In this document: one piece after another, positions 1 to 64,000 of the stretch
How the letters are laid out: each line of letters opens with the position of its first letter
Numbering within the stretch: position 1 is the first letter of the stretch
Source of the DNA: Capillimicrobium parvum
GTDB lineage: Bacteria > Actinomycetota > Thermoleophilia > Solirubrobacterales > Solirubrobacteraceae
Reading direction: 5' to 3'
Length of the DNA: 64,000 bases
NCBI RefSeq assembly: GCF_021172045.1
Contig: NZ_CP087164.1
Coordinates: 2,418,001 to 2,482,000, forward strand
Made by a program: the position numbers and the translations under genes
The notes under the pieces: generated by a model
The model's input: only the letters and a program-made list of their open reading frames with translations
The model's database searches: none
Told to the model about the DNA's origin: nothing

Positions 1-1
1 G

Positions 2-754
2 AAATACGACGCGATCATCCTGCTCGTCATCGACGCCGCGACCGTGGAGTCTGCCCTCGCCGCAGCCAACAAGGCGAACATCCCGGTTGCCTGCGTCATG
101 TGCGACAACGAGGGCTATGAAGGAAAGATCTACGACGTCACGACCGGTGGCTACCCCGCTGGACAGGCCATGGCGCAGTATGTGATCGCCGACTCGGGCG
201 GAAAAGCGAAGATCCTCGTGTTCAACGACAAGGGCTTCGCCATCAATCCGCGCCGCGTCGCCGGATTCGAGGACACGATCGCGAAGGACTGTCCTGGGTG
301 CAAGGTCGTCGCGGATCTCCAGACATCCGCCGCGGAGCTGAGCGACGCTGGTCCGCCGTCCTGGCTGGGCGCGCTGAGGCGCTATCCCGAAGGGAGCTTC
401 GATTACGTGGTGTGGCCCGGTGACTACTGGGCGGTGCCCGCCGGCAAGACGGCTCAGGAGCAGGGACGCGAGGTCGGCGTCACCGGCTACGACGGCACGC
501 CCGAGATGGTCGGCCTGATCAAGCAGGGCGGCACGGTGTTCAAGGCGACGATCTCGGCGCCCTTCCCGTACCTGGGTTGGGCGGCGCTGGACGTGGTGGC
601 GCGGGCGTCCGCCGGGCACGATGTCTGGGACACGACGCAGATGCCCGTCCGGCTGGTCACAGCCGACAACGCGGCGGACTTCCCCCACGGTTGGTTCGTG
701 CCGAGGGATGTCGATCCCAAGGCAACGTTCGGCAAGCTCTGGCAGGGCAGTTGA
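2..754 (+). CDS. Sugar-type ABC substrate-binding protein, C-terminal part
   Basis: The reading frame is already open at base 2, so the gene begins before the window and its signal peptide is not seen. The visible 250 residues match the second half of periplasmic binding proteins of the ribose/autoinducer type (Peripla_BP_4). A CPGC motif followed by a short variable loop is shared with the complete binding protein at 16.5 kb (CPGC), and the one at 32.7 kb has CSTC at the same place, which suggests a structural disulfide in this subgroup. It should capture a solute outside the membrane for an ABC importer. The solute is unknown. The SDR gene follows 148 bp downstream on the same strand. Confidence 0.8.
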   Translation, partial: KYDAIILLVIDAATVESALAAANKANIPVACVMCDNEGYEGKIYDVTTGGYPAGQAMAQYVIADSGGKAKILVFNDKGFAINPRRVAGFEDTIAKDCPGCKVVADLQTSAAELSDAGPPSWLGALRRYPEGSFDYVVWPGDYWAVPAGKTAQEQGREVGVTGYDGTPEMVGLIKQGGTVFKATISAPFPYLGWAALDVVARASAGHDVWDTTQMPVRLVTADNAADFPHGWFVPRDVDPKATFGKLWQGS

Positions 755-902
755 CGCACGCTCGGACACGGCACGAGCGGTCAGCCACGGTGCCGGAATC
801 GCCGAGTGCCGGTGGGCAACCGCTCGTCCACGGTCGCCCACTCCGGCGAACCGTGACACCGGACACTCGCTGCTGCCGCGCCTGGTCGTCGGGTGTCTTC
901 CC

Positions 903-1670
903 ATGAAGACCGGGCGGCTTGACGGAAAGGTGGCGCTCATCACCGGGACCGCCGGCGGGCAGGGTCGAGCCGCGGCGGAGCTGTTTGCGAGCGAGGGGGC
1001 GCATGTCATGGGCTGCGACGTGAACGCTGCGGGGGCCGCGGAGACCCTGGAACGCGTGCGTGCCGCCGGCGGCAGGATGGACTCGCATGCACCGGTGGAC
1101 CTCGGGGACTCTGCCGCAGCGCGGGCATGGGTCGCGGAGGCCGCCCGCCTCGGTGGCGGCATCGACATCCTCTACAACAACGCGTCTGAGGCCCGCTTCG
1201 GATCGATCGGCGACCTCACCGACGAGGACTGGCACGCGACGATCCGCAACGAAGTCGATCTGATCTTCTACGTCTGTAGTGCCGCTTGGAGGTATCTCGT
1301 GGACGGCGGCGGATCGATCATCAACACCGGGTCGATCTCGGGCGTCAGCGCGATACAAGCCACCCCCGGGTCGTTCGCCCACGCCGCGGCCAAGGGCGCC
1401 GTGATCGCCCTCACGCGCGAACTGGCGCTGGAGGGCGGCCCACACGCAATCCGGGCCAACTCGATCTCCCCCGGCATCATCGCTTCACCGGCAACCGCAC
1501 GGATGCTCACCGACCAGAAGTTCAACACGGACCATCTCGACAGCATCATGTTGACTCGCATCGGCGAGGTCGAGGACGTGGCGGCGATGGCGCTCTTCCT
1601 CGCGTCCGACGAGAGCGCTTGGGTCACCGGCGCGAACTTCATGGTCGACGGCGGGTTTCTCGCCCGCTGA
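903..1670 (+). CDS. Short-chain dehydrogenase/reductase with altered catalytic Tyr
   Basis: This 255-residue protein has the classical SDR length and fold markers: the nucleotide-binding TGTAGGQG near residue 15, a YNNAS version of the NNAG motif, and a PGI segment after the active site. It should oxidise or reduce a hydroxyl/carbonyl group with NAD(P). The catalytic YxxxK position reads HAAAK, so the usual proton-donating Tyr is His. The start is the ATG at 903; the frame is open further upstream but without SDR similarity. The substrate is unknown, and the Tyr to His change makes classical SDR activity uncertain. Confidence 0.8.
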   Translation: MKTGRLDGKVALITGTAGGQGRAAAELFASEGAHVMGCDVNAAGAAETLERVRAAGGRMDSHAPVDLGDSAAARAWVAEAARLGGGIDILYNNASEARFGSIGDLTDEDWHATIRNEVDLIFYVCSAAWRYLVDGGGSIINTGSISGVSAIQATPGSFAHAAAKGAVIALTRELALEGGPHAIRANSISPGIIASPATARMLTDQKFNTDHLDSIMLTRIGEVEDVAAMALFLASDESAWVTGANFMVDGGFLAR

Positions 1671-1694
1671 CGGCCCGTCACCCCTGCAAAAACA

Positions 1695-1719
1695 GAAAGC
1701 CTCGGTCTGCAGGGCTTTC
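1695..1719. terminator. Hairpin after the SDR gene
   Basis: A 7-bp perfect stem (GAAAGCC / GGCTTTC) around an 11-base loop lies 25 bases after the SDR stop codon. A-rich bases on the left and T-rich bases in the right arm make it usable as a terminator in either direction. Confidence 0.5.
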
Positions 1720-1775
1720 GAGATGCCGGAGGAGGTGTCTGGCCTCAGGACATATGTCCCGAGACATCACAGTGA

Positions 1776-1820
1776 TGCCGGAGGAGGGACTCGAACCCTC
1801 CGGACACGCGGATTATGATC
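1776..1820 (-). pseudogene. 3' half of a tRNA gene (possible integration-site relic)
   Basis: Read on the minus strand, the segment contains a T-arm (stem GAGGG/CCCTC around the loop TTCGAGT) followed by a 7-base acceptor strand CTCCGGC and A. A possible variable-arm stem TCCG/CGGA precedes it. No matching 5' acceptor strand (GCCGGAG) or D-arm is found on the 5' side, so only the 3' part is present. The acceptor strand and variable arm are most like a tRNA-Leu, a tentative identity. A lone tRNA 3' end is what an integrating element leaves at its attachment site. Confidence 0.55.
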
Positions 1821-1972
1821 GGCCGACAAGTTGGCGCATTCGCGGTACTTACGGGCTTCGGAGATGCCCTCAGTTGCGCTCAGAAGGGGTCAGAATCGGG
1901 CAGTTCGGGACCTGTTTCGGGACCCGATTCGCTGGGCGGTCGGACGTCCGCTGTGCACTCCATGCTGTCGGT

Positions 1973-2286
1973 GTGACGGCCCATGACGTCATCCGCGAAG
2001 TGTTCGATCCGAGCGGTGCGCGGGTGGTGCTGCCCGGGCGCGTGTGGCGGGAGAAGGTGCTCCGCGGCCACCCTGAGCTCGAGCTCCACGTCGACGCAAT
2101 GCTGCGGGCCGTCCGGTCGCCCGCTCACGTCGAGGCCGATCCTGTCTTCGAGGAGCGACGGCGCTAATACGTGCGAGACGCGGGGCCCAGTCGATGCTGC
2201 TGGTGGTCGTAAGCTCTGAGCAGGAGCCGGCACGGATCATCTCCGCGTTCGGCCACCGCAAGGACCCGAGGCCATGGAGCGCGTGA
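1973..2286 (+). pseudogene. Broken small gene upstream of a DUF2283 gene
   Basis: From GTG 1973 the frame gives 64 residues containing WREKVLRGHPE, a pattern I associate with small proteins that often precede DUF2283 genes. It stops at TAA 2165-2167, where a Tyr codon would be expected. The same frame continues with YVRDAGPSR, then loses sense near 2195. The expected C-terminus (LLVVVSSEQEPARI...FGHRKDP) is in another frame and ends at TGA 2284-2286, overlapping the ATG of the next gene. So there appear to be two lesions, one nonsense and one frameshift. The original function is unknown. Confidence 0.65.
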
Positions 2287-2561
2287 GCATCACGATCGGC
2301 GCGGTCACCTTCGACCATGCCGACTACGACGCCGACAACGACGTCTTGTACCTGCACGTCGATCCGCCTCAGCAGGCCGACGGTGAGGAGACTCCGGAGG
2401 GGCACGTCATCCGTTACGCGCCGGCCACGTCGCGGATCGTGGGCCTGACGTTGCTGGGCCCTCGTCGGATCCTGGACCGCGATGGTCATCTGACGGCGAC
2501 CGTGCCGGAGACGGTGGAGACCAGCGCTGAAGCGCTGGCGCCAGCGCTGGCCGCCGCCTAG
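2274..2561 (+). CDS. DUF2283 family protein
   Basis: The 95-residue protein carries the DUF2283 pattern: YDADNDVLYLHV near residue 18, then EGHVIRYAP and IVGLTLLG. The family is common next to small toxin-like or hypothetical partners, and its biochemical role is not established. The start ATG overlaps the end of the broken upstream gene, as in translationally coupled pairs, so the partner seems to have been lost while this gene stayed open. The C-terminal tail is Ala-rich and likely unstructured. Confidence 0.75.
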   Translation: MERVSITIGAVTFDHADYDADNDVLYLHVDPPQQADGEETPEGHVIRYAPATSRIVGLTLLGPRRILDRDGHLTATVPETVETSAEALAPALAAA

Positions 2562-2645
2562 GCGGCGGATCGCTCGCGCCCCATCGTGGTCGTGGAGGCG
2601 CGGCCGCTCTCGGGGGTCGAGGCGCGCGCCTTAGGATCCGGCGCT

Positions 2646-3725
2646 GTGAGTTCGGCCGATGAGGTGGTTGCCCCGGAGGTCCTCGCGGCGACCGCACCGG
2701 CGCGGTGGCTGCTCGACCAGGCGGAGGCTGGTGTGCCGTTGACGCAGACGTATGCGTTGGCTCGGGTGGTGGTGCGAGAGGCGGCGGAGCGGTGGCCGGG
2801 GTGGTGGGATGCGGAACTTTTCGGTCCGCCGCATCGCGAGGCCGAGCTGGCGGTGCTGGAGGCGCTGCATGAAGGACTCCGGCGGCTGCGGTTGGTGCGG
2901 CGCGGCGGCCGCCGCCTGCTGACGACGGCACGCGGTCGTGAGCTGGCCGCCGATCCTGGCGCTCTGCTGCAGGCGCTTGCGGCGGACCTCGGCGCGGGCG
3001 ACGCGTTTACGGAGTCGGTCGCCGTCGCGGTCCTCGATGCGTTGCGCGGTGGCGAATCTTGCGATTGGCGCGAGCTTGATGCTGCGGCGTTCGCGCGTGT
3101 CCGACGGCAGCCTTGGGCGGGGCCGGATGGGGCGCCGCCGGGTGAGCGCGACGTCGGCGCGGTCGTCGGCGATGTGCTGCGCCGCGGTGAGGCGTATGGG
3201 CTCGTCGAGCGGTTCCCGGATCCGGCGCAGCCGCGCCTGCGTGGTCATCGTCTCGCGCTATCGCCGGCGGGGCGCATGGTGTTCGGAGGTGGAACGGCGA
3301 CTGCCGGGCCGGTCTATGTCTTCGATGCGACGCTCGCGAACGTGCGTGGGGTTCGCGCGCGGATCGCCGTGCGCGGCGATCAACATCTGACGGCGCTGCA
3401 TGACGCGATCCAGGAGGCCTTCGGCTGGCTGGACGACCATCTGTACTCGTTCTGGCTGGACGGTCGCTTCTGGGGTGACGATGACACCGAATACACGTCG
3501 CCGGTCACTCCTGACGAGGCATCTCATACTGCGGAGGTGCCGGTGTCCGAGCTGGACCTGTCAGTCGGGGCGAAGATCGCCTACGTGTTCGACTTCGGCG
3601 ACGAGTGGCGCGTTCGACTCTCCCTCCGGGCGATCGAGGAGGCCGACGGGGCGCGGTATCCACGCGTGGTGACGCGCACGGGCCAGGCGCCGCCGCAGTA
3701 TCCGGACGTGGGCCTCGACGACTGA
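2646..3725 (+). CDS. pRiA4b ORF-3-like domain protein
   Basis: The protein is about 359 residues from GTG 2646, which has AGGA nine bases upstream; an earlier GTG at 2586 would add 20 residues. The last 125 residues match the plasmid pRiA4b ORF-3-like domain: a segment beginning YVFDATLANVRG, then HLTALHDAIQEAFGW, DHLYSFWLDG, and YVFDFGDEWRVRL. The N-terminal two thirds is helical and charged with no motif I recognise. The family is widespread on plasmids and islands, and its function is unknown. It lies in the accessory strip between tRNA relic and direct repeat. Confidence 0.75.
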   Translation: MSSADEVVAPEVLAATAPARWLLDQAEAGVPLTQTYALARVVVREAAERWPGWWDAELFGPPHREAELAVLEALHEGLRRLRLVRRGGRRLLTTARGRELAADPGALLQALAADLGAGDAFTESVAVAVLDALRGGESCDWRELDAAAFARVRRQPWAGPDGAPPGERDVGAVVGDVLRRGEAYGLVERFPDPAQPRLRGHRLALSPAGRMVFGGGTATAGPVYVFDATLANVRGVRARIAVRGDQHLTALHDAIQEAFGWLDDHLYSFWLDGRFWGDDDTEYTSPVTPDEASHTAEVPVSELDLSVGAKIAYVFDFGDEWRVRLSLRAIEEADGARYPRVVTRTGQAPPQYPDVGLDD

Positions 3726-3735
3726 TCTGCGCGGG

Positions 3736-4086
3736 TTGCGCGCGGCGGGCGGTCGCCCTACCGTCGATCATGTGGCGTCTCCTGCAGGTCGCACCCGGCA
3801 GCAGCGCAAAGCGGATCGCGAGGTGGTCGGCGCGTACCACGAGGCGCAGCTCAAGCTGCTACTCGAGCGCGTGCGCGAGGGATTCGCCCGCTACGACGCA
3901 GGCGCGATCGATGCATTCCAACTCGACGATCTCATCCACCGCTACAAGCGCGCCACGCAGAAGCTGTGGAGCGCCTGCGTCGGCAGCGGCTCACAGGTAG
4001 AGAGCATGGCCCGGCTGCTCGAGTGGCAGAGGGCTGAGGGCGAGGAGACCGACTGGTGGGAGCTCGTCGCCCGGCGCGATCGCTGA
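3736..4086 (+). CDS. Small conserved actinobacterial hypothetical protein
   Basis: Up to 116 residues from TTG 3736; GTG 3772 is an alternative start that fits the conserved part better. The core (RQQRKADREVVGAYHEAQL, FARYDAGAIDAFQLDDLIHRYK, WWELV) is helical and charged and resembles a small protein family seen repeatedly in actinobacterial genomes without assigned function. It begins 10 bases after the previous stop, so the two are probably cotranscribed. No membrane segment or catalytic motif is visible. Confidence 0.6.
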   Translation: MRAAGGRPTVDHVASPAGRTRQQRKADREVVGAYHEAQLKLLLERVREGFARYDAGAIDAFQLDDLIHRYKRATQKLWSACVGSGSQVESMARLLEWQRAEGEETDWWELVARRDR

Positions 4087-4281
4087 CCACTGGGCGACGC
4101 GCCCGCCGCGGTTTATCGGCGTCGCGCGCTAGGAGTCGTCGCGCTCGCTGGGGGCGGAGTTCTGGCACCGTTCTGGCACCACTGGCGCTGCGCCCCTATG
4201 CCGCTAGCACGGGGACGGTCGGAGACGCCAAAAAGCCCGTTGTGCTCGAGAGTTCGTCCGATCTCAACGGAGGTCGAAGAG

Positions 4282-4508
4282 CCTTCTGCATGGCAAGAAT
4301 GCCATTCATAAAATGGGGTCGAGGGAAAAGTCCTGCAAAATGAATGTGTCTGCGGCCCGAAGCCGCCCTCAGGCACCTGTGCCGATTCGGCAAGTTTGCC
4401 GCCATATTCGGCAGGGTTCTGGCACAGTTTTGGCACCGGGACCTCTGCCTGCGGCTCGAGCACGTCGGCCCCGCTGGCGACGTCGCCAGCGGATCGGCGC
4501 CTTGACGC
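4282..4508 (+). repeat. Left copy of a ~225-bp direct repeat with attachment-site core
   Basis: This segment aligns in the same orientation with 56689-56916, with roughly three quarters of positions alike by eye. It opens with an identical 18-base core, CCTTCTGCATGGCAAGAA, which at the right copy is the anticodon-loop region of a tRNA-Gly-like 3' end. Other shared blocks are GCCGCCATATTCGG, GGTTCTGGCACAGTTTTGGC and GCCAGCGGATCGGC. Minus-strand frames through both copies give similar peptides (VPKLCQN, EYGG), compatible with the degraded 3' end of an integrase gene reading into its attachment site. The integrase interpretation is inference. Confidence 0.65.
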
Positions 4509-5363
4509 TGCCGGTCTATGCCTCTGGGACCGCGGGTTGAACCATGGGCCACCGACCCGCTCATGAGCGTGTGACCGTGTGGCGACGGTTCACGGGCTGC
4601 CGCCCCGATTGGCATCCACGCGGGTTGGCCTCGCGTGGATGGATGTAGGTGCCCCGTGGCCAGCATCAGCGCTGGGATGTCGAGGCTCTTGGCGTCACGT
4701 TCGAGCATCCCGTCCGACGGGCGCGGCCCCTCCGCGCGCGTCTACAGCGAGCGCAGGTCCAGACGGCGCGGCTCGTCCATGGCGCAGCCTACGGGCGTCA
4801 TCACCGTCTGAAACGAGCAGCGGCGACGGTACGTGAGCCGAACGGCCCGGCGCCGCAGCGCTTCGCCGATGATCGTCGGTCGCTTTGCCTGAAGGCAGGG
4901 AGCACCTCGACTTGCGGCAGGCGTGGCGGCCCCTGCGCCTCGAAGCGGAGTCGTCACTCGGCCGGGGATGCCCGTGACGGCCTGACGGCCGCGTTGACCG
5001 CCGCGAGGAGGAGGACTGTCATGCAGACGGCAAGGCCCCGCCGGGCCGCCACCTCGAAGCTCGCGACGGCGTCGGTCAGAAGGTCGGCACGTGCTGCGCG
5101 GAGCGTACCCGGCCACGAGAAGCCCGAGCGCGACGCTCACGCGCTCCTGGATTCGGGCAAGCGCCGGACCGGTGGATCCTCCCGCAGCATGCCGTCACCT
5201 TGACCAACGTCAGCGACCGCGGCCTCCGTACGCCTACTGCTCGACCGGCGACAACCCGCGGTGGCTCACCGTGGTCCACCCTTGTGGCGGCGCCCCACGG
5301 GCACGCGCAGCCGCACGAGTCCTGGCCTCACGGCAAGCGTGGTGAATCAGCGCCGCGCGCGCG
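4509..5363. other. 855 bp without a recognisable gene
   Basis: Several frames stay open on both strands because of the base composition, but none gives a peptide with a family signature, credible ribosome site or codon pattern. The one structure seen is a 9-bp inverted repeat, ATCCACGCG (4614-4622) and CGCGTGGAT (4632-4640), around a 9-base loop. The stretch may be debris left by element loss next to the repeat. Confidence 0.5.
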
Positions 5364-7286
5364 TCAGTCCGCCGCCTCGCGGTGCGCGTGGCAACTGCCC
5401 TCGCCCGGCCGCGAGGGTGGCACGTCGAGCGCGGGGCTGCGGTCGAAGAAGCCCCACGGCTTGAGCTCGAAGCCGATCCGGGCGACCGGCATGACCGGCC
5501 AGTCCTCCGGCCGCGGGACGTGATGGTGGTTCATCGTGTACCAGACGACGATGTCGGTGTCCTCGACGCTGCGGTCCGCTTGGACCCAGCGCGGCAGGCC
5601 GTCGCCCCCCTTGTGCTGGTAGGGGTAGTCGCCGGCGGGGTAGCGCTCGGCCGGGTCGTACGGGGTCACCCACAGGTGGTAGTCGACGAAGCCCGCGCGC
5701 CTGAGCATGGACGAGTCGGCGGCCGCGAAGGGGAGGGTGTTCTCGCCCGTGATGAGCTTGTAGGCGATGGGCTGGCCGACGCGGTTGGGCCTGGTCGGGT
5801 TCTGGATGTACCAGCTGCGGGCGGTGGAAAGGTCGATGCGCCGGCGGGCCTCGGCCTCGGTGCGCAGGGTGCGCGCGACGGTGCGCCAGGCGTTGCCGTG
5901 CGGGTTGCCGGGACCGACGGGATCGGCCTCGGTCTGGACCTCCACGACCGAGTTGCCGCCGCCGTCGAGATGCGGGTCCAGACGCGCGCAGAAGACGTGC
6001 TGGTGGTGCATCGCGTTGAGGTTCGGGGCGACGAGCTTGCCGTAGGGGGACGTCTCGCCGTCGGCCATCGCCTGCGTGGCGACGATGCCCGTGGCCTTGA
6101 CCTCCGAGCCGATGATGCCGTCCTGGTAGAGGTACCAGAAGAAGCCGTAGTCGTAGTTGCCGACGGTGATGAAGCTCGAGATCACCAGGCGCCGGGCACG
6201 CCGGACCTCGACGTGGCCGGTGCGGAAGTCCATGTGCTTCCAGAGGGTGCCGTAGTCCTCCTCGTGCAGGCAGATCGCGTTGGGGACCACGACCGGCTCG
6301 CCGTCGGCGTTGGCCCACGCGCCGTCGAAGTAGTGGATGACGCCGAGGCAGTCGCACCCGAGCGTCAGCGAGTTGGTCATCGTGCCGGCGTTGAACTCGC
6401 CGATGTCCAGCGGCGTCTGATAGAAGCGGTCGGGGTCGGCGTAGGGGACGACCATCTCGGCGTAGGACGCGCGGCGCAGGATCGGGCGCAGCTCACCGTC
6501 GTCCTCGTAGCCGAGGTCATGCAGGACGAGCCCCTCGCGCTGGTCGAAGCCGACGCGCACGCGCCACTTCTGCCAGCGCACCTCGTGGCCGTCGACGGTG
6601 AAGCTCGGTCCCTCGGGCTGGCTGATGTGGATGGGGCGCAGGTCGTCCCGCAGCGCGATGCGGTCGGCGCGGAACTCGCCGACCTCGGCGGGCAGCGCCA
6701 CGGGCTCGCGGTCCTCGAAGTGCACGAGCTCGCCGGTGTGGATGTCGACGAGGCCGAAGATCCCCTCGAGCGGGCGGGCGTACGCGTTGCCGCCCGGCTC
6801 GGGCCGGACGTAGGCGAGGATCCGCGCGAGGCGGTGGCCGCCCTGCTCCTCGGGGAGGTCGTACCAGCCCGCCGACACGGGGTCGACGTCGACGAGCGAG
6901 ACGTCGTCGATGCCGCGCCGCTTCAGCGCCGCCTGAAACCGGGGCGCGCGGCGCACCGCGGCCTCGATCGCCAGGAACTCGGCCTCGGTCATCTGCGGCT
7001 CGACGCCCTCGAGGACCCGCCAGTCGGTCGCGGTGTCCGCCTCCAGGTCCACGCGCGCCTCGATCGTCGTGCGGCGCTCCACGTCGTGCAGGACGGCCTG
7101 CGCCGCGCGCACCGGGTCGGCGGCGTCGCGGGGCGGCTCCGCCGTGGAGATGGACACGAACCGCACGCCGTCGGGACACTCCGGATGGGCGCGCAGGGTC
7201 GCCGCGGCCCGGGAGATCTCCTCGGCGGTGAGCGGGTCGAGAGGGTGACGGCGGCCGAGCGCGGCCGATGGGCTGGCGGTGTCCAT
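5364..7286 (-). CDS. Copper/topaquinone primary-amine oxidase
   Basis: The 640-residue protein is a full-length copper amine oxidase, converting RCH2NH2, O2 and water to aldehyde, NH3 and H2O2. Tyr378 in NYDY is the tyrosine self-processed to topaquinone. Asp294 (LDIGEF) is the catalytic base. Copper ligands are His428 and His430 (HHQH) and His589 just before VPRPEDWP. No signal peptide is seen, so it is probably cytoplasmic. In this setting methylamine is an attractive substrate, but specificity cannot be read from sequence. The ATG at 7286 lies just downstream of the shared palindrome at 7308-7323, and a TetR gene diverges from it. Confidence 0.93.
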   Translation of the reverse strand: MDTASPSAALGRRHPLDPLTAEEISRAAATLRAHPECPDGVRFVSISTAEPPRDAADPVRAAQAVLHDVERRTTIEARVDLEADTATDWRVLEGVEPQMTEAEFLAIEAAVRRAPRFQAALKRRGIDDVSLVDVDPVSAGWYDLPEEQGGHRLARILAYVRPEPGGNAYARPLEGIFGLVDIHTGELVHFEDREPVALPAEVGEFRADRIALRDDLRPIHISQPEGPSFTVDGHEVRWQKWRVRVGFDQREGLVLHDLGYEDDGELRPILRRASYAEMVVPYADPDRFYQTPLDIGEFNAGTMTNSLTLGCDCLGVIHYFDGAWANADGEPVVVPNAICLHEEDYGTLWKHMDFRTGHVEVRRARRLVISSFITVGNYDYGFFWYLYQDGIIGSEVKATGIVATQAMADGETSPYGKLVAPNLNAMHHQHVFCARLDPHLDGGGNSVVEVQTEADPVGPGNPHGNAWRTVARTLRTEAEARRRIDLSTARSWYIQNPTRPNRVGQPIAYKLITGENTLPFAAADSSMLRRAGFVDYHLWVTPYDPAERYPAGDYPYQHKGGDGLPRWVQADRSVEDTDIVVWYTMNHHHVPRPEDWPVMPVARIGFELKPWGFFDRSPALDVPPSRPGEGSCHAHREAAD

Positions 7287-7307
7287 GGGGTGAAGTCGAC
7301 CACCGGA

Positions 7308-7323
7308 CTAGACAAATGTCAAG
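7308..7323 (-). promoter_or_regulatory. Shared 16-bp palindromic operator with -35 box (copy 1)
   Basis: On the minus strand the site reads CTTGACATTTGTCTAG. It is a near-perfect palindrome containing TTGACA as a -35 box. It lies 22 bases upstream of the copper amine oxidase start and 50 bases before the divergent TetR gene. The same site recurs at 13688, 20565, 30410 and 32508. Confidence 0.75.
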
Positions 7324-7372
7324 TTCACTGCCGCGCGGTCGGCTCCGGAGCGCCTGACGATACGCTCGCCCC

Positions 7373-7951
7373 ATGGAGCGCGCCAGCGTCGAACGCCCGC
7401 CGCACAACGAAGGCCGCGACGCGCTGCTCGACGCCACCGAGCGGGTGATCGCCAAGCACGGCTTCCGGGGCCTCACCTACCGGCGCGTCGCCGCGGAGGC
7501 CGGCCTCACCCACGGGCTCGTCACGTACCACTTCGGCACGCTCGACGCGATGGTCCACGCCGCGCTCGAGCGCGCCTCACGCCACGCCGTCGAGGCGGCG
7601 CGCGTCGACTCCGACAGCGGGCGCCTGGAGGACTTCGCCGCCGACCTGCCGGGCCTCGCCGCCGAGGAGCCCGACGCCCAGGCCTTCCAGTTCGAGCTCG
7701 CGCTCGAGGCCCGGCGGCGCCCGGAGCTTCGCGACGACGTCCGCGCGCAGTACGACGAGTTCTTCGCCGTCACCGCTCGCGCCCTGGACCGCATCGGCAT
7801 CGAGCCCGACCCCATGCTCGCCCGGCTCGTCTTCGCCGCGCTCGACGGCATCATGCTCCAGCAGCTCATCTTCGAGGACGAGGGACGCGGCGAGGAGCTC
7901 GTCGCCGAGCTGCAGCGGATGCTCGCCGCACTCGGGGCGGCGGGCGGCTGA
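7373..7951 (+). CDS. TetR-family regulator, palindrome-associated type
   Basis: A 192-residue TetR regulator with the N-terminal helix-turn-helix at about residues 18-65 (VAAEAGLTHGLVTYHFG) and a helical ligand/dimer domain containing AFQFELALEARRRPELR. It is closely similar to the TetR proteins at 19.9 kb and 52.0 kb. It is divergent from the copper amine oxidase gene, and the palindrome at 7308-7323 lies between them, so local control and autoregulation through that site are likely. The ligand may be an amine or amide substrate; this is inference. Confidence 0.88.
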   Translation: MERASVERPPHNEGRDALLDATERVIAKHGFRGLTYRRVAAEAGLTHGLVTYHFGTLDAMVHAALERASRHAVEAARVDSDSGRLEDFAADLPGLAAEEPDAQAFQFELALEARRRPELRDDVRAQYDEFFAVTARALDRIGIEPDPMLARLVFAALDGIMLQQLIFEDEGRGEELVAELQRMLAALGAAGG

Positions 7952-7999
7952 GCGCCACTCGCGGAGCGCCCACGGGATCTGTACGGTCCCGCAAGGAAA

Positions 8000-8015
8000 C
8001 TGGACACATGGCTAG
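8000..8015. promoter_or_regulatory. Degenerate copy of the palindromic operator
   Basis: CTGGACACATGGCTAG keeps CT-GACA--TG-CTAG of the shared palindrome but loses TTGACA. It lies between the TetR gene end and the 3' end of the SDR gene, away from any gene start, so it may be a relic or chance match. Confidence 0.25.
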
Positions 8016-8063
8016 TTCGAGGCATTGCATCCCGGCTCGGCGTGGCGCGAGCCACAGACGAGG

Positions 8064-8768
8064 TCAGTGGTAGCGATGCCCGCCGTCGACGTTGATCGTC
8101 TGGCCGGTGATGAAGCCCGCGGCCGGCGTGACGACGTAGGCGACCGCCTCGGCGACGTCGTTCGGCGCTCCCGCACGGCCGATCGCCTGCGCGCCGACGA
8201 CCTCGTCGAACAGCGGATCGGCCGCCGCGGCGCCCCTCGTGTCGATCAGGCCCGGGGCGACCGCGTTGACCGTGATGCCGAGCGGGCCCGCCTCGGTGGC
8301 GAGCGCACGCGTGAAGCCGATCACGCCGCCCTTGCTCGCGACGTACGCGGTCAGGCAGCGCTGCCCGATGAAGAATGTCGACGAGACGATGTTGACGATC
8401 CGGCCGTAGCCCTGCTCGCGCATGACCGGGAAGACCGCGCGCGAGCAGACGAAGACGCCGTCGAGGTTGAGCCCCATGACCGCCCGCCACGTGTCGAGCG
8501 TCATCGCCTCGAACGGGACGTGCGGGTAGACGCCCGCGTTGTTGACGAGGACATCGATGCGGCCGTGCCGGGCAACGACCTCGGCCACGGCGGCCTGCAC
8601 CGCATGCTCGTCGGTGACGTCGACGGCCGGCCGGCCCTCGTCCGGCGCGCGGTCGAACACGACGACGGTCGCCCCATCGGCGCGCAGCCGGGCGGCGATC
8701 GCCGCGCCGATGCCGCGCGCGCCGCCGGTGACGACGGCGACCTGATCGGCGAGTGGCAGCGAGCTCAT
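8064..8768 (-). CDS. Short-chain dehydrogenase/reductase
   Basis: A 234-residue classical SDR: cofactor motif TGGARGIG near residue 14, VNNAG near 90, active-site YVASK near 142, and the closing INVDGG segment. It should interconvert an alcohol and a carbonyl with NAD(P)H, substrate unknown. It is transcribed leftward from a start only 32 bp from the start of another SDR read rightward, so both promoters must overlap. No copy of the shared palindrome lies at this divergent start. Confidence 0.88.
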   Translation of the reverse strand: MSSLPLADQVAVVTGGARGIGAAIAARLRADGATVVVFDRAPDEGRPAVDVTDEHAVQAAVAEVVARHGRIDVLVNNAGVYPHVPFEAMTLDTWRAVMGLNLDGVFVCSRAVFPVMREQGYGRIVNIVSSTFFIGQRCLTAYVASKGGVIGFTRALATEAGPLGITVNAVAPGLIDTRGAAAADPLFDEVVGAQAIGRAGAPNDVAEAVAYVVTPAAGFITGQTINVDGGHRYH

Positions 8769-8800
8769 GACGCGGGCAGCGTATGCCCGGAGGAGGCGAG

Positions 8801-9592
8801 ATGGAGTCCCTGAACGGGCGGACCGCGATCGTCACCGGCGGCGCCAGCGGCATCGGCCGCGGCATCGCGCGGGTGCTCGGGCGCGAGGGGGCGGCGGTGA
8901 TCGTCGCCGACGTCGACGGCGCCTCCGGCGAGCGGACCACCCGGGAGTTGCGCGGCGACGGCGTGCAGGCCGAGGCGATCGAGCTCGACGTCGCCGACCG
9001 CGCGGCGGTCGACCGGGCGATCGACGGCGTGGCGGCCGAGCACGGCCGCATCGACGTCATGTGCGCCAACGCGGGTGTCTTCCCGCCGGCGCGCGTCGAG
9101 GAGATCGACGACGCGGGCTGGGACGCCGTCCTCGGCGTGAACGTCCGCGGGGCCGTCAACTGCGTGCAGGCGGCGGTGCGCCACATGCGCCCGGCCGGCT
9201 ACGGGCGCGTCGTGCTGACGTCGTCGATCACCGGCCCGATGACCGGCTACCCGGGCTGGTCGCAGTACGCCGCGTCGAAGGCCGCCATGATCGGCTTCAT
9301 GCGCACCGCGGCGATCGAGGTGGCGCGCGACGGGATCACGATCAACGCGGTCCTGCCGGGCAACATCCGGACGGGTGCCGCCCACGGGCCCGGCGAGGAG
9401 TACCTGCAGCAGATGGCCGCCGCCGTGCCGGTCGGCTACCTCGGCGCGCCGGAGGACGTGGGTTGGGCGGTCCGCTTCCTCGTGAGCCCCGAGGCCCGCT
9501 ACGTGACCGGGCACACGCTGGTCGCCGACGGCGGCCAGCTGTTGCCCGAATCCAGCGACGTGCTGCGCGAGATCGCAGCGCTCGACCGATGA
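8801..9592 (+). CDS. Short-chain dehydrogenase/reductase
   Basis: A 263-residue SDR with TGGASGIGRG near the N-terminus, CANAG, active-site YAASK and PGNIRT. The ATG at 8801 is chosen because GGAGGAG lies 7 bases before it; an ATG at 8783 would put that ribosome site inside the gene. It precedes the amidase gene: its TGA overlaps an ATG, and a strong ribosome site serves the true amidase start. It may process the alcohol or aldehyde made from an amine's alkyl group, but no substrate can be named. Confidence 0.88.
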   Translation: MESLNGRTAIVTGGASGIGRGIARVLGREGAAVIVADVDGASGERTTRELRGDGVQAEAIELDVADRAAVDRAIDGVAAEHGRIDVMCANAGVFPPARVEEIDDAGWDAVLGVNVRGAVNCVQAAVRHMRPAGYGRVVLTSSITGPMTGYPGWSQYAASKAAMIGFMRTAAIEVARDGITINAVLPGNIRTGAAHGPGEEYLQQMAAAVPVGYLGAPEDVGWAVRFLVSPEARYVTGHTLVADGGQLLPESSDVLREIAALDR

Positions 9593-9606
9593 AGGAGGAA
9601 GCCCCC

Positions 9607-10800
9607 ATGGCAGCCGACGAGCCACGGACCCCGATCGCCCCCTACATGGCCGTCGGCCTGTCGACGGTCGTCCACGGCGTCGGGCAGCGCCGTCACATCG
9701 AGCGCAACCTGAACACCATCGAGGACGCGATCCACGCGGCCGTCTCGATGATCGGCATCAACATGCCGGTGCGGCTCATCGCGCTGGCCGAGGGCGCGCT
9801 CACCGGGTTCACCGACGAGATCTTCGACGTGCCGCACGTCCAGGCCGCGCGCGACCTGTTCATCGACATCCCCGGCCCCGAGACCGAGCGCATCGCCGCG
9901 CTCGCCCGGCTCTACGAGACCTACATCGTGGTCCAGTGCAAGGCGCGCTGGCCCGAGATCATGGAGGACCGCTTCTTCAACGTCCTGTTCGTCATCTCGC
10001 CGCAGGGCGAGATCGTCCACAAGGCCGCGAAGAACCACATCTTCTGCCGCGAGCGGTCGTGCACCCCGCACGACGTCCTGGAGCGCTGGACCGAGCTGTT
10101 CGGCGAGGGGATCGACGCGTTCTACCCCGTGCTGCGCACCGATGACATCGGCAACATCGGGACGATCTGCTGCAGCGACGGCGAGTACCCCGAGGCGCTG
10201 CGCGCGCTGGCGTTCAACGGCGCGGAGGTCGTCTACCGGCCGAGCGAGGCGGTGCCGATGACGCACGCCGGGTCCGATCCCGGCGGGACGTGGCTGCTGC
10301 AGAACCGCGCGCACGCGCACTTCAACAGCCTCTACATGCTCTGCCCGAACGTGGGGCCGGTCTACGTCCATCCGGGGATGGAGCACCCGTTCGACATCGC
10401 GGGCGGCGAGTCGCACATCGTCGACTACCAGGGCCATGTGATCGGGCACACGACGTCGGGGTTCAACTCGTTCGTCTCGGGGATCGTCGACATCGAGGCG
10501 CTGCGCCAGTTCCGGGTGATGAACCTCAACTCGAACTGGATCAAGGACCTGCGCACGGAGCTGTTCCGTGAGATGTACGCGCAGCCGATCCATCCGGCGA
10601 ACCTGTGGATGGAGCGCGATCCGGGCCAGCACGCGGAGGTCGACGACGTCTACCGCGGCAACATCGCGCGCCTGCTCGAGCGCGGGACGTTCACCCGCCC
10701 CGCGCACGACTTCCCCGGCTCGCGCTACTACCCGGGCAGCGACGACCCGGCCGACGCGGAGTGGTCGCGGCTTCAGGAGCTCTGGGCCGGCGACGACTGA
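9607..10800 (+). CDS. Nitrilase-superfamily aliphatic amidase/formamidase-like hydrolase
   Basis: The 397-residue protein has the nitrilase Glu-Lys-Cys triad: Glu62 (ALAEGALTGF), Lys142 (HKAAKNH) and Cys189 in CCSDGEYPE, which lines up with the CDDGNYPE of aliphatic amidase and formamidase. It should hydrolyse a short amide to acid and ammonia in the cytoplasm, and formamide would fit a formamide-based pathway. It is longer than AmiE (about 346) with an extra C-terminal segment. ATG 9607 is chosen for the AAGGAGG in front of it. Its 3' end overlaps the convergent PuuD-like gene by 28 bases. N-carbamoyl substrates are also possible. Confidence 0.85.
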   Translation: MAADEPRTPIAPYMAVGLSTVVHGVGQRRHIERNLNTIEDAIHAAVSMIGINMPVRLIALAEGALTGFTDEIFDVPHVQAARDLFIDIPGPETERIAALARLYETYIVVQCKARWPEIMEDRFFNVLFVISPQGEIVHKAAKNHIFCRERSCTPHDVLERWTELFGEGIDAFYPVLRTDDIGNIGTICCSDGEYPEALRALAFNGAEVVYRPSEAVPMTHAGSDPGGTWLLQNRAHAHFNSLYMLCPNVGPVYVHPGMEHPFDIAGGESHIVDYQGHVIGHTTSGFNSFVSGIVDIEALRQFRVMNLNSNWIKDLRTELFREMYAQPIHPANLWMERDPGQHAEVDDVYRGNIARLLERGTFTRPAHDFPGSRYYPGSDDPADAEWSRLQELWAGDD

Positions 10801-11516
10801 GCCGCGGCGGCGACCAGCCCGTCGAACATCGCCTGGCCGGCGGGCTGGTCGAGCATGAGCTCCGGGTGCCACTGGATGCCGACGAACCACGGGCCCTGCT
10901 CGGGCTCGGCGCCCTCCACGAGCCCGTCGTCGGCGACGGCGACGGGGCGCCATCCGGCCGGCAGGCGCCGGACCGCCTGGTGGTGCAGCGTGTTGACCGC
11001 CGCCTCGCCCGAGCCGAGGATCGCCGCCAGCCGCGAGCCCGGCGTGACCCGGACGCGATGACGGACGTCGTGGAACGCCTCGCCGGCGTTGTGGCCGTCG
11101 AGGTGCGGCTCGAGGTCGCCGCCCTCAACGCAGACGGCGAGCTGCAGCCCGCGGCAGATGCCCAGCACCGGGATGCCCGCCGCGCGTGCGGCCTTCCACA
11201 GCGCGATCTCGTGCCGGTCGCGCGCGGCGTCGAGCCAGGTGCTCGACGGATGCGGCTCGGCGCCGAACAGCGTCGCGTCGAGGTCCTGGCCGCCCGAGAG
11301 CACCAGCCCGTCGACGCCGCTCAGCTGGGCCGCCGCCAGCTGCTCGGCGACGACCGGCAGGATGATCGGCGTCCCGCCCGCCGCGACGACGCCGTGCACC
11401 ATCCCGCGCTCCGCCGTGTCGGCGTCGCGGCGCCCGTAGGCGGTCGGCACGATGCGGGGGACGGCGGTGATGGCGATACGCGGATGGGGCATGGAGGGAG
11501 GTCCCGTGGTCGGCAT
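10773..11516 (-). CDS. Class I glutamine-amidotransferase-like hydrolase, PuuD-like
   Basis: This 247-residue protein belongs to the peptidase C26 / gamma-glutamyl hydrolase group. The nucleophile Cys is in GICRGLQL and the catalytic His/Glu in QWHPE. PuuD removes the gamma-glutamyl group from gamma-glutamyl-GABA in the polyamine route, and here it could release product from a glutamylated amine. The ligase that would make that substrate is the glutamine-synthetase-like gene at 12.3 kb. The two flank a TetR gene, which supports one pathway. No good ribosome site decides between the ATGs at 11516 and 11493. Confidence 0.85.
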   Translation of the reverse strand: MPTTGPPSMPHPRIAITAVPRIVPTAYGRRDADTAERGMVHGVVAAGGTPIILPVVAEQLAAAQLSGVDGLVLSGGQDLDATLFGAEPHPSSTWLDAARDRHEIALWKAARAAGIPVLGICRGLQLAVCVEGGDLEPHLDGHNAGEAFHDVRHRVRVTPGSRLAAILGSGEAAVNTLHHQAVRRLPAGWRPVAVADDGLVEGAEPEQGPWFVGIQWHPELMLDQPAGQAMFDGLVAAAAQSSPAQSS

Positions 11517-11540
11517 GGGCTGGGTCTAAGCTCTCGCGCC

Positions 11541-12227
11541 GTGGCGCGCAAGACGGCGCTCTCGCGGGAGCGGATCACGGAGGCGGGGATGCGGCTCGTC
11601 GAGCGGGAGGGGCCGCAGGCGCTGACGCTGCGGCGCCTGGGCGACGCGCTCGGTGTCGACCCGACGGCGCTGTACCGGCACTTCCGCAACAAGGAGGAGC
11701 TGCTGAGCGCGATCGGCGATCGCACGCTGGACGGGCGGATCGTCGATCCGGGTGAGGAGGTGGGTTGGCGTGACGGTCTGCGGGATCTGTGCCTGCGGCT
11801 GCGGGCGGCGTACCTCGCGCAGCCGGCGGTGGCCGACGTCGTGCGCTCCGGGCCGCCGCGGCAGGGCAACGAGCTGCTGCTGACGGAGGTGATGCTGCGG
11901 CTGCTGCACCGGGCGGGGTTCGCGCCGGCGCGGGCCGCGGCGGCGTATCACTCGCTCATCGGGCTGAGCCTCGGGTCGGCGGCGATCGACGCGCCGGTGT
12001 CGCGGCTTCCGCAGCGTGAGCGGGAGCAGCTCTACGAGCGCTGGCGGCGCGAGTACGCGGCGCTCGATCCCCTGCGGTACCCGGTGTCGGTCGAGCACGC
12101 CCGGGCGTTGTGGGAGGGCGACGCGCTGCATCGCTTCGAGGTGAGCCTCGACACGATGCTCGACGGGCTCGAGGCCGAGCGGGCGCGCTCGGGCGGAGCG
12201 GCGGCGCTCGAAGCGCCCCCCGCCTGA
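11541..12227 (+). CDS. TetR-family regulator
   Basis: A 228-residue TetR protein from GTG 11541. The DNA-binding helices are clear (LTLRRLGDALGVDPTALYRHFRNKEELL, about residues 30-57). The C-terminal part differs from the palindrome-associated TetR group. It lies between the divergent PuuD-like gene and the glutamine-synthetase-like gene, 66 bases upstream of the latter. The perfect 15-bp palindrome at 12247-12261 directly after it is its likely operator. Confidence 0.87.
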   Translation: MARKTALSRERITEAGMRLVEREGPQALTLRRLGDALGVDPTALYRHFRNKEELLSAIGDRTLDGRIVDPGEEVGWRDGLRDLCLRLRAAYLAQPAVADVVRSGPPRQGNELLLTEVMLRLLHRAGFAPARAAAAYHSLIGLSLGSAAIDAPVSRLPQREREQLYERWRREYAALDPLRYPVSVEHARALWEGDALHRFEVSLDTMLDGLEAERARSGGAAALEAPPA

Positions 12228-12246
12228 CCGCGCCGGGACCGGCTGC

Positions 12247-12285
12247 GTCAACACTGTTGACAGCATCGCTGACAGCACTGTAGCT
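12247..12285 (+). promoter_or_regulatory. Promoter and 15-bp palindrome of the GS-like gene
   Basis: GTCAACACTGTTGAC (12247-12261) is a perfect palindrome around a central C. It overlaps a -35 TTGACA (12257-12262); after 18 bases comes TAGCTT (12280-12285) as the -10. A second CTGACAGCA half-like element lies in the spacer. The predicted transcript starts near the GTG at 12294, so translation may be nearly leaderless. Confidence 0.65.
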
Positions 12286-12293
12286 TCCCGTCG

Positions 12294-13604
12294 GTGGGGC
12301 GTTCATGGGGAAGAGGCGAGGCCGGCGAGGGCGCGGACGTCCGCGTCGTGATGCCCGACCTCCACGGCGTCGCGCGCGGCAAGTACGTCCGCCACGGCGA
12401 TCTCGAGGACGACTTCGCGCTGGCCGCCGCGACCTACCTGATCGGCCACGACGTGGAGCCGCAGATCCTGCCCGGGCTCTCCGGCGATCGCGGCTTCCCC
12501 GACGTCACCATGCGGGCCGAGCCGGCGAGCCTGCGCCCCGGCTGGGCGCCGGAGGAGCAGCTTGCGCTCGCGTCGAGCTACGGGCCGGACGGCGAGCCGT
12601 TCGCGCTCGACCCGCGCCACCTGCTGCGCCGGGTGGTGGCCGAGTGGGAGGCCGAGGCGGGGCTGACGCCGACCGTGGCGATGGAGCTCGAGTTCTTCGT
12701 CCTCGAGCCCGACGGCGACGGCGGCTGGCGTGCGTGCCACGTCCCCGGCGCGCGGCCGTACGGCACCGGGACCGACGTCGACCCGCTCGGCGTCGCGCGG
12801 CGGCTGCGCCACGTGGCGCGTGACGCCGGCCTGCCGATCGAGGGCCTGTCGTCGGAGTTCTTCGCCGGCCAGTTCGAGGTCAACCTCGCGCCGCGCGACG
12901 CGCTGACCGCCTGCGACGACGTCTTCCTCCTGCGCCTGCTCGTGCGCGAGACGGTGGCGGAGATGGGCCTGCGGGCCACCTTCCTGCCCCGTCCGTTCAA
13001 CGACCGCGGCGGCAGCGGCCTGCACGTGAACATGAGCTTCTTCGACGCCGAGGGCGTCAACGCCCTCGACGATCCGTCGGCCGGCGATGGGCTCGCTCCG
13101 TTCGCGCATCACGCGATCGCCGGCCTGCTCGACCACCACGTCGAGATGACCGCGCTGCTGGCTCCCACGGTCAACTCCTACAAGCGCCTGCGGCCGGATC
13201 TCATGTGCGGGTTCTACGCCGACTGGGGCTACGACAACCGCTTCGTGACCATCCGCGTGCCGCGCCAGCGCGGGGCGGCGACGCGCCTGGAGGCGCGGCA
13301 GGCCGACGCCAGCGGCTGTCCGCATCTGGTCACCGCGACGCTGCTGGCCACCGCGCTGGACGGCGTGCGCCGCGCGCTCTCGCCGCCGCCGCCGCGCGAC
13401 GGCGGAGACCCCGTGGAAGGCGCCGCGACGGTGTGCCGGTCGCTCGGCGACGCGCTCGACACGCTCGGGGCGTCCACCGCCCTGTCGGACATGCTCGGCC
13501 GCGACCTGCTCGACGCGTTCCTCGCCGTCAAGCGCCACGAGTGGCGGCGGTTCACCGAGCACGTGACAGACTGGGAGCTGGCCGAATACCTCCCACACCA
13601 TTGA
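12294..13604 (+). CDS. Glutamine-synthetase-like gamma-glutamyl amine ligase
   Basis: A 436-residue glutamine synthetase superfamily protein. It shows MPDLHGVARGKYV near the N-terminus, the metal/glutamate segment AMELEFFVLEPD, the ATP-site region GSGLHVNMS, and a C-terminal DNRFVTIRVP...RLEARQADASG block matching the conserved GS arginine region. Small GS-like enzymes of this kind (PuuA, gamma-glutamylmethylamide synthetase) join glutamate to an amine using ATP. The PuuD-like hydrolase and a dedicated TetR/operator nearby support that over housekeeping GS. Amine specificity (polyamine, methylamine) is not decidable here. Confidence 0.85.
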   Translation: MGRSWGRGEAGEGADVRVVMPDLHGVARGKYVRHGDLEDDFALAAATYLIGHDVEPQILPGLSGDRGFPDVTMRAEPASLRPGWAPEEQLALASSYGPDGEPFALDPRHLLRRVVAEWEAEAGLTPTVAMELEFFVLEPDGDGGWRACHVPGARPYGTGTDVDPLGVARRLRHVARDAGLPIEGLSSEFFAGQFEVNLAPRDALTACDDVFLLRLLVRETVAEMGLRATFLPRPFNDRGGSGLHVNMSFFDAEGVNALDDPSAGDGLAPFAHHAIAGLLDHHVEMTALLAPTVNSYKRLRPDLMCGFYADWGYDNRFVTIRVPRQRGAATRLEARQADASGCPHLVTATLLATALDGVRRALSPPPPRDGGDPVEGAATVCRSLGDALDTLGASTALSDMLGRDLLDAFLAVKRHEWRRFTEHVTDWELAEYLPHH

Positions 13605-13641
13605 CCAGCTCGGCCCCCGCGCCGGCGCCGGAAGAGCGCGC

Positions 13642-13658
13642 CTCGGCCACCGGCCGAG
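13642..13658. terminator. Hairpin after the GS-like gene
   Basis: A 7-bp perfect stem CTCGGCC / GGCCGAG with an ACC loop lies 37 bases after the stop codon. No T-run follows, so termination efficiency is uncertain. Confidence 0.4.
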
Positions 13659-13687
13659 CCGGTCGAACGCATTTGACCAGCCCCGGG

Positions 13688-13718
13688 CTTGACATTTGTC
13701 TAGGCCGCCGACTACGGT
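13688..13718 (+). promoter_or_regulatory. Promoter with shared palindromic operator (copy 2), ABC transporter
   Basis: CTTGACATTTGTCTAG (13688-13703) is identical to copy 1. TTGACA (13689-13694) and TACGGT (13713-13718) are spaced by 18 bases, a good -35/-10 pair. The ABC transporter operon starts 80 bases downstream. A repressor on the palindrome would cover the -35 box. Confidence 0.8.
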
Positions 13719-13797
13719 CCTGCCACCCGCCGCCGGGCGCGCCGCTCACGCGAGCGCGGCAGCGACGGACTCGTGCGGACGGAGAGGCTTGCGGACG

Positions 13798-15348
13798 TTG
13801 ACCACTGCTTCGGAGACCATTGCGCCTGGCGCGCAGCAGACCGTTCTGCGCATCCAGGGCCTGTCGAAGACGTTCGGGGCGACTCGGGCGCTGGACGACG
13901 TGTCGTTCGATCTGCAGCGCGGCACGATCCATGCGCTGCTGGGCGGCAACGGCAGCGGCAAGTCGACGCTGATCAAGATCCTGGCGGGGGTGCAGCCGGC
14001 CGATGCTGGGCGCATCTTCGTCGGCGACAGCGAGTACGACGCGACGAGCATCACGCCGGACGTCTCGCGCGAGGCGAACCTGCGGTTCGTGCATCAGCAG
14101 AACTCGACGTTCGGCGCGCTCAGCGTCGCGGAGAACCTGCACATCGGCCGGGGTTTCGAGACGGATGCGGCGGGGCGGATCGCGTGGTCGAAGGTGCGCC
14201 GGCGCACGCAGGCGCTCCTGGATCGCTTCCAGATCCACGCGCGCCCCGATCAGCTGGTCAGCGAGCTGGGCCGCGCGACCCAGACGATGCTGGCGATCGC
14301 ACGGGCGCTGCAGGACCAGGAGGACGCGCACAGCGGGATCCTGGTGCTCGACGAGCCGACGTCGTCGCTGCCGGCGGTCGAGGTCGATCTGCTGTTCGAC
14401 GCGCTCAAGCGCTACGCGGCCGAGGGGCAGACGATCATGTTCGTCACCCATCGCTTCGACGAGGTGTTGGAGATCGCCGACCGCGCGACGATGCTGCGCG
14501 ACGGGCGGTTCGTCGCGACCGTGCCGCGCGCGCAGATGACCGAGGACGGGCTGGTGGAGCTGATGGTGGGCCGCGCTTTGGCGCATGAGAGCGGGGTGGC
14601 CGAGGCGACCCCGACCGGGGATGTGGTGCTGACGTGTGAGGACGTGCAGGGCGGGGCGCTGCGCGACGTGACGTTCTCGCTGCGCAAGGGGGAGATCCTG
14701 GGCATCGCCGGACTGCTCGGCTCGGGGCGGTCGACGCTTCTGCAGACGCTGTTCGGCCTCAGGCGCGCCGACGCGGGGCAGATGACGCTCGAGGGCCGGG
14801 CGCTGGCGCCGGACTCGCCGCGGGCGGCGATGCGGGCGGGGCTGGCGTATGTGCCCGAGGATCGCGTGGCGCATGGGGCGTTTTTGGAGCTGCCGGTGAC
14901 CGACAACATCGGGCTGACCGTGCTGGGTCGCTATTTCCGCCACGGGGTCTTTCATCACCGGGCCGAGCGGGCCGACAGCCGGCGGGTGATGTCGGAGTTC
15001 TTGGTCAAGGCGGCGTCGGAGCGCGCGCGGTTCGGGTCGTTGTCGGGCGGCAATCAGCAGAAGGTGATCCTGGCGCGGTGGTTGCGGCGCGAGCCGAAGA
15101 TCCTGCTTTTGGACGAGCCGACGCAGGGGGTGGACATCGGCGCGCGGATGGAGCTCTACGCGCTCATCCGCGAGGCGACGGTGCGCGGGACGAGCGTGAT
15201 CGTCGTCTCGTCGGAGTTTGAGGAGCTCGAGCGGTTGTGCGAGCGGGTGCTGGTGTTCCAGCGCGGCCGGGTGGTCGCGGAAGTCGGGGGAAGCGACCTA
15301 CGAGCGGACCGGCTCGAGCAACTGGTCCAGGGAGGAACCCATCGATGA
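13798..15348 (+). CDS. Sugar-type ABC transporter ATP-binding protein (two ATPase domains)
   Basis: A 516-residue tandem ATPase of the RbsA/MglA type that powers an importer at the inner membrane face. Domain 1 has the Walker A GGNGSGKST and Walker B LVLDEPTS, but its signature (LGRATQT) is degenerate. Domain 2 has a Walker-A-like GLLGSGRST, the signature SGGNQQKV and LLLDEPTQGVDIGA. TTG 13798 is chosen for the GGAGAGG ten bases before it; the frame is open further upstream, but that stretch contains the promoter. The stop overlaps the permease ATG (ATGA). Despite the sugar-family fold, such transporters also carry amines and other small solutes. Confidence 0.93.
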   Translation: MTTASETIAPGAQQTVLRIQGLSKTFGATRALDDVSFDLQRGTIHALLGGNGSGKSTLIKILAGVQPADAGRIFVGDSEYDATSITPDVSREANLRFVHQQNSTFGALSVAENLHIGRGFETDAAGRIAWSKVRRRTQALLDRFQIHARPDQLVSELGRATQTMLAIARALQDQEDAHSGILVLDEPTSSLPAVEVDLLFDALKRYAAEGQTIMFVTHRFDEVLEIADRATMLRDGRFVATVPRAQMTEDGLVELMVGRALAHESGVAEATPTGDVVLTCEDVQGGALRDVTFSLRKGEILGIAGLLGSGRSTLLQTLFGLRRADAGQMTLEGRALAPDSPRAAMRAGLAYVPEDRVAHGAFLELPVTDNIGLTVLGRYFRHGVFHHRAERADSRRVMSEFLVKAASERARFGSLSGGNQQKVILARWLRREPKILLLDEPTQGVDIGARMELYALIREATVRGTSVIVVSSEFEELERLCERVLVFQRGRVVAEVGGSDLRADRLEQLVQGGTHR

Positions 15349-16364
15349 GTGCCACCCAACGGGCCCAGGTGCCGGAAGGCCCGGTGGCGGCGCCGCCGAG
15401 CGAGCGCCAGGGCCGCGCCGTGCGGTTCTTGGAGGCCTACGCGCTGGTCATCCTGCTCGGCGTCGTCATCGTGTTCTTCTCGTTGTACTCCAAGACGTCG
15501 GACACGTTTCCGACCGTCGGCAACTTCCAGGCGGTCGTCGGCAACCAGGCGGTGGTGGCGATCGTGGCGTTGGCGGCGCTGATCCCGATCGCCTGCAACG
15601 AGTGGGACCTGTCGGTCGGCGCGACGGCGGGCGTGTCGTCGATCTACGTCGCCAGCGCCATGTCCAACGGCACCCCGGTGCTGGTGGCGATCCTGCTCGG
15701 CCTGGGCATCGGGCTGGTCGTGGGCCTGTTCAACGCGATCGTGGTGACGCGGATCGGGGTCAACGGGATCATCGCCACGCTCGGTACTGCGACGTTGTTG
15801 GCCGGGGTGACGCAGGCCAAGACCGGCGGTGTGGCGATCGTGGCCAACATCCCGCAGAGCGTGGTCAGCTTCGGCTCGGGCAACTGGCTGGGGATCCCCA
15901 AGGCGGGATGGCTGTTGATCGTCGTCACCCTCGGCGTCTACTACATGCTCAACCACACGCCGTTCGGGCGCTACCTCTACGCGGTCGGCGCCAACCTCGA
16001 CGCCGCCCGGCTGGTCGGCCTGCGCTCCAACCGCCTGATCGGATTGTCGTTCGTCGCCGCCGGCGTGCTGGCCGGCGGCGCCGGAGCCCTGCAGGTCGCG
16101 CGGGCGGGCGGCGCGGACCCGCGCGTCGGCGAGCAGTTCACGCTGCCCGCCCTGGCCGCCGCGTTCTTGAGCGCCGCCGCCATCCAGCCCGGCCGCTACA
16201 ACGTCTGGGGCACCATCGTGGCGATCTTCTTCCTCGCCGCGCTGAACGCGGGCCTCAACCTCGCCGGCTCGCAGGACTACGTCACCAACTTCGTCAACGG
16301 AGCCGCGCTGATCATCGGCGTGGGCCTTGCCGCCTACCTGGGCCGCAAGCGAAAGGGCGCGTAG
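15345..16364 (+). CDS. Sugar-type ABC transporter permease
   Basis: A 339-residue RbsC-type membrane protein with about eight to ten hydrophobic spans from residue 28 on. It includes the EWDLSVGA segment and the cytoplasmic EAA-like region (HTPFGRYLYAVGANLDAARLVGL), where it meets the ATPase. It forms the import channel with the ATPase upstream and the binding protein downstream. Its ATG overlaps the ATPase stop and a GGAGG lies before it, so the two are translated together. Confidence 0.93.
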   Translation: MSATQRAQVPEGPVAAPPSERQGRAVRFLEAYALVILLGVVIVFFSLYSKTSDTFPTVGNFQAVVGNQAVVAIVALAALIPIACNEWDLSVGATAGVSSIYVASAMSNGTPVLVAILLGLGIGLVVGLFNAIVVTRIGVNGIIATLGTATLLAGVTQAKTGGVAIVANIPQSVVSFGSGNWLGIPKAGWLLIVVTLGVYYMLNHTPFGRYLYAVGANLDAARLVGLRSNRLIGLSFVAAGVLAGGAGALQVARAGGADPRVGEQFTLPALAAAFLSAAAIQPGRYNVWGTIVAIFFLAALNAGLNLAGSQDYVTNFVNGAALIIGVGLAAYLGRKRKGA

Positions 16365-16459
16365 CGGTGACCGCTGCGCGCGCGTCAAGAACAGGTCCCG
16401 AGCGCCGACCGCGGCCGGGGCGGACTGTCGCCGAGACCTCGGAGTAGGAGGAGAAGTCA

Positions 16460-17674
16460 ATGATTGGTTCGTTCGTGCGCCGCACGAGGTGCGGCGCAGC
16501 GGTGGTGCTCGCGCTCTGCGCAACGATGACACTGGCCGCCTGCGGTTCCAACGACTCCGGGAGCACCTCGACGAGTGCCTCCACGGCCGCGTCGACGGGG
16601 ACGTCGACCGGGACGTCGACGGCCGGCGGCGACAACGCCGTCGTCGCCGAGGCCCAGAAGGCACTCGACGCCGCATCCGGGCCGACGGGCACGTTCAAGG
16701 AGCCGCCGACGGGCGCCACCAACCCGCCGAAGGGCAAGGACATCGTCGTCATCCCGTTCGGTCAGGGCATCCCGTCGTTCGCCGCGGCGGTCAAGGAGGT
16801 CCAGGCGGCCGGCGACAAGCTCGGCTGGAACGTTCGTGTCGTCGACGGCAAGTTCTCGCCGAACGCGTGGCTGGCCGGCATCCGCGACGCCATCAACGCC
16901 AAGGCGGACGGCATCATCACCTTCGGTCCCGACTGCCCGCCGATCAAGGCGGCGCTCCAGGACGCCAAGAAGGCGAACATCCCCGTGATCAACGTCGAAG
17001 GCCATGACTGCGACACGCTGCAGCCCGGCGCCGATCCGGAGTTCGCGTTCACCGTCGGCTATGCGGAGGGGACGCTGCAGGACTGGCTGAAGGCGATGGC
17101 CAGGCTCCAGGCGGACTGGGCGATCGCCCACACGAACGGCAAGGCCAAGGTGCTCGACATCTTCGAGACCGACGCCCACACGTTCAAGGTCATGAACGAC
17201 GAGTTCCGCAAGCAGCTCGGCAAGTGCCCGGGCTGCGAGATCGTCGACCGCATCGAGATCACGGGCGCCGACTACGGCCCGAAGCTCCAGCAGAAGACCC
17301 AGCAGGCGCTGCTCCAGCACCCGGAGATCAACGTCATCTGGCCGGGCGGCACCGAGACCCTGCTGCCGGCCGGCGTGGCCGCGGCGGTCCGCGGGTCGCA
17401 GAACAAGCCGATCTCGGTCGGCTGGGAGTGCCAGGACGACTCGAAGACGAACTTCGAGAACAAGATCCTGGGTGTCTGCTTCAACTATCCGCCGCAGTGG
17501 GAGGCCTACGCGGCGGTGGACGCCCTGATCAACATCTACGAGGGCAAGAAGCCGAACCTCAACTCCGGGCTGGGCATCCGCGTCGTCGACGCCGAGCACA
17601 ACCAGGACTACCAGCCGTACCAGGCGCCGATCGACTTCAAGGCCGCCTACGAGAAGGCCTGGGGCGTCGGCTGA
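16460..17674 (+). CDS. ABC transporter substrate-binding lipoprotein
   Basis: A 404-residue precursor with a lipoprotein signal ending LAAC, so the mature protein is anchored at Cys27 or close to it, followed by a Ser/Thr/Gly-rich linker. The body is a Peripla_BP_4 binding protein. Four Cys in GPDCPP, GHDCD and KCPGCEIVD probably form structural disulfides. It is closely similar to the lone binding protein at 32.7 kb (both have TGADYGPKLQQKTQQAL). It completes the importer with the two preceding genes. Ligand unknown; the context argues for an amide or amine rather than a sugar. Confidence 0.92.
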   Translation: MIGSFVRRTRCGAAVVLALCATMTLAACGSNDSGSTSTSASTAASTGTSTGTSTAGGDNAVVAEAQKALDAASGPTGTFKEPPTGATNPPKGKDIVVIPFGQGIPSFAAAVKEVQAAGDKLGWNVRVVDGKFSPNAWLAGIRDAINAKADGIITFGPDCPPIKAALQDAKKANIPVINVEGHDCDTLQPGADPEFAFTVGYAEGTLQDWLKAMARLQADWAIAHTNGKAKVLDIFETDAHTFKVMNDEFRKQLGKCPGCEIVDRIEITGADYGPKLQQKTQQALLQHPEINVIWPGGTETLLPAGVAAAVRGSQNKPISVGWECQDDSKTNFENKILGVCFNYPPQWEAYAAVDALINIYEGKKPNLNSGLGIRVVDAEHNQDYQPYQAPIDFKAAYEKAWGVG

Positions 17675-17693
17675 TCTGACTCACGCCCGCGGA

Positions 17694-17721
17694 GGCGGGC
17701 GGCCACGGACGGCCGCCCGCC
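17694..17721. terminator. Strong hairpin after the binding-protein gene
   Basis: A perfect 11-bp stem, GGCGGGCGGCC / GGCCGCCCGCC, with a 6-base loop lies 19 bases after the stop. Without a T-run it could be an intercistronic stabiliser that keeps binding-protein mRNA abundant while letting some transcription reach the SRPBCC gene. Confidence 0.6.
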
Positions 17722-17756
17722 CTCGCACCCGTTCCATCGCAAGACCAAGGAGCGAC

Positions 17757-18194
17757 GTGTCGCCGAACGACCGCAACGCGCATTCCGCGAGCATCGAGGT
17801 CGCCGTTCCCGCCGAGCGTGCCTTCGCGTTCATGGCGGACGGCATGAAGCAGAACCACTGGGCGCTGGGAAGCCAGGACCGCAAGGCGCTCGGCGACAAC
17901 TTGTTCGTGGGGCAGTCGTCGTTCGACGGCAGCGACCTGTACGTCAAGATCGACTCGTATCCCGACCTGCTGCTGGTCGACTACTCGATCGGCGAGACGC
18001 CCGAGTCGGTCAGCCCGGCGGTCGAGGCGCGCATCCGCCGCGGGTCATGGCTCGGCCGCGGCGACGACGTCAGCGTCATCACGCTCACACTATGGAGGTG
18101 GCCGTTCGCCGACCAGGACGAGTGGGAGATGCACTACCACCTCTGGAAGACGGAGATGCACCTGATCAAGGGCGCGATCGAGCGGGGCCTGTGA
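17757..18194 (+). CDS. SRPBCC/START-like small protein
   Basis: A 145-residue protein with a START/SRPBCC look: an N-terminal strand ([19 protein letters not shown]), alternating strands, and a long C-terminal helix ([19 protein letters not shown]). It is a homologue of the protein at 59.5 kb, which directly precedes a DMFase large-subunit gene. START-like proteins bind hydrophobic ligands or act as small enzymes or partners. GTG 17757 has AAGGAG just upstream. Its TGA overlaps the GTG of the flavin oxidoreductase, so the two products are probably made together. Function unknown. Confidence 0.75.
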
Positions 18195-19627
18195 CCGCGG
18201 ATCTTGCGCAGCTCCGGGCGCGTGCTCGCGGGCCGGTGATCGGGCCCGCCGACGCCGGCTACGACGAGGCGCGGGTCGGCTGGAACGCGATGATCGATCG
18301 CCGCCCGGCGGCGGTCCTGCGCTGTGCCGGCGAGGACGACGTCGTGGCCGGGCTGGCGTTCGCCCGCGAGCGCGGTCTCGTCGTCGCCGTGCGTGGGGGA
18401 GGGCACAGCGTCGCGGGGAAGTCCACCTGCGACGACGGCCTCGTCATCGACCTCGGCGCGATGAACGCGGTGGAGGTCGACCCGGAGCGGCGAACCGTCA
18501 CCGTGGGCGGCGGCGCTCTGCTGCGCGACGTCGACCGGGCGTGCCGGCGCCACGGCCTCGTGACGCCGGCCGGCGTTGTGTCGCACACCGGCGTCGGCGG
18601 CCTCGCGCTGGGCGGCGGCGTGGGCTGGCTCACGCGCAAGTACGGCCTGACGTGCGACAACCTGATCTCGGCGCGCGTCGTGCTCGCCGACGGCAGCCGC
18701 GTCACCGCCAGCGAGACCATGCTCCCCGAGCTGCATTGGGGACTGCGCGGGGGCGGCGGGAACTTCGGGGTGGTGACCGAGTTCACGTTCCGCTGCCACC
18801 CGCTCCCCCCGGCGATTCCCGTCGGCATCACGATCTGGCCCATCGATGCGGCGGGCACGGTGCTGGAGGCCTACCGCGGCCAGGTCTTCGAGCAGCCCGA
18901 CGCCTGGAAGGCGACGGCGTTCGCCATGCGGATCCCGGAGATGGACGGGATGGACCCGGCGCTGTTCGGCCGGCCCGCGCTGATGGTGCTCCAGGTCTGG
19001 GCGGACGACGACCTGCCGGCGGCGCAGCGCGCGCTGCGGCCGTTGCTCGACGCCGCCCGCCCCGTCCACTCGACGCTCGCCCCGATGCCCTACCTCGACC
19101 TGCAGACGATCGACGACGCCGTCTCGGGGCACGGGAAGGCGAACTACACGAAGGGCGGCTATCTCGACGATCTCGGGGACGGCGTCGTCGAGGCGCTCGT
19201 CGTCGGGGCGAGCGAGCTGCCGAACGACCAGTCGGTCATCGAGGTCATCCCGCACGGGGGCGCGCAGCTGCGCGTCGCCGAGTCCGACAGCGCCTTCAGC
19301 GACCGGGCGGCCGCGTACTCGTTCAACGTCTACTACCGCTGGGCGCTGCACGAGTACGCCGGCGAACACATCGCCCTTGCGCGCCAGGCCTATCGCCGCA
19401 TCGAGCCGCACGCGTCGGGCGGCGTGTACACGAACTTCTTCTCCGAGGACGACGGCGCCGACCGCGTGGTCGCCGCCTACGGCGAGGCGAAGTACCGCCG
19501 GCTGTCGAGGCTCAAGGCGCAGGTCGACCCGCAGAACGTGTTCTCCCTGAACGGCAACATCCGGCCCGCCCCGCCAGGGACGCCGGACGCCGAGCTCCTG
19601 ACGACGACGAAGCGAGGTCCCACATGA
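18191..19627 (+). CDS. FAD-linked oxidoreductase, berberine-bridge/PCMH type
   Basis: A 478-residue flavoprotein. The N-terminal FAD domain has [11 protein letters not shown], whose His is the usual site for covalent FAD. The second attachment Cys of bicovalent BBE enzymes is not in the matching [16 protein letters not shown] segment, so linkage should be through His only. The C-terminal BBE motif [12 protein letters not shown] is present. Such enzymes oxidise alcohols, amines or sugars with O2 or another acceptor. It is coupled to the SRPBCC gene before it (GTGA) and the cupin gene after it (ATGA), suggesting one enzyme set. Substrate unknown. Confidence 0.88.
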
Positions 19628-19944
19628 CGGCACCGGCCTACTCCACGAGCGTCGACAGCGACGCGTACGAGCCCTTCGAGGCGGGCGTGGTCAACTGGCT
19701 GCGCCAGGACGACGACGTGGCGGCCGGGATCTGGGTCTGCCGTCCGGAGGAGCAGCCCGGCATCCACGAGGCCGAGTTCGAGAAGAACGAGACGATCTAC
19801 ATCATCGAGGGCCGCGTCCGCGTGGAGATCGTTGGCGGTGAGACCTACGAGCTGGGCCCGGGGGACAGCGCGGCGTTCGTGAAGGGGACGGTCGGCCGCT
19901 GGAAGGTGCTCGAGGCGGTGAAGGAGTTCTTCGTCTACAGCTGA
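19624..19944 (+). CDS. Small cupin-domain protein
   Basis: A 106-residue single cupin of the DUF861/cupin_3 kind, with [17 protein letters not shown] followed by [13 protein letters not shown]. The first cupin motif has only one or two possible metal ligands (HEAEFEKNE), so metal binding is uncertain. It is translationally coupled to the FAD oxidoreductase by an ATGA overlap. Cupins of this class act as small aminohydrolases, epimerases or sensors; which applies here cannot be told. Its 3' end overlaps the convergent TetR gene by 10 bases. Confidence 0.8.
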
Positions 19945-20537
19945 TCGCGGGCGCTGCCCGCCCTGGCGGCGGCGAGCGCGTGCAGCACCTCGTGCAGCTT
20001 GGCGACGAGCGCGTCGGTGTCCTCGCGGCGGCCGAAGATGAGCTGCTGGAGGATCATGCCGTCCAGCGCGGCGAAGACGAGCCGCGTCATCGCCGGGCTG
20101 TCGTCGACGCCGATGCGGCCGAGCGCGTCCTGTGCGACGGCGAAGTAGTTGTCGTACATCTCCTGCACGGCGGCACGGAGGTCTTCACGACGGCGGGCCT
20201 CGAGGACGACCTCGAACTGGAAGGCCTGGCCGTCCGGCGCCTCCTCGGCGAGTTGGCCGAGGTCGCGGGCGAAGTCCTCGATCCGGCCGCTGCGGGCCTC
20301 GAGCGCCGATCCGTCCACCGCCCTGCGCGCCACGCGCAGCAGGGTCTCGCTGATCAGGGCGTCGAGGGTTCCGAAGCGGTAGGTCACGAGGCCGTGCGTC
20401 ACCCCGGCCTCGGCGGCCACGCTGCGGTACGTGAGCGCGGAGAAGCCCTCGCGGGCGATGACGCGCTCGGTGGCGTCCAGCAGGGCTTCGCGGCTGTCCG
20501 GCACTGCCGGCGAACCCGAGAGGTCGGAGCTGGCCAT
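19935..20537 (-). CDS. TetR-family regulator, palindrome-associated type
   Basis: A 200-residue TetR protein with its HTH at about residues 25-70 (VAAEAGVTHGLVTYRFGTLDALI). It is closely similar along its length to the TetR proteins at 7.4 kb and 52.0 kb (shared AFQFE..LEARRR, RLVFAALDG and LQQLIF). Its start is 27 bases from the palindrome at 20565-20580, which separates it from the divergent flavo-oxidoreductase. It is therefore a strong candidate for a repressor of the palindrome regulon and of itself. Confidence 0.88.
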   Translation of the reverse strand: MASSDLSGSPAVPDSREALLDATERVIAREGFSALTYRSVAAEAGVTHGLVTYRFGTLDALISETLLRVARRAVDGSALEARSGRIEDFARDLGQLAEEAPDGQAFQFEVVLEARRREDLRAAVQEMYDNYFAVAQDALGRIGVDDSPAMTRLVFAALDGMILQQLIFGRREDTDALVAKLHEVLHALAAARAGSARDQL

Positions 20538-20564
20538 GCCCGGACCCTAACCCGCGACCACCGG

Positions 20565-20580
20565 CTTGACAATTGTCTAG
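20565..20580. promoter_or_regulatory. Shared palindromic operator (copy 3), divergent promoter region
   Basis: CTTGACAATTGTCTAG is the most symmetric copy: only one base pair breaks the palindrome. TTGACA at 20566-20571 could be a rightward -35, but no good -10 lies at the right distance and the next gene starts only 14 bases on. It may therefore work mainly as an operator for the divergent pair. Confidence 0.7.
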
Positions 20581-20593
20581 GACGGGGACGCCG

Positions 20594-22663
20594 ATGAGCG
20601 GACGATCGGATCCGCGCGAGGCCGAGGCCGACGTCGACGCCGGCGAGCGTGACGTCGCGGCCCTCGACGCGCTGTGGCAGCCGCTGCGCCTCGGCGACGT
20701 GACACTGCCGAACCGCCTGATGACGTCGGCGATGACGCTGCAGTACGGCGAGCAGGGACACGTCAGCGACCGGCACGTCGCGTTCTACCGGGAGCGGGCC
20801 GCCGGCGGCGTCGGCCTCGTCTTCAGCGAGCAGCTCAACGCGACGAGCCTCAGCGCGAGCCCGTTCGGCACGGCGCTGTCCGCGCACGACGAGCGTCACG
20901 CGGCGGGCTTCGGCCGGATCGTGGAGGCGCTCGAGCCGTACGACACCCGGTTCTTCGCGCAGCTGTTCGCCGCCGGCGCCGTCAGCTCGAGCACGGCGGG
21001 GCTCGACGGCTGGGGACCCGTGCGGGCGCCGTCGCGCGTCGGCATCCCGGGCGGCGAGACCCCTCTGCCGCTGACCACCGCCGAGATCGAGACGATCGTC
21101 GCCGACTTCGCCCGCTCGGCGCGGCTGGTGCAGCAGGCGGGAGTCCACGGCGTCGAGGTGCACGGCTCGCACGGCTGGCTCGTCGGGCAGTTCCTCAGCC
21201 CCTTCTACAACCGGCGCGAGGACGCCCACGGCGGGGACGTCGCCGGCCGCTGCCGTCTGGCGCTCGAGATCGGGCGGGCGATCCGCGGCGCCGTCGGACC
21301 CGGGTTCCCGGTCGGGCTCACGCTCACCTACGACGAGCTGATCGGCGCGGCGGGGATCACCCCGGACGACACGCTGGCCCAGCTGGAGATCCTGTCGTCG
21401 GCGGGCGTCTACGACTTCTTCGACGTGTCGATCGGCTCGTCGCACTCCGAGCATCACACGATCGCCCCGATGGCCGTCGCCGAGGGCTTCTCACTCGCGT
21501 TCGCCGCGCGGGCGAAGGCGATCGTCGGCGAGCGCGCCGCGGTCTTCGTCGCCGGCCGGGTCGTGGACCCGTGGATGGCGGCGCGGGCCGTCGCGGACGG
21601 GCACGCCGACGTCGTGGCGATGTCGCGCGCGCACCTCGCCGATCCGCACCTCGTCGAGAAGGCACGGTCCGGTCGCTTCGGCGACGCGACCCGCTGCGTC
21701 GGCGCGAACGTCTGCGTCGGCCGGGCCCTGAAGGGCGAGCCGGTCGCCTGCGTCGTCAACCCGGTCACCGGGCGCGAGGGAGGCTGGACGCAGCGGCCAT
21801 CCCGATCGAAGCGGACGCGCAGCGTCGTGGTCGTCGGCGCCGGCCCGGCGGGCCTGCGGTGCGCGCGGGCCGCGGCGCTCGCCGGGCACTCGGTCCGCGT
21901 CCTCGAGCGGGCCGCGCGGCCCGGCGGTCACCTGCGCCGCCTCGCGCAGCTGCCGACCCGGGAGTCCTGGTGGCGGGCGATCGACGACCTCGCCCGCGAC
22001 GTCGCCCACGCCGGGGGCGAGCTGGTCCTCGGACACGACGCATCCGCCGACGAGCTCCTGGCGGCCGCGCCCGACGTCGTGGTCGTGGCCACGGGGGCGC
22101 GCCATGCGGCGACTGGCGCGTCGTGGTCACGGCCCGACCGCGCGGCGATCCCGGGCCTGGACGGCGTCGTCGCGGCCGCCGGGCTCGACGCGGCGCTCGA
22201 CGGGACCGCCGGCGATCCGCTCGCGCTCGGCCGGCGCGTGGTGATCGTCGACGAGACCGGCGGCTACGCGCCGCTCGGCCTGGCCGAGCGCCTGGGCACC
22301 GCGGGCGTCGAGGTCCACGTCGTCACGCCCGCCGAGCGCCTCGGCGGCGAGGCCGCGGACCTCCTCGAGGTGCCGCACGTCATGCCGCGGCTGGCCGCGC
22401 TCGGCGTGACCACGCTCGTCGCCCACGACGTCGATCGGGTCGAGGGCGACACGGTCGTGCTCGCCGGGGTCTGGGGCGGCCCGCGGCGCGAGCTGACCGC
22501 CGTCGACTGCGTCGTGCTGGCGATGGGCCGCGAGCCGGAGGACCGGCTGTACCGCGACCTCGAGGGCCGGCTGCCCGACGTCCGCTGCATCGGCGACGCC
22601 CTCGCGCCCCGGGACACCGCGGCCGCCATCTTCGAGGGCGAGTCCACGGGCCGAGCCCTCTGA
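20594..22663 (+). CDS. Old-yellow-enzyme/TMADH-type flavo-oxidoreductase with incomplete Fe-S site
   Basis: A 689-residue two-part enzyme. Residues 25-360 are an FMN-binding TIM barrel of the old yellow enzyme/trimethylamine dehydrogenase type (EVHGSHGWLVGQFLSPFYN). Residues 405-689 are an FAD/nucleotide domain (VVVVGAGPAGLRCARAA). The Fe-S segment has Cys368, Cys374 and Cys386, but the fourth ligand is Ala371 (CVGANVC instead of CxGCNxC). It keeps the barrel His at 193. It could be an amine dehydrogenase or a dienoyl-CoA reductase-like enzyme. ATG 20594 lies very close to the operator, so the transcript may be nearly leaderless. Confidence 0.85.
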   Translation: MSGRSDPREAEADVDAGERDVAALDALWQPLRLGDVTLPNRLMTSAMTLQYGEQGHVSDRHVAFYRERAAGGVGLVFSEQLNATSLSASPFGTALSAHDERHAAGFGRIVEALEPYDTRFFAQLFAAGAVSSSTAGLDGWGPVRAPSRVGIPGGETPLPLTTAEIETIVADFARSARLVQQAGVHGVEVHGSHGWLVGQFLSPFYNRREDAHGGDVAGRCRLALEIGRAIRGAVGPGFPVGLTLTYDELIGAAGITPDDTLAQLEILSSAGVYDFFDVSIGSSHSEHHTIAPMAVAEGFSLAFAARAKAIVGERAAVFVAGRVVDPWMAARAVADGHADVVAMSRAHLADPHLVEKARSGRFGDATRCVGANVCVGRALKGEPVACVVNPVTGREGGWTQRPSRSKRTRSVVVVGAGPAGLRCARAAALAGHSVRVLERAARPGGHLRRLAQLPTRESWWRAIDDLARDVAHAGGELVLGHDASADELLAAAPDVVVVATGARHAATGASWSRPDRAAIPGLDGVVAAAGLDAALDGTAGDPLALGRRVVIVDETGGYAPLGLAERLGTAGVEVHVVTPAERLGGEAADLLEVPHVMPRLAALGVTTLVAHDVDRVEGDTVVLAGVWGGPRRELTAVDCVVLAMGREPEDRLYRDLEGRLPDVRCIGDALAPRDTAAAIFEGESTGRAL

Positions 22664-22676
22664 GCCCGGGACCGGC

Positions 22677-23999
22677 TCAGGCGTCGCGGAGGACCGCCAG
22701 CGCCTGCTGCGCGGCGCGCGCCCCCGACTCCAGAGCGCCGTCGAGCCAGCCGATCCACCGCGTGGCGATGTCGGCGCCGCCGAAGCAGACGCGCCCCTCC
22801 GGCTCCTGCAGAGCCGACGCGTCGCGGCTGAGCGTTCCCGGGCGGTGCGCCGGCCACCCTCCTCGCGCCAATGGGTCGGCGTTCCAGTCGTGGGCGTCGC
22901 TGGCGAGCACCCGGGCGTTCGGGAGATAGGCGCCCACCGCTCGGGCGACGGCGTCGGGATCGGTGACGTCCAGCGGCGAGGGCGGGGCGCTGAAGCCCAC
23001 CATGAGCGTCGCGCCGTCCAACTCGTACTCGGGCGACAGCCACAGCAGGTCCTGCCCGGGGCCGAAGCAGATCGTGTCGGTCGGCCCGCCGTCGACCAGC
23101 ACCCAGACCTTGCTCATGCGGTTGGGATGGCCGTCGCGCGCGAGCGTCGCCTTGGCGGGACCCAGCGCGGGGAGGAACTCGATGTCGCGCCAGACGTTGA
23201 CGGGCAGCGCCACGATCGCCGCCGCGGCGCCGAACGTCCGCCCGTCGGCGGTCGTGGCGACGACCCGGCCGGGCTCGCGCTGGTCGACGCGGACGACCCG
23301 CGCGCCCAGCTCGAGCACGGGGGCGGCGTCGCGGGCGAGCGCCTCGACCACGGTGCGGGTCCCGCCGGCGAACTTGTCGACCACCCCGGCCCACCAGGCC
23401 CACGCGCTGTGATCGAAGGCGGCCATGAGCGACAGCGCGTTGAGGATCGACCACTCCTCGGGCGGCGCGCCGGATCCCAGCGTGCCCCACGCGGCGAGGA
23501 ACCGCGTCGTGCGCGGGCTCAGGCGCAGGCCGGCCAGGAACCGCTCCACCGAGACGTCGAGATCGCCGAGGTCCTGCCGGTCGCGCGGGACCGATGGGTC
23601 GACGCGGTGGCTCGCCTCCATGATCCGGAACACCGCGCGCTCGAGCTCGTAGATCTCGTCGCCCTCGAGCGGGAACGCGGACGTCGGCGCGGCGTCGAAG
23701 CCCCAGCGCCAGCGCGGCACGCCGGTCTGCCCTTCGACGAGGCCGATGCCGTAGCGATCCATCTCGGCGGCGACGTGCGGCTGGAACCTCGGCGCCACCC
23801 ACGTGCCGCCCAGCTCCACCTCCTGGCCGTGACCCGCGAACGGGCGCAGGAAGGTCCGGCCGCCGAGGCGATCGCGGCCCTCGAGCAGGAGGACGCGCTG
23901 GCCCGCGTCGCGCAGGTCGCGGGCGGCGCGCAGGCCGGAGAATCCTCCGCCCACGACGATCACGTCGAACGGATCCGGGTCAGGTCGCTGCATGGTCAT
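22677..23999 (-). CDS. Flavin monoamine oxidase family protein
   Basis: A 440-residue FAD amine oxidase. It has the N-terminal dinucleotide fold VVGGGFSGLRAARDL and GRDRLGGRT, the substrate-domain segment LGGTWVAP near residue 63, and the C-terminal FAD-closing GADIATRWIGWLDGALESG. Such enzymes oxidise primary or secondary amines to imines, using O2 and giving H2O2. It ends the long leftward operon that starts at 32.5 kb and overlaps the MFS gene by 20 bases. It shares the family and arrangement of the two other amine oxidases upstream. Substrate unknown. Confidence 0.9.
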   Translation of the reverse strand: MTMQRPDPDPFDVIVVGGGFSGLRAARDLRDAGQRVLLLEGRDRLGGRTFLRPFAGHGQEVELGGTWVAPRFQPHVAAEMDRYGIGLVEGQTGVPRWRWGFDAAPTSAFPLEGDEIYELERAVFRIMEASHRVDPSVPRDRQDLGDLDVSVERFLAGLRLSPRTTRFLAAWGTLGSGAPPEEWSILNALSLMAAFDHSAWAWWAGVVDKFAGGTRTVVEALARDAAPVLELGARVVRVDQREPGRVVATTADGRTFGAAAAIVALPVNVWRDIEFLPALGPAKATLARDGHPNRMSKVWVLVDGGPTDTICFGPGQDLLWLSPEYELDGATLMVGFSAPPSPLDVTDPDAVARAVGAYLPNARVLASDAHDWNADPLARGGWPAHRPGTLSRDASALQEPEGRVCFGGADIATRWIGWLDGALESGARAAQQALAVLRDA

Positions 24000-25230
24000 C
24001 CTCTGAGGTGGTGGTCGATCGCTCCGGCGCGCGCGAGCGCCCGAGGAGCGCCGCGCTCGTGACGAGCATGCCGCCGGCCAGCACGCCCCAGGGCAGGGCC
24101 TGGCCCCCGATGTCGGCGAGGACCCCGCCGCCGGCCGCGCCGGCCATCTGCCCGCCGGCGAAGGCCAGGTTGAACAGGGAGTAGGTGTGGCCGTCGCCGA
24201 TGCGGGCGGCGCTGACCACGTCGCGCAGGCGCAGCATCGCCGGCGTCCAGGTCAGGGCGATGGGCGCGACGATTGCGACGAGGCAGCAGGCGAGCAGCCA
24301 GGCCGTCTGCGGGACGAGCGCGACGATCATCAGCATGGCGGCGAGGGCGTAGGCGCCGACGGTCAGCCGTCGCGCGCCGACCCGTTCGAGGGCGTTGCCG
24401 CCGACCGCGGTCCCCGCGGCCTCGACGGTCCCGACTACGACGAACGTCGCCGCGATGAAGGCCGCGCCGGCTCCGAGCGCGTCCAGCCGCAGCGCCCCGA
24501 GGACGGGCAGCATGCCGACCATCACCGCCGGCAGCGTGACGAGCCAGATCGCGCCCGCGGCCCGGCGCCGGTACGCCGGGCGCGCGATGCGCGCGACGCT
24601 GCCCGACGCGGCGGCGGGTGGACCGGCCGGCAGGCGCCGCATCGCCACCGCCAGGACGAGGGCTCCGCCCGAGAGCACGCAGAAGACGAGCTGGGGCGAC
24701 GTGGCCACGATCCCCGCTCCGGCGAGCGGACCGACGAGCGTGCCCGCGACACCGGCGCCCAGCACGCGCCCGATCGTCGCGGCGCGCGACGCCGCCGGCG
24801 TGCACGCGACCAGCCACGTCAGCGCGCCGGCCCAGACGACCACGCTGGCGATCCCCTCCAGGAATCGCGCGGCGACCAGCACCGAGAACGTCTGGCCGAA
24901 CCCGAACGCGACCCCGGAGATCGCCAGGAGGACCAGGCCGCAGAGGACCGTGCGGCGGCCGCCCAGCCGCGAGGCGGCCACGCCAGCCGGCAGCGCCCCG
25001 AGCAGCACCCCGGCGGGAAACGCGGACGACAGCAGGCCGGCCGCGGCGTCGCTGAGGCTCAGCCGATCCGCGTACGCCGGCAGGACGGGCGCCAGCGCGG
25101 AGTACAGCAGCGAGTCCCAGAACATCGCCGTCGCCGCCCAGGAGGCGATGCGCCGCCACGGCGCCGGGTCGGGGACCGCGCCGGCGCCGAGCGGCCCGGG
25201 GGGCGGCTGCGTCGAAGCACGGGACGACAC
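23980..25230 (-). CDS. MFS transporter
   Basis: A 416-residue major facilitator protein with about twelve hydrophobic spans starting near residue 30. The loop between spans 2 and 3 carries the family motif in the form GVAASRLGGRRTV. GTG 25230 is the start. It lies between flavin amine oxidase genes in the leftward operon, so it probably imports an amine substrate or exports a product. Direction and solute cannot be told from sequence. Confidence 0.88.
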   Translation of the reverse strand: MSSRASTQPPPGPLGAGAVPDPAPWRRIASWAATAMFWDSLLYSALAPVLPAYADRLSLSDAAAGLLSSAFPAGVLLGALPAGVAASRLGGRRTVLCGLVLLAISGVAFGFGQTFSVLVAARFLEGIASVVVWAGALTWLVACTPAASRAATIGRVLGAGVAGTLVGPLAGAGIVATSPQLVFCVLSGGALVLAVAMRRLPAGPPAAASGSVARIARPAYRRRAAGAIWLVTLPAVMVGMLPVLGALRLDALGAGAAFIAATFVVVGTVEAAGTAVGGNALERVGARRLTVGAYALAAMLMIVALVPQTAWLLACCLVAIVAPIALTWTPAMLRLRDVVSAARIGDGHTYSLFNLAFAGGQMAGAAGGGVLADIGGQALPWGVLAGGMLVTSAALLGRSRAPERSTTTSEDDHAAT

Positions 25231-25251
25231 GACCGGCGGCGCAGCGCTCGC

Positions 25252-26565
25252 CTACCCGACCGGCAGGGCGCCGCCGAGCACCGCTCGCGCCTGCTCTGCA
25301 GCGCGAGCTCCGGCCTCCAGCGCGCCGTCGAGCCAGCCGATCCAGCGGACCGCCACATCGGCGCCCGCGAACACGATCCGGCCCTCGGGCCGGCCGAGGG
25401 CGCTGTGGTGGGCGGACAGCATCCCCGGCGGGTTGACGAGCCAGGTGCCCTTCGCGTACGGGTCGGCGGCGAAGTCATGCGCGTCGGCGGCGACGACGTC
25501 GGCCTCGGGCGCGAACTGGCGGACCGCCCGGGTGAGCGCGTCCAGATCGGACACGTCGAGCTCGCTCGGCGGGGCGCACATGCCCATCGCGATCGCCCCG
25601 TCGGGCCTCTCGAGCTCGGGGAACATCTGGACGAAGTCCGTGCCCCAGCCGGACGCGAACAGGTTCGGGGGCAGGTTCTCGACGACCATCCACGTCTTCT
25701 TCATCCGGCCGGGGTTGCCCGCGCGCGCCGGCTCCATCTTGTCCTCGGGGAGCGCCGGGCTGAACTCGATGTCGGGCCACACGGCGAGCGGCGTGGCGAT
25801 CACCACCGCCGGGGCGCGGTACGTCGCGCCGGCGGCGGTCGTGACCCGGACGCCCTCGTCGTCCTGCTCGACGCGGGACACCGGAGCGGACAGCTCGATC
25901 CTCGCGCCCGAGTCGCGGGCGAGGAGGTCGACGACCGCGCTCATGCCGATCACGAAGCGGTCGGTGACGGCGCCGTACCAGCCCCAGACGCTGTTGTCCA
26001 TCGCGGCGATGAGCGACAGCGCCGTGAGCATCGACCACTCGCCCGGCAGGGCGCCCGAGCCGAGCCCGGCCCACATGTAGATGAACTCGCGCACCGCGGC
26101 GGGCGTCCCGAGGTCGTCGAGGAACCGCTCGACCGACACGTCGAGGTCGGCGAGGTCCTGCTCGTCGCGCGGGCGGTCCGGGTCGACGCGGTGCGATGCC
26201 CGGATGATCTGGAAGAGCGTGCGCTCGAGGGCGTAGATGTCGTCGCCCTCGAGCGGGAAGTGGCGCTTGAGCTCGCCGCCGAAGTGCCAGCGGCTGTCCA
26301 GGTCCCCGCCGTGGCTGACGACGAGCTCGAGGTCGTAGCGGGCGATCTCGTCGGCGACGTGGGGGTGGACCTCGGGCGCGACCCAGGTGCCGCCGATCTC
26401 GACGAGCTCCTCCCGGCCGGCGAACGGGCGCGTCCAGGCCCGGCCGCCGAGGCGGTCGCGGGCCTCGAGGACGAGGACCGAGTGCCCGGCGTCGCCGAGG
26501 TCCCGCGCGGCGCGGATGCCGGACAGGCCGCCTCCCACGACGATCACGTCGAAATCCGAGCCCAT
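25252..26565 (-). CDS. Flavin monoamine oxidase family protein
   Basis: A 437-residue FAD amine oxidase with VVGGGLSGIRAARDL and ARDRLGGRAW at the N-terminus, IGGTWVAPEVHPHV, and GADVAVRWIGWLDGALEAG at the C-terminus. Its ATG overlaps the stop of the amine oxidase gene before it (TGATG), so the two are coupled. The three flavin amine oxidases of this operon look like duplications that have drifted, perhaps covering different chain lengths or N-substituents. Specificity is unknown. Confidence 0.9.
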   Translation of the reverse strand: MGSDFDVIVVGGGLSGIRAARDLGDAGHSVLVLEARDRLGGRAWTRPFAGREELVEIGGTWVAPEVHPHVADEIARYDLELVVSHGGDLDSRWHFGGELKRHFPLEGDDIYALERTLFQIIRASHRVDPDRPRDEQDLADLDVSVERFLDDLGTPAAVREFIYMWAGLGSGALPGEWSMLTALSLIAAMDNSVWGWYGAVTDRFVIGMSAVVDLLARDSGARIELSAPVSRVEQDDEGVRVTTAAGATYRAPAVVIATPLAVWPDIEFSPALPEDKMEPARAGNPGRMKKTWMVVENLPPNLFASGWGTDFVQMFPELERPDGAIAMGMCAPPSELDVSDLDALTRAVRQFAPEADVVAADAHDFAADPYAKGTWLVNPPGMLSAHHSALGRPEGRIVFAGADVAVRWIGWLDGALEAGARAAEQARAVLGGALPVG

Positions 26566-27890
26566 CAGCTGCCTCCGTGGTTCTGGTTTGCGATGCTCAG
26601 CGCCTGCCCGGCGGCACGACGCCCCGATTCCAGGGCCCCGTCGATCCAGCCGATCCAGCCGTTGGCGATGTCGGCGCCGGCGAAGCAGACACGCGTGTCG
26701 GGCTCCTGGACCGCGGACATGAGCCGTGTCGCCTGGCCGGGCCGGTAGGTCAGCCAGCCGCCGCGCGCGAACGGGTCGGCGACCCAGTCGTGGGCGTCGA
26801 CGGCGGCCACGCGGGCGCCGGGGAAGTACGCCCGGACCGCCTCGCCGACCGCCGCGCCGTCGGTGACGTCCAGCAGGCAGGGCGGCGATGAGAAGCCGAC
26901 GATGAGGACGGCGTCGCCGACCCGGTACTGCGGGGCGACGAACAGCAGGTCGTTGCCCGGGCCGAAGCCCATGGCGTCCTCGGGCACCCCCTCGACCAGG
27001 GCCCAGACCTTGCCCATGCGGTTGGGATGGCCGTCCCGGGCGAGCGCCGCCTTCGCGTCCGAGAGGGGCGGATCGAAGGCGATGTCGCGCCAGACGTTGA
27101 CCGGCGCGGTCACGATCGCCGCGCCCGCGGAGTACGTGCGTCCGTCCTCGCACGTGACGGTGACCGCGCCCTCGTCCTGGCGGACGTGCGTGACGCGCGC
27201 CGAGGTCTCGAGAACGGGGTCCCCGTCCTCGACCAGCGCGTCGAGCAGGCTCTGCGTGCCGCCTTCGAGCTTGTCGACGACCGCCGCGAACCAGGCGTAG
27301 GCGCTGCGGTCCGACGCGGCGATGAGCGACAGCGCGGTCAGCGCGGACCACTCGTCCGACGCCGCGCCCGAGCCGAGCGAGCCGAACGCGGACAGGAACT
27401 CGTACGTCCGCCGGCTCATCGGCTCGGCCCGCAGGAACTGCTCGACCGACACGTCGAGGTCGGCGAGGGCCTGGAGGTCCCGCGGACGCTCGACGTCGAT
27501 CCGGTGGGCGGCCTCGATGATCCGGTACAGCGCCCGCTCGAGCTCGTAGAGCTCCTGACCCGACAGCGGGAAGCCGGGGGTGATCGCCCCGTCGAAGCGC
27601 CAGACGAAGCGGCTGGGCATGAGCGCGTGCTCGGCCAGCCGCAGGCCGTAGCGCCGCATCTCCTCGGCCACCCACGGCTGGTACTGGGGCGCGACCCAGG
27701 TGCCGCCCATCTCGATCGGCTGGTTCGTGCTGGCGAACGGCCGGCGCCAGGTGCGCCCGCCGAGGCGGTCGCGCCCCTCCAGGACGAGCACGCTGCGCCC
27801 GGCGTCGCGCAGGTCGCGCGCGGCGGCGAGCCCGGCAAAGCCCGCGCCGATGACGACGACGTCCGCGGAGGTCCCGGGTGCGCTGGTCAT
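26565..27890 (-). CDS. Flavin monoamine oxidase family protein
   Basis: A 441-residue FAD amine oxidase with VVVIGAGFAGLAAARDL, GRDRLGGRTWRR, MGGTWVAPQYQPWV and the C-terminal GADIANGWIGWIDGALESG. It is closest in architecture to the two amine oxidases after it in the same operon. The cupin gene ends 17 bases upstream. It should oxidise an amine to aldehyde plus ammonia or a smaller amine, with H2O2 as by-product. No catalase gene is visible nearby. Confidence 0.9.
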   Translation of the reverse strand: MTSAPGTSADVVVIGAGFAGLAAARDLRDAGRSVLVLEGRDRLGGRTWRRPFASTNQPIEMGGTWVAPQYQPWVAEEMRRYGLRLAEHALMPSRFVWRFDGAITPGFPLSGQELYELERALYRIIEAAHRIDVERPRDLQALADLDVSVEQFLRAEPMSRRTYEFLSAFGSLGSGAASDEWSALTALSLIAASDRSAYAWFAAVVDKLEGGTQSLLDALVEDGDPVLETSARVTHVRQDEGAVTVTCEDGRTYSAGAAIVTAPVNVWRDIAFDPPLSDAKAALARDGHPNRMGKVWALVEGVPEDAMGFGPGNDLLFVAPQYRVGDAVLIVGFSSPPCLLDVTDGAAVGEAVRAYFPGARVAAVDAHDWVADPFARGGWLTYRPGQATRLMSAVQEPDTRVCFAGADIANGWIGWIDGALESGRRAAGQALSIANQNHGGS

Positions 27891-27907
27891 GGCCGCCGGC
27901 CCATCGA

Positions 27908-28297
27908 TCAGAACGCGATCGGCTCGGTCTCGTCGATCGACCAGAACGTGAGCGCCGGCTCGTGCACCTGGAAGATCGCCTTCGCACCCCGCTCCATGAC
28001 GATCGCGTCGCCGGGGTGCAGGTGGATCGGCTCGCCCGCCTCAGGCGTGTAGGACACGTGGCCCTCGACGAGCAGCAGGGTCTCCTGGAACGGCTGGTCG
28101 AGGTGGATCGTCATCGGCTGGCACGTCCACATCCCGGTGGCGTTGCGCCCGTCGGCCGAGCGCCAGAAGACGCTGATCTGCATGTCGACCTCGCCGGCGA
28201 TCACGTCCTCCGGGCGCGGGACGTCCGGGGCCCACCGCTCGAAGGCGGCGATCGACCGGTTGAGCTTGCGCAGGCCGGGGGCCTCTGTCGCTGACAC
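27908..28297 (-). CDS. Cupin-domain protein
   Basis: A 129-residue single cupin from GTG 28297, with AGGAG before it. It has a GMWTCQPMTIHLDQ strand, then LLLVEGHVSY, HLHPGDAIVMERG and FQVHEPALTFWSID. The HLHPGD segment is a typical second cupin motif. It lies between the DMFase large-subunit gene and a flavin amine oxidase gene, about 20 bases from each, so it is part of the operon. A role as small metal enzyme or DMFase helper is possible but not shown. Confidence 0.82.
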   Translation of the reverse strand: MSATEAPGLRKLNRSIAAFERWAPDVPRPEDVIAGEVDMQISVFWRSADGRNATGMWTCQPMTIHLDQPFQETLLLVEGHVSYTPEAGEPIHLHPGDAIVMERGAKAIFQVHEPALTFWSIDETEPIAF

Positions 28298-28317
28298 CGC
28301 GTTCTCCTGTCCTGTCC

Positions 28318-30345
28318 TCAGCCGCCGGCGAAGCGCCGCAGGACGTTGCCGGTGATGCGCGCGACGTCGTTGTCGCCGCCGTTGTGCGTCAGGCTGCCGC
28401 CCCACGTCACCGATCCGGTGGCGAAGACGGCGGCCCCGTTCGGGTGCTCGGCGTAGACGACGTCCGCGTGGACGTTGGCGTTGACCGTGCCGCCGGACAG
28501 GCTGTCCTGCATGAGCGTGTCCTCGACGACGGCCTGGTAGCTGTCCGAGAAGCCGCGCGCGGTGGCCAGGAGGACCGCGTGCGGCGGCGTGCCCAGCTCG
28601 TCGTCGACGCGGTCGATCTCGAAGCCCGCGGCGCCGCCCATGATCGCGCCGAAGTCGCCGAAGCGCTCGCCCTCGACCCCGTCGAAGATCCACGCGACCT
28701 CCGGGTCGTGGCTGGCCGGGAGCCGCTCGTAGCCCAGCGCGACGTCGTAGCCGTGGGCGGCCATCCCGACGAGGAAGAGCCTCTGGGGCGCCCTGCCGCG
28801 AAAGCGCCAGAGGCCGCTCGGCTCGCCGGTGCACGCCTGGTGGCACTCGCCGGGGGCCGACTGCCACGCGCGCGTGCCGGCGTAGGTCCGCCGGATCTCG
28901 AGCACGTGCGGCCGCTCCGGATGCACCGAGGTGACCCAGTACATGCCGTTGCCGCCGAGGTACATGAAGCGGCCCCCGCCGTCGAGGTACGCCTCGGTCG
29001 CGTCGAGCATCTGCTCGCTCCAGTACTCCGGGTGCGTGCCGGTGAGGATCACGCGGTACGGCTCGAGCAGCTCGAGGCCCTCGTGGTGCAGGTCCTCGTC
29101 GGTGATCACGTCGAACGGCTCGCCGAAGGTGCTCAGCCAGTCGAGGACGTGCAGGTCCGCGCCGAGCTGGTGAGCGGCCTGGATCGGCGGGGAGATGTAG
29201 TACGGCCGCATGTTCGGGATCGGCCGCAGGCGGCTGACGAAGCAGTTGCCGGTGCCGTCGGAGTGGTGGTCGTACGCGCTCAGCAGCTCATGGCGCTTGG
29301 AGTAGAGGTCCTCCGGCGCGAGCAGCGCGTTCATGCGCTCGCGCTCCTCCGGCGAGATCGAGGGCGAGGTCTCGGTCCCCGAGTGCTCGCACGAGTACGC
29401 GAGGTAGCTGAACGTGGGGGCGAGGAAGGCGATGCGCGCCGTGGGACGCCCGCGCGCGGGACGGACGAAGAACGGGATGTGGTCCTCGGCGCCACCGGCC
29501 CGCAGCCGGATGGCGTACAGGCCGCTCGGCAGGTCGTGCGGGACCTCCAGGTCGAAGTCGGGCTCCCAGCACGCGTCGTCCATGTCGTCGCGGTGGAAGT
29601 GGATCGCGCCGTACTCGCCCGGCGTCTGCCTGAAGTCGTCGCTGCGCCCGGTCCAGTTCCAGCCGGTCACGCCGCGCATCGGCATGTTCACCGTCTCGCC
29701 GTGGTGCAGGTTCGGCCCGACGTCGGTCACGCGGGTCGAGCCGATGCCGATCGCGAAGTCCCATGACGCGACGCCGTCGATGCGCGGCGCGTCGATCTTG
29801 CCGTCGAAGCCGTCGCCGATGCGCAACGGCTCGGCGACCTCCGCCGGATCGCACGGCGCGGAGGCGCGCGCGTCGCCGGACCAGCGCCGCGGGGTCTGGG
29901 ACACCGTGGCGCGGCCGTCGGTGAGCTCGCCGGCGACGCGGTACCACTCGCCCCGACGTAGGGGCACGCCGGTCGTCACGCGGCTGCCGCCGACGCGCAG
30001 CTCGACGGCTCCCTCGGCGTTCACGAAGAGGCCGTCGGCGGTGCCCCAGGTCATGAGGCCCTGCTCGCCGGCGTCCGGCGCGGTGGGGCAGATCCAGGCC
30101 TCGAGGCGGAACTCCGCCGGGCGGGGGACGGGCCGGGGGAAGCGCACATACGACCCCTTCGGCAGCGCCTGCTCACGCCCCGCATGGGTTCCGTTCAGCG
30201 GCGCGTCGAGATCGCGGCGCAGCTGCGGCGAGTGCGACGGACGCACCAGCGTCGCTTCGTACTGCGGGTGCGGCGTGCTGACCATGAACCGGATCCGCTC
30301 GCCGCGCGCGACGCTCAGCCTGTCCCCGTACCCGACGATCTCCAT
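28318..30345 (-). CDS. N,N-dimethylformamidase large-subunit homologue
   Basis: A 675-residue homologue of the DMFase large (beta) subunit (762 residues in the known enzyme), which hydrolyses dimethylformamide to dimethylamine and formate at a mononuclear iron held by two Tyr and one Glu. It has a lectin-like beta domain (about residues 60-205), then a glutamine-amidotransferase-like domain with HDGTGN-like DGTGN (363), RPYY (380), THPEYW (437) and PGECH (498). Tyr441, a Tyr near 383 or 430, and Glu500 are candidate iron ligands. A GGGGAG ribosome site supports ATG 30345. No partner like the known small subunit is adjacent. Confidence 0.85.
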   Translation of the reverse strand: MEIVGYGDRLSVARGERIRFMVSTPHPQYEATLVRPSHSPQLRRDLDAPLNGTHAGREQALPKGSYVRFPRPVPRPAEFRLEAWICPTAPDAGEQGLMTWGTADGLFVNAEGAVELRVGGSRVTTGVPLRRGEWYRVAGELTDGRATVSQTPRRWSGDARASAPCDPAEVAEPLRIGDGFDGKIDAPRIDGVASWDFAIGIGSTRVTDVGPNLHHGETVNMPMRGVTGWNWTGRSDDFRQTPGEYGAIHFHRDDMDDACWEPDFDLEVPHDLPSGLYAIRLRAGGAEDHIPFFVRPARGRPTARIAFLAPTFSYLAYSCEHSGTETSPSISPEERERMNALLAPEDLYSKRHELLSAYDHHSDGTGNCFVSRLRPIPNMRPYYISPPIQAAHQLGADLHVLDWLSTFGEPFDVITDEDLHHEGLELLEPYRVILTGTHPEYWSEQMLDATEAYLDGGGRFMYLGGNGMYWVTSVHPERPHVLEIRRTYAGTRAWQSAPGECHQACTGEPSGLWRFRGRAPQRLFLVGMAAHGYDVALGYERLPASHDPEVAWIFDGVEGERFGDFGAIMGGAAGFEIDRVDDELGTPPHAVLLATARGFSDSYQAVVEDTLMQDSLSGGTVNANVHADVVYAEHPNGAAVFATGSVTWGGSLTHNGGDNDVARITGNVLRRFAGG

Positions 30346-30409
30346 GCAGCTCCCCTCGACGACTCACGGCCCTGACGAGCCGCCGTTGGCGCCGTAGCTG
30401 ACCAGGCGA

Positions 30410-30425
30410 CTAGACAAATGTCAAG
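30410..30425 (-). promoter_or_regulatory. Shared palindromic operator (copy 4), before the DMFase gene
   Basis: On the minus strand CTTGACATTTGTCTAG, identical to copies 1 and 2. It overlaps the stop codon of the alcohol dehydrogenase gene (TGA at 30423-30421) and lies 65 bases before the DMFase start. This gives the DMFase-amine oxidase part of the operon its own promoter. Confidence 0.75.
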
Positions 30426-31470
30426 TCTTGGGAGCGCGCGTCGGATGCTCAAGGATCACCTTGCCCACGTGGCGCCGCTCGCCGAGGTACGCGTGGGCGT
30501 CCGCCGCGCGCTCGATCGGGAAGCGGGCGGCGATCGGGATGGTCACCTGGCCGGTCAGCGCGAGCCGCAGGGCGGTGCGCTCGTCGTCCGGCGTGCAGAT
30601 GCGAAAGCCGAGGATCCGCGAGCCGCGCACGAAGACCGACAGGAGGTCCACGGCCGCGGTCTCGCCCGCGTGCGCCCCGCAGATCGCCAGGCGCCCGTCG
30701 GGCCGCAGCGAGGCGAGATGGTCGTTGATCATCGGCCCACCGACCGTGTCGAGGACGGCGTCGGCGCCGGCGCCGCCGGTCAGCTCGGCGACCGCCTCCG
30801 CGACGGGGGTGTCGCCGTACACGATCACGTCGTCCGCGCCGAGCGCCTCGATGTGCGGGGCCTTCTCCGCCGATGACGTGGTGGCGATCACGCGCGCGCC
30901 GGCCAGCTTGGCGACCTGGACCAGCGCCCCGGCGACGCCGCCCGACGCCGAGGGCACGAGCACGGTCTCGCCCGCGGTGACGCGGGCCAGCCGCGTGACC
31001 ATGTTCCACGCGACGCTCAGCACGCACTGCGCCGACGCGGCGACGTCCGCCTGGTCGATCGAGTCGAGCGCGATGAGCGCCTTGGCCGGCACGCGGACGT
31101 ACGCGCCGTAGCCGCCCCAGCGGTGGTAGCCGACGAGCTCGAGATGGGGGCACAGGTCGGGCCGCCAGCGAGCGCAGTCGGCGCAGGTGCCGCAGGCGAA
31201 CTGCTGGTGCGCCGTCACCGGCCGGCCGATCTCCCAGCCGCGCACGGCGGCCCCGACCTCGACGATCGTGCCCGCGAACTCGGCGCCGAGGACGTGCGGC
31301 AGGGCGAGCTCCCACGGCGCGGTGCCGGCGCGGCAGTCGAGGTCGACGTGGTTGAGGCCGCACGTGACGGTCTCGACGACGACGTCGTCCGGCCCGCACG
31401 GCGGGTCCGGAACCTCCTGCCAGCGCAGGACGCCGGGCGCGCCGTACTCGGTGAAGGCGGCGGCGTGCAT
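30421..31470 (-). CDS. Zinc-dependent alcohol dehydrogenase / quinone oxidoreductase family
   Basis: A 349-residue medium-chain dehydrogenase. The structural zinc site CGTCADCARWRPDLC (about residues 93-107) is intact. The catalytic zinc region shows CGLNHVD near 37 and a GAEFAG segment in place of the usual GHE. The nucleotide fold has SASGGVAGALVQVAKLAG. It should oxidise an alcohol or reduce an enone/aldehyde with NAD(P). Its ATG is 1 base past the hydrolase stop, so it is the second gene of the leftward operon. A role in formaldehyde or alcohol removal is possible. Confidence 0.87.
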   Translation of the reverse strand: MHAAAFTEYGAPGVLRWQEVPDPPCGPDDVVVETVTCGLNHVDLDCRAGTAPWELALPHVLGAEFAGTIVEVGAAVRGWEIGRPVTAHQQFACGTCADCARWRPDLCPHLELVGYHRWGGYGAYVRVPAKALIALDSIDQADVAASAQCVLSVAWNMVTRLARVTAGETVLVPSASGGVAGALVQVAKLAGARVIATTSSAEKAPHIEALGADDVIVYGDTPVAEAVAELTGGAGADAVLDTVGGPMINDHLASLRPDGRLAICGAHAGETAAVDLLSVFVRGSRILGFRICTPDDERTALRLALTGQVTIPIAARFPIERAADAHAYLGERRHVGKVILEHPTRAPKT

Positions 31471-31471
31471 G

Positions 31472-32467
31472 TCAGCGGGCGCTCTCCGAGAATGCGCGGC
31501 GCAGCGCGTCGAGCCGGCGGCCGATGATCCGCGCGCCCAGTGCCGACTCGGGGGCGAGCAGCTCGGCGGCGTGGTAGGCGCCCGGGTCGACGTGCAGCTC
31601 GGTCGGCACGCCGGCCCGCATCAGCCGTGCGGCGTAGTCGATGTCCTCGTCGCGGAACAGGTCGAGCTCGCCGACGTCGAGGTAGGTGGGCGGGAGGTCC
31701 GCCAGGTCCGTGGCGCGCGACGGCGCGGCGTAGGGCGGCACGTCGTCGCGTCCGCGGCGATCGCCGAGCAGCATGCGCCAGGCCTCCTCGTTCGCCGCCC
31801 GGTCCCAGATGCCGAGGTCCCGGATCTCGTGGGACGAGGGCCGGTCGTTGCGGTCGTCGAGCATGGGATAGATCAGCGCCTGCAGGACGAGCGGTGGGCC
31901 GCCGCGGTCGCGAGCGATGAGCGCGGTGCCGGCCGCGAGGCCACCGCCGCCGCTGGGCCCGAACAGCGCGATCCGGTCGCGGTCGACACCCACCTCCTCC
32001 GCGTTGTCCGCCGTCCAGCGCAGCGCCGCATAGCAGTCCTCGACCGGCGCCGGATGCGGGTGCTCGGGGGCGAGCCGGTAGCCCACCGAGACCGTGGTGC
32101 AGCCGAGCGCGTCCGTCAGCTCGCGCGCGAGGAGGTCCTCGGAGTCGAGGCTGCCCATGATCATGCCGCCGCCGTGGATGAACAGCAGGCCGGGCCGCGC
32201 TCCCTGCGCCGCCCGGGGCCGGTAGATCCGGACCGGCACCGCGGGCTCGCCCTGAGGCCCGGGCGCGTCGCGATCGTGGGCGACGACGGCATCCGAGGGC
32301 GGGTGCTCGGCCACCAGCGAGCGCAGCACCTCGTCGGCCCGCTCGCGACGGGCAGCGAGGTCCGCGATCGCGCCCAGGCCGCCCGGGCCCGTCCGCCGTA
32401 GGAAGTCGTCGAGGGCCACGAGCGCCTCCGGGTCGACCCGCTCGCGCAGCGCCGAGGACGGGCTCAT
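31472..32467 (-). CDS. Alpha/beta hydrolase, hormone-sensitive-lipase type
   Basis: A 331-residue alpha/beta hydrolase with the oxyanion motif FIHGGGMIMGS (near residue 97) and the nucleophile motif GPSGGG (near 165). The C-terminal His is in the VDPGAYHAAE stretch. It should cleave an ester or amide. It is the first gene of the leftward operon and follows the promoter with operator copy 5. A second member of the same type is at 40.9 kb. Substrate unknown. Confidence 0.88.
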   Translation of the reverse strand: MSPSSALRERVDPEALVALDDFLRRTGPGGLGAIADLAARRERADEVLRSLVAEHPPSDAVVAHDRDAPGPQGEPAVPVRIYRPRAAQGARPGLLFIHGGGMIMGSLDSEDLLARELTDALGCTTVSVGYRLAPEHPHPAPVEDCYAALRWTADNAEEVGVDRDRIALFGPSGGGGLAAGTALIARDRGGPPLVLQALIYPMLDDRNDRPSSHEIRDLGIWDRAANEEAWRMLLGDRRGRDDVPPYAAPSRATDLADLPPTYLDVGELDLFRDEDIDYAARLMRAGVPTELHVDPGAYHAAELLAPESALGARIIGRRLDALRRAFSESAR

Positions 32468-32493
32468 GTCCGGCGCTCGCTCATGCGGCGGCT

Positions 32494-32523
32494 ACTGTCG
32501 CCGCGGACTAGACAGATGTCAAG
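32494..32523 (-). promoter_or_regulatory. Promoter with shared palindromic operator (copy 5), leftward operon
   Basis: On the minus strand CTTGACATCTGTCTAG (32523-32508) has one base different from copies 1, 2 and 4, in the centre. TTGACA is followed after 17 bases by GACAGT (32499-32494). The hydrolase ATG lies 27 bases beyond the -10. This promoter can drive genes down to 22.7 kb. Confidence 0.78.
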
Positions 32524-32601
32524 TGCGCGCGCTGCCCGGCGCTCGAGGACGTCGTGCGCCTGGGCACCGAACGCAAGTCACCGAACGGCGTCAGCGGGGC
32601 A

Positions 32602-32630
32602 TTGACTGTCATTCCGATGGCGGTTAGTGT
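32602..32630 (+). promoter_or_regulatory. Promoter with TTGACTGTCAT element (copy 1)
   Basis: TTGACT (32602-32607), 17 bases, TAGTGT (32625-32630). The -35 lies in GGCATTGACTGTCAT and the -10 runs into GTGTCA. The same layout and bases recur before the aldehyde dehydrogenase gene at 37237. TGACTGTCA is itself a small palindrome, so a regulator site overlapping the promoter is likely. Confidence 0.72.
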
Positions 32631-32682
32631 CACGAACGGTGCCGGCGGCGAGGGGCCGCCGGGACGACATCAGGAGGAGACC

Positions 32683-33912
32683 GTGTTCGCATCGCTGGGC
32701 GGCGGAGCCGCCGCGCGCCGCCGGCGGGTCACCGGCGTCGCCGTGGCGCTGTCTGCCGCGGCTCTGGTCGTCGCCGGGTGCGGCGGCTCTGACTCCTCGA
32801 CGACGACGTCGGGATCGACGGCTGCGCCCGCCGGGACGACCGCATCCACCACGGACGCGGGCGGCCCCGCCGCCTCCGCGCTCCAGCAGGCGCAGGCGGA
32901 GCTGGCCAAGATCTCGGGTCCGAAGGGCCAGTTCGGCTCGCCGCCCACCACCGCGCCCAAGCCGGCGACCGGCAAGACGGTGTGGATCGTGTCCGTGGGC
33001 CAGAGCGTCCCGGCGATCGCGAAGGTCGTCTCGACGATCGAGTCCATCTCGAAGGACCTCGGCTGGAAGACGCGCGTGTGGGACGGCAAGCTCCAGCCCA
33101 ACCAGCAGCTCGCCGGCATGCGCGCCGCCGTGGAGGCCAAGGCGGACGCGATCATCAACTACGGCACCGACTGCCCGACGATCCAGGTCGGCCTGCAGGA
33201 GGCCAGGGCGGCGAAGATCCCCGTGGTCGGGATCGAGTCGTTCGACTGCGACGTCGTCAAGCCCGGCGCGCCGTCGCTCTTCACGTGGGTGGTGACCTAC
33301 GAGCAGGGCGACCTGACGCAGTTCCTCACGACGCTCGGCGGCTACCAGGCCGCGTGGGCCATCGCGCACGGCAAGGGGGAGAGCAAGGTCGTGCACTTCC
33401 GCGAGACGGACGTGCGCACGCTGCTGACCCTCGCCGACGCCTTCACGGAGGCGATGAAGGCCTGCTCCACCTGCGAGATCGTCGACACGGTGGAGTTCAC
33501 CGGCGCGGACTACGGCCCGAAGCTCCAGCAGAAGACGCAGCAGGCCCTCGTGCAGCACCCCGAGACCGACTCCGTGTCGGCCGGCGCGGACTCGACCATC
33601 ACGGGCGGCGTCGGCGCCGGCATCCGCAGCTCCCAGCACAAGCCGCCCGCGATCGGGTGGGAGTGCGACGCGTCGGTGATGCCGCTGCTCAAGAGCGGGA
33701 TCGAGGGCGCGTGCTTCGACTTCGTGTCCGAGTGGGAGGGGTACGCGGCCGTCGATGCGGTGATCCGGCTCTTCGCCGGCGAGAAGCCGACGACCCAGAC
33801 CGGCATCGGCATCCGGCTCGTCGACAAGGAGCACAACCTCGACGGGTACGTGCCGGGGAAGGGGCCGGTCGATTACGCGGCGATCTACCGCAAGGCGTGG
33901 GGGCTCGGCTGA
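32683..33912 (+). CDS. ABC substrate-binding lipoprotein without adjacent transporter
   Basis: A 409-residue binding protein precursor from GTG 32683 with AGGAGGA before it. The lipoprotein signal ends VVAGC, followed by a Ser/Thr-rich linker. The body is closely related to the binding protein at 16.5 kb, sharing TGADYGPKLQQKTQQAL, the Cys pair CSTCEIVD and GTDCPT. No ATPase or permease gene lies beside it, so it may feed the ABC transporter at 13.8 kb with another ligand. Its promoter element is the one shared with the aldehyde dehydrogenase gene. Confidence 0.9.
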   Translation: MFASLGGGAAARRRRVTGVAVALSAAALVVAGCGGSDSSTTTSGSTAAPAGTTASTTDAGGPAASALQQAQAELAKISGPKGQFGSPPTTAPKPATGKTVWIVSVGQSVPAIAKVVSTIESISKDLGWKTRVWDGKLQPNQQLAGMRAAVEAKADAIINYGTDCPTIQVGLQEARAAKIPVVGIESFDCDVVKPGAPSLFTWVVTYEQGDLTQFLTTLGGYQAAWAIAHGKGESKVVHFRETDVRTLLTLADAFTEAMKACSTCEIVDTVEFTGADYGPKLQQKTQQALVQHPETDSVSAGADSTITGGVGAGIRSSQHKPPAIGWECDASVMPLLKSGIEGACFDFVSEWEGYAAVDAVIRLFAGEKPTTQTGIGIRLVDKEHNLDGYVPGKGPVDYAAIYRKAWGLG

Positions 33913-33920
33913 GCCCCCAC
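33897..33920. terminator. Hairpin across the binding-protein stop codon
   Basis: A perfect 10-bp stem, GTGGGGGCTC / GAGCCCCCAC, with a GGCT loop starts inside the last codons of the binding-protein gene and ends 8 bases after its stop. It would insulate or attenuate reading into the TetR gene. Confidence 0.6.
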
Positions 33921-33934
33921 GGCGGGTCCGTACG

Positions 33935-34657
33935 ATGCGGGCGTTGACGAACCTCGACGCCCCATCGCCGGGCCGCGGCCAGTCCGAGCGGCGCTTCGCC
34001 ATCGCCGCGGAAGCCATCCGCCTGTTCGAAGAGCGCGGGCTCGACGCGACGACCGTCGACGACATCGCGGCGGCGGCGGGGATCTCGCCGCGCACGTTCT
34101 TCCGCTACTTCGCGACGAAGGAGGCGGCGGCGTTCCCCGACCACGAGGCGCGCATCGCGGAGCTGCGCCGGCGCCTCGGGGCGCGCCGCTCGTCGCCCGA
34201 GCCGATCGCCGCCGCGTGCGAGGTCAGCCAGGGGCTCGCGCTCGAGTACTTCAGCGCGTACGGCCTGTATCGCCCGCGGTACCACCTGGTCAAGGAGGTG
34301 CCCGCGCTGCGCGACTACGAGCGGCTGATGGACCGCGAGTACGAGGTCGCGCTCGACGAGCACCTGGCCGGCGAGTTGACCGGCGATGCGGCGCCCATCG
34401 TCGCCCGCCTCGTCGCGGCCGCGATCGTGGCCGGCGTCAACCACACGCTCGAGGTCTGGGCGAACCAGGACGAGGTCGACGGTGCGCAGCTGCTCGAGCG
34501 CACGTTCGCGCAGCTGCGGGCCGCCTTCCCGGACGATCGCTCGAGCGCTCCCGCCTCTGACGGGGCGCCCGCGGAGGACCTGATCGTCGTCGTGCCCGCC
34601 AGCAGCGCCCTGCGCGGGGCGATCGTCGAGGCCCTGCGCGGCGCCCGGGGCGACTGA
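33935..34657 (+). CDS. TetR-family regulator, FFRxFATKEAAAFPDHE type
   Basis: A 240-residue TetR protein. The HTH region reads VDDIAAAAGISPRTFFRYFATKEAAAFPDHE at about residues 46-76 (given here in two parts: VDDIAAAAGISPRTFF and RYFATKEAAAFPDHE). It is closely related to the TetR at 44.0 kb and different from the palindrome-associated group. It follows the binding-protein gene by 22 bases across a hairpin. A plausible target is the TTGACTGTCAT element upstream of that gene and of the aldehyde dehydrogenase; this is inference. Confidence 0.87.
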   Translation: MRALTNLDAPSPGRGQSERRFAIAAEAIRLFEERGLDATTVDDIAAAAGISPRTFFRYFATKEAAAFPDHEARIAELRRRLGARRSSPEPIAAACEVSQGLALEYFSAYGLYRPRYHLVKEVPALRDYERLMDREYEVALDEHLAGELTGDAAPIVARLVAAAIVAGVNHTLEVWANQDEVDGAQLLERTFAQLRAAFPDDRSSAPASDGAPAEDLIVVVPASSALRGAIVEALRGARGD

Positions 34658-34666
34658 CCGCGCCGG

Positions 34667-35860
34667 TCAGCCGTCCACGCGGACGACGACGGCGGCGCCG
34701 GTGTCCCCGGCGGCGCACCCGGTGAAGAGGCCGGTGCCCCCGCCGCGCAGCGCGAGCGCCTCGATGAGCTCGACGATCGCGCGGGCGCCGGTCGGCGCCT
34801 GCGGATGCCCGTAGACCAGGCTCGACCCGAACGGGTTGATGCGCTCCTGGGCGATGCCGAGCTCGCGTTCGAGCCACAGGTCGTTGACGGCGAACGGGTT
34901 GTGCGTGGTGACGAGATCGAGGTCGCCGGGGCCGAGGCCCGCGGCGTCGAGCGCCGCCCGCGCCGCGGGCGCGGGCGCCTTGGGCATGCGCGCCGGCTCG
35001 GTGCGCGCGGTCCCGGACGACACGAGTCGCGCCACGGCGCCGTCGCGCCCGAGTTCCTTCGCCCGCTCGGCGGTGGTGACCAGCAGCCCGGCGGTGCCGT
35101 CGGCCGGATGGGTCTGCGTGCCGCCGGTGACCACGCCGCCGGGCCGCGACGGCCGCAGCGCGCGCAGGTCGTCGTGGGTGGTGGCGCGAACGCCGACGTC
35201 GGCGTCGACGCTGACGGCGGGCCGCCCGCGGGCGTCCTCGAGCTCGACGGCCACCATGTAGCGGCGCTGGAACGCGCGGTCGTCCGCGAGCGCGCGGCCG
35301 TACTGCTCGTAGCGCAGCGCGGCGACCTCGTCGAGCGCCTCGCGCGGGAAGCCGCCCTCCGCCGCGACCGCCTCCGCGGTCGCGATCATCGCCTCGCCCG
35401 TCAGCGGATCCGCGGCGAAGCTGTCGAGCGGCAGGTCCTCGCGGTCCACCCGTCCACCGGCCCCGCCGACCCCGGGGTACACGACGTGCGGGCCGTTGCT
35501 CGTGCGGTCGGTGAGCACGGTCAGCGCGAGGCCTCCGTCCGACTCGACGGTCGCGGCGGCGGCGCACAGGGCCGCGACGGACGTCGCGCACGCCTGGGCG
35601 ATCGTCGGCCCGCCGAGATGCGGCGCGCCGATCCGGCTGGCCACGGTCGGCGCGGCGTAGAAGCTGCCCATCTGCGGGATCGTCATGCCCAGCACGAAGC
35701 AGCTCAGGTCGCCCGGCTCGATCGCCCGCTCGCGCATCGCCCGCGCGGTCACCGCCACGGCGACGTCGAGGCTCGAGAACGGCGCCAGCGGGCCCTGCCA
35801 GCGCGCGAACGGCGACGACCATGCGGCGCCGACCGGGATGTGGCAGCGCTCGAACCTCAT
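34667..35860 (-). CDS. Thiolase-family protein
   Basis: A 397-residue thiolase superfamily member. The acyl-accepting Cys91 is in AQACATS, His352 in YGHPQAPTGAR and the second Cys382 in FTGCAAGDTG, so the catalytic set is complete. Thiolases cleave 3-ketoacyl-CoA or join acyl-CoAs. Its ATG overlaps the stop of the CoA-ligase-like gene, so the two are translated together. No dehydrogenase or hydratase of beta-oxidation is nearby, so this pair forms an isolated acyl-CoA branch, possibly for the acyl part of an amide. Substrate unknown. Confidence 0.85.
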   Translation of the reverse strand: MRFERCHIPVGAAWSSPFARWQGPLAPFSSLDVAVAVTARAMRERAIEPGDLSCFVLGMTIPQMGSFYAAPTVASRIGAPHLGGPTIAQACATSVAALCAAAATVESDGGLALTVLTDRTSNGPHVVYPGVGGAGGRVDREDLPLDSFAADPLTGEAMIATAEAVAAEGGFPREALDEVAALRYEQYGRALADDRAFQRRYMVAVELEDARGRPAVSVDADVGVRATTHDDLRALRPSRPGGVVTGGTQTHPADGTAGLLVTTAERAKELGRDGAVARLVSSGTARTEPARMPKAPAPAARAALDAAGLGPGDLDLVTTHNPFAVNDLWLERELGIAQERINPFGSSLVYGHPQAPTGARAIVELIEALALRGGGTGLFTGCAAGDTGAAVVVRVDG

Positions 35861-37194
35861 TGCCCGGCCTCGGCCGGCTCGAGGACGCGGACCAGCCGCG
35901 TCTTGGCCTGGCTGCGCGGCAGCGTTCCCGGTGGCAGCAGCTCGACCTTCGCGCGGACGACGAGCTTGTCGCGGATGCGTCCCTCGAGCGTCGCGCACAG
36001 CGTCTCGAGGTCGCCGGGCTCGGCGGCGTGCTCCACGCGGACGCAGACCGGCGGATCGACCTTCGGCAGCGGACCCGGCACGACGATCTCGATCGCCCCC
36101 GTCGTCCGCGGAACCGACGACACGACGTCGCTGATCGCCGACGGCCAGACGTTGACCCCGTTGACGATCAGGAGGTCGTCGGTGCGGCCGACGCAGGTGA
36201 TCCGCGGCGCCGTGCGGCCGCACGGGCACGGGGTCGTACGCACGACGACGCGGTCGCGGGTCCGGAAGCGCACGAGCGAGACGCACTCGCGGTCGAGGTG
36301 CGTGGCCACCAGCTCGCCCTCGGCGCCGTCCTCCCACTCGAGCACGTCTCCGGACTCGGGGTCCACGATCTCGGCGATCAGCCGCTCGGGGGCCAGCAGG
36401 TGGTTGCCGTCCAGTGCGTCGCACGTCGCCGCGTACATCGGGAACACGTCCGCGTTGCCGACGCTCTCGCGCACCTCGGCCCCGAAGTCGTCGGCGATGC
36501 GGTCGCGCACCGCCGGGATCGCGCCGCCCGGCTCGGCGCCGACGAGCACCCGGCGCACGCCGAGCGTGCGCGGGTCGCGCCCGAGCTCGTCGCGCATGTG
36601 CTCGGCGAGGTAGCGGGCGTAGGACGGCGTGCACGACAGGATCGTGCCGCCGAGGTCGGCGGCGGAGGACAGGAGCCGGTCGGTCGCTCCGGTGCCGAGC
36701 GGGATGAACGTCGCCCCGATGCGCTGCACCGCCTCGGCGAGCGGCAGGCCGCCGACGAAGAACCCCAGGCCGAACGCATGCAGGACGACGTCGTCCGGGC
36801 GCATCCCCTCGCACCAGTACACGCGCGCGGCGATGTCGGCCCAGGCGTCGGCGTCGGCGGCGGTGACCCCGACGTAGCTGGGCCGCCCGGTGGTCCCGCT
36901 GGAGGCGTGGACGCGGACGACGTCGCGCATCGGCACGCCGGCGTACTCGCCGAGCGGCGGAGCCGCGAGCTGGCTCTCGCGCAGCTCCGCCTTGTCGGTG
37001 AACGGCAGGTTGCGCAGGTCGCGCGGGCGCCGGATCGACCGGGCGTCGCAGCCCGCCTCGGCCAGCTTGCGGGCGTAGAACGGCGACCGCGCGACGAGCG
37101 CGGGGAGGTGGCGTTGCAGCAGGCGGGACTGGAGGTCGTCCACCTCGCCGGCGGACATCGTCTCGAGGTGCTCGCTGTAGTACGCCGCGGTCAT
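35857..37194 (-). CDS. Phenylacetate-CoA ligase-like adenylate-forming enzyme
   Basis: A 445-residue PaaK-type acyl-CoA ligase. The ATP loop HASSGTTGRPSYVG lies near residue 95, GAEPGG near 220, and FRTRDRVVV...CPCGRTAPRI near 310, with the C-terminal subdomain VGRTDDLLIVNGVNVWP. It should activate a carboxylic acid to its CoA thioester with ATP. It is read leftward, divergent from the aldehyde dehydrogenase promoter, and is coupled to the thiolase. In many TMADH-rich actinobacterial regions the acid is not known; an aryl or alkyl acid from an amide is possible. Confidence 0.87.
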   Translation of the reverse strand: MTAAYYSEHLETMSAGEVDDLQSRLLQRHLPALVARSPFYARKLAEAGCDARSIRRPRDLRNLPFTDKAELRESQLAAPPLGEYAGVPMRDVVRVHASSGTTGRPSYVGVTAADADAWADIAARVYWCEGMRPDDVVLHAFGLGFFVGGLPLAEAVQRIGATFIPLGTGATDRLLSSAADLGGTILSCTPSYARYLAEHMRDELGRDPRTLGVRRVLVGAEPGGAIPAVRDRIADDFGAEVRESVGNADVFPMYAATCDALDGNHLLAPERLIAEIVDPESGDVLEWEDGAEGELVATHLDRECVSLVRFRTRDRVVVRTTPCPCGRTAPRITCVGRTDDLLIVNGVNVWPSAISDVVSSVPRTTGAIEIVVPGPLPKVDPPVCVRVEHAAEPGDLETLCATLEGRIRDKLVVRAKVELLPPGTLPRSQAKTRLVRVLEPAEAGQ

Positions 37195-37236
37195 CGGCGG
37201 GGTCCGGACGGGCTCACGCCCACGACGCTAACGGCA

Positions 37237-37265
37237 TTGACTGTCATCTTCAAGTCAGTTACTGT
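37237..37265 (+). promoter_or_regulatory. Promoter with TTGACTGTCAT element (copy 2)
   Basis: TTGACT (37237-37242), 17 bases, TACTGT (37260-37265), then CA. It shares GGCATTGACTGTCAT and the TGTCA after the -10 with the promoter at 32602, while the spacer differs, as expected for conserved regulator contacts. The aldehyde dehydrogenase GTG is 37 bases downstream. Confidence 0.75.
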
Positions 37266-37302
37266 CAAATGGTCGCTGGCCCACGCCTTGGGAGAGAGCC
37301 CC

Positions 37303-38805
37303 GTGCCCGTCCTGTCGTCCGTCAAGCCCCCGCCCGTCGTCGACCGTCTGCTGGCCGAGCCCGCGCGCAAGATGCTCATCGGCGGCGAATGGGTCGAGGC
37401 GAGGTCCGGCAAGACGTTCGAGGTCGTCGACCCGACGACGGCGCGGGTCATCGCGACGGTCCCGGAAGCGGATCGGGCGGACGTCGATGCGGCCGTGGGC
37501 GCCGCCCGTGCCGCGCTCGACGGTCCCTGGTCGCGCCTGCTGCCGCACGAGCGCCAGGCCCTGATCCTGCGCCTCGCGGACCTCGTCGAGGAGCACGGCG
37601 AGGAGATCGCCGCGCTCGAGACGCTCAACCAGGGCAAGCTGCTCGCGGTCGCCGAGACCGTCGAGGTCGAGATGGCCGCGGACTACCTGCGCTACATGGC
37701 CGGGTGGGCGACGAAGCTCGAGGGCTCGACCCTGCAGCTGTCCCCTCGCATGACCGAGGGGGTCGGCTACCACGCGTTCACGCGCCCCGAGCCCGTCGGG
37801 GTGGTGGCGTGCATCGTCCCGTGGAACTTCCCGCACCTCATGGCGGTGTGGAAGGTCGCGCCCGCTCTGGCCACCGGCTGCACGGCCGTGCTCAAGCCCG
37901 CGGAGCAGACCCCGCTGACCGCGCTGAAGTTCGCCGCGCTCGTCGAGGAGGCCGGCTTCCCGCCGGGCGTCGTCAACGTGGTCACGGGCCACGGCGAGCC
38001 GACCGGGGCGGCGCTCGTCAAGCACAAGGGCATCGACAAGATCGCCTTCACCGGCTCGACCGCCGTCGGCAAGCGCATCGGCGTCGAGGCGATGAAGAAC
38101 ATGACGCGGGTGTCGCTCGAGCTCGGCGGCAAGTCCCCGGTGCTCGTGCTCGACGACATCGACCCCGAGTTCATCGGCCCGGCGATGCTCGGCGGGCTGT
38201 TCTTCAACTCCGGCCAGCAGTGCGTCGCCGGGTCGCGCCTGTACGCGCCCGCGCGGCGTTTCGACGAGATCGTCGAGAAGGTCGCCTACTACGCGGACTT
38301 CCTGAAGGTCGGCTCGCCGTTCGACCCCAACGTCCAGCTGGGGCCGGTCGTCTCGCAGGTGCAGCGCGACCGCATCCTCGAGTACATCGAGTCAGGGCGG
38401 GCCGACGGCGCCGAGGTCGTCCTCGGCGGGGGAGTGATCGAGGGCGACGGCTACTTCGTCGAGCCGACGATCCTCGCCAACACGAGCCACGACATGCGGG
38501 TCGTGCGCGAGGAGATCTTCGGGCCGGTGCTCGTCGCGATGCCCTACCGCGACCTCGACGACCTCGTCGAGAAGGCCAACGACACGGAGTACGGGTTGGC
38601 CGCCAGCATCTGGAGCCAGAACCTGAGCCGCGTCCTCGAGCTCATCCCCCGGATCCGGGCCGGCACGGTCTGGGTCAACACCCATGGCGTGCTCGACGCC
38701 AACATGCCGTTCGGGGGCTTCAAGCAGTCAGGCATCGGCCGTGAGCACGGCCGCGCCGCCATCGACCACTACACGGAGACGAAGTCCGTGTGCATCGCCT
38801 ACTGA
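37303..38805 (+). CDS. Aldehyde dehydrogenase
   Basis: A 500-residue NAD(P)-dependent aldehyde dehydrogenase of the usual length. Catalytic Cys307 is in NSGQQCVAGSR and the general base Glu273 in ELGGKSP. The cofactor region has VPWNFPHLMAVWK and FTGSTAVGK. It should oxidise the aldehyde released by the amine oxidases. Only 8 bases separate it from the copper amine oxidase gene, which points to a direct amine to aldehyde to acid sequence. GTG 37303 follows GGGAGAGAG. Confidence 0.93.
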   Translation: MPVLSSVKPPPVVDRLLAEPARKMLIGGEWVEARSGKTFEVVDPTTARVIATVPEADRADVDAAVGAARAALDGPWSRLLPHERQALILRLADLVEEHGEEIAALETLNQGKLLAVAETVEVEMAADYLRYMAGWATKLEGSTLQLSPRMTEGVGYHAFTRPEPVGVVACIVPWNFPHLMAVWKVAPALATGCTAVLKPAEQTPLTALKFAALVEEAGFPPGVVNVVTGHGEPTGAALVKHKGIDKIAFTGSTAVGKRIGVEAMKNMTRVSLELGGKSPVLVLDDIDPEFIGPAMLGGLFFNSGQQCVAGSRLYAPARRFDEIVEKVAYYADFLKVGSPFDPNVQLGPVVSQVQRDRILEYIESGRADGAEVVLGGGVIEGDGYFVEPTILANTSHDMRVVREEIFGPVLVAMPYRDLDDLVEKANDTEYGLAASIWSQNLSRVLELIPRIRAGTVWVNTHGVLDANMPFGGFKQSGIGREHGRAAIDHYTETKSVCIAY

Positions 38806-38813
38806 GGCCACCG

Positions 38814-40943
38814 ATGTCCGACACCACGATCAGCTCCGACCAGCACACCAACGGCGGATCGCCGGTCGCCGGCCACCAGCCGACCACCGCGCCGTCCGCA
38901 CCCGGAGCGGCGGCGCCGCGCGCGACCACCCGTCAGACGCTCAAGAAGGCCAAGCGCGAGCGCCTACTGGCCGCCCACGAACGGCGCCGGGAGCACCTGG
39001 AGCGCCACGCCCATCCGCTCGATCCGCTGTCGCCGTCCGAGACGCAGCTCGCGGTGCGCCTGGTCCGCGAGCACAAGCGCTTCGCCTACGGCATGCGCTT
39101 CTCGATGCTGATGCTCGTCGAGCCCACGCGCGACCAGCTGCACGGGCCGCGGCGCGCGCGCGATCTCGACCGGCGCGCCGAGGTCGTGCTCATCGACGTC
39201 CCGGGACGGACGTCCTGGCGCGTCATGCTGAACCTCACGAAGGCCAAGGTCACGTCCTGGCGCGAGATCGAGGGTCACCAGCCGCCGATCGTCACCGACG
39301 AGTTCGTCGAGGTCGAGGTCGAGGCGAAGTTCGACGGCCGCGTCCAGGAGGCGCTGCGCCGCCGCGGCCTGGACCTCCAGCAGCGCAACCTCGTCAACGT
39401 CGACCCGTGGTCGTCCGGCAACTTCGGCGAGCCCGAGGAGAACGACCGGCGCATCGCGCGCGGCCTGTTCAACATGCGCAACCACGCCGACGACAACGCG
39501 TACGCGCACCCGATCGACGGCCTCTCCGTCGTCTACGACCTCTACGGCGAGGAGATCATCAAGGTCGAGGACGAGGAGGTGCGGCCGGTCCCGTCGGAGA
39601 GCTCGAACTACGCCGCGCACTTCCAGGATCGGTGGCGGACGGATCTCAAGCCGCTGGACATCGTCCAGCCCGAGGGCCCGAGCTTCAGCGTCGAGGGCTG
39701 GCAGGTGCGGTGGCAGAAGTGGAGCTTCCGGGTCGGCTTCAACCAGCGCGAGGGCCTCACCCTGCACGAGGTCTCCTACGACGACGACGGAACGGTCCGG
39801 CCGGTGCTGTTCCGCGCGTCGGTCGCCGAGATGACCGTGCCCTACGGCGACGTGGCGTACATCCAGCGCCGCAAGAACGCGTTCGACGCGGGCGAGTACG
39901 GCCTTGGCCTGCAGGCCAACAGCCTCGAGCTGGGCTGCGACTGCCTCGGCGAGATCCACTACTTCGACACGACGTGCATCGACACGTCGGGCGAGCTCGA
40001 GCCGAAGAACAACGCGATCTGCCTGCACGAGGAGGACGCGGGCATCCTCTGGAAGCACTGGGACCTGCGCACCGACAAGACCGAGGTGCGGCGCTCGCGC
40101 CGGCTCGTCATCTCGTTCATCTCGACGATCGGCAACTACGAGTACGGCTTCTATTGGTACCTGTACCAGGACGGCACGATCGAGCTCGAGGTCAAGGCGA
40201 CCGGGATCGTGCAGACCGGCGCGCTGCACGACGGCGAGACGACGAAGTACGGCACCGAGCTGGGGCCGAACCTGTACGCCCCGCACCACCAGCACTTCTT
40301 CTGCATCCGCCTCGACCCGAGCGTGGACGGCGACCGCAACCAGGTCACCGAGGTGGAGACGGTGGCGGTCGAGGATCCCGAGGAGAACCCGTACGGCAAC
40401 GCGTTCCACCCGGTCAAGCGCACGTTCGCGACCGAGACCGAGGCGCGCCGGCGCGTCAACCAGGACACCGCCCGGGGCTGGCTCATCGAGAGCACCCGGA
40501 CGAAGAACGGGCTCGGCGGGCGCCCCGCGTACAAGCTGGTCGCGGGGGAGAACTGCCTGCCGTTCGCCCGCGAGGGCTCCTCGCTCCACGGGCGCGCCGG
40601 CTACATGTGGAACCACCTGTGGGTGACGCCGTTCGACGAGGACGAGCGCTATCCCGGCGGCGAGTTCCCCAACCAGCATCCGGGTGGCGACGGGCTGCCG
40701 GCCTGGACGGAGGCCGACCGCGGCATCGTCGACCGCGACATCGTCGTCTGGTACGTCCTGGGCCACCACCACCTCGTCCGGCCCGAGGACTGGCCGGTGA
40801 TGCCGGTCGCCCGGATGGGCTTCAGCCTGAAGCCGACCGGGTTCTTCGACCGCAACCCCGCGCTCGACGTCCCGCCGAGCGAGTGCCACGGCGACGCCGC
40901 GTGCGGCGTCGACGCGACGAGCGACGGAGGGTGCTGCGCGTGA
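38814..40943 (+). CDS. Copper/topaquinone primary-amine oxidase
   Basis: A 709-residue copper amine oxidase. Tyr442 in NYEY is the topaquinone precursor, Asp358 (FDAGEY) the catalytic base, and His492, His494 and His653 the copper ligands. About 65 residues at the N-terminus are Ala/Thr-rich and charged, and the C-terminal tail has four Cys (691, 697, 707, 708) not needed by the family. It is related to, but clearly diverged from, the enzyme at 5.4 kb. Cotranscribed with aldehyde dehydrogenase and alpha/beta hydrolase genes, it makes aldehyde, NH3 and H2O2 from a primary amine. Confidence 0.93.
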   Translation: MSDTTISSDQHTNGGSPVAGHQPTTAPSAPGAAAPRATTRQTLKKAKRERLLAAHERRREHLERHAHPLDPLSPSETQLAVRLVREHKRFAYGMRFSMLMLVEPTRDQLHGPRRARDLDRRAEVVLIDVPGRTSWRVMLNLTKAKVTSWREIEGHQPPIVTDEFVEVEVEAKFDGRVQEALRRRGLDLQQRNLVNVDPWSSGNFGEPEENDRRIARGLFNMRNHADDNAYAHPIDGLSVVYDLYGEEIIKVEDEEVRPVPSESSNYAAHFQDRWRTDLKPLDIVQPEGPSFSVEGWQVRWQKWSFRVGFNQREGLTLHEVSYDDDGTVRPVLFRASVAEMTVPYGDVAYIQRRKNAFDAGEYGLGLQANSLELGCDCLGEIHYFDTTCIDTSGELEPKNNAICLHEEDAGILWKHWDLRTDKTEVRRSRRLVISFISTIGNYEYGFYWYLYQDGTIELEVKATGIVQTGALHDGETTKYGTELGPNLYAPHHQHFFCIRLDPSVDGDRNQVTEVETVAVEDPEENPYGNAFHPVKRTFATETEARRRVNQDTARGWLIESTRTKNGLGGRPAYKLVAGENCLPFAREGSSLHGRAGYMWNHLWVTPFDEDERYPGGEFPNQHPGGDGLPAWTEADRGIVDRDIVVWYVLGHHHLVRPEDWPVMPVARMGFSLKPTGFFDRNPALDVPPSECHGDAACGVDATSDGGCCA

Positions 40944-41860
40944 TCGCGGCGCACCCGAGCCGCGAGCTGCGCGAGCTCGCGGCCGAGCTCGCCGCGCTTC
41001 CGGTGCCGGAGACCATCGAGGAGGAGCACGCCTCGTGGAACCGGATCTGCGCGGCGCTCGACGCGGCGCCCGACGCGACGTGGGAGGAGGTCGACGCGGA
41101 CGGCGTGCCGTGCGTGTGGACGTCGGCCGGCCCCAGCGACGCGTGCACGATCCTCTACTGCCACGGCGGCGCCTTCGCGATCGGCTCGCCGTGGCACAAC
41201 CGCGACATGATGTCGCGCATCGCCCGGGCCGCCGGCGGCCGCGTCCTCGGCGTCGACTACCGGCTGGCGCCGGAGCACCCGTTTCCCGCGGCGCTCGACG
41301 ACACGGTCGCCGCGTGCCGCTGGCTGCTCGAGTCGGGCGTCGATCCGGCGACCGTCGTGCTCGCCGGCGACTCCTGTGGCGCGAACCTCGTCCTCGGCGC
41401 TGCGCTGCGCGCGCGCGACACGGGCCTGCCCCTGCCCGCGGCGATCGCGGCCATCTCGCCGTGGGTCGACCTCACGCAGGCCGGGTGGTCGTACGAGACG
41501 AACGCGGCCCGCGATCCGTTCGTGACGAAGGACTCGATGGACTACCTCGCGGCGTCCTACCTGGCCGGCGCGAGCGCTGAGGACCCGGCGGCGTCCCAGC
41601 TGTTCGCCGACCTGGCCGGCCTGCCGCCCGTCCTCGTCCAGGTCGGAGCGGGCGAGGCCTTGCTCGCGGAGTCCGTCTCGCTCGTCGAGCGCCTCGGGCG
41701 CGCCGGCGGCTTCGCGACCCTCGAGATCTGGCCGCACGGCGTGCACGTCTGGCCCATGTGGGCCGCGCGCGTGCCCGAGGCCCAGGCGGCGATCGAGCGC
41801 CTGGCCGCCTTCGCCGTGTCCGCCGTCGCCGGTGCGGCGACGGCGTCCCGAGTCCCCTGA
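40940..41860 (+). CDS. Alpha/beta hydrolase, hormone-sensitive-lipase type
   Basis: A 306-residue alpha/beta hydrolase. The oxyanion motif is YCHGGAFAIGS (near residue 73), the nucleophile motif GDSCGA (near 144), and the catalytic His is in WPHGVHVWP. The GTG overlaps the amine oxidase stop (GTGA). It belongs to the same type as the hydrolase at 31.5 kb, so each half of the region has one. It may open an ester, lactone or amide before or after amine oxidation. Substrate unknown. Confidence 0.88.
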   Translation: MIAAHPSRELRELAAELAALPVPETIEEEHASWNRICAALDAAPDATWEEVDADGVPCVWTSAGPSDACTILYCHGGAFAIGSPWHNRDMMSRIARAAGGRVLGVDYRLAPEHPFPAALDDTVAACRWLLESGVDPATVVLAGDSCGANLVLGAALRARDTGLPLPAAIAAISPWVDLTQAGWSYETNAARDPFVTKDSMDYLAASYLAGASAEDPAASQLFADLAGLPPVLVQVGAGEALLAESVSLVERLGRAGGFATLEIWPHGVHVWPMWAARVPEAQAAIERLAAFAVSAVAGAATASRVP

Positions 41861-41875
41861 GCGAGAGGTCCTGTC

Positions 41876-43981
41876 TTGGCCCGAGATCCGAAGTACGACG
41901 TGCTGTTCGAGCCCATCCGGATCGGGCCGAAGACGCTGCGCAACCGCTTCTGGCAGGTCCCGCACTGCAACGGCGCGGGATCCGAGAAGCCGGGGATGCA
42001 GGCGACGTTCCGCGGGACCAAGGCGGAGGGCGGCTGGGGCGCGGTCTTCACGGAGATGTGCACGATCACCGCCGACGGCGACGTCATGCCGCTCGTCAGC
42101 GCCAAGCTGTGGGACGACGACGACGTGCGCGCCCTCGGCGCGATGTGCGACGCGGTGCACGCCCACGGGTCGCTGGCCGGCGTCGAGCTCCTGCACACCG
42201 GCGGAGCGGCGGCCAACCAGGAGTCGCGCACCCCGGCTCGCGGGGTCAGCCAGGTGCCCAACGACATCATCCCCATGACGAGCTGCCGGGCCATGTCGCG
42301 CGCCGAGATCCGCCAGATGCGCCGGGAGCACGTCGAGGGGTTCCTGCGCGCGCGCCGGGCCGGGTTCGACCTGCTGACGTTCTTCGCCGGGCTCGGCAAC
42401 ATGCCCGTGTACTTCCTCTATCCGTTCTACAACCAGCGCACCGACGAGTACGGCGGCTCGTTCGAGAACCGGATCCGCTTCACGCGCGAGGTGCTCGAGG
42501 AGGTCCGGGGGGTCATCGACGACTGCGCGATCGGCATCCGGTTCTCGATCGACACCCTCGACGAGCCGTTCGGGCTCGGCGCCTGCGGCGTGCGCCACGA
42601 CGGCGAGGGGCGCGACTTCATCGAGGCGCTCGACGACCTCGTCGACTACTGGGACCTGAACATCGGGACGCTGAACTGGGGCGAGGACGCCGGGCCGTCG
42701 CGCTTCTTCGAGTCGAACCACGAGGCGCCCTACACCCGGTCCGGCAAGGCGGTGTCGCAGAAGCCGTGCGTCAACGTCGGCCGGTTCACGGACCCGGACG
42801 TCATGGTCGCGGCGATCACCTCCGGGCAGTGCGACATCATCGGCGCGGCGCGACCCAGCATCGCCGATCCTTTCCTGCCCCGGAAGATCGAGGAGGGGCG
42901 CATCGACGACATCCGCGAGTGCATCGGCTGCAACATGTGCGTGTCGAAGTGGGAGCAGGGCGGCCCGCCGATCGTGTGCACGCAGAACCCGACGAGCGGC
43001 GAGGAGTTCCGGCGCGGCTGGCACCCGGAGCGGGTGCCCGAGGCGGCCAACGCCGACAACGACGTGCTCGTCGTCGGCGCGGGGCCGGCCGGGATGGAGT
43101 GCGCCATGACGCTCGCGCGGCGCGGGATGCGCCGCATCCATCTCGTGGACGCCGACCGGGAGATGGGCGGCCACCTGCAGTGGCTGACGCGGCTGCCGGG
43201 CCTGGGGCAGTGGCGCCGGGTCGTCACGTACCGGCAGACCCAGCTCGCCAAGCTCGCCAACGTGACGTTCGTCCCGGGCACGACCCTGTCGGCCGCCGAC
43301 GTGCTCGACTACGGTGCCGAGTACGTGGTGATCGCGACCGGCTCCCAGTGGCTCGGCGACGGCACGACCAATCTCGGACGGCTCGACCTCCAGGGCGCGC
43401 CGGACGGCAGCGTCCTGACGCCCGAGGACATCATGGCCCGCGGGGCCACCGCCGGTGAGCGCGTCCTCGTCTACGACACCGACGGGTACTTCATGGGCGC
43501 GTCGATCGCCGAGAAGGTGGCCATGGGCGGCAGCGCGGTGACCTACGTCGCGCCGTCGGACACGCTCGCGCCGTACATGCGCTACACGCTCGAGGAGCAG
43601 CGCCAGTACCAGCGCCTGGTCGAGCTCGGGGTGGAGATCGTGCCCCAGACCGTCATCCAGGGCTTCGACGGCCGGCGTGCGCCGGCGGTCCACATCTGGA
43701 GCGGTGCCGAGTCGGTCGTGGAGGCCGACACGCTGGTGCTCGCCTGCCTGCGCACCTCGGCGTGCGCGATCTACGACGAGCTCGCCGAACGGCCCGGTGA
43801 CCTCGACGGCGCCGGCATCCATGGCCTGTTCCTGATCGGGGACGCCCACACGCCGAGCACGATCGCGCAGGCGGTCTTCGGCGGGCACCGGCTGGCGCGC
43901 GAGATCGACTCCGAGGATCCGTCGGTCCCGCTGCCGTTCATCCGGGAGCGGCCGGCGGTCCAGGAGCTCGCCCGCGCGTGA
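41876..43981 (+). CDS. Trimethylamine/dimethylamine dehydrogenase homologue
   Basis: A 701-residue protein aligned end to end with trimethylamine dehydrogenase: FMN barrel (1-345), 4Fe-4S segment Cys349, 352, 355, 368, then FAD-like domains (GAGPAG at 401). Cys31 matches the 6-S-cysteinyl-FMN site. These enzymes N-dealkylate amines, giving an aldehyde and passing electrons to ETF. The active site differs from TMADH: Tyr60 is Met61, Tyr169 is Phe170 and His172 is Leu173, while two Trp (268, 359) and Asp271 remain. TMA itself may therefore not be the substrate. TTG start with GAGAGG before it. Confidence 0.9.
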   Translation: MARDPKYDVLFEPIRIGPKTLRNRFWQVPHCNGAGSEKPGMQATFRGTKAEGGWGAVFTEMCTITADGDVMPLVSAKLWDDDDVRALGAMCDAVHAHGSLAGVELLHTGGAAANQESRTPARGVSQVPNDIIPMTSCRAMSRAEIRQMRREHVEGFLRARRAGFDLLTFFAGLGNMPVYFLYPFYNQRTDEYGGSFENRIRFTREVLEEVRGVIDDCAIGIRFSIDTLDEPFGLGACGVRHDGEGRDFIEALDDLVDYWDLNIGTLNWGEDAGPSRFFESNHEAPYTRSGKAVSQKPCVNVGRFTDPDVMVAAITSGQCDIIGAARPSIADPFLPRKIEEGRIDDIRECIGCNMCVSKWEQGGPPIVCTQNPTSGEEFRRGWHPERVPEAANADNDVLVVGAGPAGMECAMTLARRGMRRIHLVDADREMGGHLQWLTRLPGLGQWRRVVTYRQTQLAKLANVTFVPGTTLSAADVLDYGAEYVVIATGSQWLGDGTTNLGRLDLQGAPDGSVLTPEDIMARGATAGERVLVYDTDGYFMGASIAEKVAMGGSAVTYVAPSDTLAPYMRYTLEEQRQYQRLVELGVEIVPQTVIQGFDGRRAPAVHIWSGAESVVEADTLVLACLRTSACAIYDELAERPGDLDGAGIHGLFLIGDAHTPSTIAQAVFGGHRLAREIDSEDPSVPLPFIRERPAVQELARA

Positions 43982-44655
43982 GCGCGCTGCACGACCGGCG
44001 CTACGCGCTCGCCGCCGCCGCGATCCGGCTGTTCGCGGCGCGGGGGCTCGAGGGCACGACGGTCGAGGAGATCGCCGCCGAGGCGGGCGTCTCGCCGCGC
44101 ACGTTCTTCCGGCACTTCGCCACGAAGGAGGCGGCGGCGTTCCCCGACCACGAGGAGCGCATCCAGGAGCTGCGCGAGCTCCTGGCCGCGCGCCGCGGGG
44201 CGTCGTCGCCGCTGGACGCGGTGCTCGAGGTCACCCAGTCCACCGCGCGCGAGTACTTCGACGAGACAGACCTGTACCGGGCCCGCATCGCCGTCGTGCG
44301 GGCGAACCCGTCGCTGCGGGACTTCGAGCGCGTCGTCGACCAGCAGTACGAGGACGCGATCGCCGGCTACCTCGCTGCTGAGATGCCGCCGGCGGCCGAC
44401 GTCACGCTGCGGGCGCGCGTGATCGCGGCGGGCGTCGTCGCGGCGGTCAACGACGTGCTGGACACGTGGACCACCGACGAGGGCAGCGACCCCGAGGCGC
44501 TCCTGTGGCGCGCCGTCGAGGTCCTGCGCCGCGCCTTCGCCGCGATGGCGGCTCCGGCACCGGAGGATGGCGCCCCGATCGTCATGCGCATGCCCGCTGA
44601 TCTGCGCGACCGCCTCGTCGCGGCCCTCACGGCAGATCGAAAACTATCCACTTGA
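43978..44655 (+). CDS. TetR-family regulator, FFRxFATKEAAAFPDHE type
   Basis: A 225-residue TetR protein whose GTG overlaps the stop of the TMADH homologue. The HTH reads VEEIAAEAGVSPRTFF then RHFATKEAAAFPDHEE, near residues 29-60. It pairs with the TetR at 33.9 kb as a second subgroup. Its last codons (LST-stop) are formed by the promoter motif of the ETF operon, which overlaps the stop codon. It probably regulates that motif and the TMADH genes; this is inference. Confidence 0.87.
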   Translation: MSALHDRRYALAAAAIRLFAARGLEGTTVEEIAAEAGVSPRTFFRHFATKEAAAFPDHEERIQELRELLAARRGASSPLDAVLEVTQSTAREYFDETDLYRARIAVVRANPSLRDFERVVDQQYEDAIAGYLAAEMPPAADVTLRARVIAAGVVAAVNDVLDTWTTDEGSDPEALLWRAVEVLRRAFAAMAAPAPEDGAPIVMRMPADLRDRLVAALTADRKLST

Positions 44656-44680
44656 CAACTTTCGCCTCCGTCGCGACACT
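44642..44680 (+). promoter_or_regulatory. ETF operon promoter with AACTATCCACTTGACAA motif (copy 1)
   Basis: The 17-base motif at 44642-44658 contains TTGACA (44652-44657). After 17 bases comes GACACT (44675-44680). The TetR stop codon TGA lies inside TTGACA. The identical 17 bases are found at 48587, again over a stop codon and with the same 17-base spacing. Confidence 0.78.
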
Positions 44681-44727
44681 CGGCATCCCTCCCGCCGCGG
44701 GCGGGACGAGCGAGCGGAGGAGCGCTG

Positions 44728-45517
44728 ATGCTGCGGGTGGTGGTGGCGGTCAAGCAGGTCGCCGCGCTGGACGACGAGTTCGAGCTCGAGCCGGGTGCGG
44801 CCGAGGTCGATCCGGACTTCGTCGAGCGCGAGCTCAACGAGTGGGACGCGTTCTCCGTCGAGGCGGCCGTGCAGATCAAGGAGGCCGAGGGCGAGGCTGA
44901 GGTGGTCGTCGTGACGGTGGGCGACGAGGAGGCCGACGAGGCGCTCGTCGACTGCCTGGCGCGCGGCGCCGATCGCGCGGTCCGGGTCGACCTGTCTGCC
45001 GACGACCCCTTGATCGTCGCTCGTGCACTGGCCGCCGTCGTCGAGCGGGAGTCCGCCGACCTCGTCCTGTGCGGGGTGCAGTCCTCCGACGCCGCCGGCC
45101 AGGCGACCGGCGTCGCGCTCGCGGCGTACGCCGGACTGCCGCATGTCGCCGTGGCGCGGCGGATCGACTTCGACACGGCGGCGCGGCGGCTGCGTCGACC
45201 GGGAGCTGGAAGGCGGGCTGGTGGAGGAGCTCGAGCTGCCCGCGCCGGCGCTGGTGACGGTCCAGACGGGCGCCAACGAGCCGCGCTACGCGACGTTGCG
45301 CGCGATCAAGCAGGCGGCGGACAAGCCGCGCGAGGTCGTGTCGGCGGAGGACCTCGGCCTGGATGCGACGGCGTTGGACGCGGCGCGGGGCGCTCGGGTG
45401 ACGGCGCTGTCGCCGCCGCAGGCGACCGGCCGGGCGCAGATGCTCGAGGGCGACGCCGACGACGTGGCGGCGGCGATCGTCGAGATCGTGCGCGAGCGGA
45501 TCGGGGCGCCGGCATGA
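44728..45517 (+). pseudogene. etfB: Electron transfer flavoprotein beta subunit with one frameshift
   Basis: The first frame gives an EtfB N-terminus (VVAVKQVAALDDEFEL, LNEWDAFSVEAAVQIKE, GVQSSDAAGQATGVALAAYAG) up to about 45192. The expected continuation, VDRELEGGLVEELELPAPA then TGANEPRYATLRAIKQA, is in another frame from 45194 to TGA 45517. One extra base (or two missing) in CTGCGTCGAC accounts for it. Together about 262 residues, normal for EtfB. The protein carries electrons from flavin dehydrogenases such as the TMADH homologues. It may be a sequencing error, a real lesion or, less likely, programmed frameshifting. AGGAG precedes the ATG. Confidence 0.85.
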
Positions 45518-46464
45518 GCGGCGTGGTGGTGGTCGCCGAGCACCGGCGCGGCGAGGTGCGCGACGTCACGTTCGAGCTGATCGGCCTGGCGCTGGAGCTG
45601 AAGGCCGCCGGGGCGGGGCCGGTGGCGGTGCTCGTCGTCGGCCGCGAGGCGCAGGCGCTGGCGGAGTCGCTGGCGGTCGAGGGCGTGGACGCCGCGCTGG
45701 CGGCGCCCGCCGACGCGGAGGGCTTCGAGCCCCACGTGACCCAGCGGGCGGTCGAGCGCGTGGTCCAGCAGCGCGCGCCGCTCGTGGTGCTGGCCGGCCA
45801 CACGGTCGACGGGGCGGGGTTCGCGCCCGCGGTCGCGGCGGCCGGCGGGCTCGGGTTCGCCTCCAACGTCCTGTCGGCGGCGTGGGCCGACGGCGCGCTG
45901 TCCGCGCGGCGCGGCGCCTACGGCGACCGCCTCGTCGCGGAGCTCGCGTTCGACGACCGGCCGGCGGTGCTGATGGTGCGCGCCGGCGCGTATCCGGCCG
46001 CCGCGCGGTCTGGCTCGGCGCCGGCCGTGGAGGTCCTGGAGCTCGACGACGCCTCGGGCCCGACCGCCCATCTCGGGTTCCGCGAGGCCGACACCTCGGG
46101 GGTCGACATCACCAAGAGCGAGTTCCTGCTGTCGATCGGCCGGGGCATCGGCGAGCAGGACGAGATCGAGCGCTTCGAGCATCTCGCCGAGCGGCTCGGG
46201 GCGACCCTGAGCGCGTCGCGGCCGCTGGTCGACGCGGGCTGGATCGACAGCGCGCGCCAGGTCGGCCAGTCCGGGCGCACGGTCAAGCCGAAGGTGTACC
46301 TCGCGCTGGGCATCTCCGGGGCGGTGCAGCACCTGGCCGGCATCCGCGACGCCGAGATGATCATCGCGGTCACCACGGACGCCGATGCCCCCATCTTCGG
46401 CGTCGCGCACTACGGCGCCGTCGCCGACGTGCACGACCTCGCCGACGCCCTCGAGGCGCTCTGA
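45514..46464 (+). CDS. etfA: Electron transfer flavoprotein alpha subunit
   Basis: A 316-residue EtfA. The FAD-binding C-terminal part is intact: GQSGRTVKPKVYLALGISG followed by AVQHLAGI, with KSEFLLSIGRGIG before it. EtfA with EtfB forms a soluble dimer that accepts electrons from amine dehydrogenases and hands them to a membrane quinone reductase. Its ATG overlaps the etfB stop (ATGA), so loss of EtfB synthesis would also reduce EtfA. The membrane Fe-S oxidoreductase gene follows 13 bases later. Confidence 0.92.
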   Translation: MSGVVVVAEHRRGEVRDVTFELIGLALELKAAGAGPVAVLVVGREAQALAESLAVEGVDAALAAPADAEGFEPHVTQRAVERVVQQRAPLVVLAGHTVDGAGFAPAVAAAGGLGFASNVLSAAWADGALSARRGAYGDRLVAELAFDDRPAVLMVRAGAYPAAARSGSAPAVEVLELDDASGPTAHLGFREADTSGVDITKSEFLLSIGRGIGEQDEIERFEHLAERLGATLSASRPLVDAGWIDSARQVGQSGRTVKPKVYLALGISGAVQHLAGIRDAEMIIAVTTDADAPIFGVAHYGAVADVHDLADALEAL

Positions 46465-46477
46465 CCCCGAGCCGGCC

Positions 46478-48600
46478 GTGACCGCCGCAGCGCCGCCCAC
46501 CCGCGAGGTCTTCTGGCACATGCCCGCCTGGGCCGAGGTGCTCTGGTACGTCCTCGCGGTCGCCTCGGTCGCCTCGGTCGCCTCGGTCGCGGTGTTCGCG
46601 TGCGGCGTGGCGCGGCCGGTCGTGAAGTACCGGCGGGGGCGGCCCGGGAACCTGCCGCCGGTGCGCGAGCTGCCGGCGCGGATCGCGGCGGCGTGCCGCA
46701 CGGTGTTCGCGCACGCGTCGATCAAGCGGCGCGACCCGTACGTCGGCTCGGCGCACCGCCTCATGTTCTACGGCTTCCTCACGCTCTTCGCGGGGACGGT
46801 CGTGCTGGCCATCAACACCGACGTGACGGAGCGGTTCTTCGGCTGGCGCTTCTTCGAGGGCGACTTCTACCTCGGCTACTCGATCGTGCTCGACGTGCTC
46901 GGGGTGGCGCTGCTGGCCGGGCTGGTGATGATGATGGTCCGCCGGGCGCGCCGCCCGCCGCAGCTGGACTACCGGCGGCCCGACCGCGAGCCGGGCGACC
47001 CGGACCAGGACCGGCGCGCGTACCGGATCGGCGACTGGCTGTTCGTCGGCGCGCTGCTCTATCTGGTGCTGACCGGCTACCTGCTCGAGGGCGTGCGCAT
47101 CGCGATGGACGAGCCGGGCCACGACGCGTTCTCGCCCGTCGGCTGGCTCAGCGCGCAGGCGATCGGCGTCCTCGGGCTCTCCGACGGCGTGCTCGGCACG
47201 CTGCGGCACGTGATCTGGTGGTCGCACGGCCTCGTGGCGATCGTCTTCGTCGCGTCGATCCCGTACACGAAGGCGGCCCACATGCTCACGAGCTTCGCGA
47301 GCCTCGTGCTGCGCGACCCGCTGGCCGGCCGGCGGCTGCGCCCGATCCCGCCCGAGCTCGAGCACGAGCCGGCGGGCTACGGCGTGCTGGCGGACTTCTT
47401 CACCGAGCACCTGCTGCAGCTCGACGCGTGCACCAAGTGCGGCAAGTGCCACGTCGCGTGCCCGGCCAATGCGACGGGCCGGCCGCTGTCGCCGCGCGAC
47501 GTCGTGCTCGACCTGCGCGAGCTGGCCAACCACGGCGGCATGGACGTGCCGGTGATCGGCGACGAGCACGTGCGCGAGGACACGCTGTGGTCGTGCATGC
47601 AGTGCAACGCGTGCGTGGAGATCTGCCCGGTCGGCATCGAGCAGGCGCCGATGATCAACCAGATGCGCCGCCGGCTCGTCGAGGAGGGACGGATGCAGCC
47701 GGCCCTGCAGAAGACGCTGCAGACCATCCAGAAGTCCGGCAACTCGTTCGGCGAGAGCAAGCGCAAGCGGGGGCGCTGGACGCGCGAGCTGGACTTCGAG
47801 GTCCAGGACGCGCGCAAGGAGCCCGTCGACGTGCTGTGGTTCGTCGGCGACTACGCCTCCTTCGACCCGCGCTCCCAACAGGTGACCAGGTCGGTGGCGC
47901 GTCTGATGCACGCGGCGGGGGTGGACTTCGGCATCCTCTACGACGGCGAGCAGAACGCCGGCAACGACGTCCGGCGCGTCGGCGAGGAGGGGCTCTTCGA
48001 GGCGCTGGCGCAGACGAACATCGCGGCGCTCTCCGGCTGCGAGTTCAACCGGATCGTCACGAGCGATCCGCATTCGCTCAACACGCTGCGCAACGAGTAC
48101 CCGCAGCTCGGCGCGACGTGGACGGTCACCCACCACACGGCGTTCCTGCTCGAGCTGGTCGAGGAGGGCCGGCTCTCGCCGGTGCGCCCGCTGGACCTCC
48201 GCGTCACCTACCACGACCCGTGCTACCTCGGCCGCCACAACGGCGGCTACGACGCCCCGCGGGCGCTGCTGGAGCGCATCGGCTGCGACCTGGTCGAGAT
48301 GCCGCGCAACCGCGACAACAGCTTCTGCTGCGGCGCCGGCGGCGGGCGCATCTGGATGACCGACCCGCCGGGCACCGAGCGCCCGTCGGAGAACCGGATC
48401 CGCGAGGCGGTGGGGCTCGGCGAGCTCGACCACTTCGTCGTCAGCTGCCCCAAGGACGTCCGATGTACGAGGACGCGATCAAGACGTCGGGCCACGCGGA
48501 CCGGATCACGCTGCGCGAGATCACCGAGCTGCTGGAAGAGGCGGTGGCTCCGCCGGAATCGCCGCCGCCGATGGCCGCGGCACACGAACTATCCACTTGA
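46478..48600 (+). pseudogene. Membrane Fe-S oxidoreductase (ETF:quinone reductase type) with frameshift near 3' end
   Basis: From GTG 46478 the frame encodes an N-terminal membrane domain of about five to six spans, like nitrate reductase gamma. Two 4Fe-4S motifs follow (CTKCGKCHVACPA near residue 318, CMQCNACVEICPVG near 373), then CCG-type domains (CYLGRHNGG, CCGAGGGR). At about 48463 the reading SCPKDV needs a one-base correction to continue as MYEDAIKTSGHADRITLRE and end at TGA 48600. Genes of this kind next to etf reduce quinone with ETF electrons. A tandem GCCTCGGTC repeat near 46560 makes VASVASVASV in span 1. Confidence 0.83.
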
Positions 48601-48625
48601 CAAGCTTGGCCGGCGCGCATACGGT
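48587..48625 (+). promoter_or_regulatory. Promoter with AACTATCCACTTGACAA motif (copy 2)
   Basis: The motif at 48587-48603 is identical to that at 44642. TTGACA (48597-48602), 17 bases, TACGGT (48620-48625) gives a better promoter than copy 1. The stop codon of the Fe-S oxidoreductase gene lies inside TTGACA. The GcvT-like gene starts 27 bases downstream. Confidence 0.82.
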
Positions 48626-48652
48626 CGCCCGGCCCGAACGAGGAGGAGCGCC

Positions 48653-49786
48653 GTGTCAGGGACCGGCCAGGAGGACCAGCTGCTGCACAGCCCCGTGCAC
48701 GAGCGCATCGTGCGCGGCGACGCCGAGGTCATGGACGTCTACGGGATGGCCCAGCCCGTCGTGGCCGAGGACGTCGAGCTCGAGTACCGCGCGGTGCGCG
48801 AGGGCGTCGGCATCCTCGACTTCTCGCCGCTGCTGAAGGTCGACGTCGAGGGTCCGAACGCGAAGGAGCTCCTGAACCGGGCGTTCGCCCGCGATCTCGC
48901 CAAGGTCGCCACCGGGCGCATCGCATACGGCCCCGTCCTCGGCGAGGACGGTCTGATGCGCGACGACTCGACCGTGGCCGTGCGCGGCGACGATCGCCTG
49001 CGCGTGGCGGGCAGCCCGCTCATGCCGCCGGAGATCGTGCCGTACGCCGAGAGCGTCGGGCTGACCGCGACCGAGCGCCGCTCCGAGCTCGCCCACCTGA
49101 ACATCCAGGGGCCGCGCAGCCGCGACGTCCTCGCCCGCCTCACCGACGCCGACGTGTCCAACGCGGCGTTCCCGTACTACACGATCAAGGACGGCATCCC
49201 CGTCGCCGGAGTGAAGGACGCGTACGTCGCCCGGATGGGCTACACCGCCGAGCTGGGCTACGAGCTCATGGTCCCCGCCGACGCGGCGCTCGACGTCTTC
49301 GACGCCCTGATGGAGGCGGGCGCCGAGTTCGGCATCCGGCCCGTCGGGGGCGCCGCGATCATGATGGTCCGCATCGAGGCCGGGATGGTCATGGGCGAGT
49401 TCGAGTACGACACCCGGACCTCGCCGTGGGAGTGCGGCCTCGGATGGGCGGTCGACCTCGAGAAGGGCGACTTCCGCGGCCGCGACGCGGTGCTGCGCCT
49501 GCGCGACGAGCGCCGGCAGCGCCTCGTGGGGGTCGTCCTGGAGCGCGGCGAGGACGGGGCGACCGGCGCGCCGCTGCAGTCCGCCGGGGGCGAGGCGATC
49601 GGCGCGGTCACGATGTCGATGCCGTCCCCGTACCTCGGCGGCAAGACGCTCGCCCTGGCGCGGGTCGACGAGGCGCACGCGGCCCCGGGCACGAGCGTCC
49701 GGGCCGCCGTCGACGGCGACGAGATCCCCGGCGAGGTCGTCTCGATCCCGGTCTACGACCCCGAGCGCAAGCGCGTTCGCAGCTAG
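48653..49786 (+). CDS. GcvT-like tetrahydrofolate aminomethyltransferase
   Basis: A 377-residue aminomethyltransferase-fold protein from GTG 48653 with GAGGAG before it. It has GILDFSPLLKVDVEGPNA near residue 55, LNIQGPRSRDVLARL near 145, YTAELGYELMVP, and the C-terminal GcvT barrel segment starting KGDFRGRDAVLRL. Proteins of this fold move a one-carbon unit from an N-methyl or methylene-amine to tetrahydrofolate. Placed 9 bases before a TMADH homologue, it probably traps the formaldehyde made by demethylation as methylene-THF. A demethylase role of its own is also possible. Confidence 0.87.
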   Translation: MSGTGQEDQLLHSPVHERIVRGDAEVMDVYGMAQPVVAEDVELEYRAVREGVGILDFSPLLKVDVEGPNAKELLNRAFARDLAKVATGRIAYGPVLGEDGLMRDDSTVAVRGDDRLRVAGSPLMPPEIVPYAESVGLTATERRSELAHLNIQGPRSRDVLARLTDADVSNAAFPYYTIKDGIPVAGVKDAYVARMGYTAELGYELMVPADAALDVFDALMEAGAEFGIRPVGGAAIMMVRIEAGMVMGEFEYDTRTSPWECGLGWAVDLEKGDFRGRDAVLRLRDERRQRLVGVVLERGEDGATGAPLQSAGGEAIGAVTMSMPSPYLGGKTLALARVDEAHAAPGTSVRAAVDGDEIPGEVVSIPVYDPERKRVRS

Positions 49787-49795
49787 GAGGCGACG

Positions 49796-51958
49796 ATGGC
49801 GCGCGACCCGAAGTACGACGTCCTCTTCGAGCCCGTCCAGGTCGGGCCGAAGACCCTGCGCAACCGCTTCTGGCAGGTGCCGCACTGCAACGGCGCTGGC
49901 TCCGAGCGGCCGGGCATGCAGGCCGAGTTCCGGGCCATGAAGGCCGAGGGCGGCTGGAGCGCCGTCTTCACCGAGGCGTGCACCATCACGCCCGACAGCG
50001 ACGTCATGCCGCTCGTCGGCGCCAAGCTCTGGGACGACGGCGACGTGCGCAACCTCTCGCTGATGACCGAGCGCATCCACGACCACGGCGCGCTCGCCGG
50101 AGTCGAGATGTGCGCCGCGGGCGGGATGGCGGCGAACTCCGAGAGCCGCGCGCCCGGCCGGGTCGTGTCGCAGATCCCGCACGAGTTCAACTACATGGCC
50201 AACGGCCGGGCGCTGGACCGCGAGGAGATCCGCCGGCTGCGGCGCGAGCACGTGGCCGGGGCGTTGCGCGCCCGCGCGGCCGGCTTCGACCTGCTCACGC
50301 TGTTCGTCGGCCTCGGCGCCTTCCCGATCTACTTCCTCTATCCCTTCTACAACAAGCGCACGGACGAGTACGGCGGGTCGTTCGAGAACCGCATCCGGTT
50401 CACGCGCGAGGTCCTCGAGGACATCCGCGAGGCGATCGACGACTGTGGGATCGGGTGCCGGTTCGTCATCGACACGCTCGACGAGCCGTACGGCTACGGC
50501 GAGCAGGGCATCCGCTACGACGGCGAGGGCGTCCAGTTCATCGCGGCGCTCGACCACCTCGTCGACTACTGGGACCTGAACATCGGCACGCTCAACTGGG
50601 GCGAGGACGCGGGCTCGTCGCGGTTCTTCGCGATGAACCACGAGGCGCAGTACACGCGCATCGCGAAGACCGTCACGACGAAGCCCTGCGTGAACGTCGG
50701 GCGGTTCACCGACCCGGACGTGATGGTCGAGGCGATCACCTCCGGCCAGTGCGACATCATCGGCGCCGCGCGGCCGTCGATCGCCGACCCGTTCCTGCCG
50801 AGCAAGATCGAGGAGGGCCGGCCCGACGACATCCGCGAGTGCATCGCGTGCAACGTGTGCGTGTCGCGCTGGGAGATGGGCGGCCCGCCGATCTGGTGCA
50901 CGCAGAACCCGACGTCGGGCGAGGAGTACCGCCGCGGCTGGCATCCCGAGCGCTTCACGACCGCGGCGAACGCGCAGAACGACGTGCTGGTCGTCGGCGC
51001 CGGGCCCGCCGGCCTGGAGTGCGCGATGGTGCTCGGCAAGCGCGGGATGCGCCGGGTCCACGTCGTCGACGAGCAGCCCGAGCCCGGCGGCCACCTGAAC
51101 TGGCTGACGCGCCTGCCCGGCCTGGGCACGTGGAGTCGCGTGACGCAGTACCGCCGGACGCAGATCGACAACCTCAAGAACGTCCAGTTCGTGCCCCGGA
51201 CCCGGCTCTCGGCGTCCGACGTGCTGGACTACGGCGCCGAGATCGTGATCGTGGCGACGGGCGCCGAGTGGGCCCGCGATGGGATGAACGGGGCGATGCA
51301 CGCCCGGATCGACGGCGCGGACGCCAGCCTGTCGCACGTCTGCACGCCGGAGCAGATCGCGCTGGAGAGCAAGGCGCACGGCGAGCGCGTCGTCGTGGTC
51401 GACCACGACGGCTACCACATGGGCGCCACGATGGCCGAGCTGCTGGCCGGCCGCGGGGCGTCCGTCACGCTGGTCACGCACTTCGACTCGATGGGCCCGT
51501 ACATGCGCTACACGCTCGAGGAGCAGCGCCAGTACCAGCGGCTCGTGGAGCTCGGCGTCCGGATCGTGACGCAGACGCTCGTCACGGCGGTCACGCCGGC
51601 GCAGGCCTCGATCGTGCATGTGTGGTCGGGCGAGGAGGGCACGGTCGAGTGCGACACCGTCGTCCTCGTCACGCAGCGCGTCTCGCGCAGCGAGCTCTAC
51701 GAGGAGCTGCGCGCGGACGCCGGCGCGGTCGAGGAGGCCGGTATCGCCGCCGTACACCTGATCGGAGACGCCTGGCAGCCGGGCATGGTGGCGCAGGCCA
51801 CGTTCTCCGGGCATCGGCTGGCCCGGGAGATCGACACGGATGATCCCGCGACGCCGCTGCCGTTCATCCGCGAACGGCGCCTGCTGAACGCCACGGAGCA
51901 GGACTACGTGCTGGGCTCGCCGGCGCTGGCCCACGGGCTCGACGTGCTCGCGACCTGA
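49796..51958 (+). CDS. Trimethylamine/dimethylamine dehydrogenase homologue
   Basis: A 720-residue TMADH homologue, highly similar to the one at 41.9 kb throughout. Cys31 is the covalent FMN site; Cys349, 352, 355 and 368 bind the 4Fe-4S cluster; Trp268, Trp359 and Asp271 are kept. As in its paralogue, the TMADH residues Tyr169 and His172 are Phe170 and Leu173, and Tyr60 is Ala61 rather than Met61. The pair may divide two N-alkyl substrates or two steps. It shares a promoter with the GcvT-like gene and should feed the ETF upstream. Confidence 0.9.
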   Translation: MARDPKYDVLFEPVQVGPKTLRNRFWQVPHCNGAGSERPGMQAEFRAMKAEGGWSAVFTEACTITPDSDVMPLVGAKLWDDGDVRNLSLMTERIHDHGALAGVEMCAAGGMAANSESRAPGRVVSQIPHEFNYMANGRALDREEIRRLRREHVAGALRARAAGFDLLTLFVGLGAFPIYFLYPFYNKRTDEYGGSFENRIRFTREVLEDIREAIDDCGIGCRFVIDTLDEPYGYGEQGIRYDGEGVQFIAALDHLVDYWDLNIGTLNWGEDAGSSRFFAMNHEAQYTRIAKTVTTKPCVNVGRFTDPDVMVEAITSGQCDIIGAARPSIADPFLPSKIEEGRPDDIRECIACNVCVSRWEMGGPPIWCTQNPTSGEEYRRGWHPERFTTAANAQNDVLVVGAGPAGLECAMVLGKRGMRRVHVVDEQPEPGGHLNWLTRLPGLGTWSRVTQYRRTQIDNLKNVQFVPRTRLSASDVLDYGAEIVIVATGAEWARDGMNGAMHARIDGADASLSHVCTPEQIALESKAHGERVVVVDHDGYHMGATMAELLAGRGASVTLVTHFDSMGPYMRYTLEEQRQYQRLVELGVRIVTQTLVTAVTPAQASIVHVWSGEEGTVECDTVVLVTQRVSRSELYEELRADAGAVEEAGIAAVHLIGDAWQPGMVAQATFSGHRLAREIDTDDPATPLPFIRERRLLNATEQDYVLGSPALAHGLDVLAT

Positions 51959-51990
51959 CCGGTCGGCGGCGCCGGTAGCCTGCGGGCCCC

Positions 51991-52581
51991 ATGACGACCG
52001 CCGGCGCAACCAGGCCGTCCTACGGAGAGGGGCGTCAGGCGCTGCTCGACGCGGCGATCCGCGTGGTCGCCGCGTCCGGCCTGCGGGGGCTGACGATCCG
52101 CGCCGTCGGCGCCGAGGCCGGCGTGACCCACGGCCTGGTCCGCCACCACTTCGGCTCACGTGAAGCGCTCATCGAGGAGACGCTGAAGTACTCCGCGCAG
52201 GTGTCCATCGCGGCGTCGTCGCTGGACCCGGAGGACGGCGACATCGACGGGCTGGCGGCCAACCTCCCGGCGATGGCGGAGCAGCAGGGCGAGCTGCAGG
52301 CGTTCCAGTTCGAGCTCCTGCTCGAGGCGCGGCGCCGGCCGGAGCTCCTGCCGCATGTCCGCGCGATCTACGACGAGTACCTGGAGGCGACCGCGGACGG
52401 GCTGCGGCGGGCCGGGGTTGACCACGACGCGGACCTCGCGCTGCTCGTCATGGCAGCGCTCGACGGCCTGGTGCTCCAGCAGGTGGTGTTCGGCCAGCCC
52501 GAGCGCACGGAGCGGGTCATCGGCCGGCTGCACGACGTGCTGCGCGCGGTCGGCGGCGGCGGTGGCCGCCGTCCAGGCTGA
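51991..52581 (+). CDS. TetR-family regulator, palindrome-associated type
   Basis: A 196-residue TetR protein with HTH VGAEAGVTHGLVRHHFGSREALI at about residues 40-62 (VGAEAGVTHGLV then RHHFGSREALI). It shares AFQFELLLEARRRPELL with the TetR proteins at 7.4 and 19.9 kb, though no palindrome copy is seen at its own start. It follows the TMADH homologue by 32 bases and may be read from the same promoter. It could act on the distant palindrome sites. Confidence 0.87.
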   Translation: MTTAGATRPSYGEGRQALLDAAIRVVAASGLRGLTIRAVGAEAGVTHGLVRHHFGSREALIEETLKYSAQVSIAASSLDPEDGDIDGLAANLPAMAEQQGELQAFQFELLLEARRRPELLPHVRAIYDEYLEATADGLRRAGVDHDADLALLVMAALDGLVLQQVVFGQPERTERVIGRLHDVLRAVGGGGGRRPG

Positions 52582-52610
52582 TCGACTGCCCGCCGGCCAC
52601 CGCCCTGCCG

Positions 52611-53837
52611 TCAGGCGGGCTGCGCCTCGCGCGCGACGACCTCCCGCGCGGCCTCGGCATCGCCCCACCACGGCATCAGGTTCGACGCGTCGTCGAACCC
52701 GTTGACGATGCGTGACGCGAGTCCCGGGATCGCGCCCGCGGCGCCGAGGACCTCGACCACGTGCTCGGCGGGCGGCGCCAGCAGCATGTTCGTCCACTCG
52801 GTGACAGGCCGCGCCTCCTGCCAGTAGCGGTCGAACGTCGCCTGCATCCACGCGCGATCGAAGCCGTCCCGCCGGTCCACGATGGAGGCGAGGTAGTGGC
52901 CGGCGCACTTGGCGGCGTTGTTCGAGCCCTGGCCGGTGATCGGGTCGTTGAGCACGACGACGTCGGCCATCCCCAGGATCGGCGCGCCCGAGGGCAGCTC
53001 AGCCACCGGGTGGCGCACGGTCGGCGTGAGACGGCCGGCGAGGATGCCGTTCGGGTCGGTGAGGCGGGCGCCCCGCGCACGCTCGGCCTCCCAGGGCATG
53101 TGGCGCTCGAGGATCTCGAGGCTGCGGGCGAGGTGCTCGTCCGGCGTTGACACGTCGCCCCAGCAGTCCATCGGCCCGCCCGGGATGCCCTCGAAGACCA
53201 TGATGTGGCAGGGGCCGGTCGTCGTGAGCGCCGGAAACCAGAAGTACTCGCCGACGCCCGGGATGAGGTTGAACGTGACGGCCGGGAAGTCGTCGCGGTC
53301 GCGGTAGCCCTCGACGTACGTCAGGGCGAGCGCCCGCTGCGGCTCACCGTACGGAGACCGCTCCTCGTCGCGGCCGAACAGCCGGCCGATCTCGCCCTTG
53401 CCGCTGGCGACGACCACCAGGTCGTGGCTGCGGGCCAGGTCGTCCAGCTCGGCCACGCCCGCATCGGCGTGGCGCAGCTCCCCGCCGCGCTGCGTGAGGA
53501 GGTCCATCCATGCCGGTATCTTGACGCGCTGGTCGACGGACTGAGCCGGCGCGGTGAGCCGGGCCGCCCAGTCGATCACCGTCGAGCCCTCCGGCCCGAC
53601 GACGACGAGGCCGATGCCCTCGACCGGCGGGCACTCGTCGTCCCAGAGGTTCAGCCCCAGGTTGCGCTCGGTCTGCAGGGCGCGGTCGAACATGCACTGG
53701 CTGGAGAGCACCCGCCCGGTGCGGATCTCCTCGCCGGTCCGGTTCGTCACGACCGTGACCTCGAAGCCGTTCTGAAGCAGGCCGAGCGCGAGCTCGAGCC
53801 CCGCCTGTCCTGCTCCGACGATGGCGATCTTGCTCAT
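52611..53837 (-). CDS. StyA-like FAD-dependent monooxygenase
   Basis: A 408-residue flavoprotein resembling styrene/indole monooxygenase large components. It has the N-terminal IVGAGQAGLELALGL, a GKGEIGRLF segment near residue 146, and DVVVLNDPITGQGSNNAAKC near 292. Such enzymes use FADH2 from a separate reductase to put one oxygen on an alkene, indole or heteroatom. No small flavin reductase gene (StyB type) is beside it. It is in a leftward pair with an SDR 30 bases upstream, suggesting oxygenation followed by dehydrogenation. Substrate unknown. Confidence 0.85.
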   Translation of the reverse strand: MSKIAIVGAGQAGLELALGLLQNGFEVTVVTNRTGEEIRTGRVLSSQCMFDRALQTERNLGLNLWDDECPPVEGIGLVVVGPEGSTVIDWAARLTAPAQSVDQRVKIPAWMDLLTQRGGELRHADAGVAELDDLARSHDLVVVASGKGEIGRLFGRDEERSPYGEPQRALALTYVEGYRDRDDFPAVTFNLIPGVGEYFWFPALTTTGPCHIMVFEGIPGGPMDCWGDVSTPDEHLARSLEILERHMPWEAERARGARLTDPNGILAGRLTPTVRHPVAELPSGAPILGMADVVVLNDPITGQGSNNAAKCAGHYLASIVDRRDGFDRAWMQATFDRYWQEARPVTEWTNMLLAPPAEHVVEVLGAAGAIPGLASRIVNGFDDASNLMPWWGDAEAAREVVAREAQPA

Positions 53838-53867
53838 GTGCGTGGTCCTTTCGTCTGGCCGGCGGGG

Positions 53868-54674
53868 TCAGGCGCCCGCGCCGGGCCGTTCGCTGAGTCG
53901 CGGGATGGCGGGTGCCGCCTGCTCGGGGCCCATCGCGGAGTAGCCGCCGTCGACCGCCAGGTCGGTCCCGGTGACGAACGACGCCTCGTCGGAGCAGAGG
54001 AACAGCACCGCGCGGGCGACCTCCTCCGGGTCGCCGACCCGCCGCAGGATGTGGAAGTCGGCGGCGACCGTGTCGGTGTGCGCGCGATCGCCCTCCGTCA
54101 GCTGATCCATGATCTTCGACCAGGTCCAGCCGGGGGAGACCGAATTGACCCGGATGCCGTCCGGGGCGAGGTCGAGCGCCTCGCTGCGGGTGACCTGGAG
54201 GATCGCCGCCTTGGTGGCCGGGTACAGCCAGCGCCCGGTCTGCGCCACCCGGGCGCTGATGCTCGCGAAGTTCACGACGGCGCCGCCGCCACGGGCCGCC
54301 ATGTGCGGGTGGGCCGCGCGCAGCATCATCACCCCGCCCACGACGTTCGTGTCGTAGCTGGTCAGCCAGTCGGCGCGCGAGGAGCCGAACCCCTCGTCGA
54401 CGTAGGAGCAGGCGAGGTTGACGACGAAGTCGACGCCGCCGAAGGCCTCGACCGTCGCGGCGACGCACGCCGCCACGTCGTCGTTGCGCGTGACGTCGGT
54501 GGGCACGAACAGCGCGCCCGCTCCCAGCCGGTCGGCGACCGCCCGCCCTCCGTCCTTGTCGATGTCGGCGATCGCGACCCGCGTCCCCGCCTGATGGAAC
54601 GCGGCGACGACCGCCGCGCCGATGATGGTGGCGCCACCGGTGACGATGGCGACCTTCCCGTCGAGTCCTTGCAC
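53868..54674 (-). CDS. Short-chain dehydrogenase/reductase
   Basis: A 268-residue SDR from GTG 54674. The cofactor segment is TGGATIIGAAV, the usual NNAG is NLACS, and the active site YPATK is intact. PGWTWSK follows. It should oxidise or reduce a hydroxyl/carbonyl with NAD(P). It is the first gene of a leftward pair with the StyA-like monooxygenase. The unusual NNAG replacement puts it outside the most common SDR subgroup. Substrate unknown. Confidence 0.85.
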   Translation of the reverse strand: MQGLDGKVAIVTGGATIIGAAVVAAFHQAGTRVAIADIDKDGGRAVADRLGAGALFVPTDVTRNDDVAACVAATVEAFGGVDFVVNLACSYVDEGFGSSRADWLTSYDTNVVGGVMMLRAAHPHMAARGGGAVVNFASISARVAQTGRWLYPATKAAILQVTRSEALDLAPDGIRVNSVSPGWTWSKIMDQLTEGDRAHTDTVAADFHILRRVGDPEEVARAVLFLCSDEASFVTGTDLAVDGGYSAMGPEQAAPAIPRLSERPGAGA

Positions 54675-54803
54675 GCGTCTCTCCCGGCGGCTGCTCGCCG
54701 CCCCTCGTCGCTGGCCCTGGCGGACCGTACGCCCGTCGGGCGGCCCGCTCCAGCCCTCGGACGAGGGTTCTTCGCGGCTCCCTCGTGCGAGGGAGGGCAT
54801 GAG

Positions 54804-55829
54804 TCAGGCGAGGAGGCGGGCGAGCTCCACGCGCGACCGGATGCCGAGCTTGCCGTAGACCGCCTTGAGGTGCTGCTTGACGGTGTACCGGCTCAGGCTC
54901 AGCTGCGTCGCGATCTCCGCGTCGCGCAGGCCCCGGGCGGCGAGCTCCGCGACGTCGCGCTCGCGCTGGGTGAGCTCACCGGGAAGGACGCGGGCGGCGA
55001 TCTCGCTCGTCAGCAGGTCCACCATGCAGATGACCACGTTCGGGTCGCTCTCGGCGTGCCGCACGCGTGCCGTGAGCCGGGCGGGGTCGCCGTCGGCCAG
55101 CGAGACGGGCAGGTCGTGGCGGGCCATCGCGCCGTCGGACCCCGGCTTGCGCATCATGAGCTCCTCGAGCGCCGCCTCGCCGTCCGAGAGCTGGTCGAAC
55201 AGCTGCCGCGCCGCCAGGTTTAGGCGCCGCTGTGCGCGATGCAGATCGGTGACGACGACCGCGTCGGAGCACAGCTCCAGCGCGGCCAGGGCCTGGTCGC
55301 GCTGACGGGTCAGCTCGGTGCGGGTGCGCACCGACGCCAGGGCCGCCCCGAGGAGGCGGGCGATCGCGTCCGCCACCCGCCGGTCGTGCTGCGCGAACGG
55401 GCCTTCGGCGGCCGTCCGGCCGAAGTTCAGCGTCCCGATCACCTCGCCGTCGACGACGATCGGGGCCTCCATGAGGTTCATCATCCGGTGCAGGCGGAAG
55501 ACCTCCCCGTAGACCGGGAGGTCCGACCACTGCTCGGCCGGCATCAGCAGGGCGTTGTCGACGGCGCGCCGTTCGACGAGGACTCGCTCGAGGACCGGAT
55601 CGTGGTGACGCCCGAGCTCCTCGTAGCGCGACAGGAAGAAGTCGCTGACGCCGCGGGCGGCGATGCCCTGCGCGCCGTGGGTGAAGGGGTCGAGGACGTA
55701 GAGGCCGGCCGCGCTGGCGCGCACGAAGGTGCCGATGCCGTCGAGATAGCGGTTCTCGAGCTCCTGCATCGTGGGGGCGTGGGCCACGTTGCCGATGAAG
55801 TCGAACAGCCTGTCGTCGATGGCGTCCAT
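54804..55829 (-). CDS. GAF-LuxR transcription regulator
   Basis: A 341-residue regulator from ATG 55829, with GGGGAG before it. Residues about 25-190 look like a GAF sensor domain (HHDPVLERVL, PIVVDGEVIGTLNFGRT). The C-terminal 65 residues are a LuxR HTH (LTQRERDVAELAARGLRDAEIA then TQLSLSRYTVKQHL). GAF-LuxR proteins sense small molecules and activate nearby operons. It is read leftward upstream of the SDR/StyA-like pair and is the likely activator of it. Its ligand is unknown. Confidence 0.87.
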   Translation of the reverse strand: MDAIDDRLFDFIGNVAHAPTMQELENRYLDGIGTFVRASAAGLYVLDPFTHGAQGIAARGVSDFFLSRYEELGRHHDPVLERVLVERRAVDNALLMPAEQWSDLPVYGEVFRLHRMMNLMEAPIVVDGEVIGTLNFGRTAAEGPFAQHDRRVADAIARLLGAALASVRTRTELTRQRDQALAALELCSDAVVVTDLHRAQRRLNLAARQLFDQLSDGEAALEELMMRKPGSDGAMARHDLPVSLADGDPARLTARVRHAESDPNVVICMVDLLTSEIAARVLPGELTQRERDVAELAARGLRDAEIATQLSLSRYTVKQHLKAVYGKLGIRSRVELARLLA

Positions 55830-55928
55830 CTCACTCCCCACGGGGAAGTATGCCGGGCCCGCAACCATCTGCGGCGAGGCGGGCGCGCCGAGCCGGTGCT
55901 CAGGCGGGCGTGATCTCCGCGACGAGCA

Positions 55929-56450
55929 CTATGCCACCGCCGCCTTCGCGCCGACGCCCATGTGGGCGCCGGCGTCGGCCAGCACGTCCGCGAGGCGGGC
56001 GACGATGTCGTCGAGCAGCGGGCGGTCGCTGATGAGCGGCGGGGCGATCTGCAGGACGGCGTCGCCGCGGTCGTCGGTGCCGGCGATGAGCCCGGCGTCG
56101 AGCAGGCGGCCGGGGAGGTAGCCGCGCAGCAGGCGGTCGCGCTCGGTCTTGTCGAAGCGGGCGCCCGCGTCGTCCTTGACGAGCTCCATCGCCCAGAAGA
56201 ACCCGGCCCCGCGCACGTCGCCGACGATCGGCAGCTCGCGCAGCGTCGCGAGCCGCTCGGATAGGTGCGGCTCGAGCGTGCGCACGTTCTCGAGGATCCC
56301 GTCGCGCGCGAAGATCTCCATGTTGCGCAGGGCGACCGCGACGCCGACGTTCACGCCGACCATCCCGGCCGGCACGCCGTAACGGTACGCGCGGGCGGCG
56401 CCGCCGGACTCGGTGAAGACGACCGACGCGTTGCCGTAGCGGCCCCGACA
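55929..56450 (-). pseudogene. Fused relic: methylmalonate-semialdehyde dehydrogenase piece joined to class III aminotransferase end
   Basis: The frame runs from a stop at 56453 without a start of its own. The first ~33 residues (GRYGNASVVFTESGGAAR, then VPAGMVGVNV) match the C-terminal part of methylmalonate-semialdehyde dehydrogenase. From ALRNMEIFARDGILENV on it is the C-terminal third of a class III omega-aminotransferase (VGDVRGAGFFWAMELV, LQIAPPLISD). Both parents lack their other parts, including the aminotransferase Lys region. The two genes are often neighbours, so a deletion between them explains the join. The end faces the direct repeat at 56.7 kb. Confidence 0.8.
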
Positions 56451-56629
56451 TTACGACCAACGTCGGTTTGGCGGCAGAGCACAGCGACCGGCAGCGCATC
56501 GAGGACGACACCTGCAGGTGCCGGGCACACCGTGCCGGCTGGAGGGTGATCCGCGGACGTGCCCAGTTCGCGATGTCGCCAGGCCGACGCCGGGCCCGTC
56601 GCCTGAAGTCAGTGCGACGGAAGAGAACG

Positions 56630-56656
56630 CGAAAGCCCCGCGTTGCGGGGCTTTCG
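56630..56656. terminator. Perfect 12-bp hairpin beside the tRNA-Gly relic
   Basis: CGAAAGCCCCGC / GCGGGGCTTTCG with a GTT loop. The arms carry A-rich and T-rich ends, so it works in both directions. On the minus strand it follows the tRNA-Gly 3' end by a few bases, as a tRNA terminator would. Confidence 0.75.
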
Positions 56657-56662
56657 TTCCAA

Positions 56663-56703
56663 GCGGCTGAAGGGACTCGAACCCTCGACCTTCTGCATGG
56701 CAA
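56663..56703 (-). pseudogene. 3' half of a tRNA-Gly(GCC)-like gene
   Basis: On the minus strand: anticodon loop TTGCCAT, 3' anticodon-stem GCAG, then AAGGTC, a T-arm GAGGG-TTCGAGT-CCCTT and acceptor strand CAGCCGC. The anticodon-stem partner CTGC and everything 5' of it are missing; instead the bases run into the direct repeat. The break at the anticodon loop is a classic tyrosine-recombinase crossover point. A terminator follows. Confidence 0.72.
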
Positions 56704-56916
56704 GAAGGCCATCCACGCAGGGCGTCGAGGCAAAAAGTCCTGCAAACGAACATGGCTGCGGGTCGAAGCCGCCCACAGATGTTCGTGCCAATTCGGGAAG
56801 TCCGCCGCCATATTCGGGACGGTTCTGGCACAGTTTTGGCACCAGAATCTCGACATCCGGCTTGAGCACGTCACCCAGGCTACCGAGGCCGCCAGCGGAT
56901 CGGCACGTTTGGACGC
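56689..56916 (+). repeat. Right copy of the ~225-bp direct repeat
   Basis: It aligns with 4282-4508 in the same direction, beginning with the identical 18-base core CCTTCTGCATGGCAAGAA, here part of the tRNA-Gly relic. Minus-strand peptides in the two copies share VPKLCQN, EYGG and SF-containing tails. The two copies bracket 52.4 kb. Because similarity extends well past the core but is imperfect, they look like 3' ends of two related elements that used the same site, rather than attL and attR of a single insertion. Confidence 0.65.
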
Positions 56917-57032
56917 CTGCCAGGAGGCCCTAGCCGGACCGCAGGTTGTGCTGGCAGCCACCGGACTCAGTCGTCGATGGAGACTCGGCGCCTGGTCCTT
57001 GGCCGAGGTCAGCGGCCTTGTACGTTTGGATA

Positions 57033-59360
57033 ATGGAAACGCTTGAGGCACGGCCAGCGACTGAGGTCGGGCCGCAGCTCGTTCTGGCTCGGCCAACGCT
57101 CGGTGGCGCCACCTCCTTCGTGGGGCGTGAGCAGCTCTTGGAGCTGCTCCGTGGGGAGCTCGCCAGGCACCGGGCCGTGACGTTGTGCGGGACGGGAGGT
57201 GTAGGGAAGTCTCGGCTCGCGCAGCGCCTGGTGGAGACGGCGACGGATTCGTTTCCCGGCGGTATCCATTTCGTCGACATCGAGGGTGTCGGCGAGCGGC
57301 CCATTTTGGAGCGCCAAGTGCTCGATGCGTTGCGCGCTGAGGGGTCGGGCGGGCGCGAGAGGCGAGCGGGATCTCTGGCGGTGCTGCTGGTGCTCGACGG
57401 GTGCGAAACCATGACCGACGACGCGCGGGAACTCGTCGCCGAGCTGGCGGATCGGCACCCACACCTGCACGTGCTGGCCGTTGGTCGCACGGCTGCGATC
57501 CTCGGTCGCGGAACGACCGTGACGGTGCCGGCGTTGTCTCTTCCCGGAGAGCTCGGCACGCTCAGCATCGGGTGCGCGACACAGTCCGAAGCGGTGCGGT
57601 TGTTCATCGATCGCGCTCGCGCAGTGCGCGCGGAGTTCGAGATGACGACCTCGAACTGCGCGACGATCGTCGATTTGTGTCGAGCCGTCGATGGGCTCCC
57701 AGCCGCGATTGAGTTGACCGCCTCGTGGGTCCGGACGCTCTCGCTCGACGAGACCTTGAGGAGAGTCCTACGAGATCCCGGCTCGCTTTGCCGGCGACGC
57801 TCCGCCGTGTCGGATCGGTTGCGCGGCTTGGCGCCGCGCAGCTTCGAGCTGTGCACCGACGAGGAGCGTCAACTGTGGGCGGGGCTGTCGGTGTTCCAGG
57901 GAGCATTTGACCTGGCCGCCGCTGAGGCGGTATGCGGTGCCGTCTGCGTTCCGGCGAACGTGCTGCTCGACGTTCTGGCGGCGCTGGTCGACCACTCGGT
58001 CGTCGTGGCCGACGTCGACGATTCAGAACCGCGGTTCCGTCTTCCCTGGGCGATGCGCCAGTTCGGCGCGGAGGCCTTGGGCGGGAACGGGAACTTCGAC
58101 CAGCTCCGAGACGCCCACGCAGCGTGGTACGCGACGGTTCTGGCATCGGGGGCACACAACTGGCTGGGGCCCCGCCAGTGGTCGTGGAGCCGTCGTCTGC
58201 ATATGGATCAGGCAAACGTGGTGGCGGCGATCGATTACCGGGCGTCTCGTAGCGACACCATCGACGACGCCCTCAAGATGGCCAGCGATCTGTTGCTCTA
58301 CTGGCTCACCAGCGGCGACGTGGGAGACGGACGAGACGTGTTGTGCAACGCACTGCAGGCCGCACCCGCGGGCCACAGATCACCGGCGCTGACCCGAGCG
58401 CTCCTCACCGCGGGCTACCTGCACATCGTCCAGGGGCACCTTCGGGATGCGGAAGCGCTGATCGCCGCGGCACACGATGCCACCGACGCGATGCTCCCGC
58501 TCGAAGCGGCGTTTCACCTGCACGTCCAAGGGATGCTCGAACTCGCGCGGGGACGACCCGACGAGGCATCAATCTCCCTGGAGCAGGCGCTGTCCACGTA
58601 CGCGAGCGTCGATGAGGTCCGTGCACGGACGCTTTGGCTTGACGCGCTCGGGTTCGCCACGGTGCTCGCCGCCACACGCGGCGACTTCGACGCGGTGCGC
58701 CGCTACGAGGCGAAGGGCCTTGCCAACAGCGCTCAGCACCAGGACGAACTCCTGCGCGGGTACATCGACTACGGAGCAGCGCTCGCGATGTTCGTCCAAG
58801 GCGACATCTCGGAGGCTGCACAGCGCGCGAGGGGGACGATCCGAGACACCCGCGACGAACTGCTCACCGCGCACTGCCTGGAGCTTCTCGTGTGGTGCTC
58901 CGCTCGAAAACGCGACACGCGTCGAGCGGCCATCCTTCTGGGCGCGGTCGATCGTCGCTGGCATCGGCTGGGCGGTCGCCTGTCAGGTTTGGAGGCGGCC
59001 CTGCCCTTTCGGCGCGACGCGGACGAGCGCTGTCGCGCGGCGCTCGGAGAGGGCGCGTTCGCGACGGCGTACGACTCGGGCGCCGGGATGTCTCGCGAGG
59101 AGATATGGGAGCACCTAGCAGCCGCGGCATCCGGGGGAGCGCAGGTCGCGGGGAACGACGACCCGCTAACGCGCCGCGAACGCGAGGTGGCCGCGCTCAT
59201 CGCACAGGGGATGACCAACCGAGAGATTGCCGACTCCCTCATGATCAGTCCCCGCACCGCAGAGAGCCACGTGGACCACATCATGAGCAAGCTGAACGTG
59301 ACGAACCGGGTGCAGATCGCCGCTTGGTGGGTGTCACGGGCGGATGCCACCCGCGTCTGA
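57033..59360 (+). CDS. Large LuxR-family ATPase regulator
   Basis: A 775-residue regulator from ATG 57033. The N-terminal NTPase has the P-loop GTGGVGKSRL (residues 53-62) and Walker B VLLVLDGCE near 117. The middle is helical and TPR-like (about residues 350-650). The C-terminus is a LuxR HTH (LTRREREVAALIAQGMTNREIA, split as LTRREREVAALIAQG and MTNREIADSL). Such proteins bind an inducer through the TPR part and use ATP for switching. It lies upstream of the SRPBCC/DMFase/binding-protein genes in the same direction and is probably their activator. Base use is slightly less GC-biased than in 5-55 kb. Confidence 0.87.
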   Translation: METLEARPATEVGPQLVLARPTLGGATSFVGREQLLELLRGELARHRAVTLCGTGGVGKSRLAQRLVETATDSFPGGIHFVDIEGVGERPILERQVLDALRAEGSGGRERRAGSLAVLLVLDGCETMTDDARELVAELADRHPHLHVLAVGRTAAILGRGTTVTVPALSLPGELGTLSIGCATQSEAVRLFIDRARAVRAEFEMTTSNCATIVDLCRAVDGLPAAIELTASWVRTLSLDETLRRVLRDPGSLCRRRSAVSDRLRGLAPRSFELCTDEERQLWAGLSVFQGAFDLAAAEAVCGAVCVPANVLLDVLAALVDHSVVVADVDDSEPRFRLPWAMRQFGAEALGGNGNFDQLRDAHAAWYATVLASGAHNWLGPRQWSWSRRLHMDQANVVAAIDYRASRSDTIDDALKMASDLLLYWLTSGDVGDGRDVLCNALQAAPAGHRSPALTRALLTAGYLHIVQGHLRDAEALIAAAHDATDAMLPLEAAFHLHVQGMLELARGRPDEASISLEQALSTYASVDEVRARTLWLDALGFATVLAATRGDFDAVRRYEAKGLANSAQHQDELLRGYIDYGAALAMFVQGDISEAAQRARGTIRDTRDELLTAHCLELLVWCSARKRDTRRAAILLGAVDRRWHRLGGRLSGLEAALPFRRDADERCRAALGEGAFATAYDSGAGMSREEIWEHLAAAASGGAQVAGNDDPLTRREREVAALIAQGMTNREIADSLMISPRTAESHVDHIMSKLNVTNRVQIAAWWVSRADATRV

Positions 59361-59368
59361 GAAGCGAC

Positions 59369-59399
59369 TACGGACGGGCTCCTGTGGTGCGCGTCCGTA
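59369..59399. promoter_or_regulatory. Inverted repeat between the LuxR gene and the SRPBCC gene
   Basis: TACGGACG (59369-59376) and CGTCCGTA (59392-59399) are exact inverse copies around 15 bases. TTCCGTAC and TACGGA follow again within the next 30 bases (59413-59429). The cluster could be a terminator stem or an operator for the LuxR ATPase. Confidence 0.4.
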
Positions 59400-59530
59400 C
59401 GTCGTCGCGAAGTTCCGTACATCTACGGATGTCCGGCGACGAGCACCTTCATAGGTTCCGCGACGCCGCATCGAAGACGCTCTTGGCGCGTCACGAGCGG
59501 TGTCTTTTGCCACCGACGGAGGAGCCCATC

Positions 59531-59983
59531 TTGCCGACCGACGATCCCAACGCTCATTTCGCGAGCGCGCACATCGATGTGCATGCCGAGCAGGCATTCG
59601 ACTTTCTCGCCGACGGGATGAACCAGCGGTTCTGGGCGCTGTTCAGCATCGAGCGGCGCCAGCTCGGTCCCGATACGTTCGTAGGGAGCTCGATGTTCGA
59701 CGCGGTCGATGAGTACGTGCGCCTGCGCCCCAATCGGGAGCTGTTGCTCGTGGACTACTTCATCGGCTTCGAAGGCCCAGACAACCTGCGCCATCAGGTC
59801 CAGTCTCGCGTGATCCCCGGACCGGAGCTGGGGCGTCCCGAAAACACGTGCGTGGTCACGAACGTCGTCTGGCGCGACGAGGCGTACACGCCTGAGGTCT
59901 GGGGTCTGATCTATCACGTTTGGAAGGTCGAGCTGGCGCTGATCAAGGGAAAGCTCGAGCAGCTGCACCCGGCGTCGGCGTAG
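59531..59983 (+). CDS. SRPBCC/START-like small protein paired with DMFase
   Basis: A 150-residue homologue of the protein at 17.8 kb: ADGM(N/K)Q..WAL, then FVG.S.FD, LLVDY.IG, and a C-terminal helix YHVWKVELALIKGKLEQL. TTG 59531 is chosen for the GGAGGAG seven bases before it and because it matches the start of the homologue; the frame is open upstream. The DMFase large-subunit gene starts 97 bases downstream. It does not resemble the small DMFase subunit as I remember it, so it could be a new type of partner or a separate substrate-binding protein. Confidence 0.75.
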   Translation: MPTDDPNAHFASAHIDVHAEQAFDFLADGMNQRFWALFSIERRQLGPDTFVGSSMFDAVDEYVRLRPNRELLLVDYFIGFEGPDNLRHQVQSRVIPGPELGRPENTCVVTNVVWRDEAYTPEVWGLIYHVWKVELALIKGKLEQLHPASA

Positions 59984-60080
59984 CCGAGCACAAACGCCGT
60001 CTTGGGTGGCGCAGACCTTTCTTTCGTCTGCGCCAGCCCGGACGGATGGCTGCGCAACTAACCGTCTTGGGAGGACAGAG

Positions 60081-62189
60081 ATGAAGGTCGTCGGCTACAG
60101 CGACCTGCTCGGCGTCAAGCAGGGAAGCCGGATCCGGTTCATGGTGAGTGCGGATGGGGAGTACGAAGCGCGGCTGGTGCGACCGTCGCACTCGGCGAAG
60201 CTCCGCGAAGAACTCGATGCACCCTTCAACGGGCGATACCAAGGACGGGAGCAGAGCATCCCCGCCGGCTCGCACATTCGCTTCGCGCGACCGGTCCCGC
60301 GGCCGGCCGAGTTTCGGATGTCCGCGTGGGTGCTCCCCACCGCTCCGGGTCGAGGCGCCCTTCAGGGGCTGATGACCTGGGGCTCGGATGACGGCTTGTT
60401 CCTCAACGATCGCGGCGAACCGGAGCTGCGGATCGGCGGCGCGCGTCTGGCGACCGGGACGCCGCTCCGGCGCGGCGAGTGGTATCGGCTGGAGTGCGGA
60501 CTGCAGGGCGGCCGCGCGTTCGTCGTCCAGACACCCAGGCGCTGGGACGGCGAAGCGCGAGCGGAGGCCGAACGCGCACCTTCCGACGTGAAGTCGCCCT
60601 TCCGGATCGGCCACCAGTTCGACGGCAAGATCGAGTCACCGCAGATCGACGGCGTCGCGGCCTGGGACTTCTCGGTCGGCATCACAACGCTGCGTGTGCA
60701 CGACACCTCGCCGCGCCAGCTCCACGGGGAGCTGATGCAGATGCCGATGCGCGCCGTGACCGGGCACAACTGGACCGGACGAGAGCTCGACTTCCGGCGG
60801 GTGCCACAGGAGTACGCGGCGATCCACTTCCACCACGACGATCTCGCCGACTGCGGGTGGCACAGCGACTTCTCGTTCGATGTCCCGACGGACCTGCCTT
60901 GCGGCATGTACGCGGTCCGTCTGCGTTGCGAGGACGGCGAGGACCATCTGCCGTTTTTCGTCACTCCGCCCGAAGGGCGGGTGAACGCTTCGGTGGCGTT
61001 TCTGGCACCGACGTTCAGCTACCTGGCGTACTCTGACGAGTTCTTCGGCATCGGCCAACCGCAGCCCGAACCACGGCGTTCGCCGTTCATGTATCTGTCG
61101 ACTTCCGACGATCACTACGCATGGGAGAGCGTGCCGCCCCTGCCCCCGGACGAGCGAGCGCGGATCCTCGCATCCGCCGGCCCGGAGGACCGGTGGGCCT
61201 TGGAGAACGGGCTGCTCAGCAGCTATGACAATCACCGCGACGGGACGGGCAACTGCTTCGTGTCGCGGCTGCGGCCGCTCGTGAACATGCGCCCGTACTA
61301 CGAGGCGTGGGAGCTCCGTGGTCCGCATCAGCTGAGTGCCGATCTCCACGTCCTCGACTGGTTGGGCACGACCGGTCGCGCGCATGACGTGATCACCGAC
61401 GACGACCTCCATACCGAAGGCCTGGACCTGCTTTCGCGCTATCGGGTCGTCGTGTCGGGCACGCACCCGGAGTATTGGAGCGGCGACATGCTCGACGCGC
61501 TCGAGGCGTGGCTCCAGGCCGGCGGACGGTTCATGTACCTGGGCGGCAACGGCCTCTACTGGGTCACGACGCCCCATCCCGCGGCCCCGCACGTCTTGGA
61601 GATTCGCCGGACGAATGCGGGCACCCGGGCATGGGAGTCGGCGCCAGGCGAGTGCCACCACCAGGGCACCGGCGAGCCGGCGGGGCTGTGGCGGTATCGC
61701 GGACGGGCCCCGCAGAGTCTCGTCGGGGTGGGGATGACCGCGCACGGAGTCGAGGAATCGCGACCGTTCGTACAGGAGCCACGTAGTGGAGACGATCGTG
61801 GCTCGTGGATCTTCGACGGCATCGCAGCCGATGAGGAGATCGGTGGGTTCGGCGCGCTCCTCGGCGGTGCCGGCGGGTACGAGCTCGATCGCATCGACTA
61901 CGAGCTCGGTACCCCGCCGCACGCAATGCACCTCGCGACAGCGACCGGCTTCTCCGACATCTACCAGGGTGTCGTGGAGGAGGTCTTCATGGCGAACTCA
62001 CGCCAGGGCGGCACGGTCGACCCGCGCGTCCGAGCCGACCTCGTCTACTTCGAGACGCCCAACCAGGGTGCGGTGTTCAGCACGGGCTCGATCTGCTGGG
62101 GCACGAGCCTCACGCATGACGATTGCGACAACAACGTCTCGAGGCTCACAGGCAACGTCCTCGACCGCTTTGCCGCCGACGACGCGTGA
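60081..62189 (+). CDS. N,N-dimethylformamidase large-subunit homologue
   Basis: A 702-residue relative of the protein at 28.3 kb, alike along the full length. The lectin-like domain spans about residues 60-205. The catalytic half has DGTGN (388), RPYY (404), THPEYW (461) and PGECH (522), so Tyr465, Glu524 and a Tyr around 407 or 454 are candidate iron ligands. An insertion of about 25 residues near 320-350 is absent from the other copy. ATG 60081 follows GGGAGGACAG. It should hydrolyse an N-alkylformamide or similar amide. A binding-protein gene follows in 31 bases. Confidence 0.86.
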   Translation: MKVVGYSDLLGVKQGSRIRFMVSADGEYEARLVRPSHSAKLREELDAPFNGRYQGREQSIPAGSHIRFARPVPRPAEFRMSAWVLPTAPGRGALQGLMTWGSDDGLFLNDRGEPELRIGGARLATGTPLRRGEWYRLECGLQGGRAFVVQTPRRWDGEARAEAERAPSDVKSPFRIGHQFDGKIESPQIDGVAAWDFSVGITTLRVHDTSPRQLHGELMQMPMRAVTGHNWTGRELDFRRVPQEYAAIHFHHDDLADCGWHSDFSFDVPTDLPCGMYAVRLRCEDGEDHLPFFVTPPEGRVNASVAFLAPTFSYLAYSDEFFGIGQPQPEPRRSPFMYLSTSDDHYAWESVPPLPPDERARILASAGPEDRWALENGLLSSYDNHRDGTGNCFVSRLRPLVNMRPYYEAWELRGPHQLSADLHVLDWLGTTGRAHDVITDDDLHTEGLDLLSRYRVVVSGTHPEYWSGDMLDALEAWLQAGGRFMYLGGNGLYWVTTPHPAAPHVLEIRRTNAGTRAWESAPGECHHQGTGEPAGLWRYRGRAPQSLVGVGMTAHGVEESRPFVQEPRSGDDRGSWIFDGIAADEEIGGFGALLGGAGGYELDRIDYELGTPPHAMHLATATGFSDIYQGVVEEVFMANSRQGGTVDPRVRADLVYFETPNQGAVFSTGSICWGTSLTHDDCDNNVSRLTGNVLDRFAADDA

Positions 62190-62220
62190 TCGGCATCGCG
62201 ACTACGAAGGAGATACACAG

Positions 62221-63273
62221 ATGAGCAAATGGGTGACGCTGCCGGCGTCAGCGATGGTCGTCGCAGCTCTCGCCGGCTGCGGAAGCAGCGGTTCGGACGG
62301 GACGTCCACCACTGGCCGCACCACGGCGAGCACCGCGACGGGCAACGGCGAGAAGATCGCGTACGCAAGCCCGGTGGCCGCCCAGCCCGGCCAGCAGGAG
62401 ATCGCCGGCGGCATCGAAGCCGCTGCCCAGGAGCTGGGCTGGACTGCGACGGTGATGGATGCGAACCTGTCCGCCGACAAGCAGGTCGCAAACATCGACA
62501 CCGCGATCACCCAGGGAACCGCAGCAATCGCGTCGTGGACGCTGGATCCCGGTGCCGCCGCCGGCGCGTACACTCGCGCACTCTCTCAAGGCATTCCCAT
62601 CATCGGAATGAACTCCGAGGGCGAGGGGGTCACGGCGACCGTCTGGTGGGAGTACATTCGCTGCGAGCCAGGCGGCCCGTGGGATCAAACCGCCGAACTC
62701 ATCGCCGACATGCGCCCCGGCGCCAGGGTCGTCCAGATGAGCGGGCCGCCCGCTCCGTCGGTCATCGCCGAAACGAAGTGCTTCGCCGCAGCGGCGAAGG
62801 AGCATGGCCTGGACGTCGTCGAGACCGCCAACAACACAGCTGACACGGCCGAGTCCGCTCTGCGGATGACGCAGGATCTCCTGACCAAGCATCCGAAGAT
62901 CGATGCCATCTGGGCCTACAACGACCAGTCAGCCCTCGGTGTCTCAGCGGCGCTCGTCAGCGCCGGGCAGACCGTCGCGACAGTCACCAAGAACGACGGC
63001 GTCATCGTCACGGGTACCAACGGCGACGCCGACGCGATCGACGCGATCAGGGAGGAGCGCCTGACGGGCACGTGGGATCCGAACAACTTCGCCACCGGTC
63101 TCGCCGCGGTGAAGCAGATGCAGACGGCCTTGCAAAGGGGAGCTCACGGTACCTACCCACCGCTCACGGTGAAAGCGACGTTCTGGACCGACGAGAACAT
63201 CGACGAATACAAGCCGAGCGACGAGCGGGGGTACGCGTTGGATGATCTGCCGCTGGTGGACGGCGCTGGCTGA
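62221..63273 (+). CDS. Sugar-type ABC substrate-binding lipoprotein
   Basis: A 350-residue binding protein with a short lipoprotein signal ending ALAGC and a Gly/Ser/Thr linker. The Peripla_BP_4 body shows the hinge pattern IDAIWAYNDQSALG near residue 223. It is less related to the binding proteins at 16.5 and 32.7 kb than those are to each other. ATG 62221 follows GGAGA. It lies in the SRPBCC/DMFase operon, so its ligand may be the amide that DMFase cleaves. No ATPase or permease is seen before the window ends. Confidence 0.9.
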   Translation: MSKWVTLPASAMVVAALAGCGSSGSDGTSTTGRTTASTATGNGEKIAYASPVAAQPGQQEIAGGIEAAAQELGWTATVMDANLSADKQVANIDTAITQGTAAIASWTLDPGAAAGAYTRALSQGIPIIGMNSEGEGVTATVWWEYIRCEPGGPWDQTAELIADMRPGARVVQMSGPPAPSVIAETKCFAAAAKEHGLDVVETANNTADTAESALRMTQDLLTKHPKIDAIWAYNDQSALGVSAALVSAGQTVATVTKNDGVIVTGTNGDADAIDAIREERLTGTWDPNNFATGLAAVKQMQTALQRGAHGTYPPLTVKATFWTDENIDEYKPSDERGYALDDLPLVDGAG

Positions 63274-63289
63274 AACTGCCTCGCCCGTG

Positions 63290-63319
63290 GACGCGCTCGC
63301 CGCTCGTGTCGAGCGCGTC
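63290..63319. terminator. Hairpin after the binding-protein gene
   Basis: A perfect 10-bp stem, GACGCGCTCG / CGAGCGCGTC, with a 10-base loop lies 16 bases after the stop codon. No T-run follows. Confidence 0.55.
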
Positions 63320-63695
63320 GACGGGAAATCAGCCAAGCGCCGACTTTGCCGTGGAGAGCCACGAAACCGCATCGCGCTTGGCGCGGCGTTCGGTATCGAG
63401 CGACGAAACCGGTTCGGAGCCGGGATGCGCTCCGGCCGCACGCACGTAGGGTGCGCCGATGTCGAACGCGGTCCGCCTGCGATGAATCGGGGGTGCTCCG
63501 AAGCCTGCTGCGGGATAAGGTCGCCTGTCGACCGCGTCCAGGCTTATTCCGCGCCCGCGGGCACCGGTGGGCTGCACCCAGCGTGTTACGGATCCTGCGG
63601 CCGGGGCCAGAAAACGCAGCCGCCACGATGGACCCGTTTCTCCATCTTCTCACACCTTGTCCGAAGAAGTGCACAGTGCCACCACGGAGGCGATC
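63320..63695. other. Intergenic stretch before the luciferase-like gene
   Basis: About 375 bases without a credible gene. The base composition is mixed, with some lower-GC patches. No promoter pair could be assigned with confidence. A GGAGG at 63686-63690 serves the next gene. Confidence 0.45.
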
Positions 63696-64000
63696 GTGAA
63701 GCGAGAGCAAAACTCGATGTTCTGGAACGACCACTTCAAGCTCGGGCTCTTTCCCCCGAACGTCTCAGGGGGCATGACGTCGACCGCTGCACCTGAGCGC
63801 TGGCAGGCCACGTGGGAACAGAACCTCAAGCTGGCGCAGGCCGCCGACCGGGCCGGGCTGGATTTCCTCCTTCCAGCCTCGCGGTGGATCGGCTATGGAG
63901 GAGAGACCGGCTTCCAGCGTTCGGTTCTGGAGACCATTCCTTGGGCGAGCGCGGTCCTTGCCTGCACGGAGCGCATCACTGCCTTCAGCACCGTGTACGC
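63696..64000 (+). CDS. Luciferase-like flavin monooxygenase, N-terminal part
   Basis: The GTG at 63696 follows GGAGG by five bases, and the frame stays open to the window end (101 codons). The peptide has the start of the bacterial-luciferase-like family: FKLGLFPPNVSGG, ERWQATWEQNLKLAQAADRAG, then FLLPASRWIGYGGET. Such enzymes use FMNH2 and O2 on sulfur or nitrogen compounds (for example dimethylsulfone, nitrilotriacetate or pyrimidines). With a DMFase and binding protein just upstream, an N- or S-containing solvent-like substrate is plausible. The C-terminal two thirds is not seen. Confidence 0.85.
   Translation, partial: MKREQNSMFWNDHFKLGLFPPNVSGGMTSTAAPERWQATWEQNLKLAQAADRAGLDFLLPASRWIGYGGETGFQRSVLETIPWASAVLACTERITAFSTVY

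Follow-up and report, generated by a model that had tools for sequence, protein, structure and literature searches.

A predicted TetR-type operator over the -35 boxes of two promoters for methylated-amine breakdown in Capillimicrobium parvum

Two neighboring operons of Capillimicrobium parvum are preceded by the same 17-base word, and in both places the stop codon of the preceding gene lies within a TTGACA hexamer, which raises the question of what the repeated sequence is for. The window, meaning the whole stretch of DNA that was analysed, comprised 64,000 nt of the forward strand (GCF_021172045.1, NZ_CP087164.1, positions 2,418,001–2,482,000). An exact repeat at 44642 and 48587 had been reported in the initial annotation, and both copies of the 17-mer, AACTATCCACTTGACAA, were found there (44642–44658 and 48587–48603), with no further match at up to three mismatches in the window and none in shuffled sequence. 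The stop codons also lie as described, TGA 44653–44655 in TTGACA 44652–44657 and TGA 48598–48600 in TTGACA 48597–48602. Over the whole genome, a single contig of 5,953,270 bases, AACTATCCACTTGACAA occurs exactly twice, and the next-best match carries three mismatches; a genome-wide promoter word was rejected, as there are two copies only.

All genes around the two copies are on the forward strand. An MftR-like TetR gene (43978–44655), whose score against the MftR model is below its cut-off, ends in the first copy and is followed by etfB-like (44728–45517) and etfA-like (45514–46464) genes and by a gene for an Fe-S oxidoreductase with CCG and Fer4 domains (46478–48600). After the second copy come genes for a protein with a GcvT-like folate-binding demethylase domain (48653–49786), a trimethylamine dehydrogenase (TMADH)-like flavoprotein (49796–51958) and a further TetR family protein (51991–52581), which starts 32 bases after the TMADH-like gene and is the last gene of its unit. 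For comparison, two Solirubrobacterales MAG contigs were used, JAJTCK010000059.1 and SHVA01000010.1 (G055 and G059). Searched by tblastn with EtfB of G059, the etfB-like gene aligned in two frames, with an assembly frameshift at ~45181–45193. The Fe-S protein aligned with its G059 ortholog in frame 2 over 46487–48460 and in frame 1 over 48448–48576, so that the gene reads in frame 2 to ~48460 and then, after a one-base shift, in frame 1 to the TGA at 48598–48600; the final ~45 residues are found in frame 1 only. In the assembly as it stands, frame 2 lacks a stop at 48600 and remains open through the second copy and gcvT to 49786. Because the frame breaks fall in nearby genes, both may be assembly errors. 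The LST ending that had been ascribed to both upstream proteins is present in the TetR protein encoded by 43978–44655 (KLST); for the Fe-S protein, the ending ELST is that of the frame-1 ORF 46600–48600, and it is shared only if the frameshift is an assembly error.

When 61 related genomes were searched with up to two mismatches allowed, the motif turned up twice in G059 and once in G055, which belong to a different family of the order; a further match, in G048, fell inside apparent coding sequence. One copy in G059 stands before etfB, and the other lies between purU and a divergent gcvT-like gene and points at gcvT; in G055, the motif precedes the gcvT-like gene, and no second copy of it was found there. 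The proposed tie between the ETF operon and the GcvT/TMADH operon is therefore upheld by a motif that stands before the orthologous genes in both of these genomes, which are from a different family. Among 232 genomes of the order, the gcvT-like ortholog (E 6e-223 or better) was found in three, and the motif lies upstream of it in all three, as the initial annotation had expected of related operons, and before etfB in two of them. The pattern AACTATCNNNTTGACAA gave 30 matches at up to one mismatch in the 232 genomes, against 2 for a reversed-pattern control, and 5 of the 6 exact matches are directly before etfB or gcvT-like genes. One of the six, in G139, is without explanation. The 24 one-mismatch matches were dismissed as chance or ordinary -35 boxes, none being beside homologs of the cluster genes in loci of ~3 kb. 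No upstream motif was found at 12 loci of the class with distant GcvT homologs (E 1e-115 to 1e-132) or at 17 loci of the order with distant GcvT homologs (E 1e-61 to 1e-69), where the best matches had at least five mismatches; at two of the order loci (L037 and L050), the gene starts near a contig end with almost no upstream DNA to scan.

A stop codon in a -35 box is tempting to read as a control device, by which translation of the upstream gene would modulate the promoter, and the overlap is indeed seen at both copies in the C. parvum genome. The relatives correct this reading. The purU stop of G059 lies 14 bases before the motif, the motif in G055 is likewise free of an upstream stop, and the genes before the motif vary from genome to genome, so the importance given to the overlap by the initial annotation is not borne out; nor did any sign emerge that the motif had travelled with its downstream operon and taken the place of a stop. 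The two upstream genes of C. parvum are moreover unrelated, one of the two overlaps requires the frameshift to be an assembly error, and two stops would share a frame by chance in a 1-in-3 event. Functional coupling of stop and promoter was rejected on the strength of the relatives without overlap, and we regard it as extremely improbable. As the sequences read, the overlap and the LST ends are an incidental by-product of the control sequence, since no overlap with an upstream stop occurs outside the C. parvum genome: the stops fall in TTGACA because TGA is part of this hexamer and each upstream gene happens to reach it in a matching frame, and the LST ends are identical because identical DNA is read in the same frame.

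The 17-mer belongs to a longer, imperfect inverted repeat of 20 bp, AACTATCCAnnTG[A/T]CAAGTT, which lies over the -35 box. On the forward strand before etfB, the 20-mer reads AACTATCCACTTGACAACTT (P1, 44642–44661), with a -10-like hexamer GACACT at 44675–44680; before the gcvT-like gene, it reads AACTATCCACTTGACAAGCT (P2, 48587–48606), with TACGGT at 48620–48625. The operator consensus was AACTATCCA nn TGACAAGTT and close variants; across 12 sites (five before etfB or gcvT and seven before copper amine oxidase or M20 genes), it was AACTATCCA nn TG[A/T]CAAGTT, with positions 1, 4–8, 13 and 15–17 invariant. The inverted repeat is weak, as pairing between its two arms covers 4–6 of 10 positions in the 12 sites and 5 of 10 in each of P1 and P2. 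In both promoters, TTGACA is exact and the 17-base spacers that had been claimed are present, but the -10 hexamers each match TATAAT at only 3 of 6 positions. A strict sigma-70 scan of 43900–52700 reported no promoter, by which standard the -10 boxes are weak. When a TAnnnT-like -10 at 17 nt was scored over five etf/gcvT promoters, none of 20000 shuffles did as well, the fit in G055 being poor; in sites with T at position 14, including the window paralog at 7306, the corresponding value against shuffles was 0.0003, the amine oxidase site of G196 having been left out of this test as its -35 is not exactly TTGACA. Overall, the motif behaves like a promoter element that carries a regulator site.

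The protein encoded by 51991–52581 contains a TetR_N domain (PF00440, E 9.8e-12, 44.9 bits against a cut-off of 24) and TetR_C_31 (PF17940, E 1.6e-21). A TetR gene of the same kind is present in all three gcvT clusters, and the G055 and G059 orthologs are 57–59% identical to it with the same recognition helix, THGLVRHHFGSR; the deeper branches of a small TetR tree were not resolved. Relatives of this TetR at E ≤ 1e-40 numbered 14, in 11 of the 232 order genomes. Near those of G114, G116, G119 and G196, AACTATCCAnnTGTCAAGTT was found with 0–2 mismatches, and the operators in these four genomes stand before copper amine oxidase or M20 peptidase genes. With up to two mismatches allowed, the pattern AACTATCCANNTGNCAAGTT gave 19 sites in 14 of the 232 order genomes (reversed-pattern control, 5), 12 of them no more than ~13 kb from a TetR relative. 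A thirteenth, in G194, is found at the edge of a contig, upstream of an ORF that resembles copper amine oxidase genes, the TetR being on a different contig. Six sites were set aside as chance: of the five whose surroundings were inspected, L111, L113, L114 and L115 are inside ORFs and L110 runs over the start of an ORF, and L112 is the sixth. An operator site is present in 8 of the 11 TetR-bearing genomes versus 6 of the 221 others, for which a Fisher value of 2.5e-9 is too optimistic because the pattern was refined after four TetR loci had been viewed and the genomes are related. No operator site was found in the TetR-bearing genomes G195, G041 and G094, and class genomes outside the order gave no sign of the operator at up to two mismatches (4 of 196, against 2 of 196 for the control). 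In the 3-kb locus of one genome outside the order, G234, the two best matches, with 5 and 6 mismatches, are both just upstream of its TetR.

No operator is present directly before the TetR gene 51991–52581 itself. Elsewhere in the window, a paralogous operator on the forward strand, GACTAGACAAATGTCAAGTT (7306–7325; ACTAGACAAATGTCAAGT near 7307), lies between a copper amine oxidase gene (5364–7286, reverse strand) and a paralogous TetR gene (7373–7951, forward strand), and another, CTTGACAATTGTCTAG (20565–20580, forward strand), is placed between a paralogous TetR gene (19935–20537, reverse strand) and an OYE-like ORF (20573–22663, forward strand). A further operator match at 7998–8017, just after the paralogous TetR gene 7373–7951, drives no clear gene; it was left out of the table of 12 sites.

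Position 14 of the operator is A in 5 of 5 etfB/gcvT sites and T in 7 of 7 copper amine oxidase/M20 sites. At the A sites, the gene runs in the AACTATCC direction; at the T sites, it runs the opposite way and TTGACA lies on that strand (as the variant TTGACG in the T site of G196). The identity of base 14 thus goes with the direction of the promoter in 12 of 12 sites (Fisher 0.0013, uncorrected for the relatedness of the genomes). In AACTATCCAnnTGxCAAGTT, x = A places TTGACA on the AACTATCC strand and x = T places AACTTGACA on the other strand. Tentatively, a single base of a conserved repressor operator may set the direction of the promoter, although we hold this to be somewhat less likely than not. 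If it does, single substitutions could rewire one repressor clade between oppositely oriented gene sets with the operator kept. The sites form a small natural operator series in which promoter direction follows one base, and this correlation is one unusual feature of the regulon.

Taken with the TetR relatives, the repeated 17-mer is probably most of a TetR-family repressor operator over the -35 boxes of two sigma-70-like promoters, and the TetR-type repressor encoded by 51991–52581 is the likely regulator. Such an operator accounts for the conservation outside the -35 box, in which the initial annotation had already suspected a regulator. An activator or an alternative sigma factor could also leave a block of this sort: class II activators bind just upstream of -35, which is where AACTATCC is located, and this block, which would be the upstream contact of an activator touching sigma region 4, is invariant in the five etf/gcvT promoters. 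Relative to the gene, however, the block is reversed in 7 of 7 amine-oxidase/M20 sites and the -35 lies on the opposite strand, an arrangement easier to reconcile with an operator than with a directional activator site, and the conserved CAAGTT beyond the -35 would be left unexplained. We therefore consider an activator or sigma-factor element unlikely.

The motif might instead be the site of another regulator such as the MftR-like TetR encoded by 43978–44655, which abuts P1 and is the TetR nearest to it, and regulators often adjoin the genes they control. No relative of this protein was detected (tblastn, 1e-5) in the motif-bearing stretches of G055 (11 kb) and G059 (17 kb), its relationship to the other TetRs is no more than distant, and its paralog at 33935–34657 has no such motif nearby; its role as the regulator is accordingly quite unlikely. 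Identity of P1 and P2 at 17 of 17 bases, the two central bases included, would also be expected if a short block of promoter sequence had been copied not long ago, by duplication or gene conversion, for which a shared regulator would not be needed. The flanks of P1 and P2 diverge almost at once on both sides, however, and in the genomes of the other family the motif stands before these genes too, with its central bases varied, which makes copying very improbable.

With the TetR encoded by 51991–52581 as repressor, a dimer would cover the -35 and block RNA polymerase at P1 and P2. P1 would drive etfBA and the Fe-S protein as an electron-transfer module, and P2 the GcvT-like protein, the TMADH-like protein and TetR itself, so that feedback is expected because the repressor lies in the P2 unit. 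An N-methylated amine or its product may release TetR, upon which demethylase, electron acceptor and repressor would rise together. We predict from the sequences a genuine shared control element and a new regulon of a known kind, which would provide, for the little-studied bacteria of the Solirubrobacterales type, a concrete set of regulator, operator and two operons that serve to break down methylated amines. In the open-access papers searched, none was found on the operator AACTATCCAnnTG[A/T]CAAGTT, and no description of a TetR with copper amine oxidase, of a TetR with dimethylglycine or of overlap between a stop codon and a -35 box.

The proposed regulon resembles TetR repressor/operator systems in the TetR_N and TetR C-terminal domains. 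A short inverted repeat that covers the -35, close to the genes that would be controlled, recalls such systems too, but its arms are only about half symmetrical. BetI, the choline-responsive TetR, shares the linkage to methylated-amine genes, and ~55 N-terminal residues of the 51991–52581 protein match BetI models, but the NCBIfam scores of 46.9 and 46.3 bits are below the cut-offs of 118 and 201.3. Passages of PMC12093977 describe dgcAB-fixAB sets (with purU and gbcA) for glycine betaine and dimethylglycine, known from Vibrio and Pseudomonas, note DUF3483 for DgcB and name GbdR and SouR as the activators used by P. aeruginosa. Compared with the sets in those passages, C. parvum likewise has a TMADH/OYE-like flavoprotein, an Fe-S oxidoreductase and two ETF subunits, but adds a GcvT-like protein and has a predicted TetR in place of GbdR and SouR (PMC12093977). 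The TMADH-like flavoprotein is of the NADH:flavin oxidoreductase type that marks DgcA. In the Fe-S protein, Fe-S and CCG domains were found and DUF3483 was not, at E 1e-5 or 1e-3, and because of this it was not filed as DgcB. For the same reason the predicted substrate is named only as an N-methylated amine, with no narrower assignment. The TMADH-like flavoprotein matches trimethylamine dehydrogenase (PDB 1djn) over nearly its full length (E 2.5e-209). G059 further resembles the sets of those passages (PMC12093977) in having purU and a GbcA-like Rieske oxygenase, which scores below the GbcA cut-off.

A second operator-like repeat was seen in the window at 7998–8017, where it reads AACTAGCCATGTGTCCAGTT on the minus strand and lies just after the paralogous TetR gene (7373–7951); no clear target gene for it was seen at that place. 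Related sites also occur in G234, a genome of the class but of a different family: just upstream of its TetR relative, two TCCTGTCCGTTTGTCAAGGT-like copies stand in tandem (locus L125, 1347–1443). The TetR gene in genome G055 is adjoined by a pyridoxal-dependent decarboxylase gene (locus L032, 7517–9010), and an ORF judged by eye to resemble it is found in the G059 cluster (locus L033, 819–2177).

At window 35821–44655, genes for an aldehyde dehydrogenase, a second copper amine oxidase (38790–40943), a putative alpha/beta-hydrolase-like ORF, a second TMADH-like gene (41876–43981) and an MftR-like TetR (43978–44655) follow in series, and the predicted operator is absent upstream of this series. 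The window encodes two MftR-like TetRs, the other at 33935–34657, with a mutual identity of about 47–50%.

One-base-type frameshifts were observed in etfB (45181–45193) and in the Fe-S oxidoreductase gene (at about 48460), the latter frame, as assembled, being open into gcvT (46385–49786, 1133 amino acids).
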